64,000 nucleotides of DNA from positions 1 through 64,000 of the forward strand of contig NZ_JAURWA010000149.1 in the NCBI RefSeq assembly GCF_030655195.1, written 5' to 3'. The translations under genes and the position numbers were made by a program. Under the pieces are notes generated by a model that ran no database searches, was not told the origin of the DNA, and was given only the letters and a program-made list of their open reading frames with translations. This stretch comes from Patulibacter sp. Its GTDB lineage: Bacteria; Actinomycetota; Thermoleophilia; Solirubrobacterales; Solirubrobacteraceae. Positions within the stretch are counted from its first letter, which is position 1. Each line of letters opens with the position of its first letter. Positions 1 through 64,000 of this stretch are shown piece after piece.

Positions 1-1
1 C

Positions 2-1429
2 GGCGGCGCGGCCGACAACGGCACGGCCGGCGATGGTGCGGTGCAGAGCGGCGTGGCGCCCGGCCGGTCGGGCGCGCTGCCGAGCCTGCCGACGGTCCCG
101 CCCGGCATCGCCGGCAAGGGCTTCGCGCCGAAGTCCCTCGAGGCCGCGCTGTGGGCCGTGTGGTCGACCCGGACGTTCGAGGACGCCGTCCTCGCCGCGG
201 TCAACCTGGGCGACGACGCCGACACCACCGGCGCGATCGCGGGGCAACTGGCCGGTGCGCTCTACGGCGCAGAGGCGATCCCCGCGCACTGGCGCGAGCG
301 GGTCCTGTGGGGCGACGAGATCGCGGGCCTCGCCGACGGTCTGCGCGACCTGTCGGACGAGCTCGCCGTCGAGCACCGGAAGCTGCCGCAGCCGCACGGC
401 GCCCCCGATGTCGACCCGCAGCTGCCCAACGACGCGTTCTGGTTCCTCGAGGACGCCGTGCTGGCCGGGCCCTATCCCGGCAAGCCGACGAAGGACGCCG
501 CGACGGAGAGCCTCGAGGCGCTGCTCGACCTGGGCGTGACGTGCTTCGTCGACCTGACCGAGGAGGGTGAGGGCCCCGGCCCGCGCGGCCTGCACCCGTA
601 CGAGGCGCTGCTCCGTCGGAGGGCCGAGGCCCGTGGGATCGACGCGTGGCACGTGCGCCTGCCGATCCGCGACGTCTCCGTGCCCGAGCCGTGGCGGATG
701 CGCGCAATCCTCGACGTGATCGACGGGGCGCTCGCCGTCGGCACGAAGGTCTACGTCCACTGCTGGGGCGGGGTCGGACGCACCGGCACCGTGCTGGCGT
801 GCCTGCGGGTGGACCACGGCTGGCCGGCGGACGACGCGTTGGAGCGGGTGGCGCACGCCCGCCGCCACACGGCGCGGGCGAAGCAGGGGCGCGTCGCCCC
901 GGAGACCGACCAGCAGGTCGCGTTCGTCCGGGCGTGGCGACCGCCGTACGCGCCGCGGGCGATCCGGGTCGACGACGTCGAGACGAACCAGATCCCGAGC
1001 GACGCCCTCCGCATCACGGACGTCCCGGCCCCGTGGGACCCGTACGACGCGGTCGCCCGCTTCGCGTCGACCCTGAACGGCTACGAGGTCCTCGGTGCGC
1101 CGGACGCCGGCGAACCGGACGACCCGGAGAACGACCGCACCGTCTCGCGGACGGCGAAGAAGGCCCACCCCGTCGAGGCCGCCTGGACGAAGACGGGCGA
1201 GCTGCCCGACGACCTGGACCTGCTGCGGGGCACGCTCTTCTTCGGCTTCCGCGCGGACCGCTTCGGCTGGGGCGACGACGTCGCGATGAGCGCTCCGGAC
1301 GACGACGGCGTCACCCACGTCGTGAACGCGCGGAACTTCGAGTCGAGCCCGACGGCGAGGTTCCGGCGGGCGCTGGTGGCGAAGATCGCGGAGGTCGTAC
1401 AGGCGCGGGACGCGGCGGCGGGCGGCTGA
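2..1429 (+). CDS. ADP-ribosylglycohydrolase (C-terminal part) fused to a dual-specificity protein phosphatase; 5' end outside window
   Basis: The frame is open to the first base, so the true start lies upstream and the N-terminal half of the DraG domain is missing. Visible DraG features are the C-terminal metal motif [18 protein letters not shown] (about nt 206-260) and the following GALYG...IP..W segment. DraG enzymes remove ADP-ribose from proteins, nucleic acids or small molecules using two Mg ions, and both motif aspartates are present here. A cysteine phosphatase domain follows; its P-loop [11 protein letters not shown] (nt 757-790) has the HCX5R signature, with a likely general-acid loop upstream ([11 protein letters not shown]). 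The last ~170 residues are an unrecognised domain containing [16 protein letters not shown]. The fusion suggests coupled removal of ADP-ribose and phosphate, possibly in a cyclic-phosphate or phosphoprotein pathway; that coupling is inferred. Domain calls are firm, function is not. Confidence 0.85.
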
Positions 1430-1452
1430 CGTCGGCGGTGATCGGTCGGCGG

Positions 1453-1524
1453 GCGGCTGCGCCGGCGAGGGGCGCCGGCGACACGAGGGGCGCCGGCGAC
1501 ACGATGGGCGCCGGCGGGCCGATA
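1453..1524. repeat. Short tandem repeat, 18-bp unit
   Basis: Four imperfect consecutive copies of an 18-bp unit are seen, the two best being GGCGCCGGCGACACGAGG (1471-1488) and the same unit ending ATG (1489-1506). A more diverged copy lies on each side. The repeat sits in the 225-bp gap between two convergent genes, so it may act as a transcription-end structure or may simply be slippage product. Confidence 0.6.
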
Positions 1525-1654
1525 GGCGCCCGGCAAGGCTCCGGGCGTCGGCGAGGAGACGTGGGCTGGTAGGGCGCCGCGCGCGGGCGGGCGACGTGCG
1601 CCGGCAGGCCGCCGCGCGGGCAGACGCCCGACCGTCCCGACTGGCGTTCGCGGG

Positions 1655-2209
1655 TCAGTCGAGCAGCTCGGCGACCCGCAGCTCGAAGCCGGGCAGCAGC
1701 CCGCTGGTCAGCATCCCGCCGGCGTCGATCCGCCGCTCGCCGTCGGGCCGCACGATCCGGACGCCGAGCGGCTCGGGCGTCACGAGCCAGACCTCCTGCG
1801 AGCCGGCGGCCAGGTAGCGCGCGAGCTTCGTCCCGGCGTCGTAGCGCTCGGTCGACGGCGAGGCGACCTCGATCACCAGGTCGCCGGCCGGCCAGGGTCG
1901 CCGCTGCAGGTCGGGCAGCTCGCGTCCGGCCGCCAACCACTGCAGGTCCGGCCCGACGATCGCGTCCGGGCCGACCTCGGTGTCGATCGACAGGAGCACG
2001 CGCCCGCGACCCTCGACCGCCCGGCACCACCGTCGGAGCTCGGCGTAGACGGTCCCCACCACCACCTGGTGCAGCGGCAGCGGGTCGTTCATCGTGACGA
2101 GCTCACCGTCGACCAGCTCGAACCGGAACCCGGGCGAGGACTCCGGCAGCCGCAGGAACTCCTCGCGCGTGAATCGGGCGACAGGCGGGGCGGTCACGGT
2201 ACGGCGCAT
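1655..2209 (-). CDS. Uma2-family (DUF820) PD-(D/E)XK endonuclease-like protein
   Basis: This ~184-residue protein has the Uma2 fold signature. It opens with TREEFLRLPE, then FELVDGELV, then GPDLQWLAAG, DLVIEVASPST and a Lys in AGTKLARYL, followed by EVWLV. Together these supply the D...E-x-V...K pattern of the PD-(D/E)XK nuclease superfamily. Uma2 proteins are abundant in cyanobacteria and actinobacteria. Most have no proven role; restriction or transposon-related activity has been suggested for the family. The ATG at 2209 is chosen because the family N-terminus begins shortly after it, and the longer upstream frame is non-family sequence. It stands alone, convergent with the DraG-phosphatase fusion. 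The family is secure, the substrate unknown. Confidence 0.85.
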   Translation of the reverse strand: MRRTVTAPPVARFTREEFLRLPESSPGFRFELVDGELVTMNDPLPLHQVVVGTVYAELRRWCRAVEGRGRVLLSIDTEVGPDAIVGPDLQWLAAGRELPDLQRRPWPAGDLVIEVASPSTERYDAGTKLARYLAAGSQEVWLVTPEPLGVRIVRPDGERRIDAGGMLTSGLLPGFELRVAELLD

Positions 2210-2370
2210 CGTAGGAGTGCTCCTCGGCGGTGTCCATCGGCCGGCGCAGCGTCGCGCTGGACGCCGTGCCGGATCAAGGGGCGATCCGTGCCAGATCGGG
2301 GCGTCGTCCGCGCCGGATCCGAGCCGTGCGAGGTGCACGGACCGCGGCGACCCGGACGAGCCGGCTTCCC

Positions 2371-2868
2371 CTACTCCCCGTGCTTCTTCGCGTACGTGGT
2401 GATCGTCGTCGACGTGTCCACGCACTCGCCGGCCTTCGGGCTCTGCCGCGTGACGACCCAGTTGCGGTCGAGGAGCTGGGCGCGGTCCTGGCCGGTGGCG
2501 TCCTCCTGGTCCATGAAGTAGAAGCCGGCCGCCTGCAGCGTGTCCTGCGAGAGCTGCAGGTCACGCAGTCCGACGACGTTCGGGACCTCCTCGCAGTCCG
2601 ACCCCGATGCCGACGCCTCGGACCGGTCCTTCGACCCCGACGAGCTCCCCTCGTCGTCGGAGACCTCCGAGGACGCCGACCCGCTGTCGTCCGGGACGCT
2701 CTCCGTCGTCACGTCGGCCGCCTCGGTCGTCGTGGCGTCGGCCTGGACGGTCACGCGCTCGACGACGGTCGTGGCCGAGGCGGACTCCCCGTCGGTGCCG
2801 CAGCCGGTCGCGGCGACGGACCCGAGGGCCAGGACGAGGAGGGTGAACGGGAGGGCTGGTGTGCGCAT
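2371..2868 (-). CDS. Putative lipoprotein with one PASTA domain
   Basis: The protein has ~165 residues. A hydrophobic signal (LPFTLLVLALGSVAATGC) ends in a lipobox-like ATGC, predicting export and lipidation on the outer face of the membrane. A low-complexity Thr/Ser/Glu/Asp linker of about 70 residues follows. It leads to a C-terminal PASTA domain starting CEEVPNVVGLRDLQLSQD and ending in TTITTYAKK, with a central RQSPKAG motif typical of PASTA. PASTA domains bind peptidoglycan fragments or beta-lactams and usually occur on Ser/Thr kinases and PBPs. Here the domain is free-standing, which suggests a cell-wall sensor or anchor. The next gene on the same strand, upstream, is another exported protein, so both may belong to one envelope unit. 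Confidence 0.8.
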   Translation of the reverse strand: MRTPALPFTLLVLALGSVAATGCGTDGESASATTVVERVTVQADATTTEAADVTTESVPDDSGSASSEVSDDEGSSSGSKDRSEASASGSDCEEVPNVVGLRDLQLSQDTLQAAGFYFMDQEDATGQDRAQLLDRNWVVTRQSPKAGECVDTSTTITTYAKKHGE

Positions 2869-2981
2869 GAGGAGGGACCTCGGGTAGGGAAGTACGGTGC
2901 TGGATCGGCCACCGGCGGGTGACCGTGCGGTGGGGTCGTGGTCTCGGCCCGGGACCTGACGGACGCGGCTCGCGAGGCCGC

Positions 2982-3533
2982 TCATCCCGTGCGCTCGAAC
3001 GTCGAGCAACGGGCCACCTTGATCTGGTAGGTGTCGGGCGTGATCTGCACGACCACCGGCCCGTCGGTGTTGTCGTTGGCGATGATGTTGTCGAGGGTCT
3101 CGGCGCCCGACCCGCGGCCCGTCTCCCAGTAGCACCCGGGCGACGCCGCGGCGCGGTAGGTGCCGGGCAGGATGTCCTCGTTCACGACGAACGTGCCGTC
3201 GCCCTCGAAGCTGCTCATGGCGACCTGATCGGACGTCGTCGAGATCTGCGCCTTCAGCTCGCGCAGCTCGGACCGCGACCGCCGCTCGCGCCGTGCCGCG
3301 GACGAGGCGTCGGCCCGCGCGTCGGTCGCCCTTGACCGCAGATCGCGCAGCTTCGCCCGGGCGTCCTTGCGCTGCTGCAGCGTCGGGTCGGCGGTGACGG
3401 TGCGGGTGACCGTCGTCGCGACCGTGGTGGGCTCCGTCGCCCCCTCGTCTGGGTTCGTCTGGCCGATCGCGGTGCCGGCGATCAGCGCCACGAACACGGA
3501 TCCGCCGATGGCGGCCTTCGTCTTGATGTCCAT
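2982..3533 (-). CDS. Exported or membrane-anchored coiled-coil protein with C-terminal beta domain
   Basis: The ~183-residue product starts MDIKTKAAIGGSVFVALIAG, a short signal-anchor. It continues through a Thr-rich stretch and a charged, probably coiled-coil segment (about residues 50-105: KDARAKLRDLRSRATDAR then AARRERRSRSELRELKAQ). It ends in a beta-rich module containing DGTFVVNEDILPGTYRA, GCYWE and IIANDNTDGPVVV. That terminal module is widespread in secreted actinobacterial proteins of unknown role, where the two cysteines (CYW and the later RC) probably form a disulphide. The ATG at 3533 coincides with the start of the signal sequence. Surface localisation is likely. No enzyme activity is implied. 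Confidence 0.7.
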   Translation of the reverse strand: MDIKTKAAIGGSVFVALIAGTAIGQTNPDEGATEPTTVATTVTRTVTADPTLQQRKDARAKLRDLRSRATDARADASSAARRERRSRSELRELKAQISTTSDQVAMSSFEGDGTFVVNEDILPGTYRAAASPGCYWETGRGSGAETLDNIIANDNTDGPVVVQITPDTYQIKVARCSTFERTG

Positions 3534-3855
3534 GGCACCGGAGTCGCGGGGCGGCGGGACGATCTGACGCGCGCCGGTGGCGCTGGACCTACGGTCGAGC
3601 CGACCGGTGTCCGCCCGTGGCCGCCCGCCCGTCCGGCTCACGGGACCGCCGGCCGCCCCTCGACCGGAGCCGTCCGGTCGAGTGACCGATGGCCGCCCGA
3701 CACAGCCCCGTTCGGTCCCCTGGCCCACGGCCAACCGGCTCGCGCGCCCGTTCGGTCCCACGCGGCCGACGGCCACCCACCGCCCCGCGATCGTCAGGAC
3801 GACGCCCGGCCCGGCGACCTCCTCCGTGCCGACACCACCGAGACCGGAGCCACCC

Positions 3856-4446
3856 GTGACCGCACAGCCCGCCCGCCCGACCTACTGGGACTACGACGAG
3901 ACCGCAGCCGTGCGGTGCGGCCGCTGCGGCTGGTCCGGCGTGACGACCGGCGAGAGCACCGACACGTTCCTCGACGTCCGCTGCCCCGAGTGCGACGGCC
4001 CGATCGCGAAGATCCCGTGGCCGACCCGCGAGGACACCCACGCCGCCGCAGCGGCCGGCGACGCGCGAGCGCAGAAGGAGCTGGGCCGGGTCGACGAGAT
4101 CGAGGCACGCCAGGCCGCCGCCGAGCGCATCGCACTCCGCGACGCCGCCCAGCTGCCCACGATCGACGACGACCGGATCGAGATCGCCTGGGACATGGTC
4201 GACGACGCCGGCGAGCACTGGACCGTCCTCCGGCACGGCGAGCGCGAGCTGTTCCGCGAGCTCGCCTACTGGGAGGGAATCGACCGGTTCCTCGAGGTCG
4301 CCGCGATCCTGCGCGGCGCCTACGGCCCGCGCCTGCGGGCCATCGTCCCGACCCGCGGCAGCGAGATGTACCTGTACGGGGACGTGCTGGGCGCACCGTC
4401 GAGCGTCGAGCGCCTGAACGAGGAGCTGGGGCGCGGCGCAGGCTGA
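3856..4446 (+). CDS. Zinc-ribbon hypothetical protein
   Basis: This protein of ~196 residues starts at a GTG preceded by CCGGAG at 3844, which is a better start than upstream codons in the same frame. An N-terminal zinc ribbon is visible as CGRC (residues ~19-22) and CPEC (~40-43). A helical Ala-rich segment follows, then a C-terminal beta/alpha domain with HWTVLRHGERELFRELAYWEG and RGSEMYLYGDV. The fold and role are not recognised. It stands between divergent and convergent neighbours and probably has its own promoter in the 3534-3855 gap, which it shares with the exported gene on the other strand. Confidence 0.65.
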   Translation: MTAQPARPTYWDYDETAAVRCGRCGWSGVTTGESTDTFLDVRCPECDGPIAKIPWPTREDTHAAAAAGDARAQKELGRVDEIEARQAAAERIALRDAAQLPTIDDDRIEIAWDMVDDAGEHWTVLRHGERELFRELAYWEGIDRFLEVAAILRGAYGPRLRAIVPTRGSEMYLYGDVLGAPSSVERLNEELGRGAG

Positions 4447-4472
4447 GGTCCAGGCCAGCGGCGCCGCCCGCT

Positions 4473-4634
4473 TCAGCCCCGTCCGACCCCGTGCGGGTCG
4501 GGCCACGAGACCATCCAGACCCACAGCACGCCCAGCAGGCACACGCCCTCGAGCACCTCGCCGCCGACCATGGTGGCGACGGCGCTGAGCCCGAGCAGCG
4601 TGCGCGGGACGGTGATGCGGTCGCCGAGCGCCAC
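4473..4634 (-). CDS. Small predicted membrane protein (53 aa)
   Basis: The reading frame starts at GTG (4634), about 30 bp after the stop of the acidic protein gene upstream, and runs for 53 codons. Nearly every codon ends in G or C, as expected for a translated frame in this genome. The peptide has a hydrophobic stretch, LLGLSAVATMVGG, then GVCLLGVLWVWMVSW. It therefore has one or two membrane segments. No clear ribosome-binding site is seen, so translational coupling to the upstream gene is possible. The function is unknown. Confidence 0.5.
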   Translation of the reverse strand: MALGDRITVPRTLLGLSAVATMVGGEVLEGVCLLGVLWVWMVSWPDPHGVGRG

Positions 4635-4664
4635 GTCAGACCGAGCTGCAGCCGTTCCCGGCGC

Positions 4665-5129
4665 TCAGGACCACACGGCGCGCTCGACCAGGGCGTCGTC
4701 CCGGCGCATCGTGTACCCGGCTGCCTCCATCGCAGCGACGACCTCGTCCGTGCGGGCCGGCTCGAGCCCGAGGTGCTCGCCGCTGAGGCGCGTGGAGACC
4801 TCTTCCCCGAGGGCCTGCGCCTCGGCGGGGACCCAGTCGAGCATCGCCTGGATCGGCGCCTCGGGCCAGTCGCCGTCGTCCCACCCGGGCACCGGCTCGT
4901 CGGCGAGCGTCGCGTCGTCGGCGGGCTGCTCGTCCTCGCCGTAGGCCTCCGCGATCTGCGCGCGGCGCTCGTCCGAGAGCCGCGACAGGAGCTCGCCCCA
5001 CGTCATCGACTCCTGCACCGCCCGGCGCACGGTGGCGAGCTCCTCGGCGCGGTCGCGCGGGACGAGCACGAGCGCGCCGCCCAGGTCGCCGTAGACGATG
5101 TCGGTGGAGGTCTGCTGCGGATCGGTCAT
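4665..5129 (-). CDS. Acidic hypothetical protein
   Basis: The ~154-residue product has a strong start: GAAGGA lies about 6 bases before the ATG. It is rich in Asp and Glu, with segments such as DDATLADEPVPGWDDGDW, and has no membrane segment or cysteine pair. The N-terminal half (DIVYGDLGGALVLVPRDR) looks beta-rich and the C-terminal half helical (TDEVVAAMEAAGYTMRRD). No family was recognised. It probably forms a two-gene unit with the small membrane protein downstream. Confidence 0.6.
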   Translation of the reverse strand: MTDPQQTSTDIVYGDLGGALVLVPRDRAEELATVRRAVQESMTWGELLSRLSDERRAQIAEAYGEDEQPADDATLADEPVPGWDDGDWPEAPIQAMLDWVPAEAQALGEEVSTRLSGEHLGLEPARTDEVVAAMEAAGYTMRRDDALVERAVWS

Positions 5130-5237
5130 CGATGGTCCTTCGGGTGGTGGGTCCGTACCCCTGCGGGCGTGGGTGCCGGCGGGTGGAGGTCTGGTCGTCG
5201 GTCGGGGCGTGGGTGCCGGATCTGACGACCTAGACGC

Positions 5238-5525
5238 CTACGACCCGCGACCCGCGGCCGCCCGCGGCCGCGGCCTGGACGGCGGCTCGTACGGCTCCAC
5301 GACGTCGACGGGCTCGCGCACCGCGGCGCGCAGCTCGCGCTCGACGCGTCGCTCGAAGGCCTCCCAGTCCGTCTCGGTCGGCGGCTCGGACAGCGGCCGC
5401 TCGATCCAGTCGGTGAACGAGGTCACGCGCCGGGCGTCGATCGCCTCCACCCGGTCGACGTAGGACCGCCAGGCGCCGATCGCGCCGATGACACCCCAGA
5501 AGAGCACGACGCCGAGGTCGCTCAT
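5238..5525 (-). CDS. Small membrane-anchored protein (95 aa)
   Basis: The protein starts MSDLGVVLFWGVIGAIGAW, a single N-terminal membrane segment. A charged helical region follows (WIERPLSEPPTETDWEAFER, VERELRAAVRE), then a Pro/Arg-rich tail. Its ATG overlaps the stop of a short upstream frame (ATGA at 5522-5525). Small membrane proteins of this design recur in the left arm, next to each TPR gene. No function is known. Confidence 0.55.
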   Translation of the reverse strand: MSDLGVVLFWGVIGAIGAWRSYVDRVEAIDARRVTSFTDWIERPLSEPPTETDWEAFERRVERELRAAVREPVDVVEPYEPPSRPRPRAAAGRGS

Positions 5526-5731
5526 CGGCGGGCGTCCTCGGCGACGCCGATGGTCGTCGGGCGGCCGGCGCCAGGGGCCGTCGGTCGACCGGTGAGGTGG
5601 TTGACGTCGCCCATGGGCGAGAGGTCGGACGGACCGAGGCCGCTCTGACACACGGCGCACCGGACGGGCCCTGCTGGGATGGGCTCGCAAACCGGCCGGC
5701 CCGCCGGGCCCACAGCCCTCTCGACCACCAC
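5522..5731 (-). CDS. Possible small protein coupled to the downstream membrane protein
   Basis: A 69-codon frame ends in a 4-base ATGA overlap with the 95-residue membrane protein, the usual geometry of translational coupling. It contains one CAVC pair. An internal ATG at 5613 would give a 30-residue peptide. Third-position GC is high but less uniform than in neighbours, and the upstream half covers the promoter space of the divergent TPR gene. The overlap is the main argument; the frame could be chance. Confidence 0.3.
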   Translation of the reverse strand: MVVERAVGPAGRPVCEPIPAGPVRCAVCQSGLGPSDLSPMGDVNHLTGRPTAPGAGRPTTIGVAEDARR

Positions 5732-5813
5732 CTCCGCACCGCCACGTCAGATCCGGACCCCGCTGTCCGACGTTCCCTGCCGCCCGCCGTCGTCGTCCCG
5801 AGGAGTCTCCCCC

Positions 5814-6512
5814 GTGCCCCACCCCACCGATCTGCCCCGACTGTTCGTGTCCCACGACCGCGCCCTGCACCGGCTGGTCGCCGTGGAGTTCGGGCGGACC
5901 TCCGAGGACCAGCCGCCCGAGGACCGGATCGAGCTGCACGACTCCGGGCTTACGTTCCTCCTCGACGGGCCCGGCGGCCGGACGGTCGGCTTCGTGGTCG
6001 AGGCGTTCGACACGTTCGACCCCGACGCCCCGGACGTCGCGGCGATCTGGGGCGGTCCGCGCCTCGACGCCCCGTCGCTGGGCCTGACCGCGGCGACCGT
6101 CGGCGAGATCGTCGTCGCGGCCCGTCGGCGCCTCGGCGGTCGGCACTCGGTCGACCGCACCCTCGCCGCCATGGCGACGGCCTGCGACGGACCCGAGGCC
6201 GTGGCCCGCTGGACCCACTGCCTCGACGCCGGCGACATGACCGCACACCTCGAGGTCGGCCGCATCCTCCTGAACCTCGACCGCCCCGCCGAGGCCTACG
6301 CCCACCTGCGCCACTACGCCTCGATCGCCCCGAACGGCGCCTGGTCGTGGAACCTCCTGGGCCGCGCCGCCGAGGCGATCGGCCAGACCGAGGAGGCCCG
6401 CCACGCCTACGGCCGGGCGATCGACCTGGCACCGCCGGCGGGGGACGCCGGGCGGCGGGACGCGGCGGAGCGGTTGGCAAGGTTGGAGGAGCAGGCGGGC
6501 CGGGGGCGCTGA
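5814..6512 (+). CDS. TPR-type protein, paralogue of the N-terminus of the 7463 fusion protein
   Basis: The product has ~232 residues. GTG at 5814 is preceded by GAGGAG about 8 bases upstream. The N-terminal domain has PRLFVSHDRALHRLVAVEFG, LLDGPGGRTVGFVVEAF and TFDPDAPDVAAIWGGPR. It then shows SEL1/TPR-like helices (WTHCLDAGDMTAHLEVG, RPAEAYAHLRHYASIAPNG, EEARHAYGRAIDLAP). The same order of motifs opens the large TPR-PP2C-DraG protein encoded 1 kb downstream, so the two arose by duplication. The TPR part suggests a protein-binding role. The N-terminal ~110 residues form a domain I do not recognise by name. It may supply a free-standing version of the fused sensor module. Confidence 0.75.
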   Translation: MPHPTDLPRLFVSHDRALHRLVAVEFGRTSEDQPPEDRIELHDSGLTFLLDGPGGRTVGFVVEAFDTFDPDAPDVAAIWGGPRLDAPSLGLTAATVGEIVVAARRRLGGRHSVDRTLAAMATACDGPEAVARWTHCLDAGDMTAHLEVGRILLNLDRPAEAYAHLRHYASIAPNGAWSWNLLGRAAEAIGQTEEARHAYGRAIDLAPPAGDAGRRDAAERLARLEEQAGRGR

Positions 6513-6564
6513 CGCCCGACGTGGGAAGGGGCGCGACCACCCACGGACACACCGACACCCGGTC

Positions 6565-6744
6565 TCAGCAGCCCCGACCCCGCCGCTGCTCGTCCTCGTC
6601 CAAGGGCGGCCGGACGATCGCGCCGTAGATCGCGATGTCCTCCTCGTCGCGGCGCAGCTGCTCGCGGTCCGGGACGTGCGGCGGGTCCGCACGCGCGGTC
6701 ATCACCACCACGAAGATGGCGAGGATGAGGACGACGGCGGTCAC
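6565..6744 (-). CDS. Small membrane-anchored protein (59 aa)
   Basis: The frame starts at GTG 6744, nine bases after the stop of the preceding minus-strand gene and in the same frame. It encodes VTAVVLILAIFVVVMTARAD, one membrane segment, followed by a charged tail with REQLRRDEEDIAIYGA. Codon third positions are almost all G or C. A 34-base stretch of this gene (6631-6664) reappears with two mismatches at 10438-10471, where it is a relic, so the gene belonged to a duplicated unit with the TPR genes. Confidence 0.5.
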   Translation of the reverse strand: MTAVVLILAIFVVVMTARADPPHVPDREQLRRDEEDIAIYGAIVRPPLDEDEQRRGRGC

Positions 6745-6753
6745 GTTCTCGGC

Positions 6754-7332
6754 CTACCAGTAGTCGTCCGGGTCCGGAGCCCGCGTGTCGGGGTCGAAAC
6801 CGGACGCCCGCACCTCGTCCGCCGTGATGCGCAGGCCGGCGGCTTCAGGGAAGACCGCCGACAGCAGCTCGAAGGCCGTGGACCGGAGCTCCGCCCGCAG
6901 CGCGTGAACCCGATCCCTGATCGGCTCGCCGAAACGCGCGTTCGCGGCGATGACAGCGAGCGGCGCCTCCAGGTAGCTCGAGAACGGGCTGTAGATCGAC
7001 CGCCCGCGCTCCTCGACCTGAAGTGCGAGACGATGAAGCCACTCAGGCCAGTCCTCGGCCCGGGACTCGAGATCGCCGCCGCCGAAACGCGTGAACGTCT
7101 CGACGGCCCACTCCGGGACCGGCGGGGCGTCGATCGGCACCTCCCCCAGGTCGACCCCGAACGCCTTCGAGAACGCGGCGTACCGACGCGTGTGGTGCTC
7201 CGCGAGGTCCGGGTGCTTCGAGCCGTACTCGCGAAATCCGCTCCACGCGTCGAAGAGGTCGGAGAACGCGTAGTCGCGGGCGGTGGCCATGAGGACAGGG
7301 TCGCGCCTCAGTGACCACATCTGACAACGCAT
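6754..7332 (-). CDS. Hypothetical protein
   Basis: The product has about 192 residues and no recognised family. It is helical, with YAFSDLFDAWSGFREYGSKH, HTRRYAAFSKAFGVDLGEVP, WPEWLHRLALQVEERG and a C-terminal FPEAAGLRITADEVRASGFD segment. The start is uncertain: GTG 7353, ATG 7332, ATG 7320 and ATG 7290 are all in frame and none has a good ribosome-binding site. ATG 7332 is used here. The gene is divergent from the TPR-PP2C-DraG gene and is followed after nine bases by the small membrane protein, so those two probably form an operon. Confidence 0.5.
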   Translation of the reverse strand: MRCQMWSLRRDPVLMATARDYAFSDLFDAWSGFREYGSKHPDLAEHHTRRYAAFSKAFGVDLGEVPIDAPPVPEWAVETFTRFGGGDLESRAEDWPEWLHRLALQVEERGRSIYSPFSSYLEAPLAVIAANARFGEPIRDRVHALRAELRSTAFELLSAVFPEAAGLRITADEVRASGFDPDTRAPDPDDYW

Positions 7333-7462
7333 CGCGGCCGCGAACAGCAACACCGGCAGGAGCCCGCGGGCCGCCCCGCCATCCGTCCGCCCCACCGTCA
7401 GATCCACCCCCGCCGGCCCGACTCCTCCGATGCACCTCGCGTCCCGTCCCAGGAGCCCGCCG

Positions 7463-10264
7463 ATGATCGTCCCGACCGACCCACCTCGCCTCTTCGTCTC
7501 GCACGACAAGGACTTCCATTGGCTGATCGCGCTCGAGTACGGGCGGGTCGGCGAGGACCAGCCTCAGGGGTGCTGGCACATGGTGTCGGAGGACTGCGCG
7601 TACCTGCTCGACGCGCCGGAGGGCCGGGTGGTCGGCTTCCGCATCAACGACTTCCACACGTTCGACCCGGACGATCCCGAGGTCGAGGCGATCTGGGAGG
7701 GGCCGCGGTTCGACGCGCCCATCCTCGGCCTGACCAACGCGACCGCCGGCGAGATCGCGATCGCCGCGCGCCACCACTTCGGGGACCGCGACTCGCTCAA
7801 CCGGGCGATCTTCGGCGTCGCGACCAGCCACGAGGGCGAAGAGGCGCTGACCCACTGGACCCACTGCCTCGAGTCCGGCGACGCGATGGCCCACTTCGCG
7901 CTCGGCTACACCCTCTTCGAGCTCGGCCGCCCGACCGAGGCCTACGGGCACCTGCGCCACTACACCGAGATCGCGCCGATGGGCGCCTGGAACTGGCACT
8001 GGTACGGCCAGGCGGCCGAGTCGCTGGGCGAGATCACCGAGGCCCGCCGCGCCTACCGCCGGGCGATCGAGCTCGACGAGCCGGACGAGGACGGCGACTC
8101 CGAGACCGATGCGGACGAGCGGCTCGTGGCCCTGGAGCGGCGCGTGGCGGAGGAGGCCGCGAAGGCCGCGGCGGAGGCGGCGGCCGTCGTCGCCGCGACG
8201 CAGACCGCAGAGCGGGCGGGCGAGTCCGATGATGAGCCCCGCGCGTCCTCCGCCCACGCCCCGAGCATCACCCCGTCCACCTCCGGGACCGACGACGAGG
8301 ACGACCTCGCGGACCCCGCCGACCACGAGCGGATGATCGCGTTCGACGGCGAGGACCTCCCCCACCTCGGCCGGCGGCAGCTCGAGGCGTTCGACCGCGA
8401 CCTCGCGGCCGGCATCACCGCCGGCGCACGCAAGAAGTCCTACGCCGCGACGGACCCGAACGAGGACGCGGTCCGCGTGTTCCGCACGAACGGCGCGACG
8501 GTGATCCTCGTCGCCGACGGCCACAACGGGGAGTCCAGCGCCCGGGTCGCCTGCGACGTGATCGCCTCGCTCCTCGAGGAGGACCAGCACGCCGTGGACA
8601 CGGAGGCGGACCTCGTCGAGCTCCTGACGGGCACGAACGGTGCCGTCCGCTCCGCGACGGCGGCCCTCGGTCAGCCCGAGAGCCGGACGACCCTCGTGCT
8701 AGCGGTCGTCCGCGGGAGCCGCGTGCGCTGGGCGAGCATGGGCGACTCCCTCGTGCTGCTCGCCGAGCCCGACGGCACCATGCAGCGGCTCGGTACGCCG
8801 CGCCACCGCTTTCTCGGCTGGCCGATGGACGCCCACGACGTGCTCGCCGCGGTCGACCACGGCGAGGAGACGCTTCCGGCCGACGGCTGGCTCGTCCTGG
8901 CCAGCGACGGGCTGACGGACTTCGTCGACGACCCCGCCGAGGCCGTCCGCGCGGCCACTCGCCTCGAGCTGCTCGCGCACGTCGACGCTGAGGACCTGCG
9001 CGAAGCGCTCTGCCCCACCGCGATCCGCGTCGTCGACGAGCTGATCGATGCGGCATGCGACGGCGGCGCCGGCGACAACGTGGCCGTCGTGGCGCTGCGC
9101 GGGACGGGGCCGACCGACAAACACTCCAGCTGCGACACGGCCGACGAGCACCTGAGCCGCACTACCGCGGAGGACGAGCCCGCCGCAGGCCCCGACGCCC
9201 TGAACCGCTTCCGTGGCTGCCTGCTGGGCGGTGCGGTCGGCGACGCCTTGGGCGCGGGCATCGAGCACGACTCGCTGAGTCGGATCCGCCACCGATTCGG
9301 CCCCGACGGCCTGCAGGGACCGGCCCCGGCGTACGGCCGCGAGTCCGCGATCACCGACGACACGCAGATGACGCTCTTCACGGCCGAGGCGCTGCTGCGG
9401 ACCTACACTCGCGAGGCCGAGCGTGGGATCCCCGACGACCCCGTCCTGCAGCTCGACGAGGCTTACGCCCGCTGGCTGCGCACCCAGGGCGAGCAGAGCC
9501 GGCGGTGGAAGGACCAGAGCGCGGTCCCCAGCACCGTGGAGCGCCTGCTCACGGGGCCCGACGCCCGCCGAGGCCCTGGCCGCACGTGCATCGCGGCGAT
9601 GCGTGGCAGCGTGGCGGGCAGCCCCGAGGAGCCCACGAACTCGAGCAAGGGCTGCGGCGGGGTCGTGCGCGTCGCGCCGATCGGGCTCGTGTACGGGGAT
9701 CCGGAGGCGGCGGCCGACGTCGCCCGCCGAGCGGCGGCACTGACCCACGGGCACCCGACGGGGTTCCACACGGCCGGTGCGTTCGCAATGTTGATCGCCC
9801 AGCTCCGAGCCGGGGAGTGGCTGGGCATCGCACTGCAGACCGTGATCGGCTCTCTCACGACCAGCGACGCTCAGGAGACCCGTGAGGCCCTCGTCCGGGC
9901 GAACACCAGCGCCCGCCTCTGCCACGACCCCTTGGCCGAGGACGTGGAGTTCCTCGGCGAGGGCTGGGTCGCCGACGAAGCGCTGGCCATCGCGGTCAAC
10001 TGCGCGCTTGTCGCGGAGAGCTTCGAGCACGGCCTCCTCCTCGCCGTCAACCACGGCGGCGCCAGCCCCTCCACGGGTGCGATCTGCGGCGCCCTCCTCG
10101 GCACCATCTTCGGCTTGAGTGCCATCCCGGATCGGTGGCTCGCCGGACTCGAGCATGGCGACGAGATCACCGAGATCGCAGATGATCTGCACGCGGTGAG
10201 CGCCGGCGACGGTGGGGTCGACGTGTTCGGCGAGCGCTGGCAGGGCCGGTGGCCGGCGGAGTAG
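7463..10264 (+). CDS. Fusion of TPR domain, PP2C-type protein phosphatase and ADP-ribosylglycohydrolase-like domain
   Basis: The 933-residue protein starts at ATG 7463, seven bases after AGGAG. Residues 1-215 match the neighbouring TPR protein motif by motif. Residues ~215-275 are an Ala/Glu-rich helical linker. Residues ~320-550 are a PP2C/SpoIIE-type metal-dependent phosphatase: NEDAV, ILVADGHNGESSA (~350), MGDSLVLL (~426), LASDGLTDFV (~481) and GAGDNVAVVAL (~537), with all metal aspartates present. Residues ~580-930 form a DraG domain: FRGCLLGGAVGDALGAG (~582) and the intact TDDTQM metal motif (~631). Its second metal motif, however, reads NHGGASPSTGAICGALLG (~862), where the usual Asp-x-Asp is Ala-x-Pro. 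The DraG part may therefore be weak, or an ADP-ribose reader rather than an eraser. It is likely a cytosolic regulator removing phosphate from a partner recruited by the TPR part. Confidence 0.88.
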   Translation: MIVPTDPPRLFVSHDKDFHWLIALEYGRVGEDQPQGCWHMVSEDCAYLLDAPEGRVVGFRINDFHTFDPDDPEVEAIWEGPRFDAPILGLTNATAGEIAIAARHHFGDRDSLNRAIFGVATSHEGEEALTHWTHCLESGDAMAHFALGYTLFELGRPTEAYGHLRHYTEIAPMGAWNWHWYGQAAESLGEITEARRAYRRAIELDEPDEDGDSETDADERLVALERRVAEEAAKAAAEAAAVVAATQTAERAGESDDEPRASSAHAPSITPSTSGTDDEDDLADPADHERMIAFDGEDLPHLGRRQLEAFDRDLAAGITAGARKKSYAATDPNEDAVRVFRTNGATVILVADGHNGESSARVACDVIASLLEEDQHAVDTEADLVELLTGTNGAVRSATAALGQPESRTTLVLAVVRGSRVRWASMGDSLVLLAEPDGTMQRLGTPRHRFLGWPMDAHDVLAAVDHGEETLPADGWLVLASDGLTDFVDDPAEAVRAATRLELLAHVDAEDLREALCPTAIRVVDELIDAACDGGAGDNVAVVALRGTGPTDKHSSCDTADEHLSRTTAEDEPAAGPDALNRFRGCLLGGAVGDALGAGIEHDSLSRIRHRFGPDGLQGPAPAYGRESAITDDTQMTLFTAEALLRTYTREAERGIPDDPVLQLDEAYARWLRTQGEQSRRWKDQSAVPSTVERLLTGPDARRGPGRTCIAAMRGSVAGSPEEPTNSSKGCGGVVRVAPIGLVYGDPEAAADVARRAAALTHGHPTGFHTAGAFAMLIAQLRAGEWLGIALQTVIGSLTTSDAQETREALVRANTSARLCHDPLAEDVEFLGEGWVADEALAIAVNCALVAESFEHGLLLAVNHGGASPSTGAICGALLGTIFGLSAIPDRWLAGLEHGDEITEIADDLHAVSAGDGGVDVFGERWQGRWPAE

Positions 10265-10662
10265 CGAGCGTTCGAGCCGTTCGGACCGGGGCACCGGCTC
10301 GCGGGCGCGGAGGCGCGCATCGCCCCTTCCTCCGTCCCGCACCCGTTCACCGCGCCGTTCAAACTGCCGGCGCCCGCGCACACTGGGCCCCGCCGCGCGT
10401 CCTCGTCACCAGGTGACTGTTCGCTCGCGCGGCAGCTCGCGATGTTCTCCTCGTCGCGTCGCAGCTGCTCGTCGGAATCGCAGTGTCGGGCTGTGACTCT
10501 TCCCATTCCGCGTCTTCCGTTCACCCGCCTAAGGCCTCCCGCTGGGCGACGGAGATAGCGACGACGAGAGTCACGCAGGCGGGAGATTCCCACGTCGTCG
10601 TCGGCTCAGCCTGAAGACCCAGCGTAAGCCTGACACCGTGGCATGGTTCGCTGAATCCCCAT
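10265..10662. other. Gene-free stretch with a relic of the small membrane protein gene; left edge of the defence island
   Basis: No intact gene is seen in these ~400 bases. On the minus strand at 10438-10471, 34 bases match 6631-6664 of the small membrane protein gene with two mismatches. They translate to EQLRRDEENIA, against EQLRRDEEDIA in the intact copy. The surrounding frame has no membrane segment, so this is a decayed copy. Downstream, from about 10.6 kb, GC at third positions falls, marking the start of the island. Confidence 0.6.
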
Positions 10663-12603
10663 TCAAGCTCGCTGCTCAGGGCCCGCGACGACCTGCGCGA
10701 TCACATCGATGATGCGCTCCGGTTTGCGGCCGAGGCTGGCTGCCGTTTCGATCAGGCGTTCGACGACCTGTGCCTCTTCGGTGGGATTGTCCGCCAACCC
10801 GTACTTCTGCATGTGTTTCTTCCACGTAACAGTGGCTGTGGCGCGTCGCTGGCGCAGGTCCGATCCCGATGCCTCCCGCCCCGGATACTTGGGAAGCACC
10901 TTGAGAAGGACCTCGTCGTCGAAGAGCTCGATGGCGTCTTCTGCCCCGTGCGAGACGATGATCGCTGCGTCTTGCCCGCTGCCCATCGCCAGCAAGAGAA
11001 GTGCCACCGCCGCCTGTTCTGTCGTTCCTGACCTCGACACCTTCAGGAGTGCGTCCTTGTCCATCGCTCTGAGGGCAGAGATTTCGTCGTCCGTCAGGGC
11101 GTCGACCATCAGCGCGATGCGCATCGCCGGGAGGAACTCGCTCAGAACCCGAGCGAAGGGGATGGCGCGGACCTTGCTCAAACCGTGGATCGGAGTCACG
11201 AGGATTCCCGCAGCTCGGAGTTCGGCTGCGAACAGCCGATTCAGGATCTGTTCATCTGCCTGCCCTTCGACGAAGAGCACGGTCTCGAAGAGCGTCGCGA
11301 GTTCCCCCATCCCCCACCCCATGGCGTCGGTGATCTCGTCCGCAGCCCGGAGATCGCCTGTCGCTCTGGCAACCCGTGACGGCACGAGTCTGTCGAACTG
11401 GTCTCGTTCATCGCTCAGAAGGAGCTGGATCACGGACGACCTCACGCCCCGGGGCTCCGCAAAGATGGGTGAGTGTGTCGCGACGACGATCTGCAAGCCC
11501 GGGGCGGCCTGCTCGGCGAGCCAGGCCGACAACGCGCGGGCGGCCCGCGCGTGAAGATGCTGCTCGGGCTCGTCGATGATCAGGACTGCCGAGGTGTCCG
11601 TCTCTGACACCAATGACCGGAGCGCGATCTCGGCTGCAACCGCGATCCAGAGCCGCCAGCCCGTCGCGATCTCCTCAAGGTCGTACGTCGGGGCATGCTT
11701 TCCGCCGGCCTCTTGGACCCGTACGACGGGCTCTCTGAACGGCGGAGTCTCGACAGTCACCCGGTACCGGTCCTTGATCGGCGGCGGCAGCGCAGCGTTG
11801 AACGATCCAACGATGTCGTTTCGCGACGTGCCCTGCTCGAGAAGTGAAACCACAAGTTCCCGAACGTCAGTAGGTCCGGACAACGGCCGGTAGGCCCCCG
11901 GACGCTGACCGGGCGTTGCGCTGCAGGGGACCGGAAAGAAGGCGATGGGCGCATTCGGCCCCAGATTCGAACCCCACTCGTTCGAGAAGACACCGAACGG
12001 ATCAGCCGGACGCAGGTCGAGCGAAGCCAAAGCCTCCAGGACCAGGGCGTCACGAGCGTCAAGACAGAGCCACGCGTCCTCATGCCATTCGCCGTCATCC
12101 TCCGTCCGGTTTATGAGGAGCAGCTGAGGCGCAGAGAGGGCCGCATCCAAAAGGACGAGGGCCGGTGGGGTGCAGAGGGACCGTAGAACCGCTACCCACG
12201 CAGCGATCCCGTTCCCGGCGGGCAGAACATCGGGGAGACGATCTGCGGACGAAACGCCGAAGATCGAGTCCCAGAACAAGCGCTGTGCCCAGCCGTTGAT
12301 CTCGAAGTAGCCGAGATCATCGAGCCCGTCCTCGCCCGACGGAACGCGCTGGCGTCGCCACGCTGGCGCGAGAAGCGCATCAATCTCGTCGAGGGAGTCG
12401 GCGCTGAGGAACAAACCGTCGCTGAGACTGCGGGATTCCTCTTCCGTCCCCGGTCCGTTGATAGCGCTTTCGACGGTGCGGAGCCACGTGCTTTTCCCGC
12501 TGTCGTTCGGGCCCACGAAGGCCGTGAACTGCGTCAGGGGCACATACCCCGACGGCGCGCGGGTGTCAGGCCCGATTCGGGCGATGCCAGCGACAGTGAT
12601 CAC
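10663..12603 (-). CDS. OLD-family ATP-dependent nuclease (ABC ATPase plus TOPRIM)
   Basis: The 646-residue protein has an ABC/SMC-type ATPase core: Walker A GPNDSGKST at ~31-39, and Walker B VLIIDEPEQHLH at ~345 followed by the switch VATHSP. A C-terminal TOPRIM domain begins with LFVEGQADEQIL at ~440. This is the plan of OLD (overcoming lysogenization defect) nucleases, which act in phage defence and partner with other effectors (for example GajA of Gabija). The GTG start overlaps the stop of the NERD remnant. It is last in a four-gene coupled minus-strand run with the DruE-like helicase, which suggests it is an effector or add-on of that system. No UvrD-like Gabija partner is present. Confidence 0.85.
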   Translation of the reverse strand: MITVAGIARIGPDTRAPSGYVPLTQFTAFVGPNDSGKSTWLRTVESAINGPGTEEESRSLSDGLFLSADSLDEIDALLAPAWRRQRVPSGEDGLDDLGYFEINGWAQRLFWDSIFGVSSADRLPDVLPAGNGIAAWVAVLRSLCTPPALVLLDAALSAPQLLLINRTEDDGEWHEDAWLCLDARDALVLEALASLDLRPADPFGVFSNEWGSNLGPNAPIAFFPVPCSATPGQRPGAYRPLSGPTDVRELVVSLLEQGTSRNDIVGSFNAALPPPIKDRYRVTVETPPFREPVVRVQEAGGKHAPTYDLEEIATGWRLWIAVAAEIALRSLVSETDTSAVLIIDEPEQHLHARAARALSAWLAEQAAPGLQIVVATHSPIFAEPRGVRSSVIQLLLSDERDQFDRLVPSRVARATGDLRAADEITDAMGWGMGELATLFETVLFVEGQADEQILNRLFAAELRAAGILVTPIHGLSKVRAIPFARVLSEFLPAMRIALMVDALTDDEISALRAMDKDALLKVSRSGTTEQAAVALLLLAMGSGQDAAIIVSHGAEDAIELFDDEVLLKVLPKYPGREASGSDLRQRRATATVTWKKHMQKYGLADNPTEEAQVVERLIETAASLGRKPERIIDVIAQVVAGPEQRA

Positions 12604-13040
12604 TGAAGGTGAGCTTTCGCAATGGTCTGAGACCGAGGTTCGACATCACATAGCCGACGACTGGTGGTCTTTCTTCGCGCTGTTCTGTCGCGCATGTCTA
12701 CGCGCATCATGTCGGGTTGCTTGTCCCGCAGATGACCGCGCAACCATGCTTCGCCCCGCCGGCCTGGAAGAACGGGCTCTGCGCGGGGGTCACTCCGTTC
12801 GACGTCCAGACACCGCCACCCGCGATCGCTCCCGCCTTTCACCTCCGGGCAGATGACTCCGTGCTCGCAGACCACCACGAGGTCGAGCTCCCCCCACCGC
12901 TTTTGCGGATGCCCGGCAAGGCCGACGCTGTGAAAGATCACCCACGAGGCGGGCGTCTCATCCCGCAGCGCATCGAAGATGCGGCGCTCGGCCCGGGACC
13001 CGAGGTCGTCGGCGAGGGCGGAGGGCAGGAGGCGCGCCAT
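12600..13040 (-). pseudogene. NERD nuclease-domain gene broken by a frameshift
   Basis: The N-terminal part reads as a NERD domain: SRAERRIFDAL, WGELDLVVV, then EVKGG, the D...E-x-K nuclease core. Immediately after EVKGG the family consensus leaves this frame. It continues one base over, where the sequence reads GGVWTSNGVTPAQSPFFQAG, the usual NERD continuation; that second frame stops at 12707. A one-base indel near 12832-12842 is the simplest reading. The open frame continuing to 12600 is therefore mostly out-of-register sequence. The ATG at 13040 lies one base past the helicase stop, so the gene was coupled to it. Programmed frameshifting is possible but no slippery heptamer is obvious. 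Confidence 0.6.
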
Positions 13041-13041
13041 T

Positions 13042-16000
13042 TCAGCGGCCCCGCGTCGCGCCCTTCCGACGCTTCAGCACGGCGGCAGACACCACGGGAC
13101 GGCGATAGAGGGTGAAGACGTCGAGGTGCTCTGAGTTCTCGTCGTTCAGCGTCGACGCGAACGGGTGAACGATGGTCGTCTCACGGTTGGACCGCTTCGT
13201 CACCAGGACGGGGGCAGGACTATCCGGATCCTGGCAGCGCATCCCGAGATCATTGACGGCCACTCCGATAGCCGCTGCACGCAGGTTGGCCCACCTATCG
13301 GCCGAGAGCTCAGCATCAGAGAGGAGGTCCCACGTGTCCGCCGCCAGCCGCCAGTCGAGCAGCGGATGGAACCGTTGGTTCCCGAAGTCGCGAAGACACG
13401 CATAACAGGCGCTGTCACATACGGCGGCATGCTGATCCCACCGCGCCACCAGTTCGCCCATCCTCGTCCTCAGCTGATCGATCGCCTCGGGCGTCGAGAA
13501 GTAGGTCGAATAGCCCGCCCCGTTCTCGAGAGTGTCCGCGAGGTAGAGCTCGGGCTCGAGTCCGCGAACACCGCGTCGGTATCGAACGCCGCATCGCAGC
13601 TCGTCGGTGCTGATTGCCAGAACGAGTGCGGCCGCAGACCGCACTGCGAACGCCAGGCTCACCCAAGCAGCGCGACGGGCGGTGATGACGTCGCGTGCAG
13701 TTTCGATCAAGTGACCGAACGACTGCCCGTCGAGGTGGTCATCAGGCCCACTGATGAGCAGGACGTCGGTCATCTGCCGCGCCCCGAGCGCGACCGGGAC
13801 GGTTCCTTCCCCGAACCCGACGTTCCAATCCTGCGAGTAAACGGACGCACGCCGCAGCCGGAACAAGGCGGAGGAGTTGTCGTTGATCGTGAACAACACT
13901 GCTCGAGCCGCCCGCACCTCGAGCAGTCCGAAATGCTGCGGATTCGACGCCGTGCCGACGTCTAGCGCCAACCGTGGGCTCATCGCACGCGAGACTCGCC
14001 GGACCACGCCCCGGTACGGATCGCCGGCGTCGCCCTCTTTCTTCCACGAATCCTTGCTCCGGAAGCCGCGGGGTGAGAGGACGTCGAAGCGACGGTAGTG
14101 CTCGTCGTCGGGCAGACCGCAGACGGCGCACTCCAGCGCGTCCTCCCGCTCGTCAACGTTGAGACACCGCTCGCACAGGCCGATCTCGCGGAGATCACCG
14201 GGGGGACCGGAGTCGACGCGTTCCTCGGCGCCCGCTGGTTCGACGTCATCGCGCTGATGCTCCTTGCGAACAGCTCCTGCTGTGATTCCGTCCGACACGA
14301 ACACGCGCTTGTCGTAGACCACTTCGTTACCGGGAGCGAACTCCGTAACCGCGGAACTTAGATCTCTGTCGAGGGAGTGCGAAGGAGGCCATACTCCGCC
14401 GAACTTCGGTGTCGGCTGCGTCACGAGATGGCGTACCTGGCTCGGGAATCCAAACATCGGGAGTGCGCCGAGCTCCGCCATCCTCTGAGATAGCTCGTCC
14501 GCGGGAGCGCTCATCGCCACGACTCGATCGATTACATCTGGGAGGCCCTCGAGGACCTCGTCCGCGAGGGCCTCGGCCGACCAGCTCATACGTGTCTGGG
14601 CGAGAACGCGGCGTGCACAAAGCACGAGGTCCTCGCGCCCGTCGCGCAGAGCTCCAAGGACTCGTTCTCGCCGACGCGGCCAGGTCTCGACCGCACCGAA
14701 GTCACCGTGCACCGCCTGGATCCGGCCCTCCTCGCCGCTCTGCGACCGCAGGCGCCAGAACGCTTCGATCAGCGCGTGGTGGCGCACGAGGCGGGCCGCG
14801 ATCTCTCGACGGTCGGACGCCAGGAAGGGTGCCGGCGGGCTCCCCGACACGAGCTCCGCTGGCCGGGCGGCGTAGTGCTGGTCGTGGGTCCGCGGCTGCG
14901 CGATGGTGAGCGCGAGTGAGACGCGGTCCCCGCGACGGCCGGCGCGGCCCACACGTTGCTGGTAATTGAACCGCCGCGGCGGGACGTTGGTGAGTACCAC
15001 CCCACGGAGCCCGCCGATGTCGACGCCGGCCTCCATGGTCGTGGTCGCCGCCAGCACGTCGATGGTCCCCGCGAGCTCAGGTTCACCGCGCATGAGGACG
15101 CGCTGGAACGCGGCCTGACGCTGCACGGTGTCGGCGCGATCGGTCTGACCGGTTAGTTCCTCGATCCGCAGACGGATCGGCTCGACCTGCGCGGTCTCCT
15201 CCGCGCGACGGGCCCGGGCCGAGTCGTCCCACGGGGTGCCTTCCGTCGCCAGGCGACCGTGGCAGGTCGTGCACACGCCCATGCAGTGGTGAGCGTGGCG
15301 AGTTCCGCACCGGTCGCACCGCCACATCGAGTCATCGGCGGCGCGGATCGCCAAGTAGTCCGGACGCAACAGCCACTCCGAGCAGGGCGACTGCGCGCTC
15401 GCCAGGTATCGGCGCGCCCAGTTCTCCAGGGTCTCTCGGTCGACGTCCCAGCGCTCCGAGAGCGCTTTAAACCACATGCCGATCGGAGCGGGGATCGCAT
15501 CCTCGACCGGTCGAGGCTCCCGTCGCCCAACGAGGAAGCGCCGCGAGCCAAGAATGCGGATAACACCCGCAGCCAATTGCGTCGTCTGAGCGTCGCTGAA
15601 GGCACCGAAGCGTTGCGGCGCACGAGCCGGAATGAGGTACCCCAGCCGCAGTGATTCGACATCGTGACCGGCGCCCCGCAATAGGCCCGACAGACACCGC
15701 ATAGCGAGCAGCTCGACGGCCTTGGCGTGGACGTCTGCGTTGCGTGGCGTGGCGGGGGTCCGGTCCCACTCGTAGTTCGTCCACCAGTCCGTGAGCCGGT
15801 CCTCGCGGGACGCCTCCGAGCCACCGGGAAAGCGGCCGACCTGAAGCAACCGGTTCGCAGAGAAGGCCACGAGGTCCCGGAACGGCAGGTCCCCCTCAAC
15901 GCGCCCCCGAACCGCCGCGACAAGGGCCGGAAGCGCCTCGTCTCCCGTGGCGTGGGCAACGATGATGGCGTTGACCTCTGGAACTTCGCGTCCGAGCGCA

Positions 16001-18348
16001 CGAATCTCGGCCCGTTCCTCGGAAGTCACCTGTTCGTCGGCCGTCATCCGAAGCAGCGACTCGATGATCCGCCCCTGCCCACCCGCCGCGCCGAGTCGTT
16101 CGACGGTGACCTGGCGCACGAGGTCGTCCTCGTGCTGCATGTCGAACTCCGCCGCGAACCGCGCCGCGGTTTGCCGCGTGTCGGCAAACGCCACCAATGG
16201 ATGGTGTTGGCCTCCGGGGTACAGCACCCGGGCGACCTCAGACGTCAACGCGCTGCCGAGCCCCGCGGCCGAGAGTCGCGGCCTCGAGAGCGGCGAGCCG
16301 AACCGCGCAGGGTCGTCGGCGGCGAGGGGCCGTCCGGCGTGGTCTCGCTGACGCTCGAAGTTCGAGTCGCACCGGGGGCAGCGCGTGGGGTTTGCCGGTA
16401 CCGCCGCAGCACCTTCCCGTTGCTCGACAACGAACCTCCAGCCATCGCCTCCGATGGGTATCGGGCTGAGAAGACCGGATCCGGGCTGCACGTCGACGCG
16501 TTCCCAGCGCAGCTTCAATGTCTTGTTGCTGCGATCCCATGTGCTCGTCGCCGGTGCGGTCCCCCCGCTCGGCCAGAAGACGCGGTACGTCTTCGACGAC
16601 GTCTCGAACGGGCTGCGATCCGGGACGCTCTCGAGGTCTGCGTCCTCGGGGAAGAGGTACTCGTACGCGGGGTCCTGCTCCGACGGCGCACGAAAGCCCC
16701 CGAGAAGTACCTCCCCGCACTGTCGGCACTGCAGGAGGTCCAGGCAGCGTGCCCCGCAGTCGCAGCGCAGCCGAGGTCCCGGAAACATCTTTCCGAAGTG
16801 TCGGTGCTCCGAGCGGAACTCCGATTCGAGCGCCGGGCACCGCGCGTCGAGGCACACCGACCACGCCCCAAGAGCTCGAGCGATCGTATGTGCACGGATC
16901 GGGAGTTCCTGGCCGTCGGGCGCGGTCCCGAGGACGTCGAGCGCGGTCCGTAGCAAGGCGGCGCCGTCGGCGGCATTACCGACGAGTCGGCGCTGGATAT
17001 CGCTGATGTCGGTGGCCTGAGGAATGCCGTCCGTGGTGCACGCCGCCACCAAATGTTGTGCGAGGTCGTGCCGATCCAAGAGCCGGGCGGTGGAAACCTC
17101 GTGATCGGGATCGTCGCTGGCAACGCTCCGGAGATCGTTCAAAGCGTCGGTCGACAGTCCTGCGTCCCGTCCCGCGTCCTTCCCGGGTGCGCCACGGAAG
17201 ATGGCGAACCGGTCGCCCGATTGCCCAGTCAGCTCGGACAGAAAGCGTCTTCCGTCCTGCACGTCGTCACCAAGCGACGCGGAAGCCCCAAGCACCCGCA
17301 CCTGCGGGCTGTCGGAATCGACGCCCAGCCGGTGGAAGAGCCGACGAAGCAACAGACCGACTTCGGTTCCGGCGGTGCCCTGGTAGGTGTGTAGCTCGTC
17401 GAGGACCAGGTCCACGCGGTGCCCTGCCTCCGCAGCCAACCAGTCCCGCGTCCGATCGAAGATCGGTCGCTCGACGTCTCGACCGAGCATGATCGACAAC
17501 ATCGAGAAGTTCGTGATCAGCACATCGGGTGGGTGCGAGATCATGTCTTCGCGGAACACGAGCTCGGCACCGTCGTAGCGTGCGAGCCGGTCTCGGTAGT
17601 CAGGTCCTCCATTGCGCAGAAGGTCCTCCGTGGCCTCCACCCGCTGTTGCATCGCCCGCAGCCATGCCTTGCCCTGGTGCGCCATCCGCGGCGTTTGGCC
17701 CGTATAGCGCCCGAAATAGAACCGGTGCCCGCGACGTTCGCGGGTGGCCCAAGCGCGGGCCGCATCGCTGTCCAGCGTCCGTCGAAGGCGCACCAGCTGG
17801 TCCTCCACCAGGGCATTCATCGGATAGAGCACGAATGCCCGAACCGCAGCGGGCCGACCCGACTCGCCGGCGCGTTGTGGACGCAGGCCGCTACCCCTCG
17901 ACGGGATGCCGCGCTCGGGGGCCGGCGTTCCGGTCCAGTCGCGAGAAGTGTCGACTAGATTGGCGAGCAACGGCAGCAGGAAGCTCTCGGTCTTGCCCGA
18001 TCCGGTGCCAGCGGTCACCGCGACGGACTCACCGGCAGTGGCAGCCCTTAGCGCATCAAACTGATGCGTGTAGAGCTCATGCTCCCCCATGAGGGGCCCG
18101 GCCAACCCCGCGACCTCCGCCGGCAAATCGAGCTCACTGACCGCCTGCTGCAGAGTGCGGCCGCTCGACGCGAACCCGGTTTGCGGTTCGAGATGGAGCG
18201 GTACGAAAAGTCCAGCTTCGTCTAGCCGTGCACGCCGTTCGCGTTCGAGTTCGTCGAGGGCGAAGGGGAACGCCGATTCGATGCGGTTGACGTAGGTCCG
18301 CTCGAGGAGTTCGTGCAACGCGATCGGGTTGATCGTGCGGGCGGTCAT
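13042..18348 (-). CDS. Giant DEAD/DEAH helicase with C-terminal DUF1998 region (Druantia DruE-like)
   Basis: At 1768 residues this is the size class of DruE helicases. Visible motifs in order are Walker A VTAGTGSGKTES (~111-122), DEAH-like LVLDELHTY (~315), motif III ASASLG (~355), a cysteine-rich insert with CDCGARC and CRQCG, a zinc cluster CDRCG...CTTCH, helicase-C ATTTMEAGVDIGG (~1100) and motif VI QRVGRAGRRGD (~1136). The C-terminal DUF1998-like zinc region includes ENGAGYSTYFSTPE and CDSACYACLRDFGNQRFHP (~1650). DruE is the hallmark of Druantia anti-phage systems; DISARM DrmA/B and DpdJ share parts of this plan and are alternatives. Its ATG overlaps the stop of the 996-residue gene (ATGA), so the two are obligatorily co-translated. 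Helicase identity is secure, Druantia assignment likely. Confidence 0.8.
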   Translation of the reverse strand: MTARTINPIALHELLERTYVNRIESAFPFALDELERERRARLDEAGLFVPLHLEPQTGFASSGRTLQQAVSELDLPAEVAGLAGPLMGEHELYTHQFDALRAATAGESVAVTAGTGSGKTESFLLPLLANLVDTSRDWTGTPAPERGIPSRGSGLRPQRAGESGRPAAVRAFVLYPMNALVEDQLVRLRRTLDSDAARAWATRERRGHRFYFGRYTGQTPRMAHQGKAWLRAMQQRVEATEDLLRNGGPDYRDRLARYDGAELVFREDMISHPPDVLITNFSMLSIMLGRDVERPIFDRTRDWLAAEAGHRVDLVLDELHTYQGTAGTEVGLLLRRLFHRLGVDSDSPQVRVLGASASLGDDVQDGRRFLSELTGQSGDRFAIFRGAPGKDAGRDAGLSTDALNDLRSVASDDPDHEVSTARLLDRHDLAQHLVAACTTDGIPQATDISDIQRRLVGNAADGAALLRTALDVLGTAPDGQELPIRAHTIARALGAWSVCLDARCPALESEFRSEHRHFGKMFPGPRLRCDCGARCLDLLQCRQCGEVLLGGFRAPSEQDPAYEYLFPEDADLESVPDRSPFETSSKTYRVFWPSGGTAPATSTWDRSNKTLKLRWERVDVQPGSGLLSPIPIGGDGWRFVVEQREGAAAVPANPTRCPRCDSNFERQRDHAGRPLAADDPARFGSPLSRPRLSAAGLGSALTSEVARVLYPGGQHHPLVAFADTRQTAARFAAEFDMQHEDDLVRQVTVERLGAAGGQGRIIESLLRMTADEQVTSEERAEIRALGREVPEVNAIIVAHATGDEALPALVAAVRGRVEGDLPFRDLVAFSANRLLQVGRFPGGSEASREDRLTDWWTNYEWDRTPATPRNADVHAKAVELLAMRCLSGLLRGAGHDVESLRLGYLIPARAPQRFGAFSDAQTTQLAAGVIRILGSRRFLVGRREPRPVEDAIPAPIGMWFKALSERWDVDRETLENWARRYLASAQSPCSEWLLRPDYLAIRAADDSMWRCDRCGTRHAHHCMGVCTTCHGRLATEGTPWDDSARARRAEETAQVEPIRLRIEELTGQTDRADTVQRQAAFQRVLMRGEPELAGTIDVLAATTTMEAGVDIGGLRGVVLTNVPPRRFNYQQRVGRAGRRGDRVSLALTIAQPRTHDQHYAARPAELVSGSPPAPFLASDRREIAARLVRHHALIEAFWRLRSQSGEEGRIQAVHGDFGAVETWPRRRERVLGALRDGREDLVLCARRVLAQTRMSWSAEALADEVLEGLPDVIDRVVAMSAPADELSQRMAELGALPMFGFPSQVRHLVTQPTPKFGGVWPPSHSLDRDLSSAVTEFAPGNEVVYDKRVFVSDGITAGAVRKEHQRDDVEPAGAEERVDSGPPGDLREIGLCERCLNVDEREDALECAVCGLPDDEHYRRFDVLSPRGFRSKDSWKKEGDAGDPYRGVVRRVSRAMSPRLALDVGTASNPQHFGLLEVRAARAVLFTINDNSSALFRLRRASVYSQDWNVGFGEGTVPVALGARQMTDVLLISGPDDHLDGQSFGHLIETARDVITARRAAWVSLAFAVRSAAALVLAISTDELRCGVRYRRGVRGLEPELYLADTLENGAGYSTYFSTPEAIDQLRTRMGELVARWDQHAAVCDSACYACLRDFGNQRFHPLLDWRLAADTWDLLSDAELSADRWANLRAAAIGVAVNDLGMRCQDPDSPAPVLVTKRSNRETTIVHPFASTLNDENSEHLDVFTLYRRPVVSAAVLKRRKGATRGR

Positions 18349-21335
18349 TTGTCGCTGTCCTTCGGTTGAACGCTCACGGCGACGAGCTTTGTCTGGCCGA
18401 TCTTCTCCGCCACCGCCCTAGCAAGCTCGGGAGGAATCGCCGGCCAGGCGATACCAATCTCAGGCGTCGCCTCCCGTGACGCGTTCACGGTCCTGAACCT
18501 GCAGAAGCCCGGGAGCTCCGCGCTCGCCATCGCCAGCGCCCGCTGGAGCAACGGTGGCAGCGGCCGATCCTGCTGGGTCACGACGAGCTCGTGTTCGACG
18601 TCGTAGTAGACGACCGCCATTCCGGGATAGGCCACGAACATGCCGTACTCGTCGATCGGGACGCGTCGCCAGATCCCGCCGCCCCGAACGTAGGTCAGCT
18701 GCCGTCCCCATCGCCTCATCCGCCAGAGCCCCGGCCGATCGTCCACGACCGACTCGACCCAACGGCGATGCTTGAGGTCGTACCGCTCGCCGCGGGTCAT
18801 GCTCGGAGGGTCACAGGGCTCCGAGACGGTGTCAGGGCGGAACGACGGAAGGGTGGATGCCAGCCCAAGACCGGGCTCGCGACGAAGCGCGACACCAACC
18901 ACATCGCACAGCTCGCGCATCGCGGCATCGGGACCGTTCAGGTGCCATGCGGTCGGGGCCTCTGGTGACGGCGGAACGTGCTCCAGCGTCAGCGACGACG
19001 ATGCGACGTAGGTCTTGATCGCGCTCTCAATTCGTGGGGTTCGTGCGCCGAAGAGCGCCCACGTCCCGCCGAGCCCCGTGAGCTGCGCGAGAACGGGAGG
19101 CGCAGCGACCACGCGGCGACGGACGCGGTCAAACTCCACGTGCCCCAGGAGGAGGAACTGCCGAAGGGTCTCCTCGCCGTCCAGGCCCAGCACGCCGCAG
19201 ACCTCGCGCCAACGGTTCAGCGGCACGTCTCCGATGCCGGAGAGCCAGCGCAGGACCCGATCCCCAGCGCTGTCTGTCCTTCCTGGAACGCGCGAGGGGT
19301 CGTTCGAACCGAGATCCGGCACGCCGCTGGGCTCCCGCTCGATGCAGCCGTCGGGCTGGCCCGGAAGTCCGCGGACCACCGTTGCCCGAAGCGACGCGAG
19401 CACTCGGCCAGCGGACGAGGCGCCGGGCTCGACCGCGCCTCGGGCGTCGACCGCGATGCACTCGCGGCGGCCTCGAAACCACACGCGCACACCCTGCTTC
19501 GCAGCGGGGGTCACCGGCACGACTGCGCCGTCGTCGACGAGGACTGCACATGTCGCCGTAAATAGCCAGCGGTCGTTCTGTGAGACCAGCACGCGGACCG
19601 CGCCGGCATCTGGACCTCCGGTACTTCCGATGTGCCTGCTCCCGAAGCTCGAGGTGCCGGTCACAGACGCCCACCCGCCGTTCGCGTCGAGACGACCGAC
19701 GAGCGGCTCGTCGATCGTGATCCAGCGACCTCGAGGCTCAACCTCGGCCCAGAGTGCACCCGCGGGACCGTCGGACGACCTGGTTAGAGCCCAGGGCTTG
19801 TCCGGCGCACCGGAGATCTGCCACGACGACGTCGGCCACGACGTCCGGGCGCCGAGGAGCTCGAAACGCCCTAGTCGGACACCGGATCGGTCGAGCAAGT
19901 CGTAGATGCCGGGCTCGGCGGCCTCGGGGGCGAAGAGCCGCTCGGCACCGCCGGGTCGTACGGAAACCGTAGAGATGGGGGTAGTTTCGCCACGACGCGT
20001 TAGCGCGATCGTGGCCGCCTGGCCATCGTCGCGTTGCAACGCCACTCGTGGTGGGTCGTCAGCCAGCCATTGGTTTCGCCCCGATCGCGGAGCGGCAACG
20101 AGGGTGATGCGATCAGTAGGCGCGGCGGTTCCCGGTGCCGCAGCCGCATGACGGAGAGTCCCAGCGGGGATATCCCGCAGCACGACCCACGGTTCCGGAA
20201 GCTCCTCCGTCGCGTCTTCATCGACATGGTGTTCCAGCAGCTCGATGATCTCGGTGTCGGCGGTGAGCGCCCAGCACGTCTGGTCCTGCGGCGGGCGCGG
20301 AACCTGCATGAGCGCACCGCCGGCAGCTCGCGCGAACACGATGGGATCGCCCAGCAGCACCCGAACCGTCCGGTCTTCCGACATCCACTCGGGGGCTGGC
20401 ACGGACTGCAGAATGTCTCCGGGGTCGAGATCACGCGGCCGCTCGGCGCCAGAAGTGAACGCCCGGAGTACCAGTCGCGGGAGCACGGCGAGCTGCACAG
20501 CTGCCGGAGTGACCCGCACCGTCGGGCTCGGCCGCCGGCGCAGCTGAGGGGCAACCCGAACGTCGCGGGCATCGCGACGGGCGCGCGCGATCGCAGCGAG
20601 GACCACCGTCGTGAGCTTCTCGTCAACGATCGCCGCCCGCGCAGCCGCCAGGAACTCGTGGCGAGGCGAGGCCCGTAGATGCTCAAGCAGCTCACGATCA
20701 CGCGGGTACCGCTCGAAATGACGACGCAGAGCAACGCGGTCGTCCGGCCGAAAGACCACCTGCGAAATCGGAATTCCTGCCCAGCGCGGGTATGGCCGGG
20801 TCGGGACCTCAAGCCGACCTCGACGTCCCTCGAGGTCGATCCGGGTCCAGCGCGCTACCGCCTGGAACACCGACTCGATCGCTGCCGGACGCAAGAGCTC
20901 CTTCGTAGGAACCGACTGCCATCCCAGAAGGTCACGGAAGAGCCGACCGTAGTAGTTCGAAGCACGGGCTTCCTCGTCGCGGTGCATCGTGCTCGCCGCG
21001 AGGACGAGGAGGCAGCAGAACCCGAAGAAGGCCGGCGGTCCGCTCTGCGTGACATCACGTCCGGTGAAACGTGCTGCCTGTGAGCCGAGGTCGGCGAACC
21101 CGCGCTGCCTCAGGCGCTCCTCACCGACGATCGCGTCGACGAAGTCTTCAGCAGCACGCGATTCCGGGACGCCGATGAGGGTCCCTGCCGTCCGCACGTC
21201 CGCTTCGTCGCAAGACAGCAGCACGGGCTGGTTGGCCGCCCGATCCAGTGGCAACACCACCTCTAGAAGTGCCTCGTTCCACGCCTGGCGCCGCTGCCAC
21301 CGATCGACGGGCGCTGTCGTTGCCGGGGTGGTCAT
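18345..21335 (-). CDS. Large unknown defence protein coupled to the DruE-like helicase (candidate DruH equivalent)
   Basis: This 996-residue protein has no motif I can name. The N-terminal region contains GPPAFFGFCCLLVLAAST and NYYGRLFRDLLG. The middle is beta-rich with repeated loops (RLFAPEAAEPGIYDLLDRSG, WAEVEPRGRWITIDEPLVG). The C-terminal ~130 residues contain RRWVESVVDDRPGLWRMRRW and WRRVPIDEYGMFVAYPGMAV. The ATGA overlap with the helicase and the size (Druantia type III pairs DruE with a ~1000-residue DruH) make a DruH-like role plausible, but that rests on position and length, not on a recognised domain. It is separated by 352 bp from the methyltransferase upstream. Confidence 0.65.
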   Translation of the reverse strand: MTTPATTAPVDRWQRRQAWNEALLEVVLPLDRAANQPVLLSCDEADVRTAGTLIGVPESRAAEDFVDAIVGEERLRQRGFADLGSQAARFTGRDVTQSGPPAFFGFCCLLVLAASTMHRDEEARASNYYGRLFRDLLGWQSVPTKELLRPAAIESVFQAVARWTRIDLEGRRGRLEVPTRPYPRWAGIPISQVVFRPDDRVALRRHFERYPRDRELLEHLRASPRHEFLAAARAAIVDEKLTTVVLAAIARARRDARDVRVAPQLRRRPSPTVRVTPAAVQLAVLPRLVLRAFTSGAERPRDLDPGDILQSVPAPEWMSEDRTVRVLLGDPIVFARAAGGALMQVPRPPQDQTCWALTADTEIIELLEHHVDEDATEELPEPWVVLRDIPAGTLRHAAAAPGTAAPTDRITLVAAPRSGRNQWLADDPPRVALQRDDGQAATIALTRRGETTPISTVSVRPGGAERLFAPEAAEPGIYDLLDRSGVRLGRFELLGARTSWPTSSWQISGAPDKPWALTRSSDGPAGALWAEVEPRGRWITIDEPLVGRLDANGGWASVTGTSSFGSRHIGSTGGPDAGAVRVLVSQNDRWLFTATCAVLVDDGAVVPVTPAAKQGVRVWFRGRRECIAVDARGAVEPGASSAGRVLASLRATVVRGLPGQPDGCIEREPSGVPDLGSNDPSRVPGRTDSAGDRVLRWLSGIGDVPLNRWREVCGVLGLDGEETLRQFLLLGHVEFDRVRRRVVAAPPVLAQLTGLGGTWALFGARTPRIESAIKTYVASSSLTLEHVPPSPEAPTAWHLNGPDAAMRELCDVVGVALRREPGLGLASTLPSFRPDTVSEPCDPPSMTRGERYDLKHRRWVESVVDDRPGLWRMRRWGRQLTYVRGGGIWRRVPIDEYGMFVAYPGMAVVYYDVEHELVVTQQDRPLPPLLQRALAMASAELPGFCRFRTVNASREATPEIGIAWPAIPPELARAVAEKIGQTKLVAVSVQPKDSDK

Positions 21336-21687
21336 CGCGCACCCTGGCCGCGACTACAGCGTCGGGTTTGACACCCGCTACGGCGACCACACGGTCGTGC
21401 GCACGGGAGCCCTACGGCCGAAGTGGAGACGCTCGGAAGTCTTGAGGATGCGCAGGTTCGCCCGTCAGCAAACGGAGTAGTGCCGCGCCAACCGCTCAAG
21501 GGAGCGGGCACGGTGACGGGAAACAGACCTCGCACACGAACGGGACCGATTTCTCGAACTTACCTGGGGGTCGGGGGTTGACGCCAGTCCTAAGTCACGG
21601 AATGTCGTGACTCCGTCCCATTCCGGCTCTGACCACATCGCGGGCTGATGCGGACCGCCGGTGTTGGAGCGCGTCCGACGGATTACT
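21336..21687. other. Intergenic stretch between methyltransferase and DruH-like gene
   Basis: No gene is supported in these ~350 bases. They hold the likely promoter of the downstream minus-strand operon and one clear inverted repeat, listed separately. Local AT content is higher than in the flanking coding DNA (around 21550-21620), as expected for a promoter region. Confidence 0.5.
21594..21611. promoter_or_regulatory. Inverted repeat GTCACG-n6-CGTGAC, putative operator
   Basis: Two perfect 6-base arms are separated by six bases (centre to centre 12 bp), about 260 bp upstream of the 996-residue gene and just after the methyltransferase stop. The symmetry suits a dimeric regulator. The binding partner is unknown and chance cannot be excluded for arms this short. 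Confidence 0.3.
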
Positions 21688-22782
21688 TCACCCCGCGAAA
21701 GCACCGAGGGGTTCTGGGTGTTGGAGTACTCCGCGGTACACCGCGTCTGCCGCTACGGCCTCGGCAATGCACCGAGCAAGAGGTGGCGGCACCGCGTTTC
21801 CGATCTGTCGGCCTACCTGAGACATCGCCATGTGCTCAGGGAAGTCGAAGTCGTCGGGAAATCCCATCAACAACGCGCCCTCCCGGACCGTGATCGGTCG
21901 GTCCTGTTCGGGGTGCAGATAGCGGCCCTTCTCCGGCTTGTAGAACTCGGTGCGGATCGTCGGCGCCGGCCGGTTCCAGTCCATCCGGCCGAAGACGTCT
22001 GTGGTGCCGGTCGTCTTTCTGCGCCAGCACGAGGGCACGAGGTCTTCCAAACCTTCGGCGTCCAGCGAGCGCTGCATGTCGAACCGATTGCCATTCATCG
22101 GGACGTGCCTGTACCTGAGTCGGGACACCGCGGTCGGGTTGCGTGCGCGGTGCCAGTGCGCTCCATCCGGTTCCGGAGCCAGGCCGCCGATCGCGTCCCG
22201 AACTGTCAGCCAATGCGGCAGGTCCACGAAGAGACTTCCGGGTTCGGCGTGCGTTGGCGCCGGAAGTGCCACGGCACCGTGAAGGCTCCCGATCACGATT
22301 GCTCGGCGACGAGCCTGCGGGACCCCATAATCGGCGGCGAGCAGCACGTCCTCGGTGATCGTCCACCCGGCTTTCGTGGCCTCCGCTTTGAACGTCTCAA
22401 ACTCCGGTGAGGTGAGGAGCTGTCGAACGTTCTCCATCACGAAATACTGGGCGCCAGTGGCCCGCAGCGCTCGGGCGTACTCTTGCCACAGCCTGCGACG
22501 GTGGTCGCCCTCGCGGTTGCGGTTCAGTGACGAGAATCCCTGACACGGAGGGCCACCGATGACTACGTCGGCGCTCTCAAAATCCTCGTCCGGAATCTCG
22601 CGGATGTCCCTGACATCTACGTGGTCCCCAAGATTGACGGCGTAAGTCTCGGCGGCATACGGATCGAGCTCGACCGCCATCACGGGGTCGAAAAGGCGGT
22701 CGGGGGCCGCGCCGAGGCGTGACTGCCGAAAGCCTTTGGTCATTCCGCCGCAGCCTGCGAATACGTCGACTAGCCGCAGCAC
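21688..22782 (-). CDS. DNA (cytosine-5)-methyltransferase
   Basis: This 364-residue enzyme carries the ordered C5-MTase motifs: FAGCGGMTKGF (motif I, SAM binding, residues 8-18), GPPCQGFSSLNR (motif IV with catalytic Cys, ~79), MENV (motif VI, ~116), PQARRRAIV (motif VIII, ~155), a target-recognition region with RHVPMNGNRFDMQ, and GNAVPPPLARC (motif X, ~330). It transfers a methyl group from SAM to C5 of cytosine in a specific sequence that cannot be read from the protein. The start is GTG 22782. It precedes the DruH/DruE-like operon on the same strand. Type II Druantia systems include a cytosine methylase (DruM), so it may protect host DNA from this system. Confidence 0.92.
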   Translation of the reverse strand: MLRLVDVFAGCGGMTKGFRQSRLGAAPDRLFDPVMAVELDPYAAETYAVNLGDHVDVRDIREIPDEDFESADVVIGGPPCQGFSSLNRNREGDHRRRLWQEYARALRATGAQYFVMENVRQLLTSPEFETFKAEATKAGWTITEDVLLAADYGVPQARRRAIVIGSLHGAVALPAPTHAEPGSLFVDLPHWLTVRDAIGGLAPEPDGAHWHRARNPTAVSRLRYRHVPMNGNRFDMQRSLDAEGLEDLVPSCWRRKTTGTTDVFGRMDWNRPAPTIRTEFYKPEKGRYLHPEQDRPITVREGALLMGFPDDFDFPEHMAMSQVGRQIGNAVPPPLARCIAEAVAADAVYRGVLQHPEPLGAFAG

Positions 22783-23360
22783 GGATCTGACTCTAAGCGG
22801 CCGCTCGGCGGAAAGGGGCCGCCGCCCCGGCGTTGCTCCAGACGAGCGGCTGACCCCTCGCAGCGCTCAGAGCCTCTTTGATGCTCCCGCTTGTGGGTTC
22901 GCCGCAGACAAGGTCGAGTGACCAACGCCGCCGCCGTACTAAGCCAACAAGTCCAATTGCCCTTCAACCGAGGCCATTCGCGGGTCTGTGGGAGCAGCAT
23001 AGGCGACAGCCACGATTGCCAGGCCCTTGTGACCCCACGCCTGCTGCAACGCACAATCTCCGGACGAGTTCCTAGTGAAGGCAGTTCGAAGGGCGCAGCT
23101 GTCTAGGGTGTGCTTTCACATTGCCCCTGTCCAGGCATTTCACGTTCCAGACCCTCTGAATTGGGGCGGCGACGGCCGCGGCTTCGACGCTGCCGAGGCG
23201 TTGTTGGACTGCTACGAGCCGCCGGCGGCCTTCGGCGACGGCTCACCGGCCGTCTGAGGGCTGCGGAGACGCCCGGAACGACGAAGACCGGCCTAGCGGG
23301 CCGGTCGCGGGTACTGCGGGGCCGCCCTCGTGGAGGGCGGGGTCGTCAGGGTGGTGGGGG
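22783..23360. other. Gene-poor stretch with hairpins and a possible gene fragment
   Basis: No intact gene is seen over ~580 bases. On the plus strand, 23170-23257 reads as codon-biased coding sequence (GRGFDAAEALLDCYEPPAAF) ending at a TGA, without a credible start, so it may be the 3' end of a lost gene. Two strong hairpins follow. GACCGGCC pairs with GGCCGGTC at 23286-23306, and CCGCCCTC pairs with GAGGGCGG at 23322-23340, immediately downstream of the transposase-like frame on the other strand. They may end transcription or lie near the end of a mobile element. Confidence 0.4.
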
Positions 23361-25112
23361 CTAGGCGGCTATGGCAGCCGGGGCGTCGCGGAATGCTGTC
23401 CGCTTACGTCGAGGCTGTCGCTCGTGGATTGCCTGGCCGGGCGGCGCGAGGCCACCTTCGACTGCGGCGCCGATCGCGTGGTCGGCGAGGCCCGTCATGA
23501 GGATCTCGAAGAGGACCTTGCGGCCGGAGGTGAGATGGCAGCGGTAGTCGGTGATCTTCCAGCGGTTGCGCAGCTGCGACATGACGGCTTCACCGCTGAC
23601 CCACCGGCGGGTGCCGTACGCGCGGCCAAGGGCGGAATTCAACGTCAGCGGGTTGCCGTAGCGCAGAGCGGGCTCGCGGTCCGGCGTGGTCAGCCAAAGG
23701 ATTCCGTTGTCGGCGGCCCACCACTGGCCGACGGTCAGGGTGACGGATCCGCAGGGCTGCAGCAGGCCGTTGCCGCGGCAGACACCGGTGACGCCGATGT
23801 GCGGGCCGTTGTGGTCGACGCTGATGCGCTGGGTGACGTCTCCGTGGCCGCAGGTGCAGTACAGCTCGCAGCGGCCGTCCATCTTCCAGTTTGGGTAGCC
23901 GTGGATGTCCCACTGACGGACGTTGCCCTTGCGGATCTCCTTCGGATTCTTGGGGGAGGTCTCCATGATCGAGGGGACGTAGCCCTTGTCCTGGATGGCC
24001 TTGCGCAGGGGATCGGAGGAGAACCCGGAGTCGGCGACTAGGGCGCCAGCAAGGCCGGACCGCCGCGTGACCTCGGTACGGGCGGTGAAGTCGTCGGAGG
24101 TGACGAGCGCTCGGGCGAGCGTCTTCTCGTCGTCGTTTCCGTTGCGGCCGACTTGGACGCCGATGATGTCGCCGCGGGCCGTAGAGGCGATGATCGCTCG
24201 CCACCCATCGCCGGCCTTGGACTCCTACGGGGTCTTGGTCGGGTCGTCCTCTTTGGCCCCTTTGCCCATGTAGCCAGCGTCGAGCGCGGTCGGGCGCCGG
24301 CGGCCCCGCATCCGCCCGGTCACGTGGTCATAGGACTGCGACCGGACTTCGTACATCGTGCGGGGGTTCCCGGGGGCGTCGGGGATCTGCCGTTCGATGA
24401 CGACGTCGAACTTACCTCGGCGATGCTTCTTGAACGTCTTCTCGCTGAGGAGGATCGGCGCGCGGCGCGCGGTGCGGACCGCGACGCCGTCGACGTACAG
24501 GAGCCGCATGGCCTCTCGGAAGGATTCCGACTGCGCGCTGCGGTCTTCGACCATCGCGGTCATCGTGGCCTGGAGCGCGTTGATCGCAGCCTCCTCCATA
24601 AAGCGATCCCGGTGCCGGGACAGCGTCGCTTCCAAGGGGACCTTGTCCATAAGCCGCTGCCGGCGGCAGTACCGGTTGATGACGGGGTCTTCGCGGACGT
24701 CGGTGAACCGGCGGTGTTCTGAGGCGTCGTGGGCGTTGACGAGGTCGCCGAACCCGAGGAACTCGCGGGCCGTTGCGCCGCGGTCGCTGGTCAGCAGATC
24801 GCGGGCGGCAGCGATCGACGGCAGGCACGCCATCACGCGGTAGACGAACACGCCTTCGAGCTGCTCGGCGGAGTACCGCCGCCGTGGTCCGCGCTTGCCG
24901 GTGGGCCGGACGTCGAGACCGTCCAGCAGGGGTTTCTTGACCCGTTGCCACGCCGACGAGGTCATGATCGTTTCCACCAGCCAGCCGACATCCGGGGAGC
25001 CAGCGAACTGCGCGTTGCCGGAGCCAAACTCATCGTTGGTCGGCACAGCGGGCAGCGCGGTCGGGATCCGCTCGCGTCGATCCTTCGGCGCGCGCCGCCC
25101 CGGAGCCGACAC
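23361..25112 (-). pseudogene. DDE transposase-like gene interrupted by an in-frame TAG
   Basis: One continuous frame runs from GTG 25112 to 23361 and is broken only by a TAG at 24225-24227. N-terminal half: PRRRYSAEQLEGVFVYRVM, LLTSDRGATAREFLGFGDL and a candidate first catalytic Asp in LLYVDGVAVRTARR. C-terminal half: ALVADSGFSSDPLRKAI (second Asp), a Cys/His segment (CTCGHGD, CRGNGLLQPCG), and SGEAVMSQLRNRWKI (candidate Glu). This order fits an IS5/IS1182-type DDE transposase. The TAG replaces a codon between KTP and ESKAGDGW, where Trp by a single base change is plausible. No matching terminal inverted repeats could be fixed by eye. It is probably an inactive insertion sequence; readthrough is the alternative. 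Confidence 0.6.
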
Positions 25113-25178
25113 CCGCTTGTGCAGCGTCTCATGGAACGGCAGCTCCGCTTCCAGCTCCTGCAGCTCACGCTCTTCGCG

Positions 25179-25448
25179 TTAGTCCTTGGTCTCCCTGACC
25201 TCGACCGGCTCGGCCTTCGCGCGAGACTTCTGGGTCTTCGCCGCCGGCGTCTTCGCGCGGGGCTTATTCGCGGCGGCCTTTGTGGCGGCAGCCGGCGTCT
25301 TCGACGCGGCCGCAGGCGTCGTCTTCGGCGCCGCGGGGGCGGCACCAGACGGGGCCGGAGGCGTCTTCGCGGACGCGTCAGCGGCCACGATCTTCGGCGC
25401 GTCTCGACGGCACAGGACGGCCGGGCCGCGTGCCTGCCGGTCAGGCAC
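25179..25448 (-). CDS. Lys/Ala/Pro-rich histone H1-like protein or domain
   Basis: An 89-codon frame starts at GTG 25448, which lies inside the end of the upstream membrane protein gene (8-base overlap). It ends at a TAA at 25179-25181. After residue 25 it is almost only Ala, Lys, Pro, Thr and Ser (PAAASKTPAAATKAAANKPR), like the tails of histone-H1-type or nucleoid-associated proteins. The frame continues without a shift past the TAA into REERELQELEAELPFHETL and the transposase-like gene. It may therefore be the N-terminal part of a larger broken gene. A DNA-binding or unstructured linker role is the most that can be said. Confidence 0.45.
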   Translation of the reverse strand: MPDRQARGPAVLCRRDAPKIVAADASAKTPPAPSGAAPAAPKTTPAAASKTPAAATKAAANKPRAKTPAAKTQKSRAKAEPVEVRETKD

Positions 25449-26739
25449 GACGCGGAGACGCTTTACGCGTCGTCGCCGTCCGGTGTTGCCCCGGGGCCGT
25501 GTCGGTGTCGTCTTCGGCTGCGATCAGTTGGACGACCTCTCCGGAGCCGGTCGACAGGTAGAGGATTTCGGTCGTGTCGTCGACGTTCGCCGGGGCGATT
25601 CGAGCGCGAAGTTCCGCTTGACGGTTGGCGATCGACTTGTCCCGATGGCGCCAGCTGCCTTTCAGCTCGACGGTGCTCAGCTGCTCGGTGAGCGCGAGGG
25701 CTGTCGCGTCGGCGCTGTCCAGCAGCTTGCCTTCGGCGCCGAGGAACTTCTGCAGTGCTGTGTACGGATTGTCCGGACCGGAGAGTGCGGATGAAGCGGC
25801 GTCCGCGACGAGCGCTTTGCGTTTCAGTGCGCTGGCGGACCGTGCGAGGTGTAGCTCGCGAACGAAATGATCGGTGTCTTTGGTCTTGCCGCCGAGGGCG
25901 ACTTCGAGCTGCCGGTAGTCGACTTTGCCGTCCTCGTCCTGCAGGTCAGCGATGACATCGCGGTGGTTGTCGAGGAACTGCTTGGACCGGTGGAACTCGT
26001 CGTCGACGCTCTTCAGCGCCAGCTCCATGTGGGGCTCGCGGCCGTCGAGCATCAAGCTGATCACCCGTGACAGCTGCGCGTCCGCCGAGCGTTGATCCGC
26101 GATCCGGGCGGCGTAGTGGCGCTCTTCCTGACGGCCGAGCGCCGCTTCGAGTCGCCGTTGATGTGCGACCTGCTCGCGTTGCGCCAGGTGATCCATCGCC
26201 ATGACCGTTCCGGCGACGGCCAACACCGGCCACCCTGCAGCGACGGCGCCGCCGGCCGCGACCGGCTTGAGGACAGCGTGCGTTGTCTTGTTGTTGGTTC
26301 GCGAGAAGCCTCGGTACCCGGAAGTCCCTGCGGCTTTCGCGAGCTTCGCGCCTTTCGGCAGCACCACGCGGTACAGCGTCGGACTCTTCGGGTTCAACGC
26401 CTTGACGATGTCCGCCGCCGCCTGCTGCGCCGAGGAGTTCACGACGGGAACCTTCCGGTACTTCGCGATCTCCGCGTCGGTCACCGGGAAGTACTGCACC
26501 GCGACAGGGACAGCGGCAGCCTCCAGGGCGTCCCAGATTTCCTCGGACGTCGAACCGGCCGCCGGAGCGGCGCCGTCGGGCACGAGAAGCCCCGCCGAGG
26601 GGAACTGAGGGCGACGTTCGATCTCGACCGAGCGCGCCGAGGTCTCCTTAGACGGTGGGTCGGTGCGCCGGCGGGCCAGCTGCCAGAGAACAAGCGCGAC
26701 AGCCGCCACCACGACCACCGCGAACAGGGCGGGGACCAT
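25441..26739 (-). CDS. Membrane protein with large cytoplasmic helical region
   Basis: The 432-residue product begins with a membrane segment (MVPALFAVVVVAAVALVLWQ). A second hydrophobic stretch lies near residues 155-185 (VAAGGAVAAGWPVLAVAGTV). It is followed by a long charged helical part (REQVAHQRRLEAALGRQEER, DDEFHRSKQFLDNHRDVIAD, KGSWRHRDKSIANRQAELRA), probably coiled coil. No family was recognised. The ATG at 26739 is back to back with the plus-strand gene start (the two start codons overlap at CATG), so one of the two starts is probably further in. The small Lys/Ala-rich frame overlaps its 3' end. Confidence 0.6.
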   Translation of the reverse strand: MVPALFAVVVVAAVALVLWQLARRRTDPPSKETSARSVEIERRPQFPSAGLLVPDGAAPAAGSTSEEIWDALEAAAVPVAVQYFPVTDAEIAKYRKVPVVNSSAQQAAADIVKALNPKSPTLYRVVLPKGAKLAKAAGTSGYRGFSRTNNKTTHAVLKPVAAGGAVAAGWPVLAVAGTVMAMDHLAQREQVAHQRRLEAALGRQEERHYAARIADQRSADAQLSRVISLMLDGREPHMELALKSVDDEFHRSKQFLDNHRDVIADLQDEDGKVDYRQLEVALGGKTKDTDHFVRELHLARSASALKRKALVADAASSALSGPDNPYTALQKFLGAEGKLLDSADATALALTEQLSTVELKGSWRHRDKSIANRQAELRARIAPANVDDTTEILYLSTGSGEVVQLIAAEDDTDTAPGQHRTATTRKASPRRA

Positions 26740-27235
26740 GGCCGGCAGGCTAGTTCACCGGGAGGCGACCAAGCTGATCCGCGCTCGCGGCGAGGAGCAC
26801 GCACCGCTCAGCCAGACGGTGAAGTTCTTCGGCGGGTGGACGCGTAGTAAGGAGGCGCCGACGCTCAGCGGGAATGTGACGCCGCGTCGCATCCGGGCTC
26901 GCTTCAACGAACGGCGCATACGCAAGATCTGGAAGTACACCGAGGAGACGCTCGCGCACTGGATGGAGAAGGCCGTTGCGGAGTACGGCCGGCCGCCGCA
27001 GGTCGCGGAGTACGACTGGTGGCGTCAGCGAGAACTGGCGCTCGCGAAGCCAAAAGGTGATGTGACGCTGCATATCCCGTCCCCGCAGCCCTTCCGGAAG
27101 CGATGGCGTACCTGGCCGGAGGCGCTGCTTGCACTCGGGTACGACCCCGAGGCGATCGACAGCCGCCTGGAGCGCGGCGTCAACACCACAGCCGGCGAGC
27201 GCGACGTCGTACGGCGGGCGCCGCGGGGCCGCTGA
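26738..27235 (+). CDS. DNA-associated hypothetical protein with homing-endonuclease-associated-like repeats
   Basis: The product has ~165 residues. The motif pattern RRIRARFNERRIRKIWKYTE, then PPQVAEYDWWRQRE, PSPQPFRKRWRTWPEALLALGYDPEAI resembles the short repeats (x-Y-W...PS...RF-xx-W-xx-AL-xx-AG) found beside HNH and homing endonucleases, which bind DNA. No nuclease residues are visible, so it may be only a binding protein. The start is uncertain because its ATG overlaps the divergent start codon; GTG 26819 is an alternative. Its stop overlaps the ATG of the next gene (TGATG), which shows coupling. Confidence 0.55.
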   Translation: MAGRLVHREATKLIRARGEEHAPLSQTVKFFGGWTRSKEAPTLSGNVTPRRIRARFNERRIRKIWKYTEETLAHWMEKAVAEYGRPPQVAEYDWWRQRELALAKPKGDVTLHIPSPQPFRKRWRTWPEALLALGYDPEAIDSRLERGVNTTAGERDVVRRAPRGR

Positions 27236-27507
27236 TGGCCGGCGACGAGGACGAGAACGACAACTTCGGGCGGGAGTTCGAGGTGTCGCGGGACGAGCCG
27301 CCGGCCAACGCGTGGGCCGCGGACGCTCGCGACAGCCTGCGGGAGGCCCAACGGCTGCTCGCGCGAGCGCGAGAGGAAATCACCGTCGGTGAACTGTTAG
27401 CGCTCCGCGCGGACCTGCCGCGACTGGCCGCAGACGCCAAGATCGTCGCGGACGCGGTGACCGCGGAAGCCCAGGCGCTCGACGCCGCTGTGCGCCGCAC
27501 GCTCTGA
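27235..27507 (+). CDS. Small acidic helical protein
   Basis: This 90-residue protein is translationally coupled to the preceding gene (stop and start share TGATG). It has an acidic head (MAGDEDENDNFGREFEVSRD) and a long heptad-like helix (RDSLREAQRLLARAREEITV, ADLPRLAADAKIVADAVTAE). It is probably a partner or regulator of the upstream DNA-associated protein; that is inferred from coupling only. Confidence 0.5.
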   Translation: MAGDEDENDNFGREFEVSRDEPPANAWAADARDSLREAQRLLARAREEITVGELLALRADLPRLAADAKIVADAVTAEAQALDAAVRRTL

Positions 27508-27613
27508 CGAACCCGATGGGCGGCTGCAGCGTCAGAAGCGTGACGCCGAGGGCGATCATGGCGAGGCAGACGGCGAGGGCGAGGACCAATGTGCGCTTGC
27601 GTTCCGTGGACAT
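27380..27613 (-). CDS. Possible small membrane peptide, antisense overlap at its 3' end
   Basis: From ATG 27613 about 33 codons encode MSTERKRTLVLALAVCLAMI, continuing through a hydrophobic stretch to TLLTLQPPIGF. They have good third-position GC and form a clear membrane segment. The rest of the frame runs antisense to the 90-residue protein gene and has poor composition, so the gene may be truncated by a rearrangement here. Confidence 0.35.
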   Translation of the reverse strand: MSTERKRTLVLALAVCLAMIALGVTLLTLQPPIGFVRACGAQRRRAPGLPRSPRPRRSWRLRPVAAGPRGALTVHRR

Positions 27614-27685
27614 GCCTCGACCGTAGGGCGGGGCCACCGGATGCACGCCTCAATCTGTCGAGAGGGACGGCACTACGCTGGGCCG

Positions 27686-28174
27686 ATGACAGCGACCTTC
27701 TCTGACGGTGGGCAAGCGAGCTTCGCGGAAGCGGTGGCCCAGATGGAGCCTCTGCTCGTCGATCTCCAGGCCGCTCCGGCGTTCCCGTTCCTGTCGCATC
27801 CCGAGGTACCGCGGGCCCGTGGCATCTACCTGTTCAGCGAGCACGGGGCACCGGCCTACGTCGGGCAGACCAGGAACCTCCGCAGCCGGCTACGACAGCA
27901 AACAGGCGAGAAGAGCACTCACTTCAGCGCGTCATTCGCGTATCGCATCGCCGAGGCCGACGCTGCTGCGTCGGGGATGGACGTCAAGCGCACCCGGGCG
28001 GCCCTGAGCAGTGACCCAGCGTTCGCCGAGCTGTTCACGGCGACGCGATCGAGGGTGCACGACATGGACGTGCAGTTCATCGAAGTCGACGACCCGATCG
28101 TCCGGACCATGTTCGAGATGTACGTCGCTCTGACGCTCAACACCGTCGAGTACAACTCGTTCGAGACGCACTGA
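27686..28174 (+). CDS. GIY-YIG nuclease-domain protein
   Basis: The 162-residue product has a GIY-YIG core: ARGIYLFSEHGAPAYVGQTR at residues ~46-65, where the second motif is YVG instead of YIG, followed by NLRSRLRQQTG with the catalytic Arg position. The C-terminal half is helical and ends in VQFIEVDDPIVRTMFEMYVA, where E/D residues could supply the metal-binding acid. GIY-YIG enzymes cut DNA in homing, repair and some restriction systems. The ATG at 27686 starts just before the conserved region. Its last 115 bases are duplicated 1.1 kb downstream. Confidence 0.75.
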   Translation: MTATFSDGGQASFAEAVAQMEPLLVDLQAAPAFPFLSHPEVPRARGIYLFSEHGAPAYVGQTRNLRSRLRQQTGEKSTHFSASFAYRIAEADAAASGMDVKRTRAALSSDPAFAELFTATRSRVHDMDVQFIEVDDPIVRTMFEMYVALTLNTVEYNSFETH

Positions 28175-28200
28175 CGCCCTCCGCGGGCGGTCGCAGGGGC

Positions 28201-28737
28201 TTAGGTCGCGTCCTCCAGCATCGCGCGCACCTTCCGCAGCGTGCCGTCGTCTGCTCGGCTGAGAAGCAGGACGACGCGTCCGATCTCGGCGGCGCGACCT
28301 CCGTCGGGGCTCGGCTCGTCAGCATCGGGCGGACCATCGAGTGCTTTGCGTCGGGCTTCGCGGATCCGGCTGGTGAATTTCGCCACGTGCGGGTCGCCGG
28401 TGAGCGGATCGCGAACAATGAGATCGCGCCGGTAGCCGTCGTAGGTGATCTGCTCCACCTCGCCGTCCGCGCCGTAGACGTCGAGCACGTTTCGCATCTG
28501 CCCGAGCGCAGGCGCGCGCTTCCCCACTTCCAGCAGGCGAAGGTACTCAGTGCTGATCCCGAGTTGAACTGCTGCGTCGGAGCGAGACAGTCCAGCGTTC
28601 AACCGAAGATCTTCGAGGAGCTTTCCGAGGTGGACGTTGTCCGGTTGACCAGGACCCACGATCCACTTGTCCGGCCACGGATCTTCGTCCGAGACGTCGT
28701 CTCGCAGATGCCGAACGCTGTCGCTCACGCTCCGCAC
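28201..28737 (-). CDS. XRE-family helix-turn-helix regulator
   Basis: The protein has ~178 residues. An XRE-type HTH is visible at residues ~37-90: LGKLLEDLRLNAGLSRSDAA, VQLGISTEYLRLLEVGKRAP, then the capping helix. The C-terminal half has no named domain and ends in a leucine-rich helix (RVVLLLSRADDGTLRKVRAM). The gene is divergent from a small membrane protein. A perfect 9-base inverted repeat lies in the 67-base gap, so it probably represses both promoters. The start is GTG 28737 or GTG 28728; neither has a strong ribosome-binding site. Confidence 0.8.
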   Translation of the reverse strand: MRSVSDSVRHLRDDVSDEDPWPDKWIVGPGQPDNVHLGKLLEDLRLNAGLSRSDAAVQLGISTEYLRLLEVGKRAPALGQMRNVLDVYGADGEVEQITYDGYRRDLIVRDPLTGDPHVAKFTSRIREARRKALDGPPDADEPSPDGGRAAEIGRVVLLLSRADDGTLRKVRAMLEDAT

Positions 28738-28748
28738 TCTACGTGCAC

Positions 28749-28787
28749 CAACTACTCGCGTCTAGTCGCTTGACCGGGGAGTAGTTG
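28749..28787. promoter_or_regulatory. Inverted-repeat operator between divergent regulator and membrane protein genes
   Basis: CAACTACTC (28749-28757) and GAGTAGTTG (28779-28787) are perfect inverted arms. Their centres are 30 bp apart, three helical turns, so two dimers or one tetramer would sit on the same face of DNA. The site covers the space from which both neighbouring genes must be transcribed. Confidence 0.65.
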
Positions 28788-28804
28788 TGTTGCATCATCG
28801 CTCT

Positions 28805-29101
28805 ATGAGCTATCGAGATGAGCAGATGGATACAGCCGCGTACCGGAGCGACGGAGGTGACGATCGCAGCGTGCCCGAGCACCCGCACGGCATCGACAAC
28901 CGGGACGGGATCGAGGCGCTGCCGCACGTCGGGCCCGTCGTCGGAGGTGCGCGTCGGGCGTGCAGCTCGCTGACCGTTCAGGAGACGGATTCGCGAACGC
29001 GGCGGGCCGTCAAGAACACGTTCCGCGCGGGCGCGGTGGGTGGGATCGTGGTCACGGGCGCGAGTTTCAGCGCCGGGGTTGCCCTGGCGATCGTCCAGTG
29101 A
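28805..29101 (+). CDS. Small protein with C-terminal membrane segment
   Basis: The product has ~98 residues from ATG 28805, or 104 from ATG 28787, which lies at the edge of the operator. The polar N-terminal part is rich in Asp, Arg and Gly. The C-terminal segment AGAVGGIVVTGASFSAGVAL would insert once in the membrane. The layout, a small tail-anchored protein under its own XRE repressor, fits a toxin-like or phage-sensing pair, but no family is recognised. Confidence 0.55.
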   Translation: MSYRDEQMDTAAYRSDGGDDRSVPEHPHGIDNRDGIEALPHVGPVVGGARRACSSLTVQETDSRTRRAVKNTFRAGAVGGIVVTGASFSAGVALAIVQ

Positions 29102-29206
29102 GTCGGCCGAGCGGGGCGGCCGGCAGAGTTCGGCCACCCGATCCCGCCGGGCGTCACTCGGGGTAGTAGTCGTCATCGACGATCTATCCGGGGAACGCGG
29201 CGCCAC

Positions 29207-29341
29207 GCGACCCGGTTGCGGGCGCGCGACATGGACGTGCAGTTCATCGAGGTCGACGATCCGATCGTCCGGACGATGTTCGAGATGTTCGCCGCTCTGA
29301 CGCTCAACACCGTCGAGCACAACTCGTTCGAGACGCACTGA
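29207..29341 (+). pseudogene. 5'-truncated duplicate of the GIY-YIG gene
   Basis: Bases 29228-29342 match 28061-28175 with no gaps and six mismatches (about 95 percent). Weaker similarity extends to 29207. The fragment encodes DMDVQFIEVDDPIVRTMFEM and continues to the same stop. No start codon or nuclease core is present. Together with the intact gene it forms a direct repeat bracketing the XRE regulator and small membrane protein. Confidence 0.85.
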
Positions 29342-29415
29342 CCGCCCCGCCCGCCGAGGGCCGCTGCGGCGCTTCGCTTGTGGCCCTGTCCGAGCGACCG
29401 CGGTAGCGTCGGGAC

Positions 29416-30168
29416 GTGCCCGTCCCTATCTGCAGCAAGACCACGCCCGCCGAGACGATCTCCTCGCTGGAGGACTGGCAGAGGCTGGCGTCGACACCCG
29501 GCAAGTGGGCGGCCGGCTACAGCGCGATGGAACTCGCGCGCCTGTGGCTGACCGACGCCGGCCCCGCCACCACGGCCGAAGCACTCCGCGGCGCCTTCGA
29601 CGGCCTGACCATCGAGTGCGGTCAGGCAGAGGCTCAGGTGTCTTTCGACCGGCACCCCGGCGGCGTCCGCAACCACGACGTTCTCGCCCACGGACGAACG
29701 GCGGACGGCGCGGTCGTCGTCGGCATCGAGGGGAAGGTCAACGAGACACTCGACGAGACAGTCGACGAGAAGTACGCGAAGGCCAAGGCCACACGCGATG
29801 CCGGCAAGAACACGAACCTGGACACCCGCGTTGACGAGCTACTCGCCGGAATCTTCGGGCGCGGCATCGCCGAAGATCCCACCCTTGGCGCGCTCCGGTA
29901 CCAGCTCCTCAGCGCGGTCGCCGGCACTGTCGCCGCCGCCGATGACAACACCATCGGCGCGGCGGTGGTCGTGCACCTCATCAGCACCCCGCAGGCGAAG
30001 CCCGAGAAGTTCGCCGACACACGCGCCGCGGTCGACGCCTTCGCCGCCGCGCTCGGTTGCCCGCAGGAGGGACCGCTTGTCGGTCCGTTCGTCGTCGACA
30101 CCACCGTCCTCAAAGGACCGGCCAACTTGCCGTGCTGGCTGACGGTGGCGGAGACGGCACCCGTCTGA
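29416..30168 (+). CDS. PD-(D/E)XK nuclease-like protein
   Basis: This 250-residue protein starts at GTG 29416. The candidate nuclease core is NHDVLAHG, followed by VVVGIEGKVNETLDE at about residues 90-115, giving D...E-x-K. A helical region and a second beta region (AAVVVHLISTP, KFADTRAAVDAFAAALG) follow. The pattern fits single-domain restriction-like proteins of unknown role in defence islands. It is alone on the plus strand, preceded by the truncated GIY-YIG copy. Confidence 0.55.
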   Translation: MPVPICSKTTPAETISSLEDWQRLASTPGKWAAGYSAMELARLWLTDAGPATTAEALRGAFDGLTIECGQAEAQVSFDRHPGGVRNHDVLAHGRTADGAVVVGIEGKVNETLDETVDEKYAKAKATRDAGKNTNLDTRVDELLAGIFGRGIAEDPTLGALRYQLLSAVAGTVAAADDNTIGAAVVVHLISTPQAKPEKFADTRAAVDAFAAALGCPQEGPLVGPFVVDTTVLKGPANLPCWLTVAETAPV

Positions 30169-30228
30169 CGCCAACCCGGTCAAGTAGAGGCGGGTAAGGA
30201 ACCGGCCGAACGCGACGAACGGCAGCAC

Positions 30229-31310
30229 GTGCCGTCCACCCCGTCCAAGCGCGCCCCCGAGGACACCGCGCTGGCGGGTGTCCTCGCGCTCCCGATCGCT
30301 GGTCAGCTGACGGTCTTCGCCGCGCTCGCTGAACACCTCAGCGGTCACCTACCGCGGGACCCGCCGCGGGTGTCGCGCGCGCTGCGGCAGAAGGAAGCCG
30401 TGGACTGTCTGCGGCAAGCGGCCGCGCACCTCAAGCTGCCGGACGGCGAGGCCCCCACAGCAGCGCAGTACGACACGGTCCAGAAGAAGCTCGGCCTTCC
30501 GATGACAGTCGCAGCCATCAAGAAGGCGTTCGACCGATGGAGGTTCGCCACCATCGTCGCTAGCGGCACTGAGACGTCCAACAGCGTTCTGCTCCACCAC
30601 GTCCGCGGCACCCAGCAGCAGGGCGACAGGCTCAAAGACGAAGCCGTCCTGGACGACGTCCGGGAATGGCTGTCGGAGAAGACGGCCACCCAGAACGAGT
30701 CCACGAACCGGTACCGAATCTGGGCCAAGGAGACGAAGGCCGAACGCGACGACCTGATCGGGAAGGCGAGGACGCATCAGGCATCCCGGCGGCGCCCCAC
30801 TCGTTCTCGTCGCTTCGGAGCCATCTACGAGCCGACTGGGACTTCACGCTCACGGCGGCGAAGGGCGACATGACCGCAGCCGAAGCTCACGAGCGGACGC
30901 TGCAGCGCATCGAGAAGACCGAAGAGTTCGTGACGATCACCAGAATGGCGTGGCTCTTCTCCCGGACGATCAACGACACGCAGAAGCTGACGGCCCGGCC
31001 AGACTTCCCGCCATACACCTGCACTATCGGCGGCACCCGCCAGTGGGCCGTTGAAGACGTCGTCGCCTATCGCGACGGGAAGAAGCTGCCGCACCCGAAG
31101 GCGAAGGCTGGCTATCTCGAAAAGCAGGTTCTTGGCGCGAAGGAGATGTGCGCCTTCGCGGGCGTCACGTACCAGCACCTCCGGAACTTGATCAACACCG
31201 ACCGCGTGTATCCGGATGGCATGAGCGGCGGCGACTCGTACTGGTGGAAACGCAACGCCAAGACCGCCCTGACGCGGCCGTACAAGATTGCGAACCAAAG
31301 ACCGCAGTAG
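30229..31310 (+). pseudogene. HTH-containing gene broken by a frameshift
   Basis: The first half (from GTG 30229) reads to about 30780 with coding-like composition: RQKEAVDCLRQAAAHLKLPD, YDTVQKKLGLPMTVAAIKKA, FDRWRFATIV. Beyond that its composition becomes Arg-rich nonsense. The good frame shifts to the third register, reading GIPAAPHSFSSLRSHLRADW, then WLFSRTINDTQKLTARPDFP and the C-terminal HTH-like GAKEMCAFAGVTYQHLRNLI, ending at 31310. A one-base change between about 30765 and 30790 explains this. An internal ATG at 30870 preceded by AAGGG could still translate the C-terminal part alone. A DNA-binding role is likely. Confidence 0.55.
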
Positions 31311-31442
31311 TTAAGGGCCGACAGCAGCCCGCGCACGGCGAGCAGAAAATAGTGAGGCCGATCCAAGGCTCGACGGCCTCGACGAAAAGCCCGGTTCTCG
31401 CGGGTGATCCGGGGCCGTCGGAAAAGTGAAAGCGCACCCTGT

Positions 31443-31847
31443 CTAACCCGCGCCCACGGCGGAAGCGACGCGGTCGGCAGCGATCAGCCCTTCGTGCTCC
31501 CACACGCGGATGACGGTCCAGCCAGCGTCGACGAGGCGCTTGTCGGTGTCGCGGTCGCGGGCCTGATTGCCCTCGATCTTGGCGCGCCACCACTCCGCGT
31601 TGTTCTTCGGCCATGTGCCGTGGATCGGGCAACCGTGCCAGAAGCACCCGTCGACATAGACAGCGACCTTCTTGCGTGGAAAGACGAGGTCGGCGCGTCG
31701 GCGCATCTTCGGAAGCGGGGCACGGTCGACAAAAAACCGAAGGCCGCGGCGGTGCAGCTCCGACCGCAGGAGGAGCTCGGGTTTCGTGTCTCGCCGCTTC
31801 ACCGCCTGCATCCGGCGACGAGTCCCAGCGTCTTTCGGGGTCGGCAC
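31443..31847 (-). CDS. vsr: Very short patch repair endonuclease
   Basis: This 134-residue protein matches Vsr throughout: RRMQAVKRRDTKPELLLRSE, DLVFPRKKVAVYVDGCFWHG (active-site Asp and the FWHGC zinc/aromatic motif), CPIHGTWPKN, EWWRAKIEGNQARDRDTD and VIRVWEHE. Vsr nicks next to T in T:G mismatches that arise when 5-methylcytosine deaminates, starting short-patch repair. It lies five bases after the McrC-like gene and is the last gene of the cytosine-methylation restriction cluster, the normal place for a Vsr partner of a C5 methylase. The start is GTG 31847. Confidence 0.93.
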   Translation of the reverse strand: MPTPKDAGTRRRMQAVKRRDTKPELLLRSELHRRGLRFFVDRAPLPKMRRRADLVFPRKKVAVYVDGCFWHGCPIHGTWPKNNAEWWRAKIEGNQARDRDTDKRLVDAGWTVIRVWEHEGLIAADRVASAVGAG

Positions 31848-31852
31848 GTGGT

Positions 31853-33097
31853 TCAGGTACCCAGTGCGTGCTCGATCAGGATCGGAACGTCGTACGGGCG
31901 CACGATGCCGATGCGTGTGGACGGGTCGGGGTTGCCGTATCCGGGCTCGACGACGACTCCCTCGGGGCCGACGACGACCGACGTGACGGCGGGCGCGAGG
32001 TCCAGGGCCTCAACGGCGTAGGCGAGCGCCTGCAGATAGCCGCCGCGGGCAACCACCGCAGGCCGGAACGAGTGCTTGCACTCAAGGAGCAGTGCGCTCT
32101 CGCCGGGGCGGATCAGCATCAGGTCGGTGCCGAGCGCACCGCCGGCACCGGGGACGCCGTGGGCGACCTTGGGGTAGAGCTCCTCGACGTCGTAGTACCC
32201 CCAGGCGCCAGCGGCCTCGAACCAGAGGTCCCACTCCCGGTCCTCGTGATCGGTGACCAGGTACGCGGGTCCACGGGAGGAGTCGCCGAGCGGGTGCCGG
32301 GAGACGACGTGCGCCCCTGCGGTCCTGAGGCCGTGGAGGACCTCGCCGAGGACCGCGAGATGAAACAGTCGGCCGGTGAGCTCCGGCGACGGTCCGACGA
32401 CCTCGCGGGCCAGACGCGCGAGCTCTTCGGGGTCACCGGCGGCCTGAAGCGCCCTGGCGACCGGGACGAGCAGTCTCCACGGGTGTCCCTCGGCGGCGAC
32501 GGCGGCGAGGTCGGGCGGTGTCGGCGAGGCGGGCGTGACGTCGGAGAGCGGCTCGACGTCCAGGAGCGTCAGCGCGGCCTTGGCGCGACGGACGGCCTGA
32601 CGGTGGTGGGGGTCGCCAAGCTTCTCGGCGTCCCTGACCAGCGGCACGAGCTGGTCCAGGGTCCAACGCGTCACGGTGCTGAGAAGGGTCTCGGGTACGC
32701 GCCGGCGGTCGCGGCCGACGAACGTGCGCGGTGGCCAGCCGGCGATGCGGGTCCGTGTCCACGACGTCCCCGGACGTGGGCTGCTGGAGCGGTAGTCGCG
32801 CGTCTCGGTGCTGGCGGGAAGCGCGTCGAGCCAATCGCGTGGGTCCTCGGGCCACTCGGCCAGCGTGGTTTGCAGGCGTTCGAAGAGAACACGGCGGGCG
32901 CGCCTGCGGACCATCGAGGGTTTCCAGTGGCGTTCGGCGACGTCGTCGGCGGCGCCGAGCGCTTCCCAGAGCTGCCCTTGGCCGCTCCAGGACCGCAGGA
33001 CCTCGACCAGGCCGCGCTGCGGAATCGGCGGCGGTTCGGGGGTCGACCCGAGGTCAATCAGGTCAGGGTCGAGAGCAGGCTCTCCAGGAACTCCCAT
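31853..33097 (-). CDS. McrC-like PD-(D/E)XK restriction subunit
   Basis: The 414-residue protein has a C-terminal nuclease core: YYDVEELYPKV, GTDLMLIRPGESALLLECKH (D at ~327, E-x-K at ~338-340) and a following QALAYAVEAL helix. The N-terminal ~250 residues are helical with no named fold. It follows an McrB-like ATPase and overlaps it by 40 bases; the ATG at 33097 may be followed by a later real start. In McrBC and in LlaJI/BsuMI-type systems this second subunit supplies DNA cleavage. Sequence outside the nuclease core is diverged from E. coli McrC, so the assignment leans on motif plus context. Confidence 0.65.
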   Translation of the reverse strand: MGVPGEPALDPDLIDLGSTPEPPPIPQRGLVEVLRSWSGQGQLWEALGAADDVAERHWKPSMVRRRARRVLFERLQTTLAEWPEDPRDWLDALPASTETRDYRSSSPRPGTSWTRTRIAGWPPRTFVGRDRRRVPETLLSTVTRWTLDQLVPLVRDAEKLGDPHHRQAVRRAKAALTLLDVEPLSDVTPASPTPPDLAAVAAEGHPWRLLVPVARALQAAGDPEELARLAREVVGPSPELTGRLFHLAVLGEVLHGLRTAGAHVVSRHPLGDSSRGPAYLVTDHEDREWDLWFEAAGAWGYYDVEELYPKVAHGVPGAGGALGTDLMLIRPGESALLLECKHSFRPAVVARGGYLQALAYAVEALDLAPAVTSVVVGPEGVVVEPGYGNPDPSTRIGIVRPYDVPILIEHALGT

Positions 33098-34557
33098 TGA
33101 CCCTCCCCGATCAGCTGCTCGGCGGTCACCACGCGGGCCTTGAACGTGTCGAGCGTCTTCGGCTCAAGCTGGGCCAGCAACGGGCCGGCGCCGAGGAGGT
33201 ACCCCTCGAGGAGGAGCTGCTCGAGGTCGACGTCGCCGCCGAGCGCCAGCCCGCTGGAAACGTAGCCGGGGACCGCAAGGAACAGCGCGGGCCCGACCAC
33301 GGGCTGCAGCAGCCCGAGGTGCGCGGCGTAGAGCCCCTCGACGACCTCCTGGACGCGGTCGACGTTCACGTTGGGCTGCCCCTCGGTCAGCTGGTCGAGG
33401 CGCGGGGCCAGCGCCTCGTGGAACTGGCCGGTGTCGATGGCGGGGACGGGGACGCGTGCGAAGCGACGGCCGAGTGCCTGTCCGAAGCGGAAGACGCGGT
33501 GGGCATCCAGCGCGTTGTAGGTGCCCAGAAGCTTCCAGTCACGGCCGGCTCGGTAGACGATCTCACCGCCGGCGCCGTCGACGAGCCCCTCCGGGTTGAC
33601 GACTTCGTTGTCGGCCTCATCGCTGGGTTCGAGGCGGATCGTGGCAGCGTCGCTGGTGCCGGCGGCCCGCCCGAGGGTGACGGCCCTACCAGAGAGGAAG
33701 GTCAGGAGTCCGCCGAAGATGCGGTCCATGTCCGCGCGGTTGGCCTCGTCGAGGATCAGCCAAGTCTTGTCGCGCACGGCGTCGAGGACGTAGCCGGGCT
33801 TGAACCGAAGGTGCCCTTGGTCGTCGACGGTCTCGCCACCGACGAGCTCGCGACTGGTCCACCCCTCCTCCGGGGTCACCACGAGCGGCGTTCCCTTCGG
33901 CGCGGCCGCGAGCCCGTAGGCCCCCGGGTCCTCCTGCGCATCCTGGAACGCCTCGAGCAGCAGCGTCGTCTTGCCCGTGCCGGGAGGGCCGATGAGCATC
34001 ACGGCGCGCGACGACGCGATCGCCAGGCGAAGCATGCGACGGATCCGCTCGTCGACCACCAGTCGCTCGTGATCGGCGGGCAGCACCACGACGGGTGGTG
34101 GATCGAACTCAAGCTCAACTTCGGTGTCCGCATCGGTGTCGGCCGTGGGGACGACCTCGACGCGTTCGACCTGGTCGTGGTTCTCGCGGAGGCGATCGGC
34201 GATCGTGCCGCCAGCAGGCTCGTAGACGGTCCACGCGTCGACGTCCCTGGCTTCGTGAGGCACGATTGCTGCGACGACGGCCTTTCGTCCCGACTTGGCG
34301 CCGATGATGTTGGGCGCCTCAGCGGCGACTTGGTGCTGCAGCGTCGTGTCGGCGAGAACGACGACGAAGATCGAAGCGTTCTTGTTGCCCTTCTGGACCG
34401 CGCGGGACGCTACGGTCGACGATTTGCCCACCCGAGTGGTGTAGACGATCTCTTCCGGGTCTCCGAGGGCTTCGGTCAGGTACTGACTGAACGGCACCAT
34501 GGCTGGGACGCTCGTTGCCGCTTTGTCTCGGCCAGCCAGAGCCTCGGCGATCTCCAT
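33058..34557 (-). CDS. McrB-like AAA+ NTPase restriction subunit
   Basis: This 499-residue protein has an AAA+ core of the McrB clade: MLIGPPGTGKTTLL (~190), the Walker B segment TWLILDEANRADMDRIFGG (~265), and the sensor-like KLLGTYNALD (~345), which matches the GTMNTAD signature of McrB. It is followed by ALGRRFARV. The N-terminal ~120 residues (IFVVVLADTTLQHQVAAEAP) are probably the DNA-recognition part. McrB motors hydrolyse GTP or ATP to translocate DNA and activate the McrC nuclease. ATG 34557 is chosen because upstream sequence belongs to the methylase gene. It lies 11 bases after that gene's stop, so the genes are co-transcribed. Confidence 0.82.
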   Translation of the reverse strand: MEIAEALAGRDKAATSVPAMVPFSQYLTEALGDPEEIVYTTRVGKSSTVASRAVQKGNKNASIFVVVLADTTLQHQVAAEAPNIIGAKSGRKAVVAAIVPHEARDVDAWTVYEPAGGTIADRLRENHDQVERVEVVPTADTDADTEVELEFDPPPVVVLPADHERLVVDERIRRMLRLAIASSRAVMLIGPPGTGKTTLLLEAFQDAQEDPGAYGLAAAPKGTPLVVTPEEGWTSRELVGGETVDDQGHLRFKPGYVLDAVRDKTWLILDEANRADMDRIFGGLLTFLSGRAVTLGRAAGTSDAATIRLEPSDEADNEVVNPEGLVDGAGGEIVYRAGRDWKLLGTYNALDAHRVFRFGQALGRRFARVPVPAIDTGQFHEALAPRLDQLTEGQPNVNVDRVQEVVEGLYAAHLGLLQPVVGPALFLAVPGYVSSGLALGGDVDLEQLLLEGYLLGAGPLLAQLEPKTLDTFKARVVTAEQLIGEGQWEFLESLLSTLT

Positions 34558-34568
34558 GTTCTTGCAGA

Positions 34569-35771
34569 CTAGAGAGCGCTCATCTTCTTGTGGTGGGCGT
34601 GGAGGGCGTCGATGAATCCGTCGACGAAGCGGAGACGGCCCTGGTCCGCCCGCTTGAGGAATCCCGCGGTGGCGCGCAGCGACAGCGGCTTGGGGTCGTG
34701 GTCGAGGAACGTCTCGAGTGCCGGGCGCTCCCATTGGACGGGGAACGACGAGCGGTCGACCTTCCACGCCTGGCCGTTTTCGCCCCATGCGGCGTCGGGC
34801 CACCGCATTCCGGCGACGATCTCGGTCTCGGTGAGCTCGGGAACCTCACGGGGCTCCGCTAGCGCCTGGCCGAGCCACTTGGCCATCGGCACGGTGACGG
34901 CGTTGCCTACGAGCTTCCAGCGGGCGCCGAGGCGGTGGGGCTGTTCGGGCTGCGCCGCAACGGTCCAGTCGGTCTCGAAGCCCTGCATGCGTTCGGCGTC
35001 GCGGATGTCGGGCGTGACGATCCGTCCGTCGGTCATCCAGATGGCCGGCGGCGACGGGATCCCGATCGTCGAGCCGCCCTTGAGTGTCGGGACCGCATCG
35101 ACGGCCCAGCCGAGTCCCCGGACACCCTCGGTCCAGTAGAAGCCGCACGCGCGGCCGTTTCGCTCGCGCTCCTCGATGACGGGACCGGCCTCGTCGGGAA
35201 ATAGGATCGTCCGCGGGTCCTCCGTGCGAGACGCGAGGAGAACGACCCGTCGGCGACGTTGAGGCACACCGAACGCGCGGGAGTCGACCACGCGGTAGGC
35301 CCAGCGGAACCCCATGTCGCTGAGCGAGTCGGTCAGGAATCTCATCGCCTGGCCGCGCTCGAGCTGCAGCATGAACGGCACGTTCTCGAGCAGCAGCCAC
35401 TTCGGGGTGGTGGCGGGGTCGGAGACGAGCCGGAAGACCTCCCCCACCAGCCCGGACCGGTCGCCGGTGATGCCGGCGGTTCGTCCGGCTTGCGAGAGGT
35501 CCTGGCACGGGAACCCGGCGGCGACCAGGTCGACGTCCCCGAGCGACGGAAGATCACGCACGTCCTCCACGATGCTCACGTCGGGGAAGCGGTCTTCGAG
35601 GACGCGCTTGGCGCCGGGTTCGATCTCGCACAGCAGCTGGCTGTGGTGGCCGGCCTGCCGGAACCCCTCCTCGATGCCGCCAATGCCCGCGAACAGGCCA
35701 GCCACACGCAGCGACTGCCGCGGCTCCGGGAGCGTCTCGGGGAAGGGCAGGGTGGCGGCGAGCGGCTTCAT
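34569..35771 (-). CDS. DNA (cytosine-5)-methyltransferase of the McrBC-like restriction cluster
   Basis: This ~400-residue C5-MTase shows VAGLFAGIGGIEEGFRQAG (motif I), AAGFPCQDLSQAG (motif IV with catalytic Cys), LLENVP (VI), GVPQRRRRVVLLAS (VIII) and WKLVGNAVTVPMAKWLG (X). A C-terminal extension of ~100 residues (WPDAAWGENGQAWKVDRSSF, DHDPKPLSLRATAGFLKRA) is typical of MTases in multi-subunit restriction systems. ATG 35771 is used; GTG 35801 would add ten residues, and neither has a clear ribosome-binding site. It heads the operon mtase-mcrB-mcrC-vsr and is divergent from an EVE-domain gene. It presumably methylates the site recognised by its restriction partners. The target sequence cannot be inferred. 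Confidence 0.92.
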   Translation of the reverse strand: MKPLAATLPFPETLPEPRQSLRVAGLFAGIGGIEEGFRQAGHHSQLLCEIEPGAKRVLEDRFPDVSIVEDVRDLPSLGDVDLVAAGFPCQDLSQAGRTAGITGDRSGLVGEVFRLVSDPATTPKWLLLENVPFMLQLERGQAMRFLTDSLSDMGFRWAYRVVDSRAFGVPQRRRRVVLLASRTEDPRTILFPDEAGPVIEERERNGRACGFYWTEGVRGLGWAVDAVPTLKGGSTIGIPSPPAIWMTDGRIVTPDIRDAERMQGFETDWTVAAQPEQPHRLGARWKLVGNAVTVPMAKWLGQALAEPREVPELTETEIVAGMRWPDAAWGENGQAWKVDRSSFPVQWERPALETFLDHDPKPLSLRATAGFLKRADQGRLRFVDGFIDALHAHHKKMSAL

Positions 35772-35859
35772 GGGAGAGGCCCCGGACGCGGTGCCGAGCA
35801 CCGGATCCAGGGCTGACTGAATCTACGTTCCCTCCCGGACGGCACCCAGAGCTCTTACC

Positions 35860-35877
35860 TACTGAGTATTTACTGAG
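35860..35877. promoter_or_regulatory. Direct repeat TACTGAG x2 in the divergent methylase/EVE promoter region
   Basis: TACTGAG occurs at 35860-35866 and 35871-35877, one helical turn apart (11 bp), in an AT-richer patch of the 180-bp region between the two divergent starts. Position and spacing suit a regulator site controlling methylase expression. No regulator gene is adjacent. Confidence 0.3.
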
Positions 35878-35953
35878 CTCACCTACGCTTGCACGACCGG
35901 CCTCTATCGGCCTCTTGCCGTTTACTGGATCGACACTGACCAACGGAGCGGCT

Positions 35954-36391
35954 ATGAGGAACTACTGGGTGTTCAACATCGGGACGGGGACGGAGGCGCC
36001 GCCGGAGGACTGGATCGGCGTCTGGCGTCATCACACGCAGGAGATGTGGTTCCCCGGCAACCGACGGCCGTCGGGGGTGCGGCCCGGAGACCGCGCAGTG
36101 ATTAACGGATCGCTGCGCCGCGGGTTCATCGCGGTCGTCGAGGTGGCCTCCGAAGCGCCGGAGGTCAACGAGGGCGGCTCCGAGGCGGACCGGCAGCGGT
36201 GGCCGTGGAAGTTGCGCTACCGGGTCCTGGTGGCAATCCGCGCGGATCTTCACGCCCCGTCGCTAGAGGACGTCGAGTGGGAGAACCCGCTGAGGTTGCG
36301 CCGGCAGTCGCACGTGCAAACCGACGAGGCAACCTACACCCGGGTGGCGACCGCCATCGTCGGGGCCGCCGCTCGAGCCGTCCTGACCTAG
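35954..36391 (+). CDS. EVE-domain (PUA-like) modified-base reader
   Basis: The ~145-residue protein is a single EVE domain: MRNYWVFNIGTGTEAP, DWIGVWRHHTQEMWFPGNR, VRPGDRAVINGS, FIAVVEVASEAPEV, WPWKLRYRVLVAIR. EVE folds bind modified bases, including 5-methylcytosine derivatives, and often sit near modification-dependent nucleases. ATG 35954 is preceded by GGAG. The divergent position next to a C5 methylase, McrBC-like subunits and Vsr suggests it reads the cluster's own mark or phage modifications. It contains no nuclease domain, so it probably works as an adaptor. Its stop codon overlaps the stop of the convergent gene. Confidence 0.75.
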   Translation: MRNYWVFNIGTGTEAPPEDWIGVWRHHTQEMWFPGNRRPSGVRPGDRAVINGSLRRGFIAVVEVASEAPEVNEGGSEADRQRWPWKLRYRVLVAIRADLHAPSLEDVEWENPLRLRRQSHVQTDEATYTRVATAIVGAAARAVLT

Positions 36392-36867
36392 GAGGCCTTC
36401 TCGATCGTCCAGTGCGCCGACCTACGCGCCGCGATATCCGTCGAGAAGTTCGCCGGAGCCAGGAGGCCGACGCTCTCCCCGAGCTGCTTGGCGGTGAGCT
36501 CCTCGTTCGCGCCAGCGGGGTCGAACGCGACTACCTCATCCTCGATGCGCGCTGGCGCAAGGACCCGCAGCTGCTCGTTCCTGAACGCACCGGCGGCTTC
36601 GGCTGCCCGGAATCGCTCCTGCCACTCCGCACGGCTCATACGGATCTCCGCCGCCCGGTTCGCGATCTCGACGTCCGTGGAAGAAGCGATGAACGCGACC
36701 TGCCGCTCGGGGTCTGGCTCGTCAGCCGTCCCGCGGCGCTGCTCCTCCCGAGCCGCAGAAAAGCGCTTCAGCTTTACCCTCACAGGCGAGACGGCCTTCT
36801 CGTTCAGCCACCGCATGACATGAGGCGACGCCTTCATGAACGCCAGTGCAGCCAGAGCCACGACCAC
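36388..36867 (-). CDS. Membrane-anchored hypothetical protein
   Basis: The product has ~159 residues and starts at GTG 36867. The N-terminus VVALAALAFMKASPHVMRWL is a probable membrane anchor. The remainder is charged and helical (VKLKRFSAAREEQRRGTADE, IRMSRAEWQERFRAAEAAGA). No family is recognised. It is convergent with the EVE gene, and the stop codons overlap by three bases. Confidence 0.5.
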   Translation of the reverse strand: MVVALAALAFMKASPHVMRWLNEKAVSPVRVKLKRFSAAREEQRRGTADEPDPERQVAFIASSTDVEIANRAAEIRMSRAEWQERFRAAEAAGAFRNEQLRVLAPARIEDEVVAFDPAGANEELTAKQLGESVGLLAPANFSTDIAARRSAHWTIEKAS

Positions 36868-37767
36868 GTCCGCGACCTGTTCGTCGTGGTCCTGGTCATC
36901 GGCGGCATCCTGTACGCCGGCAACGCGTTACTGATAGAGGCGGGCGCCAAGACCGACCCGGCAGACCGCCGAGGCCAGGCAGACGCACGCTTCAGCGCGA
37001 GCTGCGGACGACATCGCGGGCCGGGGAGCGACACACCGTCGCGCGCCTCGGGGTCCGGGACGCTGAACCGAGCGCAAGAACACCACCCTGCGTACCGTGC
37101 TGAGGAGGTCAGCGAAACGACGCCGATGACTAAGAGGCTCTCGTCGCTCACAGCGGAACGGACGACAAAAGCAGGTGCTACCAGCGGGCGTGATCGCCGG
37201 GACGGGCATCGCAGGTGGCGCATCGGGCGCGCCGACGACCGACGGTGCGGCATCATCCGCCCGAGCCTGCGCTCCAAACCGCGCTTGGCCCAGACGTCCC
37301 AGACCAAAAAGCGGCCCCGGGGTAGGCCCGGGTCATGGGGAACGAAAAGCGGCGGGTCTCCCCGCCGCTCAACAGTCCTTGCTGCGTACATCCGGCCACG
37401 GAAGAGCGCCTCGCCACCATAGCGACAAAGACCGCCCTGCCGACGTGGCACCGCGACCACCGGTCGCCACAGGCCAGTCCCTGCGCCGCTAAGTCACGCC
37501 TCCGGCCGCGAGAAACTCAAACCCGCGCCGGCCGCGCCCTGGAAGGGGCGCCATTGCCGGATTCAAGCCTTCGCAGGCCGCGCGCGCTCCCGCGGGACCC
37601 CTTCCGACCGATGATCCGTCCTCGCTGACCGGGCGCCCGTATCGCGCCAGCTCGGCGACGTCTCAATTACTCCTACCGCAGCAGGTCCTGAGCCATGTTC
37701 CGGACCGACCGCTGCATCACGTCCCGTGAGCAGGTCGGCGCGAGACGACGAAGACAGTTCGACTGCG
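36868..37767. other. 900-base stretch without a supported gene
   Basis: Several open frames cross this stretch but none shows consistent third-position GC, a recognised motif or a good start. A short plus-strand hydrophobic run (VVVLVIGGILYAGNALL, from about 36875) is antisense to the promoter side of the membrane-anchored gene and lacks a start. The stretch contains the terminator-like hairpin listed separately. It may be the scar between two independently acquired defence modules. Confidence 0.5.
37340..37368 (-). terminator. Intrinsic terminator on the minus strand
   Basis: Read on the minus strand, GCGGCGGG-GAGA-CCCGCCGC (37368 to 37349) is a perfect 8-bp GC stem with a 4-base loop, followed directly by TTTTCG. 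It lies 400 bases downstream of the four-gene kinase/HerA operon and no gene intervenes on that strand, so it probably ends that transcript. Confidence 0.6.
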
Positions 37768-38958
37768 CTAGCGGGCTGCGCGGCGGGCCAGTTCCGACAA
37801 CGTAGCCCCGTCAGCCGTGTGTCCATCCGCGAGCACGGCGGAGAAGCCGGTGTCCGGGTTCGCGCGCAAGAACCGGACGCCACTTTCCACGAGACGTTCG
37901 ACTCCGTCACGAAACCCGAGGCGGTTCCGGGGGAAATTCGTCGAAGTCCGAATTTGCACGGCGGATGCTGGCCGAGATGCGTCCGGGCGGATCATTTCGA
38001 GCGCCGAGAGAAGGTCGGGCGCACTCTGACCTTCGTATGCCCAACCCCCGGAGCCGAGCTCGACGGTCCAATCTGAACCCGTTAGAGCAGCGAGTCGGGC
38101 TTGGTGCTCACCGGCGACCCAACGGGTCCAAAGTTGTCGAGCTGCCGACGGGACGAGGCCGACTGGTGGATCCGTCAGAAGGCTCTTGACGGCCTCAACT
38201 GCCGATTCATCGCCCCAGCTCGCCTCTAGCCACAGGGTCCCCCCGTCGCCTTCGATCAATCCAGGGGGCAGCGATCCAGTTCCGTCCATCACTCCAACGA
38301 GGGCTCGAACTCGGTCATCCACGCCTCTGATGCAGAAATAGCGTTCGCAGTCAGCAGCCGGCAGCACGTACTGCCAACCCGGGGGCCACTGCACGTTGTT
38401 GCGTTCGAGCGTGACGCACTCCTCTGCAGGAGCGACCAGGGGCATCAGACGCTTGTCGCCTCGCTTCTTGAGCCGCTCAGTCAGCGCCTCGGCGGTACTC
38501 CCTGTACCGCCGAGCGTCCGAACCAAACGTCTCCACGCGTCTCCGCGGACGACCGAGTCAGAGGGGTCTAGACCTGAGCTCCAGAGCAAGGTTCCCAACG
38601 CATCGCCGTGGTCGACTTCGGACGTCCGGCGGACGACTATCGAGTAGCGATCCTCCCGAAGAACGAGGAAGGCCAGGTCGTCGACCTTCATCTCGAGCCA
38701 ACTCATCGGCTCGTCGATTGATCCGCCAACGAACCCAGTGGGAGCCCACTCCAGAACGAGTCGATGGGGTGGCCCGTTCCCGGACCAGCGCAGCAGGCGC
38801 CGTTCCCCCGGCTCCACTGCGAGGGCCTCTGCGATCGACCGCGGCAGTTGCCATCCGGGCTTGCCTTTGAGGATGAACTCATTGACCTTCAACCGAAAAG
38901 CCCACCCTTCTTCGAGAAGGAAGCAAGTGCTGAGATCACCGATCCAGCGAAGTGCCAT
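37768..38958 (-). CDS. Unknown 396-residue protein, fourth gene of the kinase/HerA operon
   Basis: No named domain was recognised. The N-terminal ~110 residues look beta-rich (MALRWIGDLSTCFLLEEGWA, LVLEWAPTGFVGG, DDLAFLVLREDRYSIVVRR). The middle has CVTLERNNVQWPPGWQYVLP and the C-terminal third includes TLWLEASWGDESAVEAVKSL. The start ATG shares a base with the stop of the HerA-like gene (TGATG), so it is translated with it. Nothing like it is a standard part of MADS, BREX or Dnd as I know them, so it may be the defining accessory, for example a recognition or inhibitor subunit. That is speculation based on operon position. Confidence 0.65.
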   Translation of the reverse strand: MALRWIGDLSTCFLLEEGWAFRLKVNEFILKGKPGWQLPRSIAEALAVEPGERRLLRWSGNGPPHRLVLEWAPTGFVGGSIDEPMSWLEMKVDDLAFLVLREDRYSIVVRRTSEVDHGDALGTLLWSSGLDPSDSVVRGDAWRRLVRTLGGTGSTAEALTERLKKRGDKRLMPLVAPAEECVTLERNNVQWPPGWQYVLPAADCERYFCIRGVDDRVRALVGVMDGTGSLPPGLIEGDGGTLWLEASWGDESAVEAVKSLLTDPPVGLVPSAARQLWTRWVAGEHQARLAALTGSDWTVELGSGGWAYEGQSAPDLLSALEMIRPDASRPASAVQIRTSTNFPRNRLGFRDGVERLVESGVRFLRANPDTGFSAVLADGHTADGATLSELARRAAR

Positions 38959-41900
38959 CAGCCCTCGCCCACAGCCCGGATCGTCCCGCCACCGTGCCGA
39001 GTGAGCCGTGGCCGCATGACGACTCGCTGCGGGCGCCGGAACATTGCGTCACCGCCACTCGAATAGACGAACGCCTCGCCCGGTGCCAGTTTCGCGAGCT
39101 GAGGGGAAGTTACGTCGCTCGCGAACCCGGAGTTGACCTTCTTAACGTGGTCCAGCCATTGCGGGCTCATGAAGCGATGTGCCACCACTACGGACGAGAG
39201 CTCGATGACCTCTCTCGGTACCGACGGCGGGTTCTGCGAGGCGATTACAACGCTCGTCCCCTTGTGGCGCATCTCCCGAATCGACTCGACGATTGCGCCC
39301 GTGAGACGTGGGTTGTCCATGTACTTGTGGGCCTCGTCGAAAACGACCAGGCGGTTGAATCGCTTCCCGGACGAGTCGCGACCTTGCGTGAACGCCCGGA
39401 GCAGGACCATGAACAGCGCGAGCGCCTCGTCTTTCTCCATGAACGGGTCGCGGACGTCGACGATGACGAGACGGCCCGGCTGCACCAGGTCCGTGACGCC
39501 CCCCGAGTCGGAAACGAACTTCGCGACGAAATCGAGGCGTGTCTCGGCGATGTTCTTTTGAGAGGCCGTTAGGCGACTATTAGCGATCGCATCCCTGAGA
39601 CCCTTGAGGGACAAGTCGTTCCTCAGCCCCTTCAACAGTGTAGTGATGGTCTTCACGTACATCTGGTCACCCCCTTCAACACCCATGAGGAGCTTCCAGT
39701 CGTTCACCACCAACTCATCGGGGCGCAGAAGCAGAGGATGCACCGGCAGTCGACCTCCGAACTCGGCGTGGCGCTCTGTCGTGAGGTCGCTTGGGACGAC
39801 AAGATGGATGTCTTCGATCGGTCGCGGCGCGGCACCCATCCCTCCGAGCTCCGCGACCTGTGCCTCCGTTGCGTTCGCATCCACCATCGATGCGAACTCG
39901 GGGAGATACGTCTGGTCCGTGGAGAAGTGAAAGACAACGACTCCGAGGGGGTTCGACAGCCGATGGAGAGCCGGCTCGCGCATGAGCGCCGCTTCGATCA
40001 CATTCCCGACCGTGTAACTCTTTCCCGCGCCTTGTACACCGAAGATCGAGATGACGTTCGTCCCATCGACGTCGATTGCCACAGGCCGACCGGTCGCAGC
40101 GTGGCGACCTACGACGCCGTACTGCTCGCTTTCAAGGGCCTGGCCAATCAGAGCGACGTCTGCTGGCTCGGGACCTTCGGCCGGCGGTACCGGAGGCAGC
40201 GTCTCCGACTCATCGACCTCGGGGTCGTCCTCGGCAACGGGCACGAGGATAGGGTGCGGCGTAGGGCGCTCAATCCTCCTGACCTCGCGCACCTCCGCGA
40301 GCGCCGTCGACTCAAGAATGCTCGGCTCATCAACCTCCAGACGGGCCGAAGGGATGGTCTGCAGGCGTGTGGGGGCCGAGTCCAGCATCCGCAGAACGCG
40401 CGCGCGAGAGACTCGGTGCACCGCCACCCTGTCAAAGGTCGTCTCTTCGTCCTCGCTCGTGTCCCCCAAGTCGAACACAACGGCATGCATGACGAACTGG
40501 ACGTCGAAGCCCTTATCGAGCGACATGATCAAACTTCGAGCGCGCGCCGCGTCTGCAGCCGCCATGTGCTCATGCCTCGTCGCCCGATCCAGGTACCGGG
40601 ACAGCAACCTGCTCAACCTGCGCGTTCTCATCGCCGACACCAACTCAATCTGCGGTCGGTCGGACATACCGAAAAGCGTCGATCCGAGAACCATCAGCGA
40701 GTTGTTCAGCTGCGCTGCGATCCCGTCGAGGAACGCAGCCGGGAGAGTCCCGGGCAAGTCCTTCCGAGCCTTTACCTCGACCAGGTGAACTTCGAGACAG
40801 CGCGCATCTGCACGCGGGCGGACAAGAGCGAGGTCCGTACGGCTGAGCGCCTCGACGCCTGCGGACCCGAGCTCAAGTTCTTCCCTGAAGAGGTCCTGAT
40901 GCAGATCGAGAGGAACGACCAACGCCTTACGCAGGATCCCTTGGGCTTCGAGGTGAATGCCCGCCAGGCCCAGGGAGACAGCCTCCAACGCATGGGTTGG
41001 GGCACTGAGAAGGCGCAGCGCAAGTCCGGGATTCAACGCGTGCATCGAATCGAGGAGCGATTCGACGCGCTCCGACGACGCAGATAGACCGTAGGCCTCT
41101 AGGGCAGGCCGGACGAGCTCAGTGAGTTCGAGTCTAGATCGGGTCGAGACAACGATGTTCCGCGTCGAATGGAGCGGTTCCCGCTCTTCTGCGTCGATCA
41201 AGTAGCGGGGGTTGTCCTTCCCATCCTTCTCCGAGTCGAGAAACTCCTCGGTAAAGACAGGGTCCAGGACTAGCACCCAGTCCGAGGTCCGATGTACTGC
41301 GTCGAGCACAGCTCGTTTGACGCGTCCCAAGCGCAACCGAACAGCTGGCACGGTGCCGCCCGCGTCTGCGCCGAGGAGCTCCGCCGTGGCAAGCGCACCA
41401 CCGCGGTACGCCGCCGCAAACGGATCGTCCGAGTCCGGTGTGACGACGTGCTCGTCCCACTGCGGGTCAATCCCATTCCCGCCAGGGCGGAAGACCACGA
41501 CTGGATCAATCAGAACACCGCCGGCGAAGAAGGATCGACGCTCGCTCAGCGGAGGGACCGGTACTGCGTCGAGCTCGAACCAGTCGACGAAGACGCTGAG
41601 GTGCGCGGGAAAACGCTCCGGGGCTTCCGCAAGCGTCGAGAGTTCGTGTTTACTGTAAGTCAGTTTCGGGGCGAGCACATCGCCCGAAGACGACACGAGC
41701 GCGTCAGCTGCGTCCTTGTTCTTTGCGCGGGCCGACTCCGGCTCGGCCATGAACGCGTCGAGTGCAGCGCCCGTCGCGGAACGCTGAAGATCGGCTGCGA
41801 ACAACCGGACGACGAACCGCACGTCCGCGGTCCTCACATCCGCTTGGAGAGCCAGCAGGACCTCAAGAATGAGCGCTCCGTCTCCGGGTTGGACGACGTT

Positions 41901-44045
41901 GAGCTGCAGCGTCGAGACGTAGGGGTGAGTGCTGAGGTACCGGCGGACCCTACGCACGATCTCCTCGGGGGCGATACCGCCGAGTCGCCTCTGGTTACCG
42001 ACCAGACGACGTCGTATCTCGGCCACCCGCGGGGCGATGTTCGAACTAGACGGCGGAGCCCACAAGCCCCATTGCAGCGAGAGGGACTCGAAGAAGCGCA
42101 GCTCGCGCCCACCGACGACGATGACGTGAGGAACGTTCTCGGGGCCAAGGCTCGAAGCCAACCGTACGAGCCGTTCACAATCGCTGTCGTCGACATCCTC
42201 TACCTCGGCCGCCTCAAGAAGCTGCTGATGATGGCGGACGAGCCACAGGAACCGAAGTGGATGGAACGGTCCGACGAGAACGAGTTCCGAGGCCGCGTCG
42301 AGGCGTACCTGATCAAGTCTCAGCAGGGCGCGCCGCGTAACCTCATCCGACTTCTCGAGTTCTGAGCGCCACGCTTCCGCGTAGGCAACCGCTGCCTCCT
42401 GCACTTCGCGGAGGTCTGCGGTCGCCAAGCAGATAGGGACGTCGTCGCCGACAAGCAGCTGGTTGCTTGACACCGCTCGGGCGACGGCCTCTCTAGCGTC
42501 GAGGAAAGCTGACGGGAGACCGTCGATGGTCTCATCAGCCACGATGGTTCCGTCGGGGTCCAGACGCCAGTTGATCGGGTCCCGCGGATCAGAGAGCACC
42601 ATCTCTTCGACGCGGGCGAGGGGCTTCGGTACGAGCATCCGAAACGATCCTGGCGCTCCGTCAAATCTCATAACAAAATCGTGAGCCAGAGATCCGGCCG
42701 CCCCCTCCGCTGGCCGGCTGTAGGCGACGTGCGGCATTCCAACGGCCCCCCCTGCGGCGCGGCGGGCTCGAACGGAGGCCTCCGCCATTCCGCCGACATC
42801 TGCCTCAATTGGCGCGTCGCCCGGATCAGCTTCCTTTACTACGAACGCCTCGCTCTCAGCCTCCTTCTGGACGAAGTTGTCTTCGTCAACGGCCTCCACG
42901 CGCAAGACATACGTGCCGGGGTCGAGGTCGTCGACGTCGAGCTTCACACTCCAGGTCAGATCCCCGCCGCGGCCGAGGGAGGTGACCGCCTTACGCTTTT
43001 GGATGCCAACGTCGATCAAGGCATTCGATCGCTCCGGCCGATGCATCACATACAGCCGCAGGTGGCTCAGGCCCGAGATGGACTTCGGCGGCGGAGTGCA
43101 ACGGATCGACGCGGTGATCTTCGGCTGTCCGCCTCGAGTTGTGGGGGGATCCAGATCGTGGTCCAGATCCCCCTTCAGCCCAAGGAACATCAGCTGGCTT
43201 ATGGACGCGGCCGCAGCCTGCTTCTCGATCAACCGTGTGGCGGGAGCGTCTGCAAGCTCGTCCGCGAGCCCGCGCGCGACATCCCACCGGTCCGGCGAGG
43301 CCTGCTCAAGTACACCTAGGAGGCTCCTCCGATCCTGCTCGCTCTCGTCGTCGTCACTCTCGGGGAAGACGTTGCGGACTCGATCCGCGGCCGCCTCAGG
43401 GGTCGCGAGTCGCTCCATCTGCTGAAGGTTCCGTCGCAGTCGCGACGGAATCTCCTCTTCGGGCTCATCGACCAGGCCGCTGTCAGGGATCAAACCCAGG
43501 GCCGACATTGCCTTGCCGAGACCTTGTGCATTCGGCCTGCTCAGGGCGTCGCTGGTGAAGCGGGCGACAGCTTTTTCGGAGACGCCGAAGTCATTTCTCC
43601 GGAGGACCTCCCGCGCGACGACTTCGACCGTCTTAGCGAAGACTGGGTCGACCTCCGTGAGCTTGAGGCTCGCCTGAGCACGGGCGTCCTGGTAGAGGGT
43701 CGACGTGTCGATCACCTCGAAAGTCGTAACCCCGAAACTGTCCTCGACTGGCAGCTGACTTCCCGCCGGAATCAGCACGACAAGCTTCAAGCCCGAAGTT
43801 TCGGATTCATTCCGGTGCTCGACAACCTTGGCCGGCGCCGCGTGCCATGGCTTCTTGGGGTTGGCGGTGACGAGGCAAAATCGCTCGTCGCTTCGCGCAT
43901 CGTCGTGCAACCGCTTGGCTACCTCTTCGGCCAGCTTCGCTGGGATGTGCGGGACCTGGGCGCAATGCCCCGGACCGCGCCGAGCGACGACGTCGCGAAT
44001 GCGCGACGCCAGCACGTCGATGAGTGTGTCCTCGAAACGACTCAT
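38958..44045 (-). CDS. Giant HerA-like ATPase (MAD8/DptH-like)
   Basis: The 1695-residue protein has ~1290 residues of mostly unrecognised sequence, including a beta segment near residues 300-400 (LRLYVMHRPERSNALIDVGI) that may be Ig-like. The C-terminal HerA/FtsK-type ATPase follows: Walker A IFGVQGAGKSYTV (~1338), the Walker B segment NRLVVFDEAHKYMDNPR (~1570), SVVIASQNPPSVPREVIELS with a sensor-like motif, and a C-terminal CTP-like closing segment. HerA family motors pump or scan DNA as hexamers. Size and C-terminal ATPase match MAD8 of the methylation-associated defence system and DptH of Dnd restriction; I cannot choose between them without a search. It is coupled at both ends (ATGA at 44042-44045, TGATG at 38956-38960). 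Confidence 0.78.
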   Translation of the reverse strand: MSRFEDTLIDVLASRIRDVVARRGPGHCAQVPHIPAKLAEEVAKRLHDDARSDERFCLVTANPKKPWHAAPAKVVEHRNESETSGLKLVVLIPAGSQLPVEDSFGVTTFEVIDTSTLYQDARAQASLKLTEVDPVFAKTVEVVAREVLRRNDFGVSEKAVARFTSDALSRPNAQGLGKAMSALGLIPDSGLVDEPEEEIPSRLRRNLQQMERLATPEAAADRVRNVFPESDDDESEQDRRSLLGVLEQASPDRWDVARGLADELADAPATRLIEKQAAAASISQLMFLGLKGDLDHDLDPPTTRGGQPKITASIRCTPPPKSISGLSHLRLYVMHRPERSNALIDVGIQKRKAVTSLGRGGDLTWSVKLDVDDLDPGTYVLRVEAVDEDNFVQKEAESEAFVVKEADPGDAPIEADVGGMAEASVRARRAAGGAVGMPHVAYSRPAEGAAGSLAHDFVMRFDGAPGSFRMLVPKPLARVEEMVLSDPRDPINWRLDPDGTIVADETIDGLPSAFLDAREAVARAVSSNQLLVGDDVPICLATADLREVQEAAVAYAEAWRSELEKSDEVTRRALLRLDQVRLDAASELVLVGPFHPLRFLWLVRHHQQLLEAAEVEDVDDSDCERLVRLASSLGPENVPHVIVVGGRELRFFESLSLQWGLWAPPSSSNIAPRVAEIRRRLVGNQRRLGGIAPEEIVRRVRRYLSTHPYVSTLQLNVVQPGDGALILEVLLALQADVRTADVRFVVRLFAADLQRSATGAALDAFMAEPESARAKNKDAADALVSSSGDVLAPKLTYSKHELSTLAEAPERFPAHLSVFVDWFELDAVPVPPLSERRSFFAGGVLIDPVVVFRPGGNGIDPQWDEHVVTPDSDDPFAAAYRGGALATAELLGADAGGTVPAVRLRLGRVKRAVLDAVHRTSDWVLVLDPVFTEEFLDSEKDGKDNPRYLIDAEEREPLHSTRNIVVSTRSRLELTELVRPALEAYGLSASSERVESLLDSMHALNPGLALRLLSAPTHALEAVSLGLAGIHLEAQGILRKALVVPLDLHQDLFREELELGSAGVEALSRTDLALVRPRADARCLEVHLVEVKARKDLPGTLPAAFLDGIAAQLNNSLMVLGSTLFGMSDRPQIELVSAMRTRRLSRLLSRYLDRATRHEHMAAADAARARSLIMSLDKGFDVQFVMHAVVFDLGDTSEDEETTFDRVAVHRVSRARVLRMLDSAPTRLQTIPSARLEVDEPSILESTALAEVREVRRIERPTPHPILVPVAEDDPEVDESETLPPVPPAEGPEPADVALIGQALESEQYGVVGRHAATGRPVAIDVDGTNVISIFGVQGAGKSYTVGNVIEAALMREPALHRLSNPLGVVVFHFSTDQTYLPEFASMVDANATEAQVAELGGMGAAPRPIEDIHLVVPSDLTTERHAEFGGRLPVHPLLLRPDELVVNDWKLLMGVEGGDQMYVKTITTLLKGLRNDLSLKGLRDAIANSRLTASQKNIAETRLDFVAKFVSDSGGVTDLVQPGRLVIVDVRDPFMEKDEALALFMVLLRAFTQGRDSSGKRFNRLVVFDEAHKYMDNPRLTGAIVESIREMRHKGTSVVIASQNPPSVPREVIELSSVVVAHRFMSPQWLDHVKKVNSGFASDVTSPQLAKLAPGEAFVYSSGGDAMFRRPQRVVMRPRLTRHGGGTIRAVGEG

Positions 44046-45580
44046 GCGACGGTGAACCTAGGGCGGACGAGCTGCGCCACGAATGCATCGGACAAATCTT
44101 TGAACAACCCGGTCTCACGCAACCGTGCCTTGAACCGATCGACGTTGCTGGCTAGCACCCTTGCCACCTCGAAATCGTTCTGAAGCGCGACGGGGGAAGT
44201 GGCGATACACAGGCCGTACCGGCGCTCAAGGTGGGTGATGAGCTCGTCGACTCGAAGCGGCTGAGTATGGAACTTTCCATTACTCCGTTGGACCAGCGCC
44301 ACGAGAGTCAAAGTCTCGAGGAGCCCCGCTCCCATGGCGGCGCGGCGGCGACTCCTGCCTCCCAGCGGCTGACGCAGCATTCCGTTCGCGGTGTTCTTTG
44401 CCATGAGCGAGTCGAGCAACTGCCGGTGGTAGCCAACCCAGTTGTTTGCTTTCAAGGCGACGAGCAAACCGTGGTACGTCCTGAACGGGCTCATTCCGAG
44501 GGATCGATACTCGTCAACGAGCCGCTCGAGTTCGGTGAGATTGTCTTTGTCCTTCGCATTGTCCTGCAGCAGACTGTCCATCTGGGCTTCGAAGTACGCG
44601 TCGAATCTCGGTCGGTCGCCCTCCCGCTCACTCGAAGCGAGTTCATCGATCGACTCCGGCATGGCCACGCCTCGCTTATGTGCGGCTTCTGCATACTGGT
44701 GAAGCTTCTTAAGGGCCATATGGGCCTGAACGTAGCGCTGGAGGGTTTCATCTCGGACCTGCCACGACCGCTCCGCCAGCTTGGCCATTTCCGTTCCCCG
44801 GTCTTCGCCGAAGTCCACCACGAGATCGAGAATCGGATCCTCCGCCGGCGCGGTGCCGTGGTCGTCGACATGGGTGACTATCTCGGAGATCGTCAAGAGA
44901 TCGAGACCGAGGTGAAAACCGGTGAGACGTTGAAGGTGCGCGATCAAGGACATCCGCGGCATCTCGTCTCGGTAAGCGATCAGACGACGGACGTCATCTG
45001 CGTAGAGCCTGGCCCGCTTTGACGACAGGGGCCGAGGCGGCACGGGCACTTCGTCGTTTGGTTTTGCCGCGAGGTCCGGTGCGTACCTGTCGCCCAGAAG
45101 GGATAGAGCAAGGGTCACGATGTCCGAGTCGCCTCCATCAGAGCTGGCGATCAGCTTGCGGAGATCTTTGAGCACTCCTTTGTCCTCGTGCCACAGCCAG
45201 CCGTAAACGGCGAGCGAGGCGTTCGAGTCATCGGAATGTTTCGTTGTGCTCCGAAGACGGATTGCCTCTGCGTGCAGCGGGCGGGCGACAGAGTACTGAG
45301 TGGGATCTCGCTTTAGGGGGCGTACGAGGTCGGCACGTAGCCACGCCTCCGCTGCCCCAAGATCGAAATCCGAGAATACGGCCGCATCGGAATTGTTCAT
45401 CTCCTGTGCCAGATCCGCGATCGTCTTGAGAGGCACGGTCCTCCGCACGGGCACACGGTTGTCAAGGAGAATCCGCAGCCAGAGCTGCGTGAGCAGTGGG
45501 TCCCAGCCCACCGCGCGGACGTCTACGGGGGTGATGAACTCAAGCCGGAACTCGTTGTGGGGCTTACGAAGGACCGTCAT
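44042..45580 (-). CDS. Unknown 512-residue defence-operon protein (MAD7-like by position)
   Basis: The protein is helical and begins LRKPHNEFRLEFITPVDVRA. The C-terminal part has GGRSRRRAAMGAGLLETLTL followed by RVDELITHLERRYGLCIATS, a combination seen in ~500-residue proteins that sit between a kinase and a HerA-type ATPase in defence operons. There are no catalytic motifs. It is coupled by ATGA overlaps to both neighbours (45577-45580 and 44042-44045), so the three should be made in fixed proportion and probably form one complex. The MAD7 comparison rests on size, order and the C-terminal pattern; DptG is the alternative. Confidence 0.65.
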   Translation of the reverse strand: MTVLRKPHNEFRLEFITPVDVRAVGWDPLLTQLWLRILLDNRVPVRRTVPLKTIADLAQEMNNSDAAVFSDFDLGAAEAWLRADLVRPLKRDPTQYSVARPLHAEAIRLRSTTKHSDDSNASLAVYGWLWHEDKGVLKDLRKLIASSDGGDSDIVTLALSLLGDRYAPDLAAKPNDEVPVPPRPLSSKRARLYADDVRRLIAYRDEMPRMSLIAHLQRLTGFHLGLDLLTISEIVTHVDDHGTAPAEDPILDLVVDFGEDRGTEMAKLAERSWQVRDETLQRYVQAHMALKKLHQYAEAAHKRGVAMPESIDELASSEREGDRPRFDAYFEAQMDSLLQDNAKDKDNLTELERLVDEYRSLGMSPFRTYHGLLVALKANNWVGYHRQLLDSLMAKNTANGMLRQPLGGRSRRRAAMGAGLLETLTLVALVQRSNGKFHTQPLRVDELITHLERRYGLCIATSPVALQNDFEVARVLASNVDRFKARLRETGLFKDLSDAFVAQLVRPRFTVA

Positions 45581-48500
45581 GCCTCTGCTTCCATTCTCAA
45601 GGTCGCCTGACCGGGCTCCCGGACCACTCGGAAGAACTCACGGTCGTCGCGAGAGAGCAGCAGCGCATTCGTTGGTAGCGCTGCAAGCTGATCCTTAAAA
45701 ACCCTCAAGTTCAGCCACGCCCCCTGCATCTCGGCGCGAGACGGCACGAACCCGTCGTTGATGCGGCCGAGTGTTTCGAACAGGTCTAGGTCTATCTCAA
45801 GCACGGCCGAGGGATGTTCCGTGTAGTGCAGCAACAGAGTGTCAGGCGCGTACTCCACGAAACCAGCACTCTCCCGCTCCTGTTTGATTGTCAACGCAAA
45901 GGACGTCGCCTGGTGCAGCACGTAACTACGGTCCGAGCCTCCCACCTCGGGGGCAAGGCTGATTCCGAGCGAGCCGGCGAAACGTTCGTTGTAGAGACCT
46001 TCGCTGTGCGAGATCGCTCGCACGACTCGGTCTCGAGCGGCATCGTCGACTCCTTCGAGCAATGCCTCGAACTCGGTGAGGCGACGGTGCGGAAACATCG
46101 ACGCCCAGGCGGACCCCTCAAGCGTCAGGAAGCGCAACCGCCGCAGACCGCCGTGGACGAACTGGACGAACGCGATGTCCGTTATCTCGCCTGACCTGAC
46201 CGACTGCCGGAGCTCGTCGAGCATGAGTGCGTGCCCGTCGGGTCCGTCCGCTCCGGAGGAGCATCCGGCGTCAGAGCCCAGGGCCCAAGCGCGCGCATCC
46301 TCGGGTGGGTCAGTCGTCGTCGTTCCGACATCGAGAGCGCTCAAAGCAAACATCAACCTGTCGCGGGGTGCGGCCGGGTCGCCGAGATGCGTCACGGTCG
46401 GTGAGGCTCCGAACAACGCATTCGAGAGATGTCCCGCCACGAGTTGCGCAGTAGCCTGACTGTCGCTCTCGTCACTCCTTCTCACCAAGTCAACGATCTC
46501 GTGACACGGTCGGTTTCCGACAGTCATAAAGGACAGTCCGGACCGGAGATCACGCATCGTGATGTGCAACCGCCTCCGGAGCCGCACCACGTCCAGCGTC
46601 TGGCGAATTCGTTCGGCTGCACGTGGTCCGGACACGGGGTCACTGAGAAGTGAGGCGTTCGCACGGGCGTAGCAACGGTCCTTCGCAACGCACGTCACGC
46701 ACGCGGACCAAAGCCGAGGGTCACTGAACCGCGCGATCGTGGCGCTCACGATGTCGTTGCTGAACTCATCTGTCGCCAGGGTCAGCGCCCTTAGGTTGAG
46801 GTTCACGACTAGCAACCACTCTTCGGCGCCCGAATCTTTTCCCTGGAGGACATTGTTGATCGCGGCGCTCAGTGCCGGGAACTTCGCGCGGCGTTGCGCA
46901 TCAGAGATGAAGTCGAGCAGCCGGCCCTCGTTGATCGCGATGAGCTTCACCAGATCGCCTGTTGGCGCAACCTTTTCGCCCGCGAATGGACGGAAAAAGT
47001 GCTCAAGCACTTCATCGTTGGCCTCGCCACCCTCGTCCTGGGATCCGTCCCAGTTCGTCTCGAAGATGCGGCCGTCGAGATCTGACGTGGTGCCGTTCCC
47101 CGCATCCCTCACCGACTGGTCGGCACCTCGTTCCCTGAGGCGCCGCTCCAGCGTCTGGATGAATGCCGTTTTGCCATCACCGGCGTTGCCGGTGATCAGC
47201 ACAAGTCGGTGCTCACCAGCCTCGACGGCTTGAGTGAGCTGGTCGTCGATGGCCGTCGGAACATAAGTCCAGTGCCCGAAGTCGTCTAGTCCGCGGGTCC
47301 CCGCGTTCGACGTCCGACTCTGGCTGAACAGCGCGTTGATCTCATCTCGGTAGGGATTGTGGTTCGGGCTGTCGGACGTGCGGCTGGGCGGGTCCGCCCT
47401 GATCAGCTCACCAGCCTTGACTGAGCCCACGGCGTCCACGAAGGCGGCCGCGAACGCCCCCGCGCTTCGGAAGCGCTCCTCAACGGCTCCCGTCGCCCGT
47501 TTCAGCACTCCGACGAGTTGCCCATCGAGCGGTACACGATCAAGCCAATCGGGCAAAGCGGTCACGCCAACCCGACGCCCAGCCATCATCTCGCAGGCAG
47601 TGACCGCCAGCATGAAGACGTCCGTTCCTTCCGACCACCCTGTCTCGCCAATGTCGGGCGGGGTGTAGTCCTTGGTTCCGATAACCGTGGTCCCGGCCTC
47701 GGCAGTCTTGGCCGAGATGTTGAAGTCAACAAGCACCGGCCGTCTATCGAGACGCATGATCACATTGGCCGGCTTCACGTCACGGTGAAGAAGCGCGTGA
47801 TTGTGAAGGTGATCGAGTGCAGATGCCAGCCGTTCGACGACTTCGGCCGTCCGCTGAGGAGAGAAGCGCTGTGCGTTCAGGGTGTCCAGTAGCGATTCGC
47901 CGACAACCCACTTCGTCAGGAGGAACTTCGTTCGCACGTGAAATTCAGCGGTACCTCGTCTGTACGAGTCGAGCGTGTCAATGAACCTGGGCAATGCCAG
48001 GTTCGGGTGGTCTGGAACATCCCGGGCTCGCTGATATTCGGTCTGGATGTCGACCCCTTCGACGCCTTCATGCCGCTCCTGCAGGAACTTGGCCGCAAAG
48101 TCCTCCGCCGTCTCAGGGTCTGAAACCCGGTAGACGTGGGCGATTCCACCGGATGCAACGGAAGAGCGCACGACGTAGCGGCCTTTCAGCACGTCGTTCG
48201 GCAGCAAGTTGTCGATCACGCCAACAGAGGCAGCCCGCCGGCCGAGCCCGCGCAGTTCCTGGAGGAACGCGCTCGCACTAGGCAGCCGGTCATCAGGGTC
48301 GTCCGCAAGGGCCTTCTGAAGCACCTCCCGCAGACCCTTCGGAACTTTGCTCCAGATTGGGTCCCCTCCATCGGGGCGGGCCCCGAAAAGTTGCAGTCCG
48401 ATCTCGGCGGCCGACCAGACGTCTGAGGCGGCGGTAGCGCGGTGAGCCGCCCCGCGAACCTCCGGGGCAACAAAAGGACCAGTGAGATCCGCCGAAAGGA

Positions 48501-49569
48501 ACCTGCTTACCGATGGGTTCTCGGGTAGCCGAGCAAAATCGAAGTCTGTCAGCACGACCCGACCGTCCGCCAAGACGTGACAGCTCGCGGGCGTCAACCG
48601 TCGGTGCACGATCCCTAGCCCATGCACCGACGCGACCGCCGTGAGTATCGCTTCGAGCAGATCCTCGGCGTCGTCGTCGTCAAGATCTGTGGAGTCAAGC
48701 CGCGACTCGACTGTAGGCCCGGAGGGCCATTCGGTTACGACAATCAACGAGTCCGACGTCTCGTCCACGTTGTTGACGATCGGGACGACGCCGTCTGCGC
48801 CGGCGAGGGTGATCAGAGCGTCCAGGTCCCTCCGCGCCTTCCGAAGCTGTCCTTCGCGCTCGTCACCGGTCGCTAGGGCATCGAAACGAAACCGCTTCAG
48901 CCGAGCGATAGGTGCGTTCGGCCCGATGATCGTGTTCCGTGCCGACCAGATCTCCCACGATTCCGCCTCCTCGATCAGCTCCAAGAGCTGCCACGCCCCT
49001 ACGCGGTCACTCGGCGCAATCGGGCGCGCGTCTCTGGTCAAGGCATCAACGGCCTGATCTATGGCGTGAGACTCCGCGCGCGGAAAGCCGGGAGCGCGCG
49101 GGTCGGTCTTCACCGCTTGCAGTAGGTCAGCGGTAACGGTCACGTCGGCGGACGTCCTGCCCTTGATCTGAGGGCGAGTGTCCGAGACCACCACAACCAA
49201 CGGCTGAATCTGAATGTTCCCGCAGGCTGCAGAGACGGACCTCATCCATGTCGCGAGCTTCTTCGCGTTGCGCCGAACCATGTGGACGGGGTTCGGGACG
49301 TAGTAGAGGCCGGCGCCCTTGCCGAAGACCGAAGGCATCTCCCATTGCGAGTCGTTCCCGCGGATTGCGCCCACGAGAGCCTTGACTTCAAGCAGATACG
49401 CCCAGCCCTCCGGGCTAACCACAAGGGCGTCGCACTCGGGCGGCTTTCGGCCGTGTGGAATCTCGAAGTTCGACACCACCACCCATCCATCCGGGAGGTC
49501 GCGGAGAACGGCCAGGACGGTTCGCTCACCGTCATTGACCGGCTCGCCCAGCTCAATCAGCTTTGCCAC
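45577..49569 (-). CDS. Multidomain NERD nuclease / pseudokinase / Ser-Thr kinase / P-loop ATPase (MAD6/PglW-like)
   Basis: The protein has about 1330 residues. Domains in order: NERD (residues ~15-105; ECDALVVSPEGWAYLLEVKA gives D...E-x-K); a first kinase-like domain (~215-430) whose catalytic loop reads HRRLTPAS and whose DFG reads DFD, so it is probably dead; a second kinase (~460-730) with ASGGIAHVY, AAKFL, LLHRDVKPANVIM and DFN, likely active; then a P-loop region with LITGNAGDGKTAF (~800) and ~500 further residues including a CVTCVAKDRC cluster. NERD-kinase proteins include BREX PglW and the MADS kinase MAD6; the ATPase part recalls DptF. GTG 49569 with GAGGA upstream is preferred over ATG 49608. 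It heads the four-gene operon and may sense or signal infection by phosphorylation. Confidence 0.82.
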   Translation of the reverse strand: MAKLIELGEPVNDGERTVLAVLRDLPDGWVVVSNFEIPHGRKPPECDALVVSPEGWAYLLEVKALVGAIRGNDSQWEMPSVFGKGAGLYYVPNPVHMVRRNAKKLATWMRSVSAACGNIQIQPLVVVVSDTRPQIKGRTSADVTVTADLLQAVKTDPRAPGFPRAESHAIDQAVDALTRDARPIAPSDRVGAWQLLELIEEAESWEIWSARNTIIGPNAPIARLKRFRFDALATGDEREGQLRKARRDLDALITLAGADGVVPIVNNVDETSDSLIVVTEWPSGPTVESRLDSTDLDDDDAEDLLEAILTAVASVHGLGIVHRRLTPASCHVLADGRVVLTDFDFARLPENPSVSRFLSADLTGPFVAPEVRGAAHRATAASDVWSAAEIGLQLFGARPDGGDPIWSKVPKGLREVLQKALADDPDDRLPSASAFLQELRGLGRRAASVGVIDNLLPNDVLKGRYVVRSSVASGGIAHVYRVSDPETAEDFAAKFLQERHEGVEGVDIQTEYQRARDVPDHPNLALPRFIDTLDSYRRGTAEFHVRTKFLLTKWVVGESLLDTLNAQRFSPQRTAEVVERLASALDHLHNHALLHRDVKPANVIMRLDRRPVLVDFNISAKTAEAGTTVIGTKDYTPPDIGETGWSEGTDVFMLAVTACEMMAGRRVGVTALPDWLDRVPLDGQLVGVLKRATGAVEERFRSAGAFAAAFVDAVGSVKAGELIRADPPSRTSDSPNHNPYRDEINALFSQSRTSNAGTRGLDDFGHWTYVPTAIDDQLTQAVEAGEHRLVLITGNAGDGKTAFIQTLERRLRERGADQSVRDAGNGTTSDLDGRIFETNWDGSQDEGGEANDEVLEHFFRPFAGEKVAPTGDLVKLIAINEGRLLDFISDAQRRAKFPALSAAINNVLQGKDSGAEEWLLVVNLNLRALTLATDEFSNDIVSATIARFSDPRLWSACVTCVAKDRCYARANASLLSDPVSGPRAAERIRQTLDVVRLRRRLHITMRDLRSGLSFMTVGNRPCHEIVDLVRRSDESDSQATAQLVAGHLSNALFGASPTVTHLGDPAAPRDRLMFALSALDVGTTTTDPPEDARAWALGSDAGCSSGADGPDGHALMLDELRQSVRSGEITDIAFVQFVHGGLRRLRFLTLEGSAWASMFPHRRLTEFEALLEGVDDAARDRVVRAISHSEGLYNERFAGSLGISLAPEVGGSDRSYVLHQATSFALTIKQERESAGFVEYAPDTLLLHYTEHPSAVLEIDLDLFETLGRINDGFVPSRAEMQGAWLNLRVFKDQLAALPTNALLLSRDDREFFRVVREPGQATLRMEAEA

Positions 49570-50061
49570 GTGACAGTCCTCACGAATTAGGGACGGTGTT
49601 CCGACCATCACGGCCGGAGTCTCTTTGGCCCCGGAAGGGCGGGCGTTTCATCGTGCAAACTCCTGGGCATTTCGAGTGCCAGTGTCGGCACCCGCGAAGG
49701 GACGGTCGTGCGAGCATCGTCTGATCTGACAACGAACTCAAGGGCAATCGGCGTATCAGCTGCAGCTGGGGCTCCGCCAGTTCGCCTGCGGGGGTTCGGG
49801 ACTAATTGGTCCACCAATTCAATGGGCCCTTCGGAAAGGGGTGATCGCAAGGGGAGCCCGCCAGTTGACGAGCCAGCGAGCTATCTGCTTACGGCGGTTC
49901 GATAGTCCAGGGTTCCGGTGGACGGGAGGCCGGGCCCGAGACGACGTGCTCCAGTCGAGGCGAAAGGCCCGGGCTGTTGTCAGATCTCCAAGACGTCCTC
50001 CCGACCACCCCATCCGGTACGACTACGCCATCCCGGCGTTGCGTCGTCGCCGGTCCGTCCC
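49570..50061. other. Divergent intergenic stretch between the defence operon and recC; right island boundary
   Basis: No gene is supported in these ~490 bases. An 80-codon minus-strand frame (49850-49608) has mixed composition and is not called. GC rises again from about 50 kb into recC, so the island edge lies here. The stretch must carry promoters for both the kinase operon and recCBD, and holds the palindrome listed separately. Confidence 0.5.
49804..49819. promoter_or_regulatory. Perfect palindrome AATTGGT-CC-ACCAATT, putative operator
   Basis: Seven-base arms are separated by two bases in a locally AT-rich patch. It is ~235 bp upstream of the kinase operon start and ~240 bp upstream of recC. 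TGGT...ACCA half-sites are typical of GntR (FadR-type) regulators. No such regulator gene is in the window, so the link is by consensus only. Confidence 0.45.
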
Positions 50062-53000
50062 GTGCTGCACCTCCATCGCTCCCACCAGGCCGACGCGCTC
50101 GTCGGTGACCTCGCCCGTCTGCTGTCGCAGGTGCCCGGCGATCCGTTCGCGCGGGAGGTCGTCGGGGTGCCGACCCGCGGGGTCGAGCGGTGGTTGGCGC
50201 AGTCGCTGGCCGGGACGCTCGGTGCGCGGGACGGTCGTGCCGACGGGGTCGTCGCCAACGTCGACTTCACCACGCTGCGGGCCGTGGTCGACCGAGCGGT
50301 CGCCGGGGCGCTCGGACTGCGCGACGACGAGGACCCGTGGGCGGCCGAGCGGCTGCTGTGGCCGCTGCTCGAGGTCGTCGACGCGCACCTGGACGAGCCG
50401 TGGCTCGGCGTTCTCGCCGGGCATCTCTCGCGAACGGGCGCCGGGTCCGCCCCGCGTCGCCTGGCCGCCGTCCGGCACGTCGCCCGGCTGTTCGACCGCT
50501 ACGCCCTGCACCGGCCGGGGATGCTCCGGTCCTGGCGCGACGGGGCCGATGTCGACGGCTCCGGTCGGGCGCTCGCGGCCGACGTCGCGTGGCAGGCCGA
50601 GCTGTGGCGCCGGACGGCGGAGCGGATCGACGCCCCCGACCCGGTGACCCGCCTGACCGACGCCGTGCGACGGCTGGGCGCCGGCCAGGGCACCCTCGAC
50701 CTGCCCGACCGCCTGTCGCTCTTCGGCCTGACCCGACTGCCGCCCACCCACCTCGAGGTGCTCGAGGCGCTCGCCGCCCACCGCGACGTCCACCTGTTCC
50801 TGCTGCACCCCTCCCCCGCGCTCTGGGACCGCCTCACCGCCCTCGCCCCGTCCTCGACACCCCTGCGGGCGGACGACCCGACGGCGCGCTCGCCGCGCAA
50901 CCGGCTGCTGACCTCCTGGGGGCGGGACGTCCGCGAGCTGCAGGTGCTGCTCGCCGCGACGGGCACGCACGGGCACGGCACGGACGACCGGCAGGCCGGT
51001 GGAGCGACGCCGGATGTCGGCCCGCCGACCCTCCTCCGTCGCCTGCAGTCCGACGTGGTGCACGACCGAGACGCGCCGGGTACGCCCGCCGGCGGGCGCC
51101 CCGACGACCGCGCGCCGCTCGCCGCCGACGACCGGTCCGTGCAGGTCCACGCGTGCCACGGACGGGGCCGTCAGGTCGAGGTGCTGCGCGACGCGATCCT
51201 GCACACGCTCTCCGAGGACGCGACGCTCGAGCCGCGCGACGTGCTCGTGCTCTGCCCGGACATCGAGGCGTTCGCGCCGCTCGTCCGCGCGACGTTCGGG
51301 ACGGACGCGGCGCACGTCGGTGCGGGATGGCCGCCCGACCTGCGGGTGCGGCTGGCCGACCGGGCGCTGCGGCAGACCAACCCGGTCCTCGGGACGATCG
51401 ACCGGCTGCTCGAGCTCGCCGGCGGACGGCTCGGGGCCCCCGACGTCCTGGACCTCGCCGGCCGGGCACCGGTCCGGCGGCGTTTCGGGTTCTCCGACGA
51501 CGACCTCGCGCGTGCGACGAGGTGGCTCGCCGACGCCGAGGTCCGCTGGGGGCTCGACGCGGAGCACCGCGGGCCGTTCCGGTTGGCGTCGGTCGACGCG
51601 AACACGTGGCGTGCGGGGCTCGACCGGCTGCTCGTCGGGGTCGCGACGACGGAGGACGCGGAGCAGCTCGTCGGTGGGACCCTGCCGCTCGACGACGTGG
51701 GCAGCACCGAGATCGACCTGGCCGGGCGGCTCACCGAGCTGCTCGACCGCCTCGACGACTTGGTCGCCCGCTTCGCCGAGCGGCGGCCGTTCGCCGAGTG
51801 GGCCGACGAGCTCGCGCGCGCGGCGGACCTGCTCTGCCACACCTCCGAGGCCGACACCTGGCAGCGCCTCGAGCTCGACGGGCTGCTCCGCGACCTGGTG
51901 CTCGAGGGGCGCGACGCGCCGTCGTCGCCGCTCTCCCTCGACGAGGTCCGCGACCTGCTCGGCGACCACCTGCGCGGCCGGCCGAGCCGGGCGAACTTCC
52001 GCACCGGCCACCTGACCGTCTGCACCCTGCAGCCCATGCGGTCGGTCCCGCATCGGGTGGTCTGCCTCCTGGGCCTCGACGAAGGGACGTTCCCGCGGGG
52101 CGCTCCCCGGGACGGTGACGACCTCGTCCTCGCCGACCCGCACGTGGGGGACCAGGACGGCCGGTCCGAGGACCGTCAGACGCTGCTGGACGCGCTGATG
52201 GCTGCCGGGGACCGGCTCATCGTCACCTACACCGGCGCGGACGAGCGGACGAACGCGCGGCGCCCGCCCGCGGTCCCCGTCGGCGAGCTCCTCGACGTGA
52301 TCGACCAGACCGTGCGGGTGCCGTCGGACGCCCCCATGGTTGACGCGCCCACCGGCGGCGTCCCCGCGAGCTCCCGGGTCGTCACGGAGCACCCGCTGCA
52401 GCCGTTCGACCCGCGGAACTTCGCTGCGGGCGAGCCGTTCGGGTTCGACGAGGTCGCCCTGGGCGCGGCCGTCGCCCTCGATGCGCAGCGCGCGAACGGT
52501 GGTCCGGGAACGGGTGACGGTCGGCCGTTCCTCGCGGCGCGCCTCGAGCGCCGGGTCGAGACCACCGTCGACCTGGGGCAGCTCATCTCGTTCCTCCAGC
52601 ACCCGGCCCGGGCGTTCCTGCGCCAGCGGCTCGGGGTCTCGCTCCCCCGCGACGCGGAGGAGCTGCCGGCCGAGCTGCCCGTTGACCTAGACCCGCTGGA
52701 GCAGTGGGCGGTCGGTGACCGGCTCGTCCGCGCGTTCCGCGGCCGGGGCGACGACGACCGGGCCGCCGCGGCCGAACGGGCGCGGGGCTGCCTCCCCCCG
52801 GGCGAGCTCGGGGCCGCGCTGCTCGCGACGCTCGGTCGGGACGCCCGGCTCGTCGCCGACGCCGCGCGGGACCTCGTCGGGCCGTCCGTCGACCTCGGCT
52901 CGCTCGACGTCCGGGTCCGCGTGCCGGTCGGCGACGGCCTCGTGCACCTGAGCGGCACGGTCGCCGGAGTGCGGCCCGGCGAGGCGGGTGTCGACGCACC

Positions 53001-53571
53001 GACCGTCGTCGAGGTCGTCCAGTACTCGCGCCTGGGCCCGAAGCACCGGCTCGCCGCGTGGGTCCGCCTGCTCGCCCTGACGGCGACCCGGCCCGAGGAG
53101 CGCTACGAGGTCGTCACCGTCGGTCGACTCCGGTCCGGGGGTAAGAAGGACAAGGCGAGCATCAGCGTCTCCCGCATCTCGTCGCCCGGGGACGACGCCG
53201 CGTCCCGGCGGACCGCCGCCGTCGAGGCGCTCGCCCTGCTCCTGGACCTCCGTGACCGCGGGATGCGCGAGCCGCCGCCGCTGTGGTGCGCGACGTCGAA
53301 CGCCTACGTCGAGCACGGGCCGCGGACCAAGCCGCACAAGTCGGCCTCGAAGGTTTGGGAGACCACCTGGAAGTTCGACCACGAGGACAAGGACGCCGAG
53401 CACCAGCTGCTGCTCGGCGGGGTCGTCCCCTATGACGTGCTCGAGGCGTTGGAGCCGCACGACGACGAGGTCGGACCCGGTTGGGACGAGACCGATCCCA
53501 GCCGCGCCGGACGGTGGGCGACCCGTCTGTGGACCCCGCTCCTCGCGGCCGAGACGCGGAGCGACGTATGA
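50062..53571 (+). CDS. recC: Exodeoxyribonuclease V subunit gamma (RecC)
   Basis: This ~1169-residue RecC holds the RecBCD complex together and reads Chi sites with an inactivated helicase/nuclease fold. Recognisable parts are the N-terminal VLHLHRSHQADALVGDLARL and VVGVPTRGVERWLAQSLAG, the VLVLCPDIEAFAPLVRATFG segment, SRANFRTGHLTVCTLQPMRS, and VCLLGLDEGTFPRGAPRDGD, the usual RecC blocks. The GTG at 50062 matches the family N-terminus. Its stop overlaps the recB start (ATGA). The order recC-recB-recD is the normal actinobacterial arrangement, which makes this a core locus next to the defence island. Confidence 0.93.
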   Translation: MLHLHRSHQADALVGDLARLLSQVPGDPFAREVVGVPTRGVERWLAQSLAGTLGARDGRADGVVANVDFTTLRAVVDRAVAGALGLRDDEDPWAAERLLWPLLEVVDAHLDEPWLGVLAGHLSRTGAGSAPRRLAAVRHVARLFDRYALHRPGMLRSWRDGADVDGSGRALAADVAWQAELWRRTAERIDAPDPVTRLTDAVRRLGAGQGTLDLPDRLSLFGLTRLPPTHLEVLEALAAHRDVHLFLLHPSPALWDRLTALAPSSTPLRADDPTARSPRNRLLTSWGRDVRELQVLLAATGTHGHGTDDRQAGGATPDVGPPTLLRRLQSDVVHDRDAPGTPAGGRPDDRAPLAADDRSVQVHACHGRGRQVEVLRDAILHTLSEDATLEPRDVLVLCPDIEAFAPLVRATFGTDAAHVGAGWPPDLRVRLADRALRQTNPVLGTIDRLLELAGGRLGAPDVLDLAGRAPVRRRFGFSDDDLARATRWLADAEVRWGLDAEHRGPFRLASVDANTWRAGLDRLLVGVATTEDAEQLVGGTLPLDDVGSTEIDLAGRLTELLDRLDDLVARFAERRPFAEWADELARAADLLCHTSEADTWQRLELDGLLRDLVLEGRDAPSSPLSLDEVRDLLGDHLRGRPSRANFRTGHLTVCTLQPMRSVPHRVVCLLGLDEGTFPRGAPRDGDDLVLADPHVGDQDGRSEDRQTLLDALMAAGDRLIVTYTGADERTNARRPPAVPVGELLDVIDQTVRVPSDAPMVDAPTGGVPASSRVVTEHPLQPFDPRNFAAGEPFGFDEVALGAAVALDAQRANGGPGTGDGRPFLAARLERRVETTVDLGQLISFLQHPARAFLRQRLGVSLPRDAEELPAELPVDLDPLEQWAVGDRLVRAFRGRGDDDRAAAAERARGCLPPGELGAALLATLGRDARLVADAARDLVGPSVDLGSLDVRVRVPVGDGLVHLSGTVAGVRPGEAGVDAPTVVEVVQYSRLGPKHRLAAWVRLLALTATRPEERYEVVTVGRLRSGGKKDKASISVSRISSPGDDAASRRTAAVEALALLLDLRDRGMREPPPLWCATSNAYVEHGPRTKPHKSASKVWETTWKFDHEDKDAEHQLLLGGVVPYDVLEALEPHDDEVGPGWDETDPSRAGRWATRLWTPLLAAETRSDV

Positions 53572-56500
53572 CCGACCACGGGACCACCGCCGCGTCGTTC
53601 GACGTCCTCGGGCCGCTGCCCAGGGGCGTCGCGGTCCTCGAGGCGAGCGCCGGCACCGGCAAGACCTTCACCATCGCCGCGCTCACCGCCCGCTTCGTCG
53701 CCGAGGAGGGCGTACCGCTCGACCGGCTCCTCGTCGTGACCTTCACCCGGGCGGCGACGAGCGAGCTGCGCGAACGCGTCCGCGAGCGCCTGACGAGCGC
53801 GGAGCGGCTCCTCACCGACGTGCTCGACGGCACGCCCGTCCCCGCGAGCGACGAGCTGGCCCATCACCTCGCGGACGTCGCCCCGGACGAGATCCGGATC
53901 CGCCGCGACCGGCTGTCCGTCGCGGTCGCCGACTTCGACGCCGCGACGATCACGACGACCCACGGGTTCTGCCTCGCCGCGCTCGACGGGCTCGGCTTCG
54001 TCGGCGACGTCGAGCGGGGCTCCCGCTTCACCGACGACGTCCGCGACCTCGTCGACCAGGTCGTCGGCGACCTCTACGTCCGACGGTTCCACGAGCGTCG
54101 CGACGACGACCCGGACGGCGACTGGCCGCCCGTCGACCACGCCCAGGCGCACGCGATCGCCACCGCCGCGATCCGCAACCCCGGGGCGGACGTCGTGCCC
54201 GACCCCGCCGTCGCCGAGCCGGTCGCCGCGATGCGCGCCCGGCTCGCTGCACGGGCCCGCGACGAGCTCGACCGCCGAAAGCGCGACGCGGCCGTCATGA
54301 CCTACGACGACCTGCTCGTCCGCCTCGACGACGCGCTGCAGGGCCCCGCCGGCAAGGGTGTCGCGGCGCGTCTGCGAGAGCGGTACGAGGTGGTCCTCGT
54401 CGACGAGTTCCAGGACACCGACCCCGTGCAGTGGCAGATCATGGACCGCGCGTTCGCGGAGGCACCGGGCGGCACGCTCGTCCTGATCGGCGACCCGAAG
54501 CAGGCGATCTACGCGTTCCGGGGAGCCGACGTCCACGCCTACCTGCGTGCGGCGGAGACGGCCACGACGCACGCCACGCTCTCGACGAACTGGCGCAGCG
54601 ACGGGCCGCTCCTGGGGGCGCTCGAGGACCTGTTCCGGACGGCGCAGCTCGGGCACGAGCGCATCGTCTTCCGGTCCGTCGATCCGGCCGACGACCATCG
54701 CGAGCCCCGCCTGCGCGGGGCGCCGGTCGAGGCGCCCCTGCGGATCCGGCTCGTCGACCGCCAGGCGGTGGGTCTCCACAAGGGGTGTGCGACGGCCGAG
54801 CCCTCCCGGCAGGCGATCGCCGAGGACCTCGCCCGGGAGGTCGTGGGCCTCCTGGAGTCCGGGGCCGAGATCACCGCGCCGGGCGGCGCGGCGGAGGGCG
54901 TCCGACCGCGGGACGTCGCGGTGCTGGTCCGCCGCAACGCGGACGCCGCGACCGTGCAGCGCGCGCTGCAGGCCGCCGGCGTCCCGGCCGTCATCGGCGG
55001 CGCGGGCAGCGTGTTCGCCACCCCCGCGGCGCGGCACTGGCTGGCGCTGCTGGAGGCGCTGGAGCAGCCGAGCTCGCCCGTCCGCGCCCGCGCCCTGGCG
55101 CTGACCCCGTTCCTGGACCGGACGGTCGAGCAGGTCGCCGGCGACCCCGACGAGACCTGGGAGGCGATCCACGACCGTCTTCACGAGTGGTCGGAGATCC
55201 TCCGCGACCACGGCGTCGCGGCGCTCGAGCAGCGCGTGACCGTGGGTGAGCACGTGGCCGAGCGGCTGCTCGGCGGCCCCGCCGGCGAGCGCGAGCTGAC
55301 CGACCTGCAGCACGTCGGGCAGGAGCTGCACGTCGCCACGACGACGGAGCACCTCGGCACCAGCGCCCTGCTGGGCTGGCTGCGCCGCCGGGTCGCCGAG
55401 GCCGACGACGACCCCGACGCCGAGCGCAGCCGGCGCCTGGAGTCCGACGCCGAGGCGGTGCAGGTCCTGACGATCCACCGCAGCAAGGGCCTCGAGTTCC
55501 CGATCGTCCTCTGCCCCTACCTGTGGCACCCGTCCTACATCGACCGGGCCCCGCACCCGATCGCGTTCCACGACCCGGAGGACGGGTTCGTGCGCAAGCT
55601 CGACGTCGGCTGCGACCCGGTCGAGTCGGCCGTCGCGATCGAGCGCGAGGAGCATGAGGTCCGCGGCGAGGACCTGCGGCTCGCGTACGTCGCGCTCACC
55701 CGCGCCCGGCACCAGGCGGTCGTCTGGTGGGCGGGCACGTCCGACTCGAAGCACTCGCCGCTCTCCCGCCTCGCCTTCGACCAGGCCGAGGACGGGCCCG
55801 TTCCGGCGGCGGGCACCGGCGTGCCGGCCGACGACGAGGCCGCCGAGCGGTTCGGCCGGCTCTTCGCCGACCGGCCCGAGGTCGTCGCCGTCGAACGCAT
55901 CGACCACGACGCGACACCGGCGCGGTGGTCGGGCGGCGGACACGACCGGACGACGCTCCGGGCGGCGCGGTTCACGCGCTCCATCGACCGCACGTGGGGC
56001 CGCAGCTCGTTCAGCGGCATCGTCGCCGGCTCCCACGACGCGCACCCCGTCAGTGGAGGGCTCGTCGGGAGCGAGGTTCCCGAGGGCGCGGAGGGCACGG
56101 TCGACGATGAGCCGACGGACGACGTGGGTCCGGGCGGCACGCCGGGCGCGGGCCCGGGCGACGGCGTCGCAGCCGCGACCGGGGGCACCAGGTCGGACGG
56201 CGAGGGTTCCCCGGCGGCGGCCGGGACCGCATCGAAGGGGGCCGTGCCCGCGACGGCGGTCGACCGAGCCGGACCGGACGGCGATCCCGGACCGCCGGCG
56301 GCCGCGAGCGCCCTCGACGCACCCTCCCCCATGGCCGACCTGCCGGCCGGGCGGCACTTCGGCACCCTCGTCCACGACGTCTTCGAGGCCGCCGACTTCG
56401 TCGCGGAGGACGCTGACGCCGAGCTGCGCCACCACGTGCACGACGCGATCGCCCGCCGACGGCTCGACCTGCCCGATCCCGAGCGTCTCGTGTCGTCGCT

Positions 56501-57149
56501 CCGCGGGGTGCTCGACACGCCGCTCGGCCCGCTCGTCGGCGACCTGCCGCTGCGCCGCCTGACGCAGCGCGACCGCCTGAACGAGCTGACGTTCGAGCTG
56601 CCCCTCGCCGGCGGGAGCCGTCCGGCCGGGCACGTCCGGCCCGCGGCGATCGGCGCGCTGCTGCGGGAGCACCTGGACGAGGGGGACCCGCTGCTCCCGT
56701 ACGCGGCGCGGCTCGAGGATCCGTCGCTCGCCACGTCGCTGCGGGGATATCTGACCGGCAGCATCGACCTGGCGCTCCGGACCCGCGGGGAGGACGGTCG
56801 CGACCGGTACGCCGTCGTCGACTTCAAGACCAACCGGCTCGGTCCCCGCGACCGCCCGGCGACCCTGCGCGACCACGGACCGGAGCAGCTCGGCGAGGCG
56901 ATGCGCGACGCCGACTACGCGCTGCAGGGCCTCCTCTACCTCGTCGCCCTGCACCGTTACCTCCGCTGGCGGCTCCCCGACCACGACCCCGAGCGCGACA
57001 TCGCCGGGCTGCTCTACCTCTTCGTGCGCGGCATGCGGGGAGCCGACACGCCGCGGGTGGACGGCACGCCCACGGGCGTCTTCGCCTGGCACGCGCCCGG
57101 CGCGCTGCTCGAGGCCGTGAGCGACCTCTTCGACCGGGGCGGGGCATGA
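53568..57149 (+). CDS. recB: Exodeoxyribonuclease V subunit beta (RecB helicase-nuclease)
   Basis: This ~1193-residue RecB is a UvrD-type 3'-5' helicase with a C-terminal nuclease. Motifs: LEASAGTGKTFTIAAL (~23-38), VLVDEFQDTDPVQWQIMD (~278), LIGDPKQAIYAFRGAD (~305), STNWRSD, VQVLTIHRSKGLEFPIVLCP (~630), LAYVALTRARHQAV (~705) and the nuclease YAVVDFKTNRLG (~1085). A Gly/Ala/Pro-rich linker (roughly residues 850-925) joins helicase and nuclease, longer than in E. coli. RecBCD unwinds and degrades double-strand ends, then loads RecA; it also destroys unprotected phage DNA. It is coupled to recC and recD by 4-base overlaps. Confidence 0.95.
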   Translation: MTDHGTTAASFDVLGPLPRGVAVLEASAGTGKTFTIAALTARFVAEEGVPLDRLLVVTFTRAATSELRERVRERLTSAERLLTDVLDGTPVPASDELAHHLADVAPDEIRIRRDRLSVAVADFDAATITTTHGFCLAALDGLGFVGDVERGSRFTDDVRDLVDQVVGDLYVRRFHERRDDDPDGDWPPVDHAQAHAIATAAIRNPGADVVPDPAVAEPVAAMRARLAARARDELDRRKRDAAVMTYDDLLVRLDDALQGPAGKGVAARLRERYEVVLVDEFQDTDPVQWQIMDRAFAEAPGGTLVLIGDPKQAIYAFRGADVHAYLRAAETATTHATLSTNWRSDGPLLGALEDLFRTAQLGHERIVFRSVDPADDHREPRLRGAPVEAPLRIRLVDRQAVGLHKGCATAEPSRQAIAEDLAREVVGLLESGAEITAPGGAAEGVRPRDVAVLVRRNADAATVQRALQAAGVPAVIGGAGSVFATPAARHWLALLEALEQPSSPVRARALALTPFLDRTVEQVAGDPDETWEAIHDRLHEWSEILRDHGVAALEQRVTVGEHVAERLLGGPAGERELTDLQHVGQELHVATTTEHLGTSALLGWLRRRVAEADDDPDAERSRRLESDAEAVQVLTIHRSKGLEFPIVLCPYLWHPSYIDRAPHPIAFHDPEDGFVRKLDVGCDPVESAVAIEREEHEVRGEDLRLAYVALTRARHQAVVWWAGTSDSKHSPLSRLAFDQAEDGPVPAAGTGVPADDEAAERFGRLFADRPEVVAVERIDHDATPARWSGGGHDRTTLRAARFTRSIDRTWGRSSFSGIVAGSHDAHPVSGGLVGSEVPEGAEGTVDDEPTDDVGPGGTPGAGPGDGVAAATGGTRSDGEGSPAAAGTASKGAVPATAVDRAGPDGDPGPPAAASALDAPSPMADLPAGRHFGTLVHDVFEAADFVAEDADAELRHHVHDAIARRRLDLPDPERLVSSLRGVLDTPLGPLVGDLPLRRLTQRDRLNELTFELPLAGGSRPAGHVRPAAIGALLREHLDEGDPLLPYAARLEDPSLATSLRGYLTGSIDLALRTRGEDGRDRYAVVDFKTNRLGPRDRPATLRDHGPEQLGEAMRDADYALQGLLYLVALHRYLRWRLPDHDPERDIAGLLYLFVRGMRGADTPRVDGTPTGVFAWHAPGALLEAVSDLFDRGGA

Positions 57150-59059
57150 GCACGACCGACGCGGACCCGTTCGACGCCCGGCTCGCGCTGCGGGCCGAGG
57201 GGGCGCTCCGGACCTTCAACGAGGCCGGGGTGCTGAGCGCGGCCGACGTGCACGTCGCCCGGCGCCTCGGCGCGCTGGTCGACGAGACCGACGACGCCGT
57301 CCTCCTGGCCGTCGCGCTCGCCGTGCGTGCCCCTCGGGTCGGGCACGTGCACACCGACCTCGCCTCCGTCGCGACGTCGACGGTGGTCGACGCGGAGGAC
57401 GCCGTCGACCTGGGCTCCCTGCCGTGGCCGGCACCCGACAGCTGGGTCGACACCGTCGCCGCGAGCGCGCTGGTCGTTCAGGGCGACGATGACGGGACCC
57501 GCGCACCGCTGCGGCTCCTCGGCACGCGGCTCGCACTCGACCGGTACTGGCACGAGGAGCGGCGGGTCGCCGCCGACCTCCGGACGCTCGACGCCCCCGC
57601 CGGCGCCGTCGACGAGGTCGTCCTCGAGGCCGGGATCTCCCGGCTGTTTCTGCCCGACGTCGACGCGGAGCCTGGGCAGCTCGACCTGCAGGCGGAGGCG
57701 GCACGCACGGCGGTCCGCCGGCGGCTCGCGGTGATCGCCGGCGGACCGGGCACGGGCAAGACGACGACGGTCCGCAAGATCGTCGCCCTGCTGCTCGAGC
57801 AGGCCAACGCGGCCGGAGCCCCGGCGCCCCTGATCGCGCTGGCGGCACCGACGGGAAAGGCCGCGGCCCGCATGGAGGAGTCGCTCCGCGAGACCGCCGG
57901 GGACCCGGGGATCACCCCCGACGTCGCGGCACGGATCGGTGCGCTCACGGCGTCGACGCTGCACCGGCTGCTCGGCTCGATCCCCGAGGTGCGCACGCGG
58001 TTCCGGCACCACCGCACGAACCGGTTGCCGCACGACGTCGTCATCGTCGACGAGACGTCGATGGTGTCGCTCTCCCTCATGGCGCGGCTCGTCGAGGCGG
58101 TCCGCCCCGACGCCCGCCTGATCCTCGTCGGAGACCCGGGGCAGCTCGTGTCGGTCGAGGCCGGTGCCGTCCTGGGCGACATCGTCGGACCGGCGCGGTC
58201 GGGTGGGACGGACGCGGCGCCGGAGACCACGGGTTCCTCGCCGTCGCCGCCCGGGAGTGGCAAAGGCCTCGACGAGGCCGTCGTCGTCCTGCAGCGGGTC
58301 CGGCGCTTCGGACGGGAGATCTCCGCCGTCGCGCAGGCCGTCTCAGCGGGTGACGCCGACGGCACAGTCGACGCGCTGCGCCGGGGCGGGTCCGCCGTGG
58401 AGTGGTTCGCGGAGGACGTCGCCGGGACGGGCACTGAGGCGCTGCAGGTCGTCCGCGAGCGGACGGTCCGGGCGGGACGCGCGGTGTTCGAGGCGTCGGC
58501 CGCGGAGGATGCCGCGGCCGCCCTCCGGGCGCTCTCCGACTTCCGGCTGCTCTGCGCGCACCGGCGCGGACCGTACGGCGCGGCCGACTGGACCCGGACG
58601 ATCGAGGGCTGGCTGACCGACGCCGTCCCCGGCTTCGACGCGACGCACCGGTGGTACGTCGGCCGCCCGCTGCTCGTCACCACGAACGACTACGGCCTGC
58701 GGCTGTTCAACGGCGACACCGGTGTCGTCGTCGGGACGGAAACCGGCGAGATCGCCGGGGTCTTCGAGCGCGCCGGCGGCGTCGTGCGGTACGCGCCCTC
58801 GCGCCTGGGCACCGTCGACACGGTCCACGCGATGACGGTCCACAAGGCCCAGGGCTCGCAGTTCGGCGAGATCGTCGTCGTCCTGCCGCCCCCGGGCTCG
58901 CCGCTGCTGACCCGGGAGCTGCTCTACACGGCGGTGACCCGCGCGGAGCGGCGCGTCACGCTCGTCGGCAGCGAGGAGGCGATCCGCGCCGCGGTGGTCC
59001 GGCCGGCGGGTCGGGCGACCGGGCTGCGGGAGCGGCTGTGGGGGGCGGGGGCCGAGTAG
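57146..59059 (+). CDS. recD: Exodeoxyribonuclease V subunit alpha (RecD helicase)
   Basis: The 637-residue protein is a SF1B 5'-3' helicase. An N-terminal domain binds RecC; then come AVIAGGPGTGKTTTVRKIVA (~196-215), ALAAPTGKAAARM, DVVIVDETSMVSLSLMARLV, LILVGDPGQLVSVEAGAVLG, LVTTNDYGLRLFNGDTGVV, and the 2B/UvrD_C-like AMTVHKAQGSQFGEIVVVLP and LLYTAVTRAERRVTLVG. ATG 57146 overlaps the recB stop. As third gene of the coupled recCBD operon it supplies the faster motor before Chi. Nothing is missing from the catalytic set. Confidence 0.95.
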   Translation: MSTTDADPFDARLALRAEGALRTFNEAGVLSAADVHVARRLGALVDETDDAVLLAVALAVRAPRVGHVHTDLASVATSTVVDAEDAVDLGSLPWPAPDSWVDTVAASALVVQGDDDGTRAPLRLLGTRLALDRYWHEERRVAADLRTLDAPAGAVDEVVLEAGISRLFLPDVDAEPGQLDLQAEAARTAVRRRLAVIAGGPGTGKTTTVRKIVALLLEQANAAGAPAPLIALAAPTGKAAARMEESLRETAGDPGITPDVAARIGALTASTLHRLLGSIPEVRTRFRHHRTNRLPHDVVIVDETSMVSLSLMARLVEAVRPDARLILVGDPGQLVSVEAGAVLGDIVGPARSGGTDAAPETTGSSPSPPGSGKGLDEAVVVLQRVRRFGREISAVAQAVSAGDADGTVDALRRGGSAVEWFAEDVAGTGTEALQVVRERTVRAGRAVFEASAAEDAAAALRALSDFRLLCAHRRGPYGAADWTRTIEGWLTDAVPGFDATHRWYVGRPLLVTTNDYGLRLFNGDTGVVVGTETGEIAGVFERAGGVVRYAPSRLGTVDTVHAMTVHKAQGSQFGEIVVVLPPPGSPLLTRELLYTAVTRAERRVTLVGSEEAIRAAVVRPAGRATGLRERLWGAGAE

Positions 59060-59202
59060 GACCGAGATCGCCGTTCCGGAGCCAACGTCAGCGCTCGCCG
59101 CGTTTCGACCCTCAGCCTGGCTGACCAGCCCATGGAACATCGCAACATTTCGGCGGCGAAGTCGGCGCCGTGTTCGTCTGGTCCGGCGACACGGGGCCGT
59201 CG

Positions 59203-59433
59203 ATGCTCGAGGCCGTGCAGCTCACGAACCACGCGCTGGCTCGCATGGCACTCCGCAGAATCTCGCGGATCGACGTCGAGCACGTCCTCGCCACCGCCCG
59301 GGAGGCGACCGTCCACGCCCACGGTGCGACGAGCCACGTCGGAAGTGCGCTCGACGGCCGGGGTATCGTGGTCCTCACGGAAGTCGACGACCACGACCGG
59401 ATCATCACCGTGATGCTGGAGGAGGACCGCTAG
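59203..59433 (+). CDS. DUF4258-type small protein, toxin-like
   Basis: The 76-residue protein has the DUF4258 pattern: VQLTNHALARMALRRISRID, then VEHVLATAREATVHAHG, and strands GIVVLTEVDDHDRIITVMLE. DUF4258 proteins share a RelE/BrnT-like fold and are usually linked to small antitoxin-like partners. ATG 59203 gives the family length; GTG 59170 would add eleven residues. Its stop codon overlaps the GTG of the next gene, so both are translated together. A ribonuclease-type toxin role is inferred from fold class and pairing only. Confidence 0.65.
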   Translation: MLEAVQLTNHALARMALRRISRIDVEHVLATAREATVHAHGATSHVGSALDGRGIVVLTEVDDHDRIITVMLEEDR

Positions 59434-59723
59434 TGCAAGCCATCTACGACAGCCAGGCGCGCGCGATCGCGATCCAGCTGGAGTCCGACCCGCGTCAGGA
59501 CCGCACCGACGAGGTCGCCCCGGGCGCGATCGCCGGGCTCCGCGACGGCAGGATCGTGGAGGTCGAGCTCATCGGCGTCGGCAGTGCGGATGACCTCCAG
59601 CGCATCGGTCTGGTGTCCGCGCGGTACGGACTCGACCCGGAAGCGATCACCGCGGCCTTCCACGCGGCGGTCTCGGCGCCCGATCGCCTCGTGACCATGA
59701 CGGTGACGGCACGGGCCGCTTGA
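59433..59723 (+). CDS. DUF2283-type small protein, antitoxin-like partner
   Basis: The 96-residue protein starts at a GTG that shares a base with the stop of the DUF4258 gene. The N-terminal part (MQAIYDSQARAIAIQLESDP, then EVAPGAIAGLRDGRIVEVEL) follows the DUF2283 pattern of a beta strand pair and the D-x-D/G-x-x-V-x-I-E-x block. The C-terminal ~35 residues are an added helix. DUF4258 and DUF2283 genes are commonly adjacent, which suggests a toxin-antitoxin-like module. No DNA-binding motif is visible, so autoregulation is unproven. Confidence 0.65.
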   Translation: MQAIYDSQARAIAIQLESDPRQDRTDEVAPGAIAGLRDGRIVEVELIGVGSADDLQRIGLVSARYGLDPEAITAAFHAAVSAPDRLVTMTVTARAA

Positions 59724-59787
59724 GCGGCCTCGGCACGCGAACGCCGCGAGAGTCGGGACTGCCTCCGTCGGGCGCGAGCGGACCGCG

Positions 59788-60114
59788 TCAGTCCCACATG
59801 CCGCTCGCTTGGAACACGAGCGGGGCGCAGCATCGCGGGCACGCGGGATCGACATCGACGGCCTCGTCATCTCGCTCGGCCTCCATCCCCAGCCGACGCA
59901 ACCGCTGGCTCCCGCACTCCGGACAACGCCCCCGCCCCGATGCCGGCTCCGGACCGTCGGGTCCGGGACGAACGGTGAGGACGGTCGTCAGGCCTCCGCA
60001 CGCCGCGCAGGACCGCAGCTCGCGGTCGGAGATCATTCCCGGCCCGATCAGCAGGAAGGTGCTCTCGTAGTCGCAACTGGTGGCCGGGCACTCGTAGCTG
60101 CCGAAGATCCCCAT
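59788..60114 (-). CDS. Small multi-zinc-ribbon protein
   Basis: This 108-residue protein has several cysteine pairs: CPATSC near the N-terminus, CAAC at ~36, CPEC at ~66 and CPRC at ~92, enough for two zinc ribbons. The middle includes a short beta region (GLTTVLTVRPGPDG). Proteins of this size with stacked ribbons usually bind nucleic acid or protein partners. The specific family is not recognised. It lies downstream of another minus-strand gene with an ~85-base gap. Confidence 0.55.
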   Translation of the reverse strand: MGIFGSYECPATSCDYESTFLLIGPGMISDRELRSCAACGGLTTVLTVRPGPDGPEPASGRGRCPECGSQRLRRLGMEAERDDEAVDVDPACPRCCAPLVFQASGMWD

Positions 60115-60198
60115 GCGTCGAGGTCGGGCGCGGAGCGGGTTTCCTGACGGCTGCCGTGGCCCGGGCTGAGGCGGCGGTGCTCTCGCGCTGTGAACGGC

Positions 60199-61074
60199 TC
60201 AGATGTCGGCGGACAGTCCGCCGCCCATCTCGTCGGCACTGGTCCGCTGGACGTCCCCCAGCCGCCGTCGCAGCCGCCACAACGCTGCCCGCACCGAGTG
60301 GGCATCGTCGGCGGCCACCCACACACGGCTCGTGTCGCCCGACCACTCCACCACTGCCACAGCGGTGCGGAGTTCGACGAGGACGGTCCGGGCGTCCCCG
60401 TGCCGAAAGCTCGCGACCGGATCGAGCAACGCGAAGCCCGACGCGACCGTCGAGACATCCGCGACCTCATGATGGAGGAGTGCGCGGTCGGTGATGGTCG
60501 AGACAAACTCGTCCTGGATCGCCGCGCGGGCTCGGGCGGCAACGTCGCGTGGGACGTCCGCGGCTCGACGGGCGACGGGTTGCTGCAGCGGTGGCCCGTC
60601 GTGGTCCGTCGGTGCGCGTCCGGCCGGCGTGCCGGGTTCGGTCGCGGAACCGGCGACGCGGGCGTCGGGGACTCCGCGTCGCGACGGCGAGTGGGTGTCG
60701 CCCCCGGTCGGAGGCGTCGGTGCCGCTCGCCCAGAGGGATCCGCGTTCGCGATCCACGTCCGGCGTTCGTCCTCCGTCGCCTGCAGGACCGCGAGTGCGA
60801 CCGCGACGGCCGGCTCCGGCGAACCCGCCGGGTCGACACGACGGGCGGTCTCCTCGAGCGCCTGCATCGCGTCGGCGTCGGGATCCAGCGACGAAAGCTC
60901 GACGTGGAATCCGAGGGCGTCGCACCAGTACCGCCCGTCGAGTCGCAGGATCGTGGGAGTGCCGTACCGAAAGCCCCGTGCCAGGGCCCGTCGTTCGCGA
61001 CGGGCCACGGCATCCAGGGCGAGTTCACCGATCGGCTCACCGAGGCCCGAACGGTCGTCGTCGTCGTACGTCAT
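60199..61074 (-). CDS. Hypothetical two-domain protein
   Basis: The 291-residue product has an N-terminal domain (ALARGFRYGTPTILRLDGRY, YWCDALGFHVELSSLDPDAD), a Pro/Thr/Gly-rich linker over about residues 110-165, and a C-terminal domain (ALLHHEVADVSTVASGFALL, TAVAVVEWSGDTSRVWVAAD). There is no signal peptide or membrane segment. Function is unknown. The high third-position GC is that of core genes. Confidence 0.6.
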   Translation of the reverse strand: MTYDDDDRSGLGEPIGELALDAVARRERRALARGFRYGTPTILRLDGRYWCDALGFHVELSSLDPDADAMQALEETARRVDPAGSPEPAVAVALAVLQATEDERRTWIANADPSGRAAPTPPTGGDTHSPSRRGVPDARVAGSATEPGTPAGRAPTDHDGPPLQQPVARRAADVPRDVAARARAAIQDEFVSTITDRALLHHEVADVSTVASGFALLDPVASFRHGDARTVLVELRTAVAVVEWSGDTSRVWVAADDAHSVRAALWRLRRRLGDVQRTSADEMGGGLSADI

Positions 61075-61125
61075 AGGAACGTCGCCGTCCGGCGTCCTGC
61101 AGGAACGAGCGCGCGAGTCCAGTCC

Positions 61126-61494
61126 TCAGAGCCGGTACGCCACGAACCGGAACGCCGTGCCGGTCGTGTACTCGTCGCAGCGCCAGCCGGTGCGACCGGT
61201 CTTGCCGCAGTGCCAGGTCACGTAGCCGTCGAAGAAGCCGGTGGGCAGGCGGTTGCCGTAGCTGCGCGCCCACGAGCGACGGAGCCAGCGGTTCATGACG
61301 TACTTGGCGCTGGCGCAGTTCATGCCGCGCTGGGGGCGCAGGCTCTTGAAGATCGCCGGGACGCCGGCCGCGTTGTAGGTGATGCCGGAGTCGCCGGTCG
61401 AGCAGGCGGCCTGGGCGGCGCCGGGTGACGCGACGAGGAAGAGGGCGCAGACGGCGACAAGGGTCGCTGCGGTGCGGCGGATGCGGGACGACAT
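61126..61494 (-). CDS. Secreted protein with signal peptide
   Basis: This 122-residue protein begins with a Sec signal (SRIRRTAATLVAVCALFLVA) and a probable AQA-A cleavage site around residue 29. The mature part is small, with conserved-looking cysteines and aromatic residues (CASAKYVMNRWLRRSWARSY, FFDGYVTWHCGKTG, WRCDEY), likely forming two disulphides. It is probably extracellular. No enzyme motif is recognised. Confidence 0.65.
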   Translation of the reverse strand: MSSRIRRTAATLVAVCALFLVASPGAAQAACSTGDSGITYNAAGVPAIFKSLRPQRGMNCASAKYVMNRWLRRSWARSYGNRLPTGFFDGYVTWHCGKTGRTGWRCDEYTTGTAFRFVAYRL

Positions 61495-61650
61495 GGTGGA
61501 GCTCCTGGGTTGCGGGCCCGCGGGGTGCGGGTGCAGTGGAGGTCGTCAGGCGGGCACGGGTTCTGACGGGCCGGTCCTCTTTTCCCGCCGGCTTCGCGGC
61601 TCCCCGACCACCGCCGTCCCGCTCGTGGCGGGACGGCGGCGAGACCACTC

Positions 61651-63204
61651 CTACGTCGGGCTCGTCAACCGCACGCCGACCGCCGGTGGAAGCTGGAGCT
61701 CCAGCGCTGAGACCACGGCCGTGATGGCGAACGCGTCGAGGGCGGTCCCCGCGTCAGCGCGGAGCAGCACGCCCGCCGCGTCCAGCAGCGGGACGCCCCG
61801 CGGCGCGAGGCGGCCACTCAGGTCGATGCCCGCCGTGGCGGTCCAGTGCAGCGCACCGAAGACCGGGACGCCGGCGAAGCCCCCGCGTTCCAGAGCACCC
61901 CGGACCTTCGCGACCTGGGTGAGCACGTCGAGGGCCGCCTGGGTCTGCCTGCGCCGGTTCACGAACAGCTCGTTGTCGCGCACCGCTACGTCGCCGCTCC
62001 AGGCCTTCGTGTCCGCGACGATCACGCCGGCGGGTCCGACCAGGACGTGGTCGATGTTCGCGCGCGCCCGGGTCGATTCGCGGCGGTCGTGGAGGACGAC
62101 GACGTGCGGGAACGCCTCCCGCAGCGCCGCGAACCGGGCCGCCGCAGTCGCCTCGCCGTCGGCGCCGGTCTTCCACGCCGTGATGTGCTGCGGGACGGGC
62201 TCGTCGGGGTCGTACGTCTCTCCTGCCGCCCCGACCTCCGTCCGACGCTTGGCGCGCCAGTTCGCGAGGCGCCGTTCGTACTGGTTCAGGGCGCTGCGGC
62301 CGGCGGCGGGATCCGGCAACGGGCGGCCCGCGGCCGGGTCCGGCGTCTCCCGGTCCGTCGGCGCGTCAGTCAACGAGGCGCTTCTCGCGGGTGGCCCGTT
62401 CGGCGGTGCGTCGGGCACCCGGACACCCGGCGGCATCCGAGGCAGGTGGGTCGACGGGCGTCCGCTGGCGGGCGGCGTGTCCGGCACCCGGACGCCCGGT
62501 CGCATCGGTGGGAGACCCGTCCCGTCGCCCGACATCCGGCGCCGGACGATCCGGGCGACGCGCCCCACGACGAGTGCCACCCCGAGGAGCAGACCGAGAC
62601 CCACGGCACCGCGGACCCAGGGCAGCACCGCGTCGGCGATGGGGACGATCGCGACCGACAGCGGCGTCTTCCCCTCGAGATTCGAGGCGACGACCCGCTC
62701 GCTGCGCAGCACGGTCGGCCGGGCGCCGGTCCGCAGCAGGTGGACGCAGAGTCGGAGGGCCCCGTCGCCGGGAAGCGCGACGGATCCCACGCTGCGGAAG
62801 ACGCGACCACGGCGGAGGGCGACGCCGGGGCGGGGTCCGATGACCGGTTGCCAGCCGACCCGGACCGACCCGGTCGGCGGCTCGACGACACCGGTCGACG
62901 TGGCGCTCGGCATGGGACACGGCGCGGCGACCGACGTGCGGCCGAGCACGCGGAAGACCACCGGCGCATCCGACGACGAGCGACGGACGCGCCCGGCGAG
63001 CGTGAGGGTCGCGCGATCCCGATCGCGGTCGACCGCCACCCGCAGCGCAGTGCCGACCGCTGCCGACGGTTCCGTGCCGGCACGGTCGAACGGCGGGGCG
63101 TAGGTCAGCCAGACCGTCAGGCAGATCGCCAGCACGAGGACCGGGGCGAGAAAGGATGCGGTCGCGCGGGTCGGGAGTCGTCCTGATCGTCCGCGCGCGG
63201 CCAC
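61651..63204 (-). CDS. Membrane-bound NERD-domain protein
   Basis: The product has ~517 residues. Two membrane segments are seen, near residues 15-33 (FLAPVLVLAICLTVWLTY) and 190-215 (AVGLGLLLGVALVVGRVARI), with an outside beta domain between them. A Pro-rich repeat linker (RPGVRVPDTPPASG, MPPGVRVPDAPPNG) leads to a cytoplasmic NERD domain (~375-490: ARANIDHVLVGPAGVIVADT, KAWSGDV), giving D...D-x-K rather than the more common E-x-K. GTG 63204 directly precedes the first membrane segment. NERD domains are nuclease-like; membrane-tethered forms have no established role but are candidates for attacking incoming DNA. Confidence 0.7.
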   Translation of the reverse strand: MAARGRSGRLPTRATASFLAPVLVLAICLTVWLTYAPPFDRAGTEPSAAVGTALRVAVDRDRDRATLTLAGRVRRSSSDAPVVFRVLGRTSVAAPCPMPSATSTGVVEPPTGSVRVGWQPVIGPRPGVALRRGRVFRSVGSVALPGDGALRLCVHLLRTGARPTVLRSERVVASNLEGKTPLSVAIVPIADAVLPWVRGAVGLGLLLGVALVVGRVARIVRRRMSGDGTGLPPMRPGVRVPDTPPASGRPSTHLPRMPPGVRVPDAPPNGPPARSASLTDAPTDRETPDPAAGRPLPDPAAGRSALNQYERRLANWRAKRRTEVGAAGETYDPDEPVPQHITAWKTGADGEATAAARFAALREAFPHVVVLHDRRESTRARANIDHVLVGPAGVIVADTKAWSGDVAVRDNELFVNRRRQTQAALDVLTQVAKVRGALERGGFAGVPVFGALHWTATAGIDLSGRLAPRGVPLLDAAGVLLRADAGTALDAFAITAVVSALELQLPPAVGVRLTSPT

Positions 63205-63424
63205 GCCGGCATCCTGGCGTTGGAACGCCGGATCCGTCAGGCACGGAGGACGGATGGCCGAGCGCCGTCGGGAGCCACTGCCCGTGGCGCGCATGCCCTG
63301 GCGGCTACGAGATCCCACGCGAACGGGTGGTCTGCGGGCCGGGCGGAACTCGCCACGGCGCGGCGTCAAGGCCGGCACCGTTCGGCCCTGGTCCCGATAC
63401 AGCAATGGCCCGCAGACTCGCGCC

Positions 63425-63871
63425 ATGACCACTTCGCAAGACGAGACCGTTCGCGGGGACTTCGTGGAAGGGGGCGAGGATCCGTCGTGGGACGCCCTCT
63501 ACACGGCCCTCCAGCCTCGGACGCTGGCCGACTTCTTCTCCTGGATGGGCGACGTCGACCTCGACGACGGAACGCGTGTCCACGTGTACCGGCACTCCGA
63601 CTCGCGATCGTTCCTGCACGTCACCGACGACGGCCGCGCACTCATCTACGTCGGCGACGAGGACCGGTATCGCTTCGTTCCGCTCGCCGACGCGGTGCTG
63701 AACGCCTTCGTGCCCCGGCAGCATCCGGTCGTGCCGTTCGACGACGCAGGCTGTGCCGCACTCGACGCGATGTACCGCGTGCTCTGCGACGTGTCAGACG
63801 GGCTCGGGATCGAGCGGCCCGAGCGGGACGTCGTGATCCGGGTGCCCGACGACTCGACCTCGGCGCCGTAG
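63425..63871 (+). CDS. Hypothetical acidic protein
   Basis: This 148-residue protein starts at ATG 63425, where coding-like sequence begins (MTTSQDETVRGDFVEGGEDP). It is acidic and beta-rich (TRVHVYRHSDSRSFLHVTDD, ALIYVGDEDRYRFVPLADAV) with a C-terminal helix (CAALDAMYRVLCDVSDGLG). No family or membrane segment was recognised. It is divergent from the NERD gene. Confidence 0.55.
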   Translation: MTTSQDETVRGDFVEGGEDPSWDALYTALQPRTLADFFSWMGDVDLDDGTRVHVYRHSDSRSFLHVTDDGRALIYVGDEDRYRFVPLADAVLNAFVPRQHPVVPFDDAGCAALDAMYRVLCDVSDGLGIERPERDVVIRVPDDSTSAP

Positions 63872-63942
63872 CCGTCGCTTGGCTCCGATGGACCGCAACC
63901 GGCCAGCGGGGTGGGCTCCGCACCCGGCCGAAGAGGGCGATC

Positions 63943-63967
63943 GTGCTGCTAGCACTTCTGCTAGCAC
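63943..63967. promoter_or_regulatory. Tandem TGCTAGCA palindromes, putative operator
   Basis: CTGCTAGCAC occurs at 63946-63955 and again at 63958-63967, a 12-bp repeat, and each copy holds the 8-bp palindrome TGCTAGCA. The site ends 20 bases before an ATG. Tandem palindromes so close to a start are typical of autoregulated antitoxin genes of the ribbon-helix-helix type. Confidence 0.5.
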
Positions 63968-63986
63968 CGTCGCTACCGTGAGGGGC

Positions 63987-64000
63987 ATGGCCACGTTGCA
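63987..64000 (+). CDS. Start of a gene cut by the window edge (possible RHH antitoxin)
   Basis: Only ATG GCC ACG TTG and two more bases are visible, giving MATL. FitA/VapB-type antitoxins frequently begin MATLQ, and the tandem palindromes just upstream fit such a gene. This is a guess from position and four residues. Confidence 0.3.

Follow-up and report, generated by a model that had tools for sequence, protein, structure and literature searches.

A four-gene Patulibacter operon that probably encodes a diverged MAD6-MAD7-MAD8 restriction module

Does an operon that joins nuclease, kinase and ATPase modules, and for which no cognate DNA-marking genes were found, represent a new type of defence or a variant of a known one? 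The question is raised by four genes, p1-p2-p3-p4, on the minus strand of a 64,000-nucleotide stretch of Patulibacter sp. DNA (the window). The initial annotation had placed at their head a single protein combining a NERD domain, a dead kinase, a live kinase and a P-loop ATPase, with three downstream genes coupled by overlaps of 1–4 bases. Pfam matches and motif reading bear out the fusion, and the overlaps are indeed 4 bases for p1/p2 (ATGA), 4 for p2/p3 (ATGA) and 1 for p3/p4 (TGATG). We read p1-p2-p3 as a probable, diverged restriction module of the MAD6-MAD7-MAD8 type (F-G-H with a fused kinase), to which p4 probably adds a fourth subunit with an accessory or regulatory role (MAD names follow NCBIfam/PADLOC).

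Consistent with a MAD6/DndF-type protein, p1 (45577–49569, minus strand) scored 323 bits against the NCBIfam MADS6 profile, under the cut-off of 460. Its open frame spans 45577–49611 (1344 aa); because MADS relatives start at the aligned residue, GTG 49569 is the better start, giving 1330 aa. The NERD (PD-(D/E)XK) nuclease domain (49189–49536; residues 26–141 of the 1344-aa frame; PF08378, 3.4e-15) retains D61 and EVK at residues 75–77, as read from the alignment. The Pfam protein kinase profile matched at 2e-38 in two stretches. The best, at 480–680, falls in an active-looking Ser/Thr kinase (47572–48195; residues ~473–680) with HRDVKPAN and DFN, whereas the upstream copy (48232–48894; residues ~240–460), in which HRD is changed to HRR and DFG to DFD, looks catalytically dead. 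The C-terminal SspF/DndF core (45577–47391) carries a Walker A motif, GNAGDGKT, VVNLN where Walker B is read, and the cysteines C971-C974-C980. A weak P-loop match covers residues ~792–829 (Pfam AAA_16, 1.7e-4, under its cut-off), and profile searches matched this half of p1 to SspF at 8.2e-20 and DndF at 4.2e-8. GNAGDGKT and NLNLR were invariant in the alignment with MADS relatives; the Walker B strand was assigned by eye. The PglW profile matched residues 39–680 at 1.4e-36 (126 bits, cut-off 990), and the C-terminal part of p1 matches SspF/DndF, not PglW. We considered whether the NERD-kinase-P-loop fusion is unique to p1 and rejected this, as four MADS relatives of 1379–1391 aa carry the same fusion; judged from these sequences, it is the normal form of MAD6.

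The next two genes match the remaining members of the module. p2 (44042–45580, minus strand; 512 aa) is a MAD7/SspG-type protein, with 333 bits against MADS7 (cut-off 410) in an alignment covering model positions 1–529 of 529, and with a match to SspG at 3.4e-9. Its structure was predicted at pLDDT 85, and when this model was searched with Foldseek no PDB structure matched at E 0.001; a triple-wHTH fold has been published for DndG. p3 (38958–44045, minus strand; 1695 aa) is a MAD8/DndH/SspH-type protein with 93 bits against MADS8 (cut-off 175). Motif reading identified a putative REase motif at 40770–40835 (D1071 ... E1090-V-K1092), the D, E and K of which were invariant in five homologues. 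The HerA/FtsK ATPase domain (38979–40109) has Walker A GVQGAGKS, Walker B VVFDEAHK, R1590/R1593 and Q1604, and was matched by the mad8 profile at 1.5e-30 and by HerA at 8.5e-10. Direct profile matches of p3 to DndH and SspH were weak (0.065 and 0.0015, respectively). At E 0.01, the MAD8 profile found five PDB sequences, namely TdpA, HerA and related proteins; the DndH ATPase structure 7ES4, named in PMC12839542, was not among the five. A search of 399 genomes of the class with p3 found only its own genome (1/399), and a scan of viral contigs with p3 found nothing. The SspH family profile matched 383/396 genomes, and we read these matches as FtsK-type ATPases. Chance frames are excluded for p1 and p3 because both have full-length, co-linear homologues at 24–33% identity, and for p2 because the MAD7 profile matches over its full length.

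p4 (37768–38958, minus strand; 396 aa), the ATG of which overlaps the p3 stop by one base, yielded no convincing homologue in any collection searched. Among 61 relatives it was present in its own genome only, and a scan of viral contigs found nothing. A search of the 399 class genomes, scoring at most 4 candidates per genome, gave 10 further weak, partial matches (E 1.2e-4 to 0.008, 48–116 residues). The five that we inspected appear to sit among ordinary genes, and no frame listed there exceeds 921 aa, although two of these contigs were only 4.4 and 7.7 kb; in G527, G560 and G521, the matching frame adjoins an IspF-like gene. We rejected all ten as chance. With a codon table trained on p1-p3, the p4 frame was the best of six at 0.163 bits per codon, against 0.071 for the mirrored antisense frame; its predicted structure (pLDDT 38) was unusable as a model. 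The GC3 of p4 (0.69) is nearer to that of p1-p3 (0.73–0.75) than to that of the neighbours on either side (0.81–0.89 and 0.93–0.95). Composition is weak evidence for membership, because Druantia and OLD-like genes in the window also have GC3 of 0.75–0.79. As judged from its sequence, p4 is less certain as a real gene than p1-p3; from the overlap, the weak coding statistics and the composition, we infer that it belongs to one machine with them.

The initial annotation had also held that no methylase or specificity subunit lies beside the operon. This stood for the MAD2-class methylase, as PF02384 (N6_Mtase) was found in 0/1 for its own genome and in 13/14 controls, and this profile finds the MAD2 of L011, our reference MADS locus (MAD2-MAD7 above NCBIfam cut-off), at 1.1e-29. 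For the specificity subunit (MAD5), PF01420 (Methylase_S) was likewise 0/1 (controls 9/14), with none between p1 and p4; this is a weak test and a diverged MAD5 could be missed, because the profile sees the L011 MAD5 only weakly (5.6e-5). N6_N4_Mtase (PF01555) was also 0/1, as was DndC (TIGR03183; controls 5/14, none over the cut-off). No MAD1, MAD3 or MAD4 was found in the operon, and an ATPase at 10663–12603 scored 28 bits against MAD3, for which the cut-off is 420. A methylase could have been missed because the genome is in 198 contigs and about 95% complete. The claim was weakened, however, by a Dcm cytosine methylase (34569–35801, minus strand) only 2 kb downstream of the operon and on the same strand, so the label "methylase-free" needs care.

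This Dcm gene, or a second one of Druantia type at 21688–22782, might mark the host with 5-methylcytosine in trans while p1-p3 cut unmarked DNA, an arrangement that we regard as unlikely. Both methylases do lie in the window, and related modules adjoin different methylases: one in another genome (L136) shares a gene run with Dcm and Vsr, and the kinase-F-G-H genes of L085 follow methylase genes of other classes. However, each Dcm of the window has partners of its own (AAA, a 414-aa protein and Vsr for the nearer; DruE and DruF for the other), p4 and the nearer Dcm are separated by about 900 bases that hold no clear gene and by one opposite-strand ORF, and the GC3 of the Dcm-Vsr genes is 0.81–0.89 versus 0.69–0.75 for p1-p4.

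To see what accompanies such modules elsewhere, we found 309 relatives and examined the best 80, of which 74 loci had a visible MAD6. Among these, methylase or specificity genes were present at the locus in 74/74. MAD7 and MAD8 also accompanied MAD6 in all 74, loci that had been chosen by MAD8. Three candidates for methylase-free relatives were rejected: L031 and L054 have N6_Mtase and specificity genes upstream, with other genes between (~13 kb and ~11 kb, respectively, from the methylase gene end to MAD6), and in L085 two D12 methylases and one N6_N4 methylase precede the kinase-F-G-H genes. The conserved four-gene set without MAD1-5 that the initial annotation had envisaged in other genomes did not appear, as the survey gave no second example (p3 1/399; p4 in its own genome only among 61 relatives).

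In trees, p1-p3 formed a single long branch next to a large MADS clade and outside its actinobacterial part. Both trees were made by a quick method, with tool warnings of long branches and uneven letter make-up, and a very long outgroup branch leaves the F-G-H tree with an uncertain root. One possible explanation is that the operon is a degenerate remnant that lost MAD1-5, the rest decaying or serving only as a suicide effector. The null profile searches for marking genes would fit this, as would the p3 end branch, the longest in the MAD8 tree (2.64 versus a median of 0.21). We nevertheless find it improbable: all frames are intact across 12 kb with the catalytic motifs retained, and nesting among seven actinobacterial MADS was rejected (AU p 6e-7; the group was defined after the tree was seen), so that recent loss from these seven is unlikely. 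The same deep, separate branch could instead mark a new stand-alone type of defence, with p4 standing in for the modification module, and a PP2C-like gene does occupy the slot of p4, at the MAD8 stop, in 36/84 loci. This proposal, that of the initial annotation, did not hold up and seems to us quite improbable, since it concerns a single genome, p4 has no homologue to show conservation, p1-p3 match MAD6-MAD7-MAD8, and both the fused kinase and the core F-G-H module have already been published.

We therefore return to the diverged MAD6-MAD7-MAD8 module. In the mechanism that we infer, p2 would bind DNA and recognise the target, and p3 would translocate on DNA by its HerA/FtsK motor and cut with its PD-(D/E)XK domain. 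In p1, the P-loop core may sense nucleotides or couple ATP binding to assembly, and the pseudokinase-kinase pair and NERD domain may gate the response or form a second, possibly suicidal, effector. Because no cognate methylase was found, host DNA must be spared by other means. The complex might stay inactive until it is licensed by p4 or by kinase/P-loop sensing; alternatively, the host might be protected by cytosine marking encoded elsewhere in the genome. That the F-G-H complex dispenses with any DNA self-mark, using kinase signalling and p4 as a protein switch between self and non-self in place of methylation or phosphorothioation, is an unlikely extension.

How does the operon compare with known systems? 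Its kinship to MAD6-MAD7-MAD8, PglW and Dnd/Dpt FGH, proposed at the outset, was upheld by the MADS6/7/8, PglW, SspF/DndF and SspG profiles. PglW of BREX type 2 shares the NERD domain, pseudokinase and kinase, but the C-terminal part of p1 is SspF/DndF-like; BREX type 2 membership is contradicted by the PglW score (126 bits versus 990) and by the N6_Mtase class (0/1 in the genome). SspFGH (Wang 2021, PMC8092258) likewise comprises a P-loop F, a G and a translocase-like H, with SspF and SspG matched at 8.2e-20 and 3.4e-9, but SspF models of 525–607 positions are too short for the NERD and kinases of p1, and SspFGH pairs with phosphorothioation genes, whereas DndC was not found in this genome. 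According to that source, protection was lost when sspF, sspG or sspH was deleted; SspFGH leaves phosphorothioated DNA intact and is harmful to cells without the mark, and an SOS response is induced by DndFGH when its mark is missing.

Closer in architecture are the DndF proteins that carry a fusion of NERD, inactive kinase and active kinase (Rakesh, Aravind and Krishnan 2024, PMC10853773; PMC12839542). By the description in PMC10853773, kinase-fused DndFGH shares with the operon the p1 domain order, the Asn where Walker B is read, the Cys cluster, and the Q sensor and Arg finger of the HerA domain; the available part of that paper mentions no p4-like gene, and the profile scores of the operon are nearer to MADS and SspF than to DndF. 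With MADS, the operon shares gene order, tight coupling, length and the homology of three proteins, MAD6 and MAD8 aligning full length with p1 and p3 in MADS order. It differs in having no MAD1-5 beside it, a fourth gene and a separate long branch; MAD2- and MAD5-class profiles were not found elsewhere in the genome, and p1-p3 match MADS at scores that are all below the NCBIfam cut-offs (323/460, 333/410 and 93/175 bits). Two features are unusual: the genome searches found none of the usual marking genes, and p4 lacks a convincing homologue in the collections covered. DndFGH has been argued to act stand-alone, often decoupled from phosphorothioation (PMC10853773), and an F-G-H operon for which no cognate marking genes were found opens this proposal to direct experiment; with four genes, a role of the fused kinase or of p4 in host safety is testable. 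These results suggest that the operon, a single example, is a variant of known MADS/DndFGH-like defence rather than a new kind.

The initial annotation placed four genes on the minus strand, and these were confirmed as an operon coupled by overlaps of 4, 4 and 1 bases: p1 (open from 49611 to 45577, with a GTG start at 49569 that agrees with the starts of relatives and gives 1330 aa), p2 (44042-45580, 512 aa), p3 (38958-44045, 1695 aa) and p4 (37768-38958, 396 aa). The NERD, dead kinase, live kinase and P-loop modules proposed for p1 were borne out by Pfam matches (NERD, 3.4e-15; kinase, 2e-38 in two stretches; P-loop, weak) and by motifs read from an alignment: D61 and EVK for NERD, HRR/DFD for the pseudokinase, HRDVKPAN/DFN for the second kinase and GNAGDGKT for Walker A. 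At E 0.1, p2 and p4 had no Pfam match, and p3 had only weak HerA/AAA matches, below cut-off.

NCBIfam profiles identified p1 as MADS6 (323 bits), p2 as MADS7 (333 bits) and p3 as MADS8 (93 bits), each below the curated cut-off (460, 410 and 175 bits, respectively), and PADLOC concurred (mad6, mad7 and mad8). Searched separately, the last 604 residues of p1 matched SspF (8.2e-20) and DndF (4.2e-8), and p2 matched the SspG profile (3.4e-9). The MAD6 and MAD8 proteins of four plasmid records, retrieved with p3, are full-length and co-linear, with 24-33% identity; one of these records, L011, has MAD2 to MAD7 all above cut-off. These sequence comparisons argue that p1 is an ordinary MAD6-type fusion and that MAD6-7-8 represents the DndFGH/SspFGH kind of F-G-H module in a kinase-fused form. 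In the alignment, p3 retains D1071...E1090-V-K1092 and the HerA motifs with R1590/R1593 and Q1604, which resemble DndH features in the accessible part of a published description (PMC10853773). By contrast, the weak profile matches of p3 (DndH, 0.065; SspH, 0.0015) oppose a close DndH link, as does the absence of the DndH structure 7ES4 from the five PDB sequences matched by the MAD8 profile (E 0.01), which include TdpA and HerA.

The window forms the longest terminal branch (2.64; at most 35% identity) of an 85-row MAD8 tree and sits beside a 41-row clade that covers actinobacterial and proteobacterial MADS together with several further phyla (support 99 by the quick method). A tree of concatenated F, G and H columns concurs (support 97). 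Forcing the window among seven actinobacterial rows, a group chosen post hoc from the tree, was rejected (AU p 6.4e-7). Long branches and uneven composition, both flagged by the software, make the exact position uncertain. The rooting is also uncertain.

Scanning 84,980 species, each represented by a single genome, with the MAD8 alignment returned 309 relatives, and we examined the best 80. MAD6 was visible in 74 of these 80 loci, always with MAD7 and MAD8. A MAD2-like methylase lay within the fetched DNA of 68/74, and a MAD2-5 or specificity homologue in 71/74, counting L035 on a lone 95-aa specificity fragment at a contig edge. The remaining three likewise have methylases, further upstream in L031 and L054 and from other families in L085. 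All four plasmid loci, all three viral contigs and two further own-phylum genomes (3/396 matched, own included) have a methylase and a specificity gene, leaving the window as the sole exception among the loci surveyed (best 80 of 309 relatives, plasmids, viral contigs, own phylum).

Profile searches of its own genome found none of PF02384 (MAD2 class), PF01420 (MAD5 class), PF01555 or TIGR03183 (DndC), which were positive in 13, 9, 11 and 5 of 14 control genomes, respectively. PF02384 detects MAD2 strongly (L011, 1.1e-29; L014, 4.3e-33). PF01420 detects the three MAD5-type proteins tried at 5.6e-5 to 2.7e-18, so MAD5 absence is the weaker claim. It is likely but not proven that these marking genes are missing from this genome, whose assembly is 94.94% complete in 198 contigs.

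The claim that no methylase lies beside the operon holds for the MAD2 class, which was not found in the genome, but not for a Dcm gene (34569-35801) downstream on the same strand. Further downstream on that strand are an AAA_5 ATPase (33058-34803), a 414-aa protein (31853-33097) that has no Pfam or PADLOC match but may, on visual inspection, contain a nuclease motif, and Vsr (31443-31847); we take this run (31443-35801) to resemble a LlaJI/BsuMI-type restriction operon. Between p4 and Dcm are two small ORFs on opposite strands, 35915-36391 (+), resembling an EVE/PUA-type domain by eye but without a Pfam or PHROGs match, and 36388-36867 (-). Beyond the Dcm-Vsr genes lies a Druantia-like set (13042-22782; DruE helicase, 1324 bits, a DruF-like protein and a Dcm-type DruM); an OLD-like AAA ATPase with a weak TOPRIM match occupies 10663-12603. 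GC3 is 0.69-0.75 in p1-p4 and 0.81-0.89 in the Dcm-Vsr genes, which were therefore probably acquired separately. It is 0.75-0.79 in the Druantia and OLD-like genes, and composition gives no sharp separation of p1-p4 from the Druantia genes. Three plus-strand genes reading as RecC, RecB and RecD (RecD alone tested) have GC3 of 0.93-0.95.

The case for p4 being a gene consists of its one-base overlap, a coding score that is the highest among six frames (0.163 bits per codon, against 0.071 for the antisense mirror) and a GC3 of 0.69, close to p1-p3. It has no family in Pfam (best E 0.32), PADLOC, NCBIfam or PHROGs (best E 0.04, spanning 15 residues). There were no matches in plasmids or viral contigs, two in phages (both E 4) and a best E of 1.9 among PDB sequences; its predicted structural model was unusable. 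Across 399 class genomes, 11 matches at E 0.01 comprised its own and ten partial ones, taken as chance. The conserved four-gene set envisaged elsewhere did not appear: p4 had no match at E 0.001 in the best 80 of 309 MAD8 relatives, and among 61 relatives it occurs in its own genome only.

Other loci show further partners. L012 encodes a PP2C-type protein (17576-18241; Pfam PP2C_2, L012 alone tested by Pfam), and a similar gene overlaps or adjoins the MAD8 stop in 36/84 loci, all Bacteroidota; such a protein would pair naturally with the MAD6 kinase. L085 (416-8409) has a MAD6 variant whose 890-aa frame begins at the kinase and lacks a NERD match; ahead of it, in place of MAD2/MAD5, lie two methylases of the D12 family and one of the N6_N4 family. 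Two Actinomadura MADS loci (L101, L102) have additional genes between MAD5 and MAD6: AIPR (Pfam) and others whose sequences suggest XRE, DUF262-like and ATPase proteins.

By homology, p2 would recognise DNA, p3 would travel along it and cleave, and p1 may sense or license. The accessible part of one study reports that deleting any one of sspF, sspG or sspH abolishes protection, that SspFGH harms cells without phosphorothioate marks and that unleashed DndFGH induces the SOS response (PMC8092258). An F-G-H operon without marking genes would thus have to be restrained otherwise. The kinase pair within p1 could do so, as could p4 or a cytosine mark set in trans. Such a cytosine mark has a precedent in kind in an own-phylum locus, L136 (5415-15599), where Dcm, a kinase-less SspF, SspG, SspH and Vsr form a single gene run.

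The proposal of a new defence type did not stand: p1-p3 match MADS6/7/8 (below cut-offs), and the accessible part of Rakesh, Aravind and Krishnan 2024 (PMC10853773) already describes DndF proteins with NERD and inactive and active kinases and argues that DndFGH acts stand-alone. We therefore class the operon as a variant, with a single genome as its one example. As far as literature searches go, what is new is the lineage, in which an orphan fourth gene accompanies, without marking genes, a kinase-fused F-G-H module nearest to MADS.
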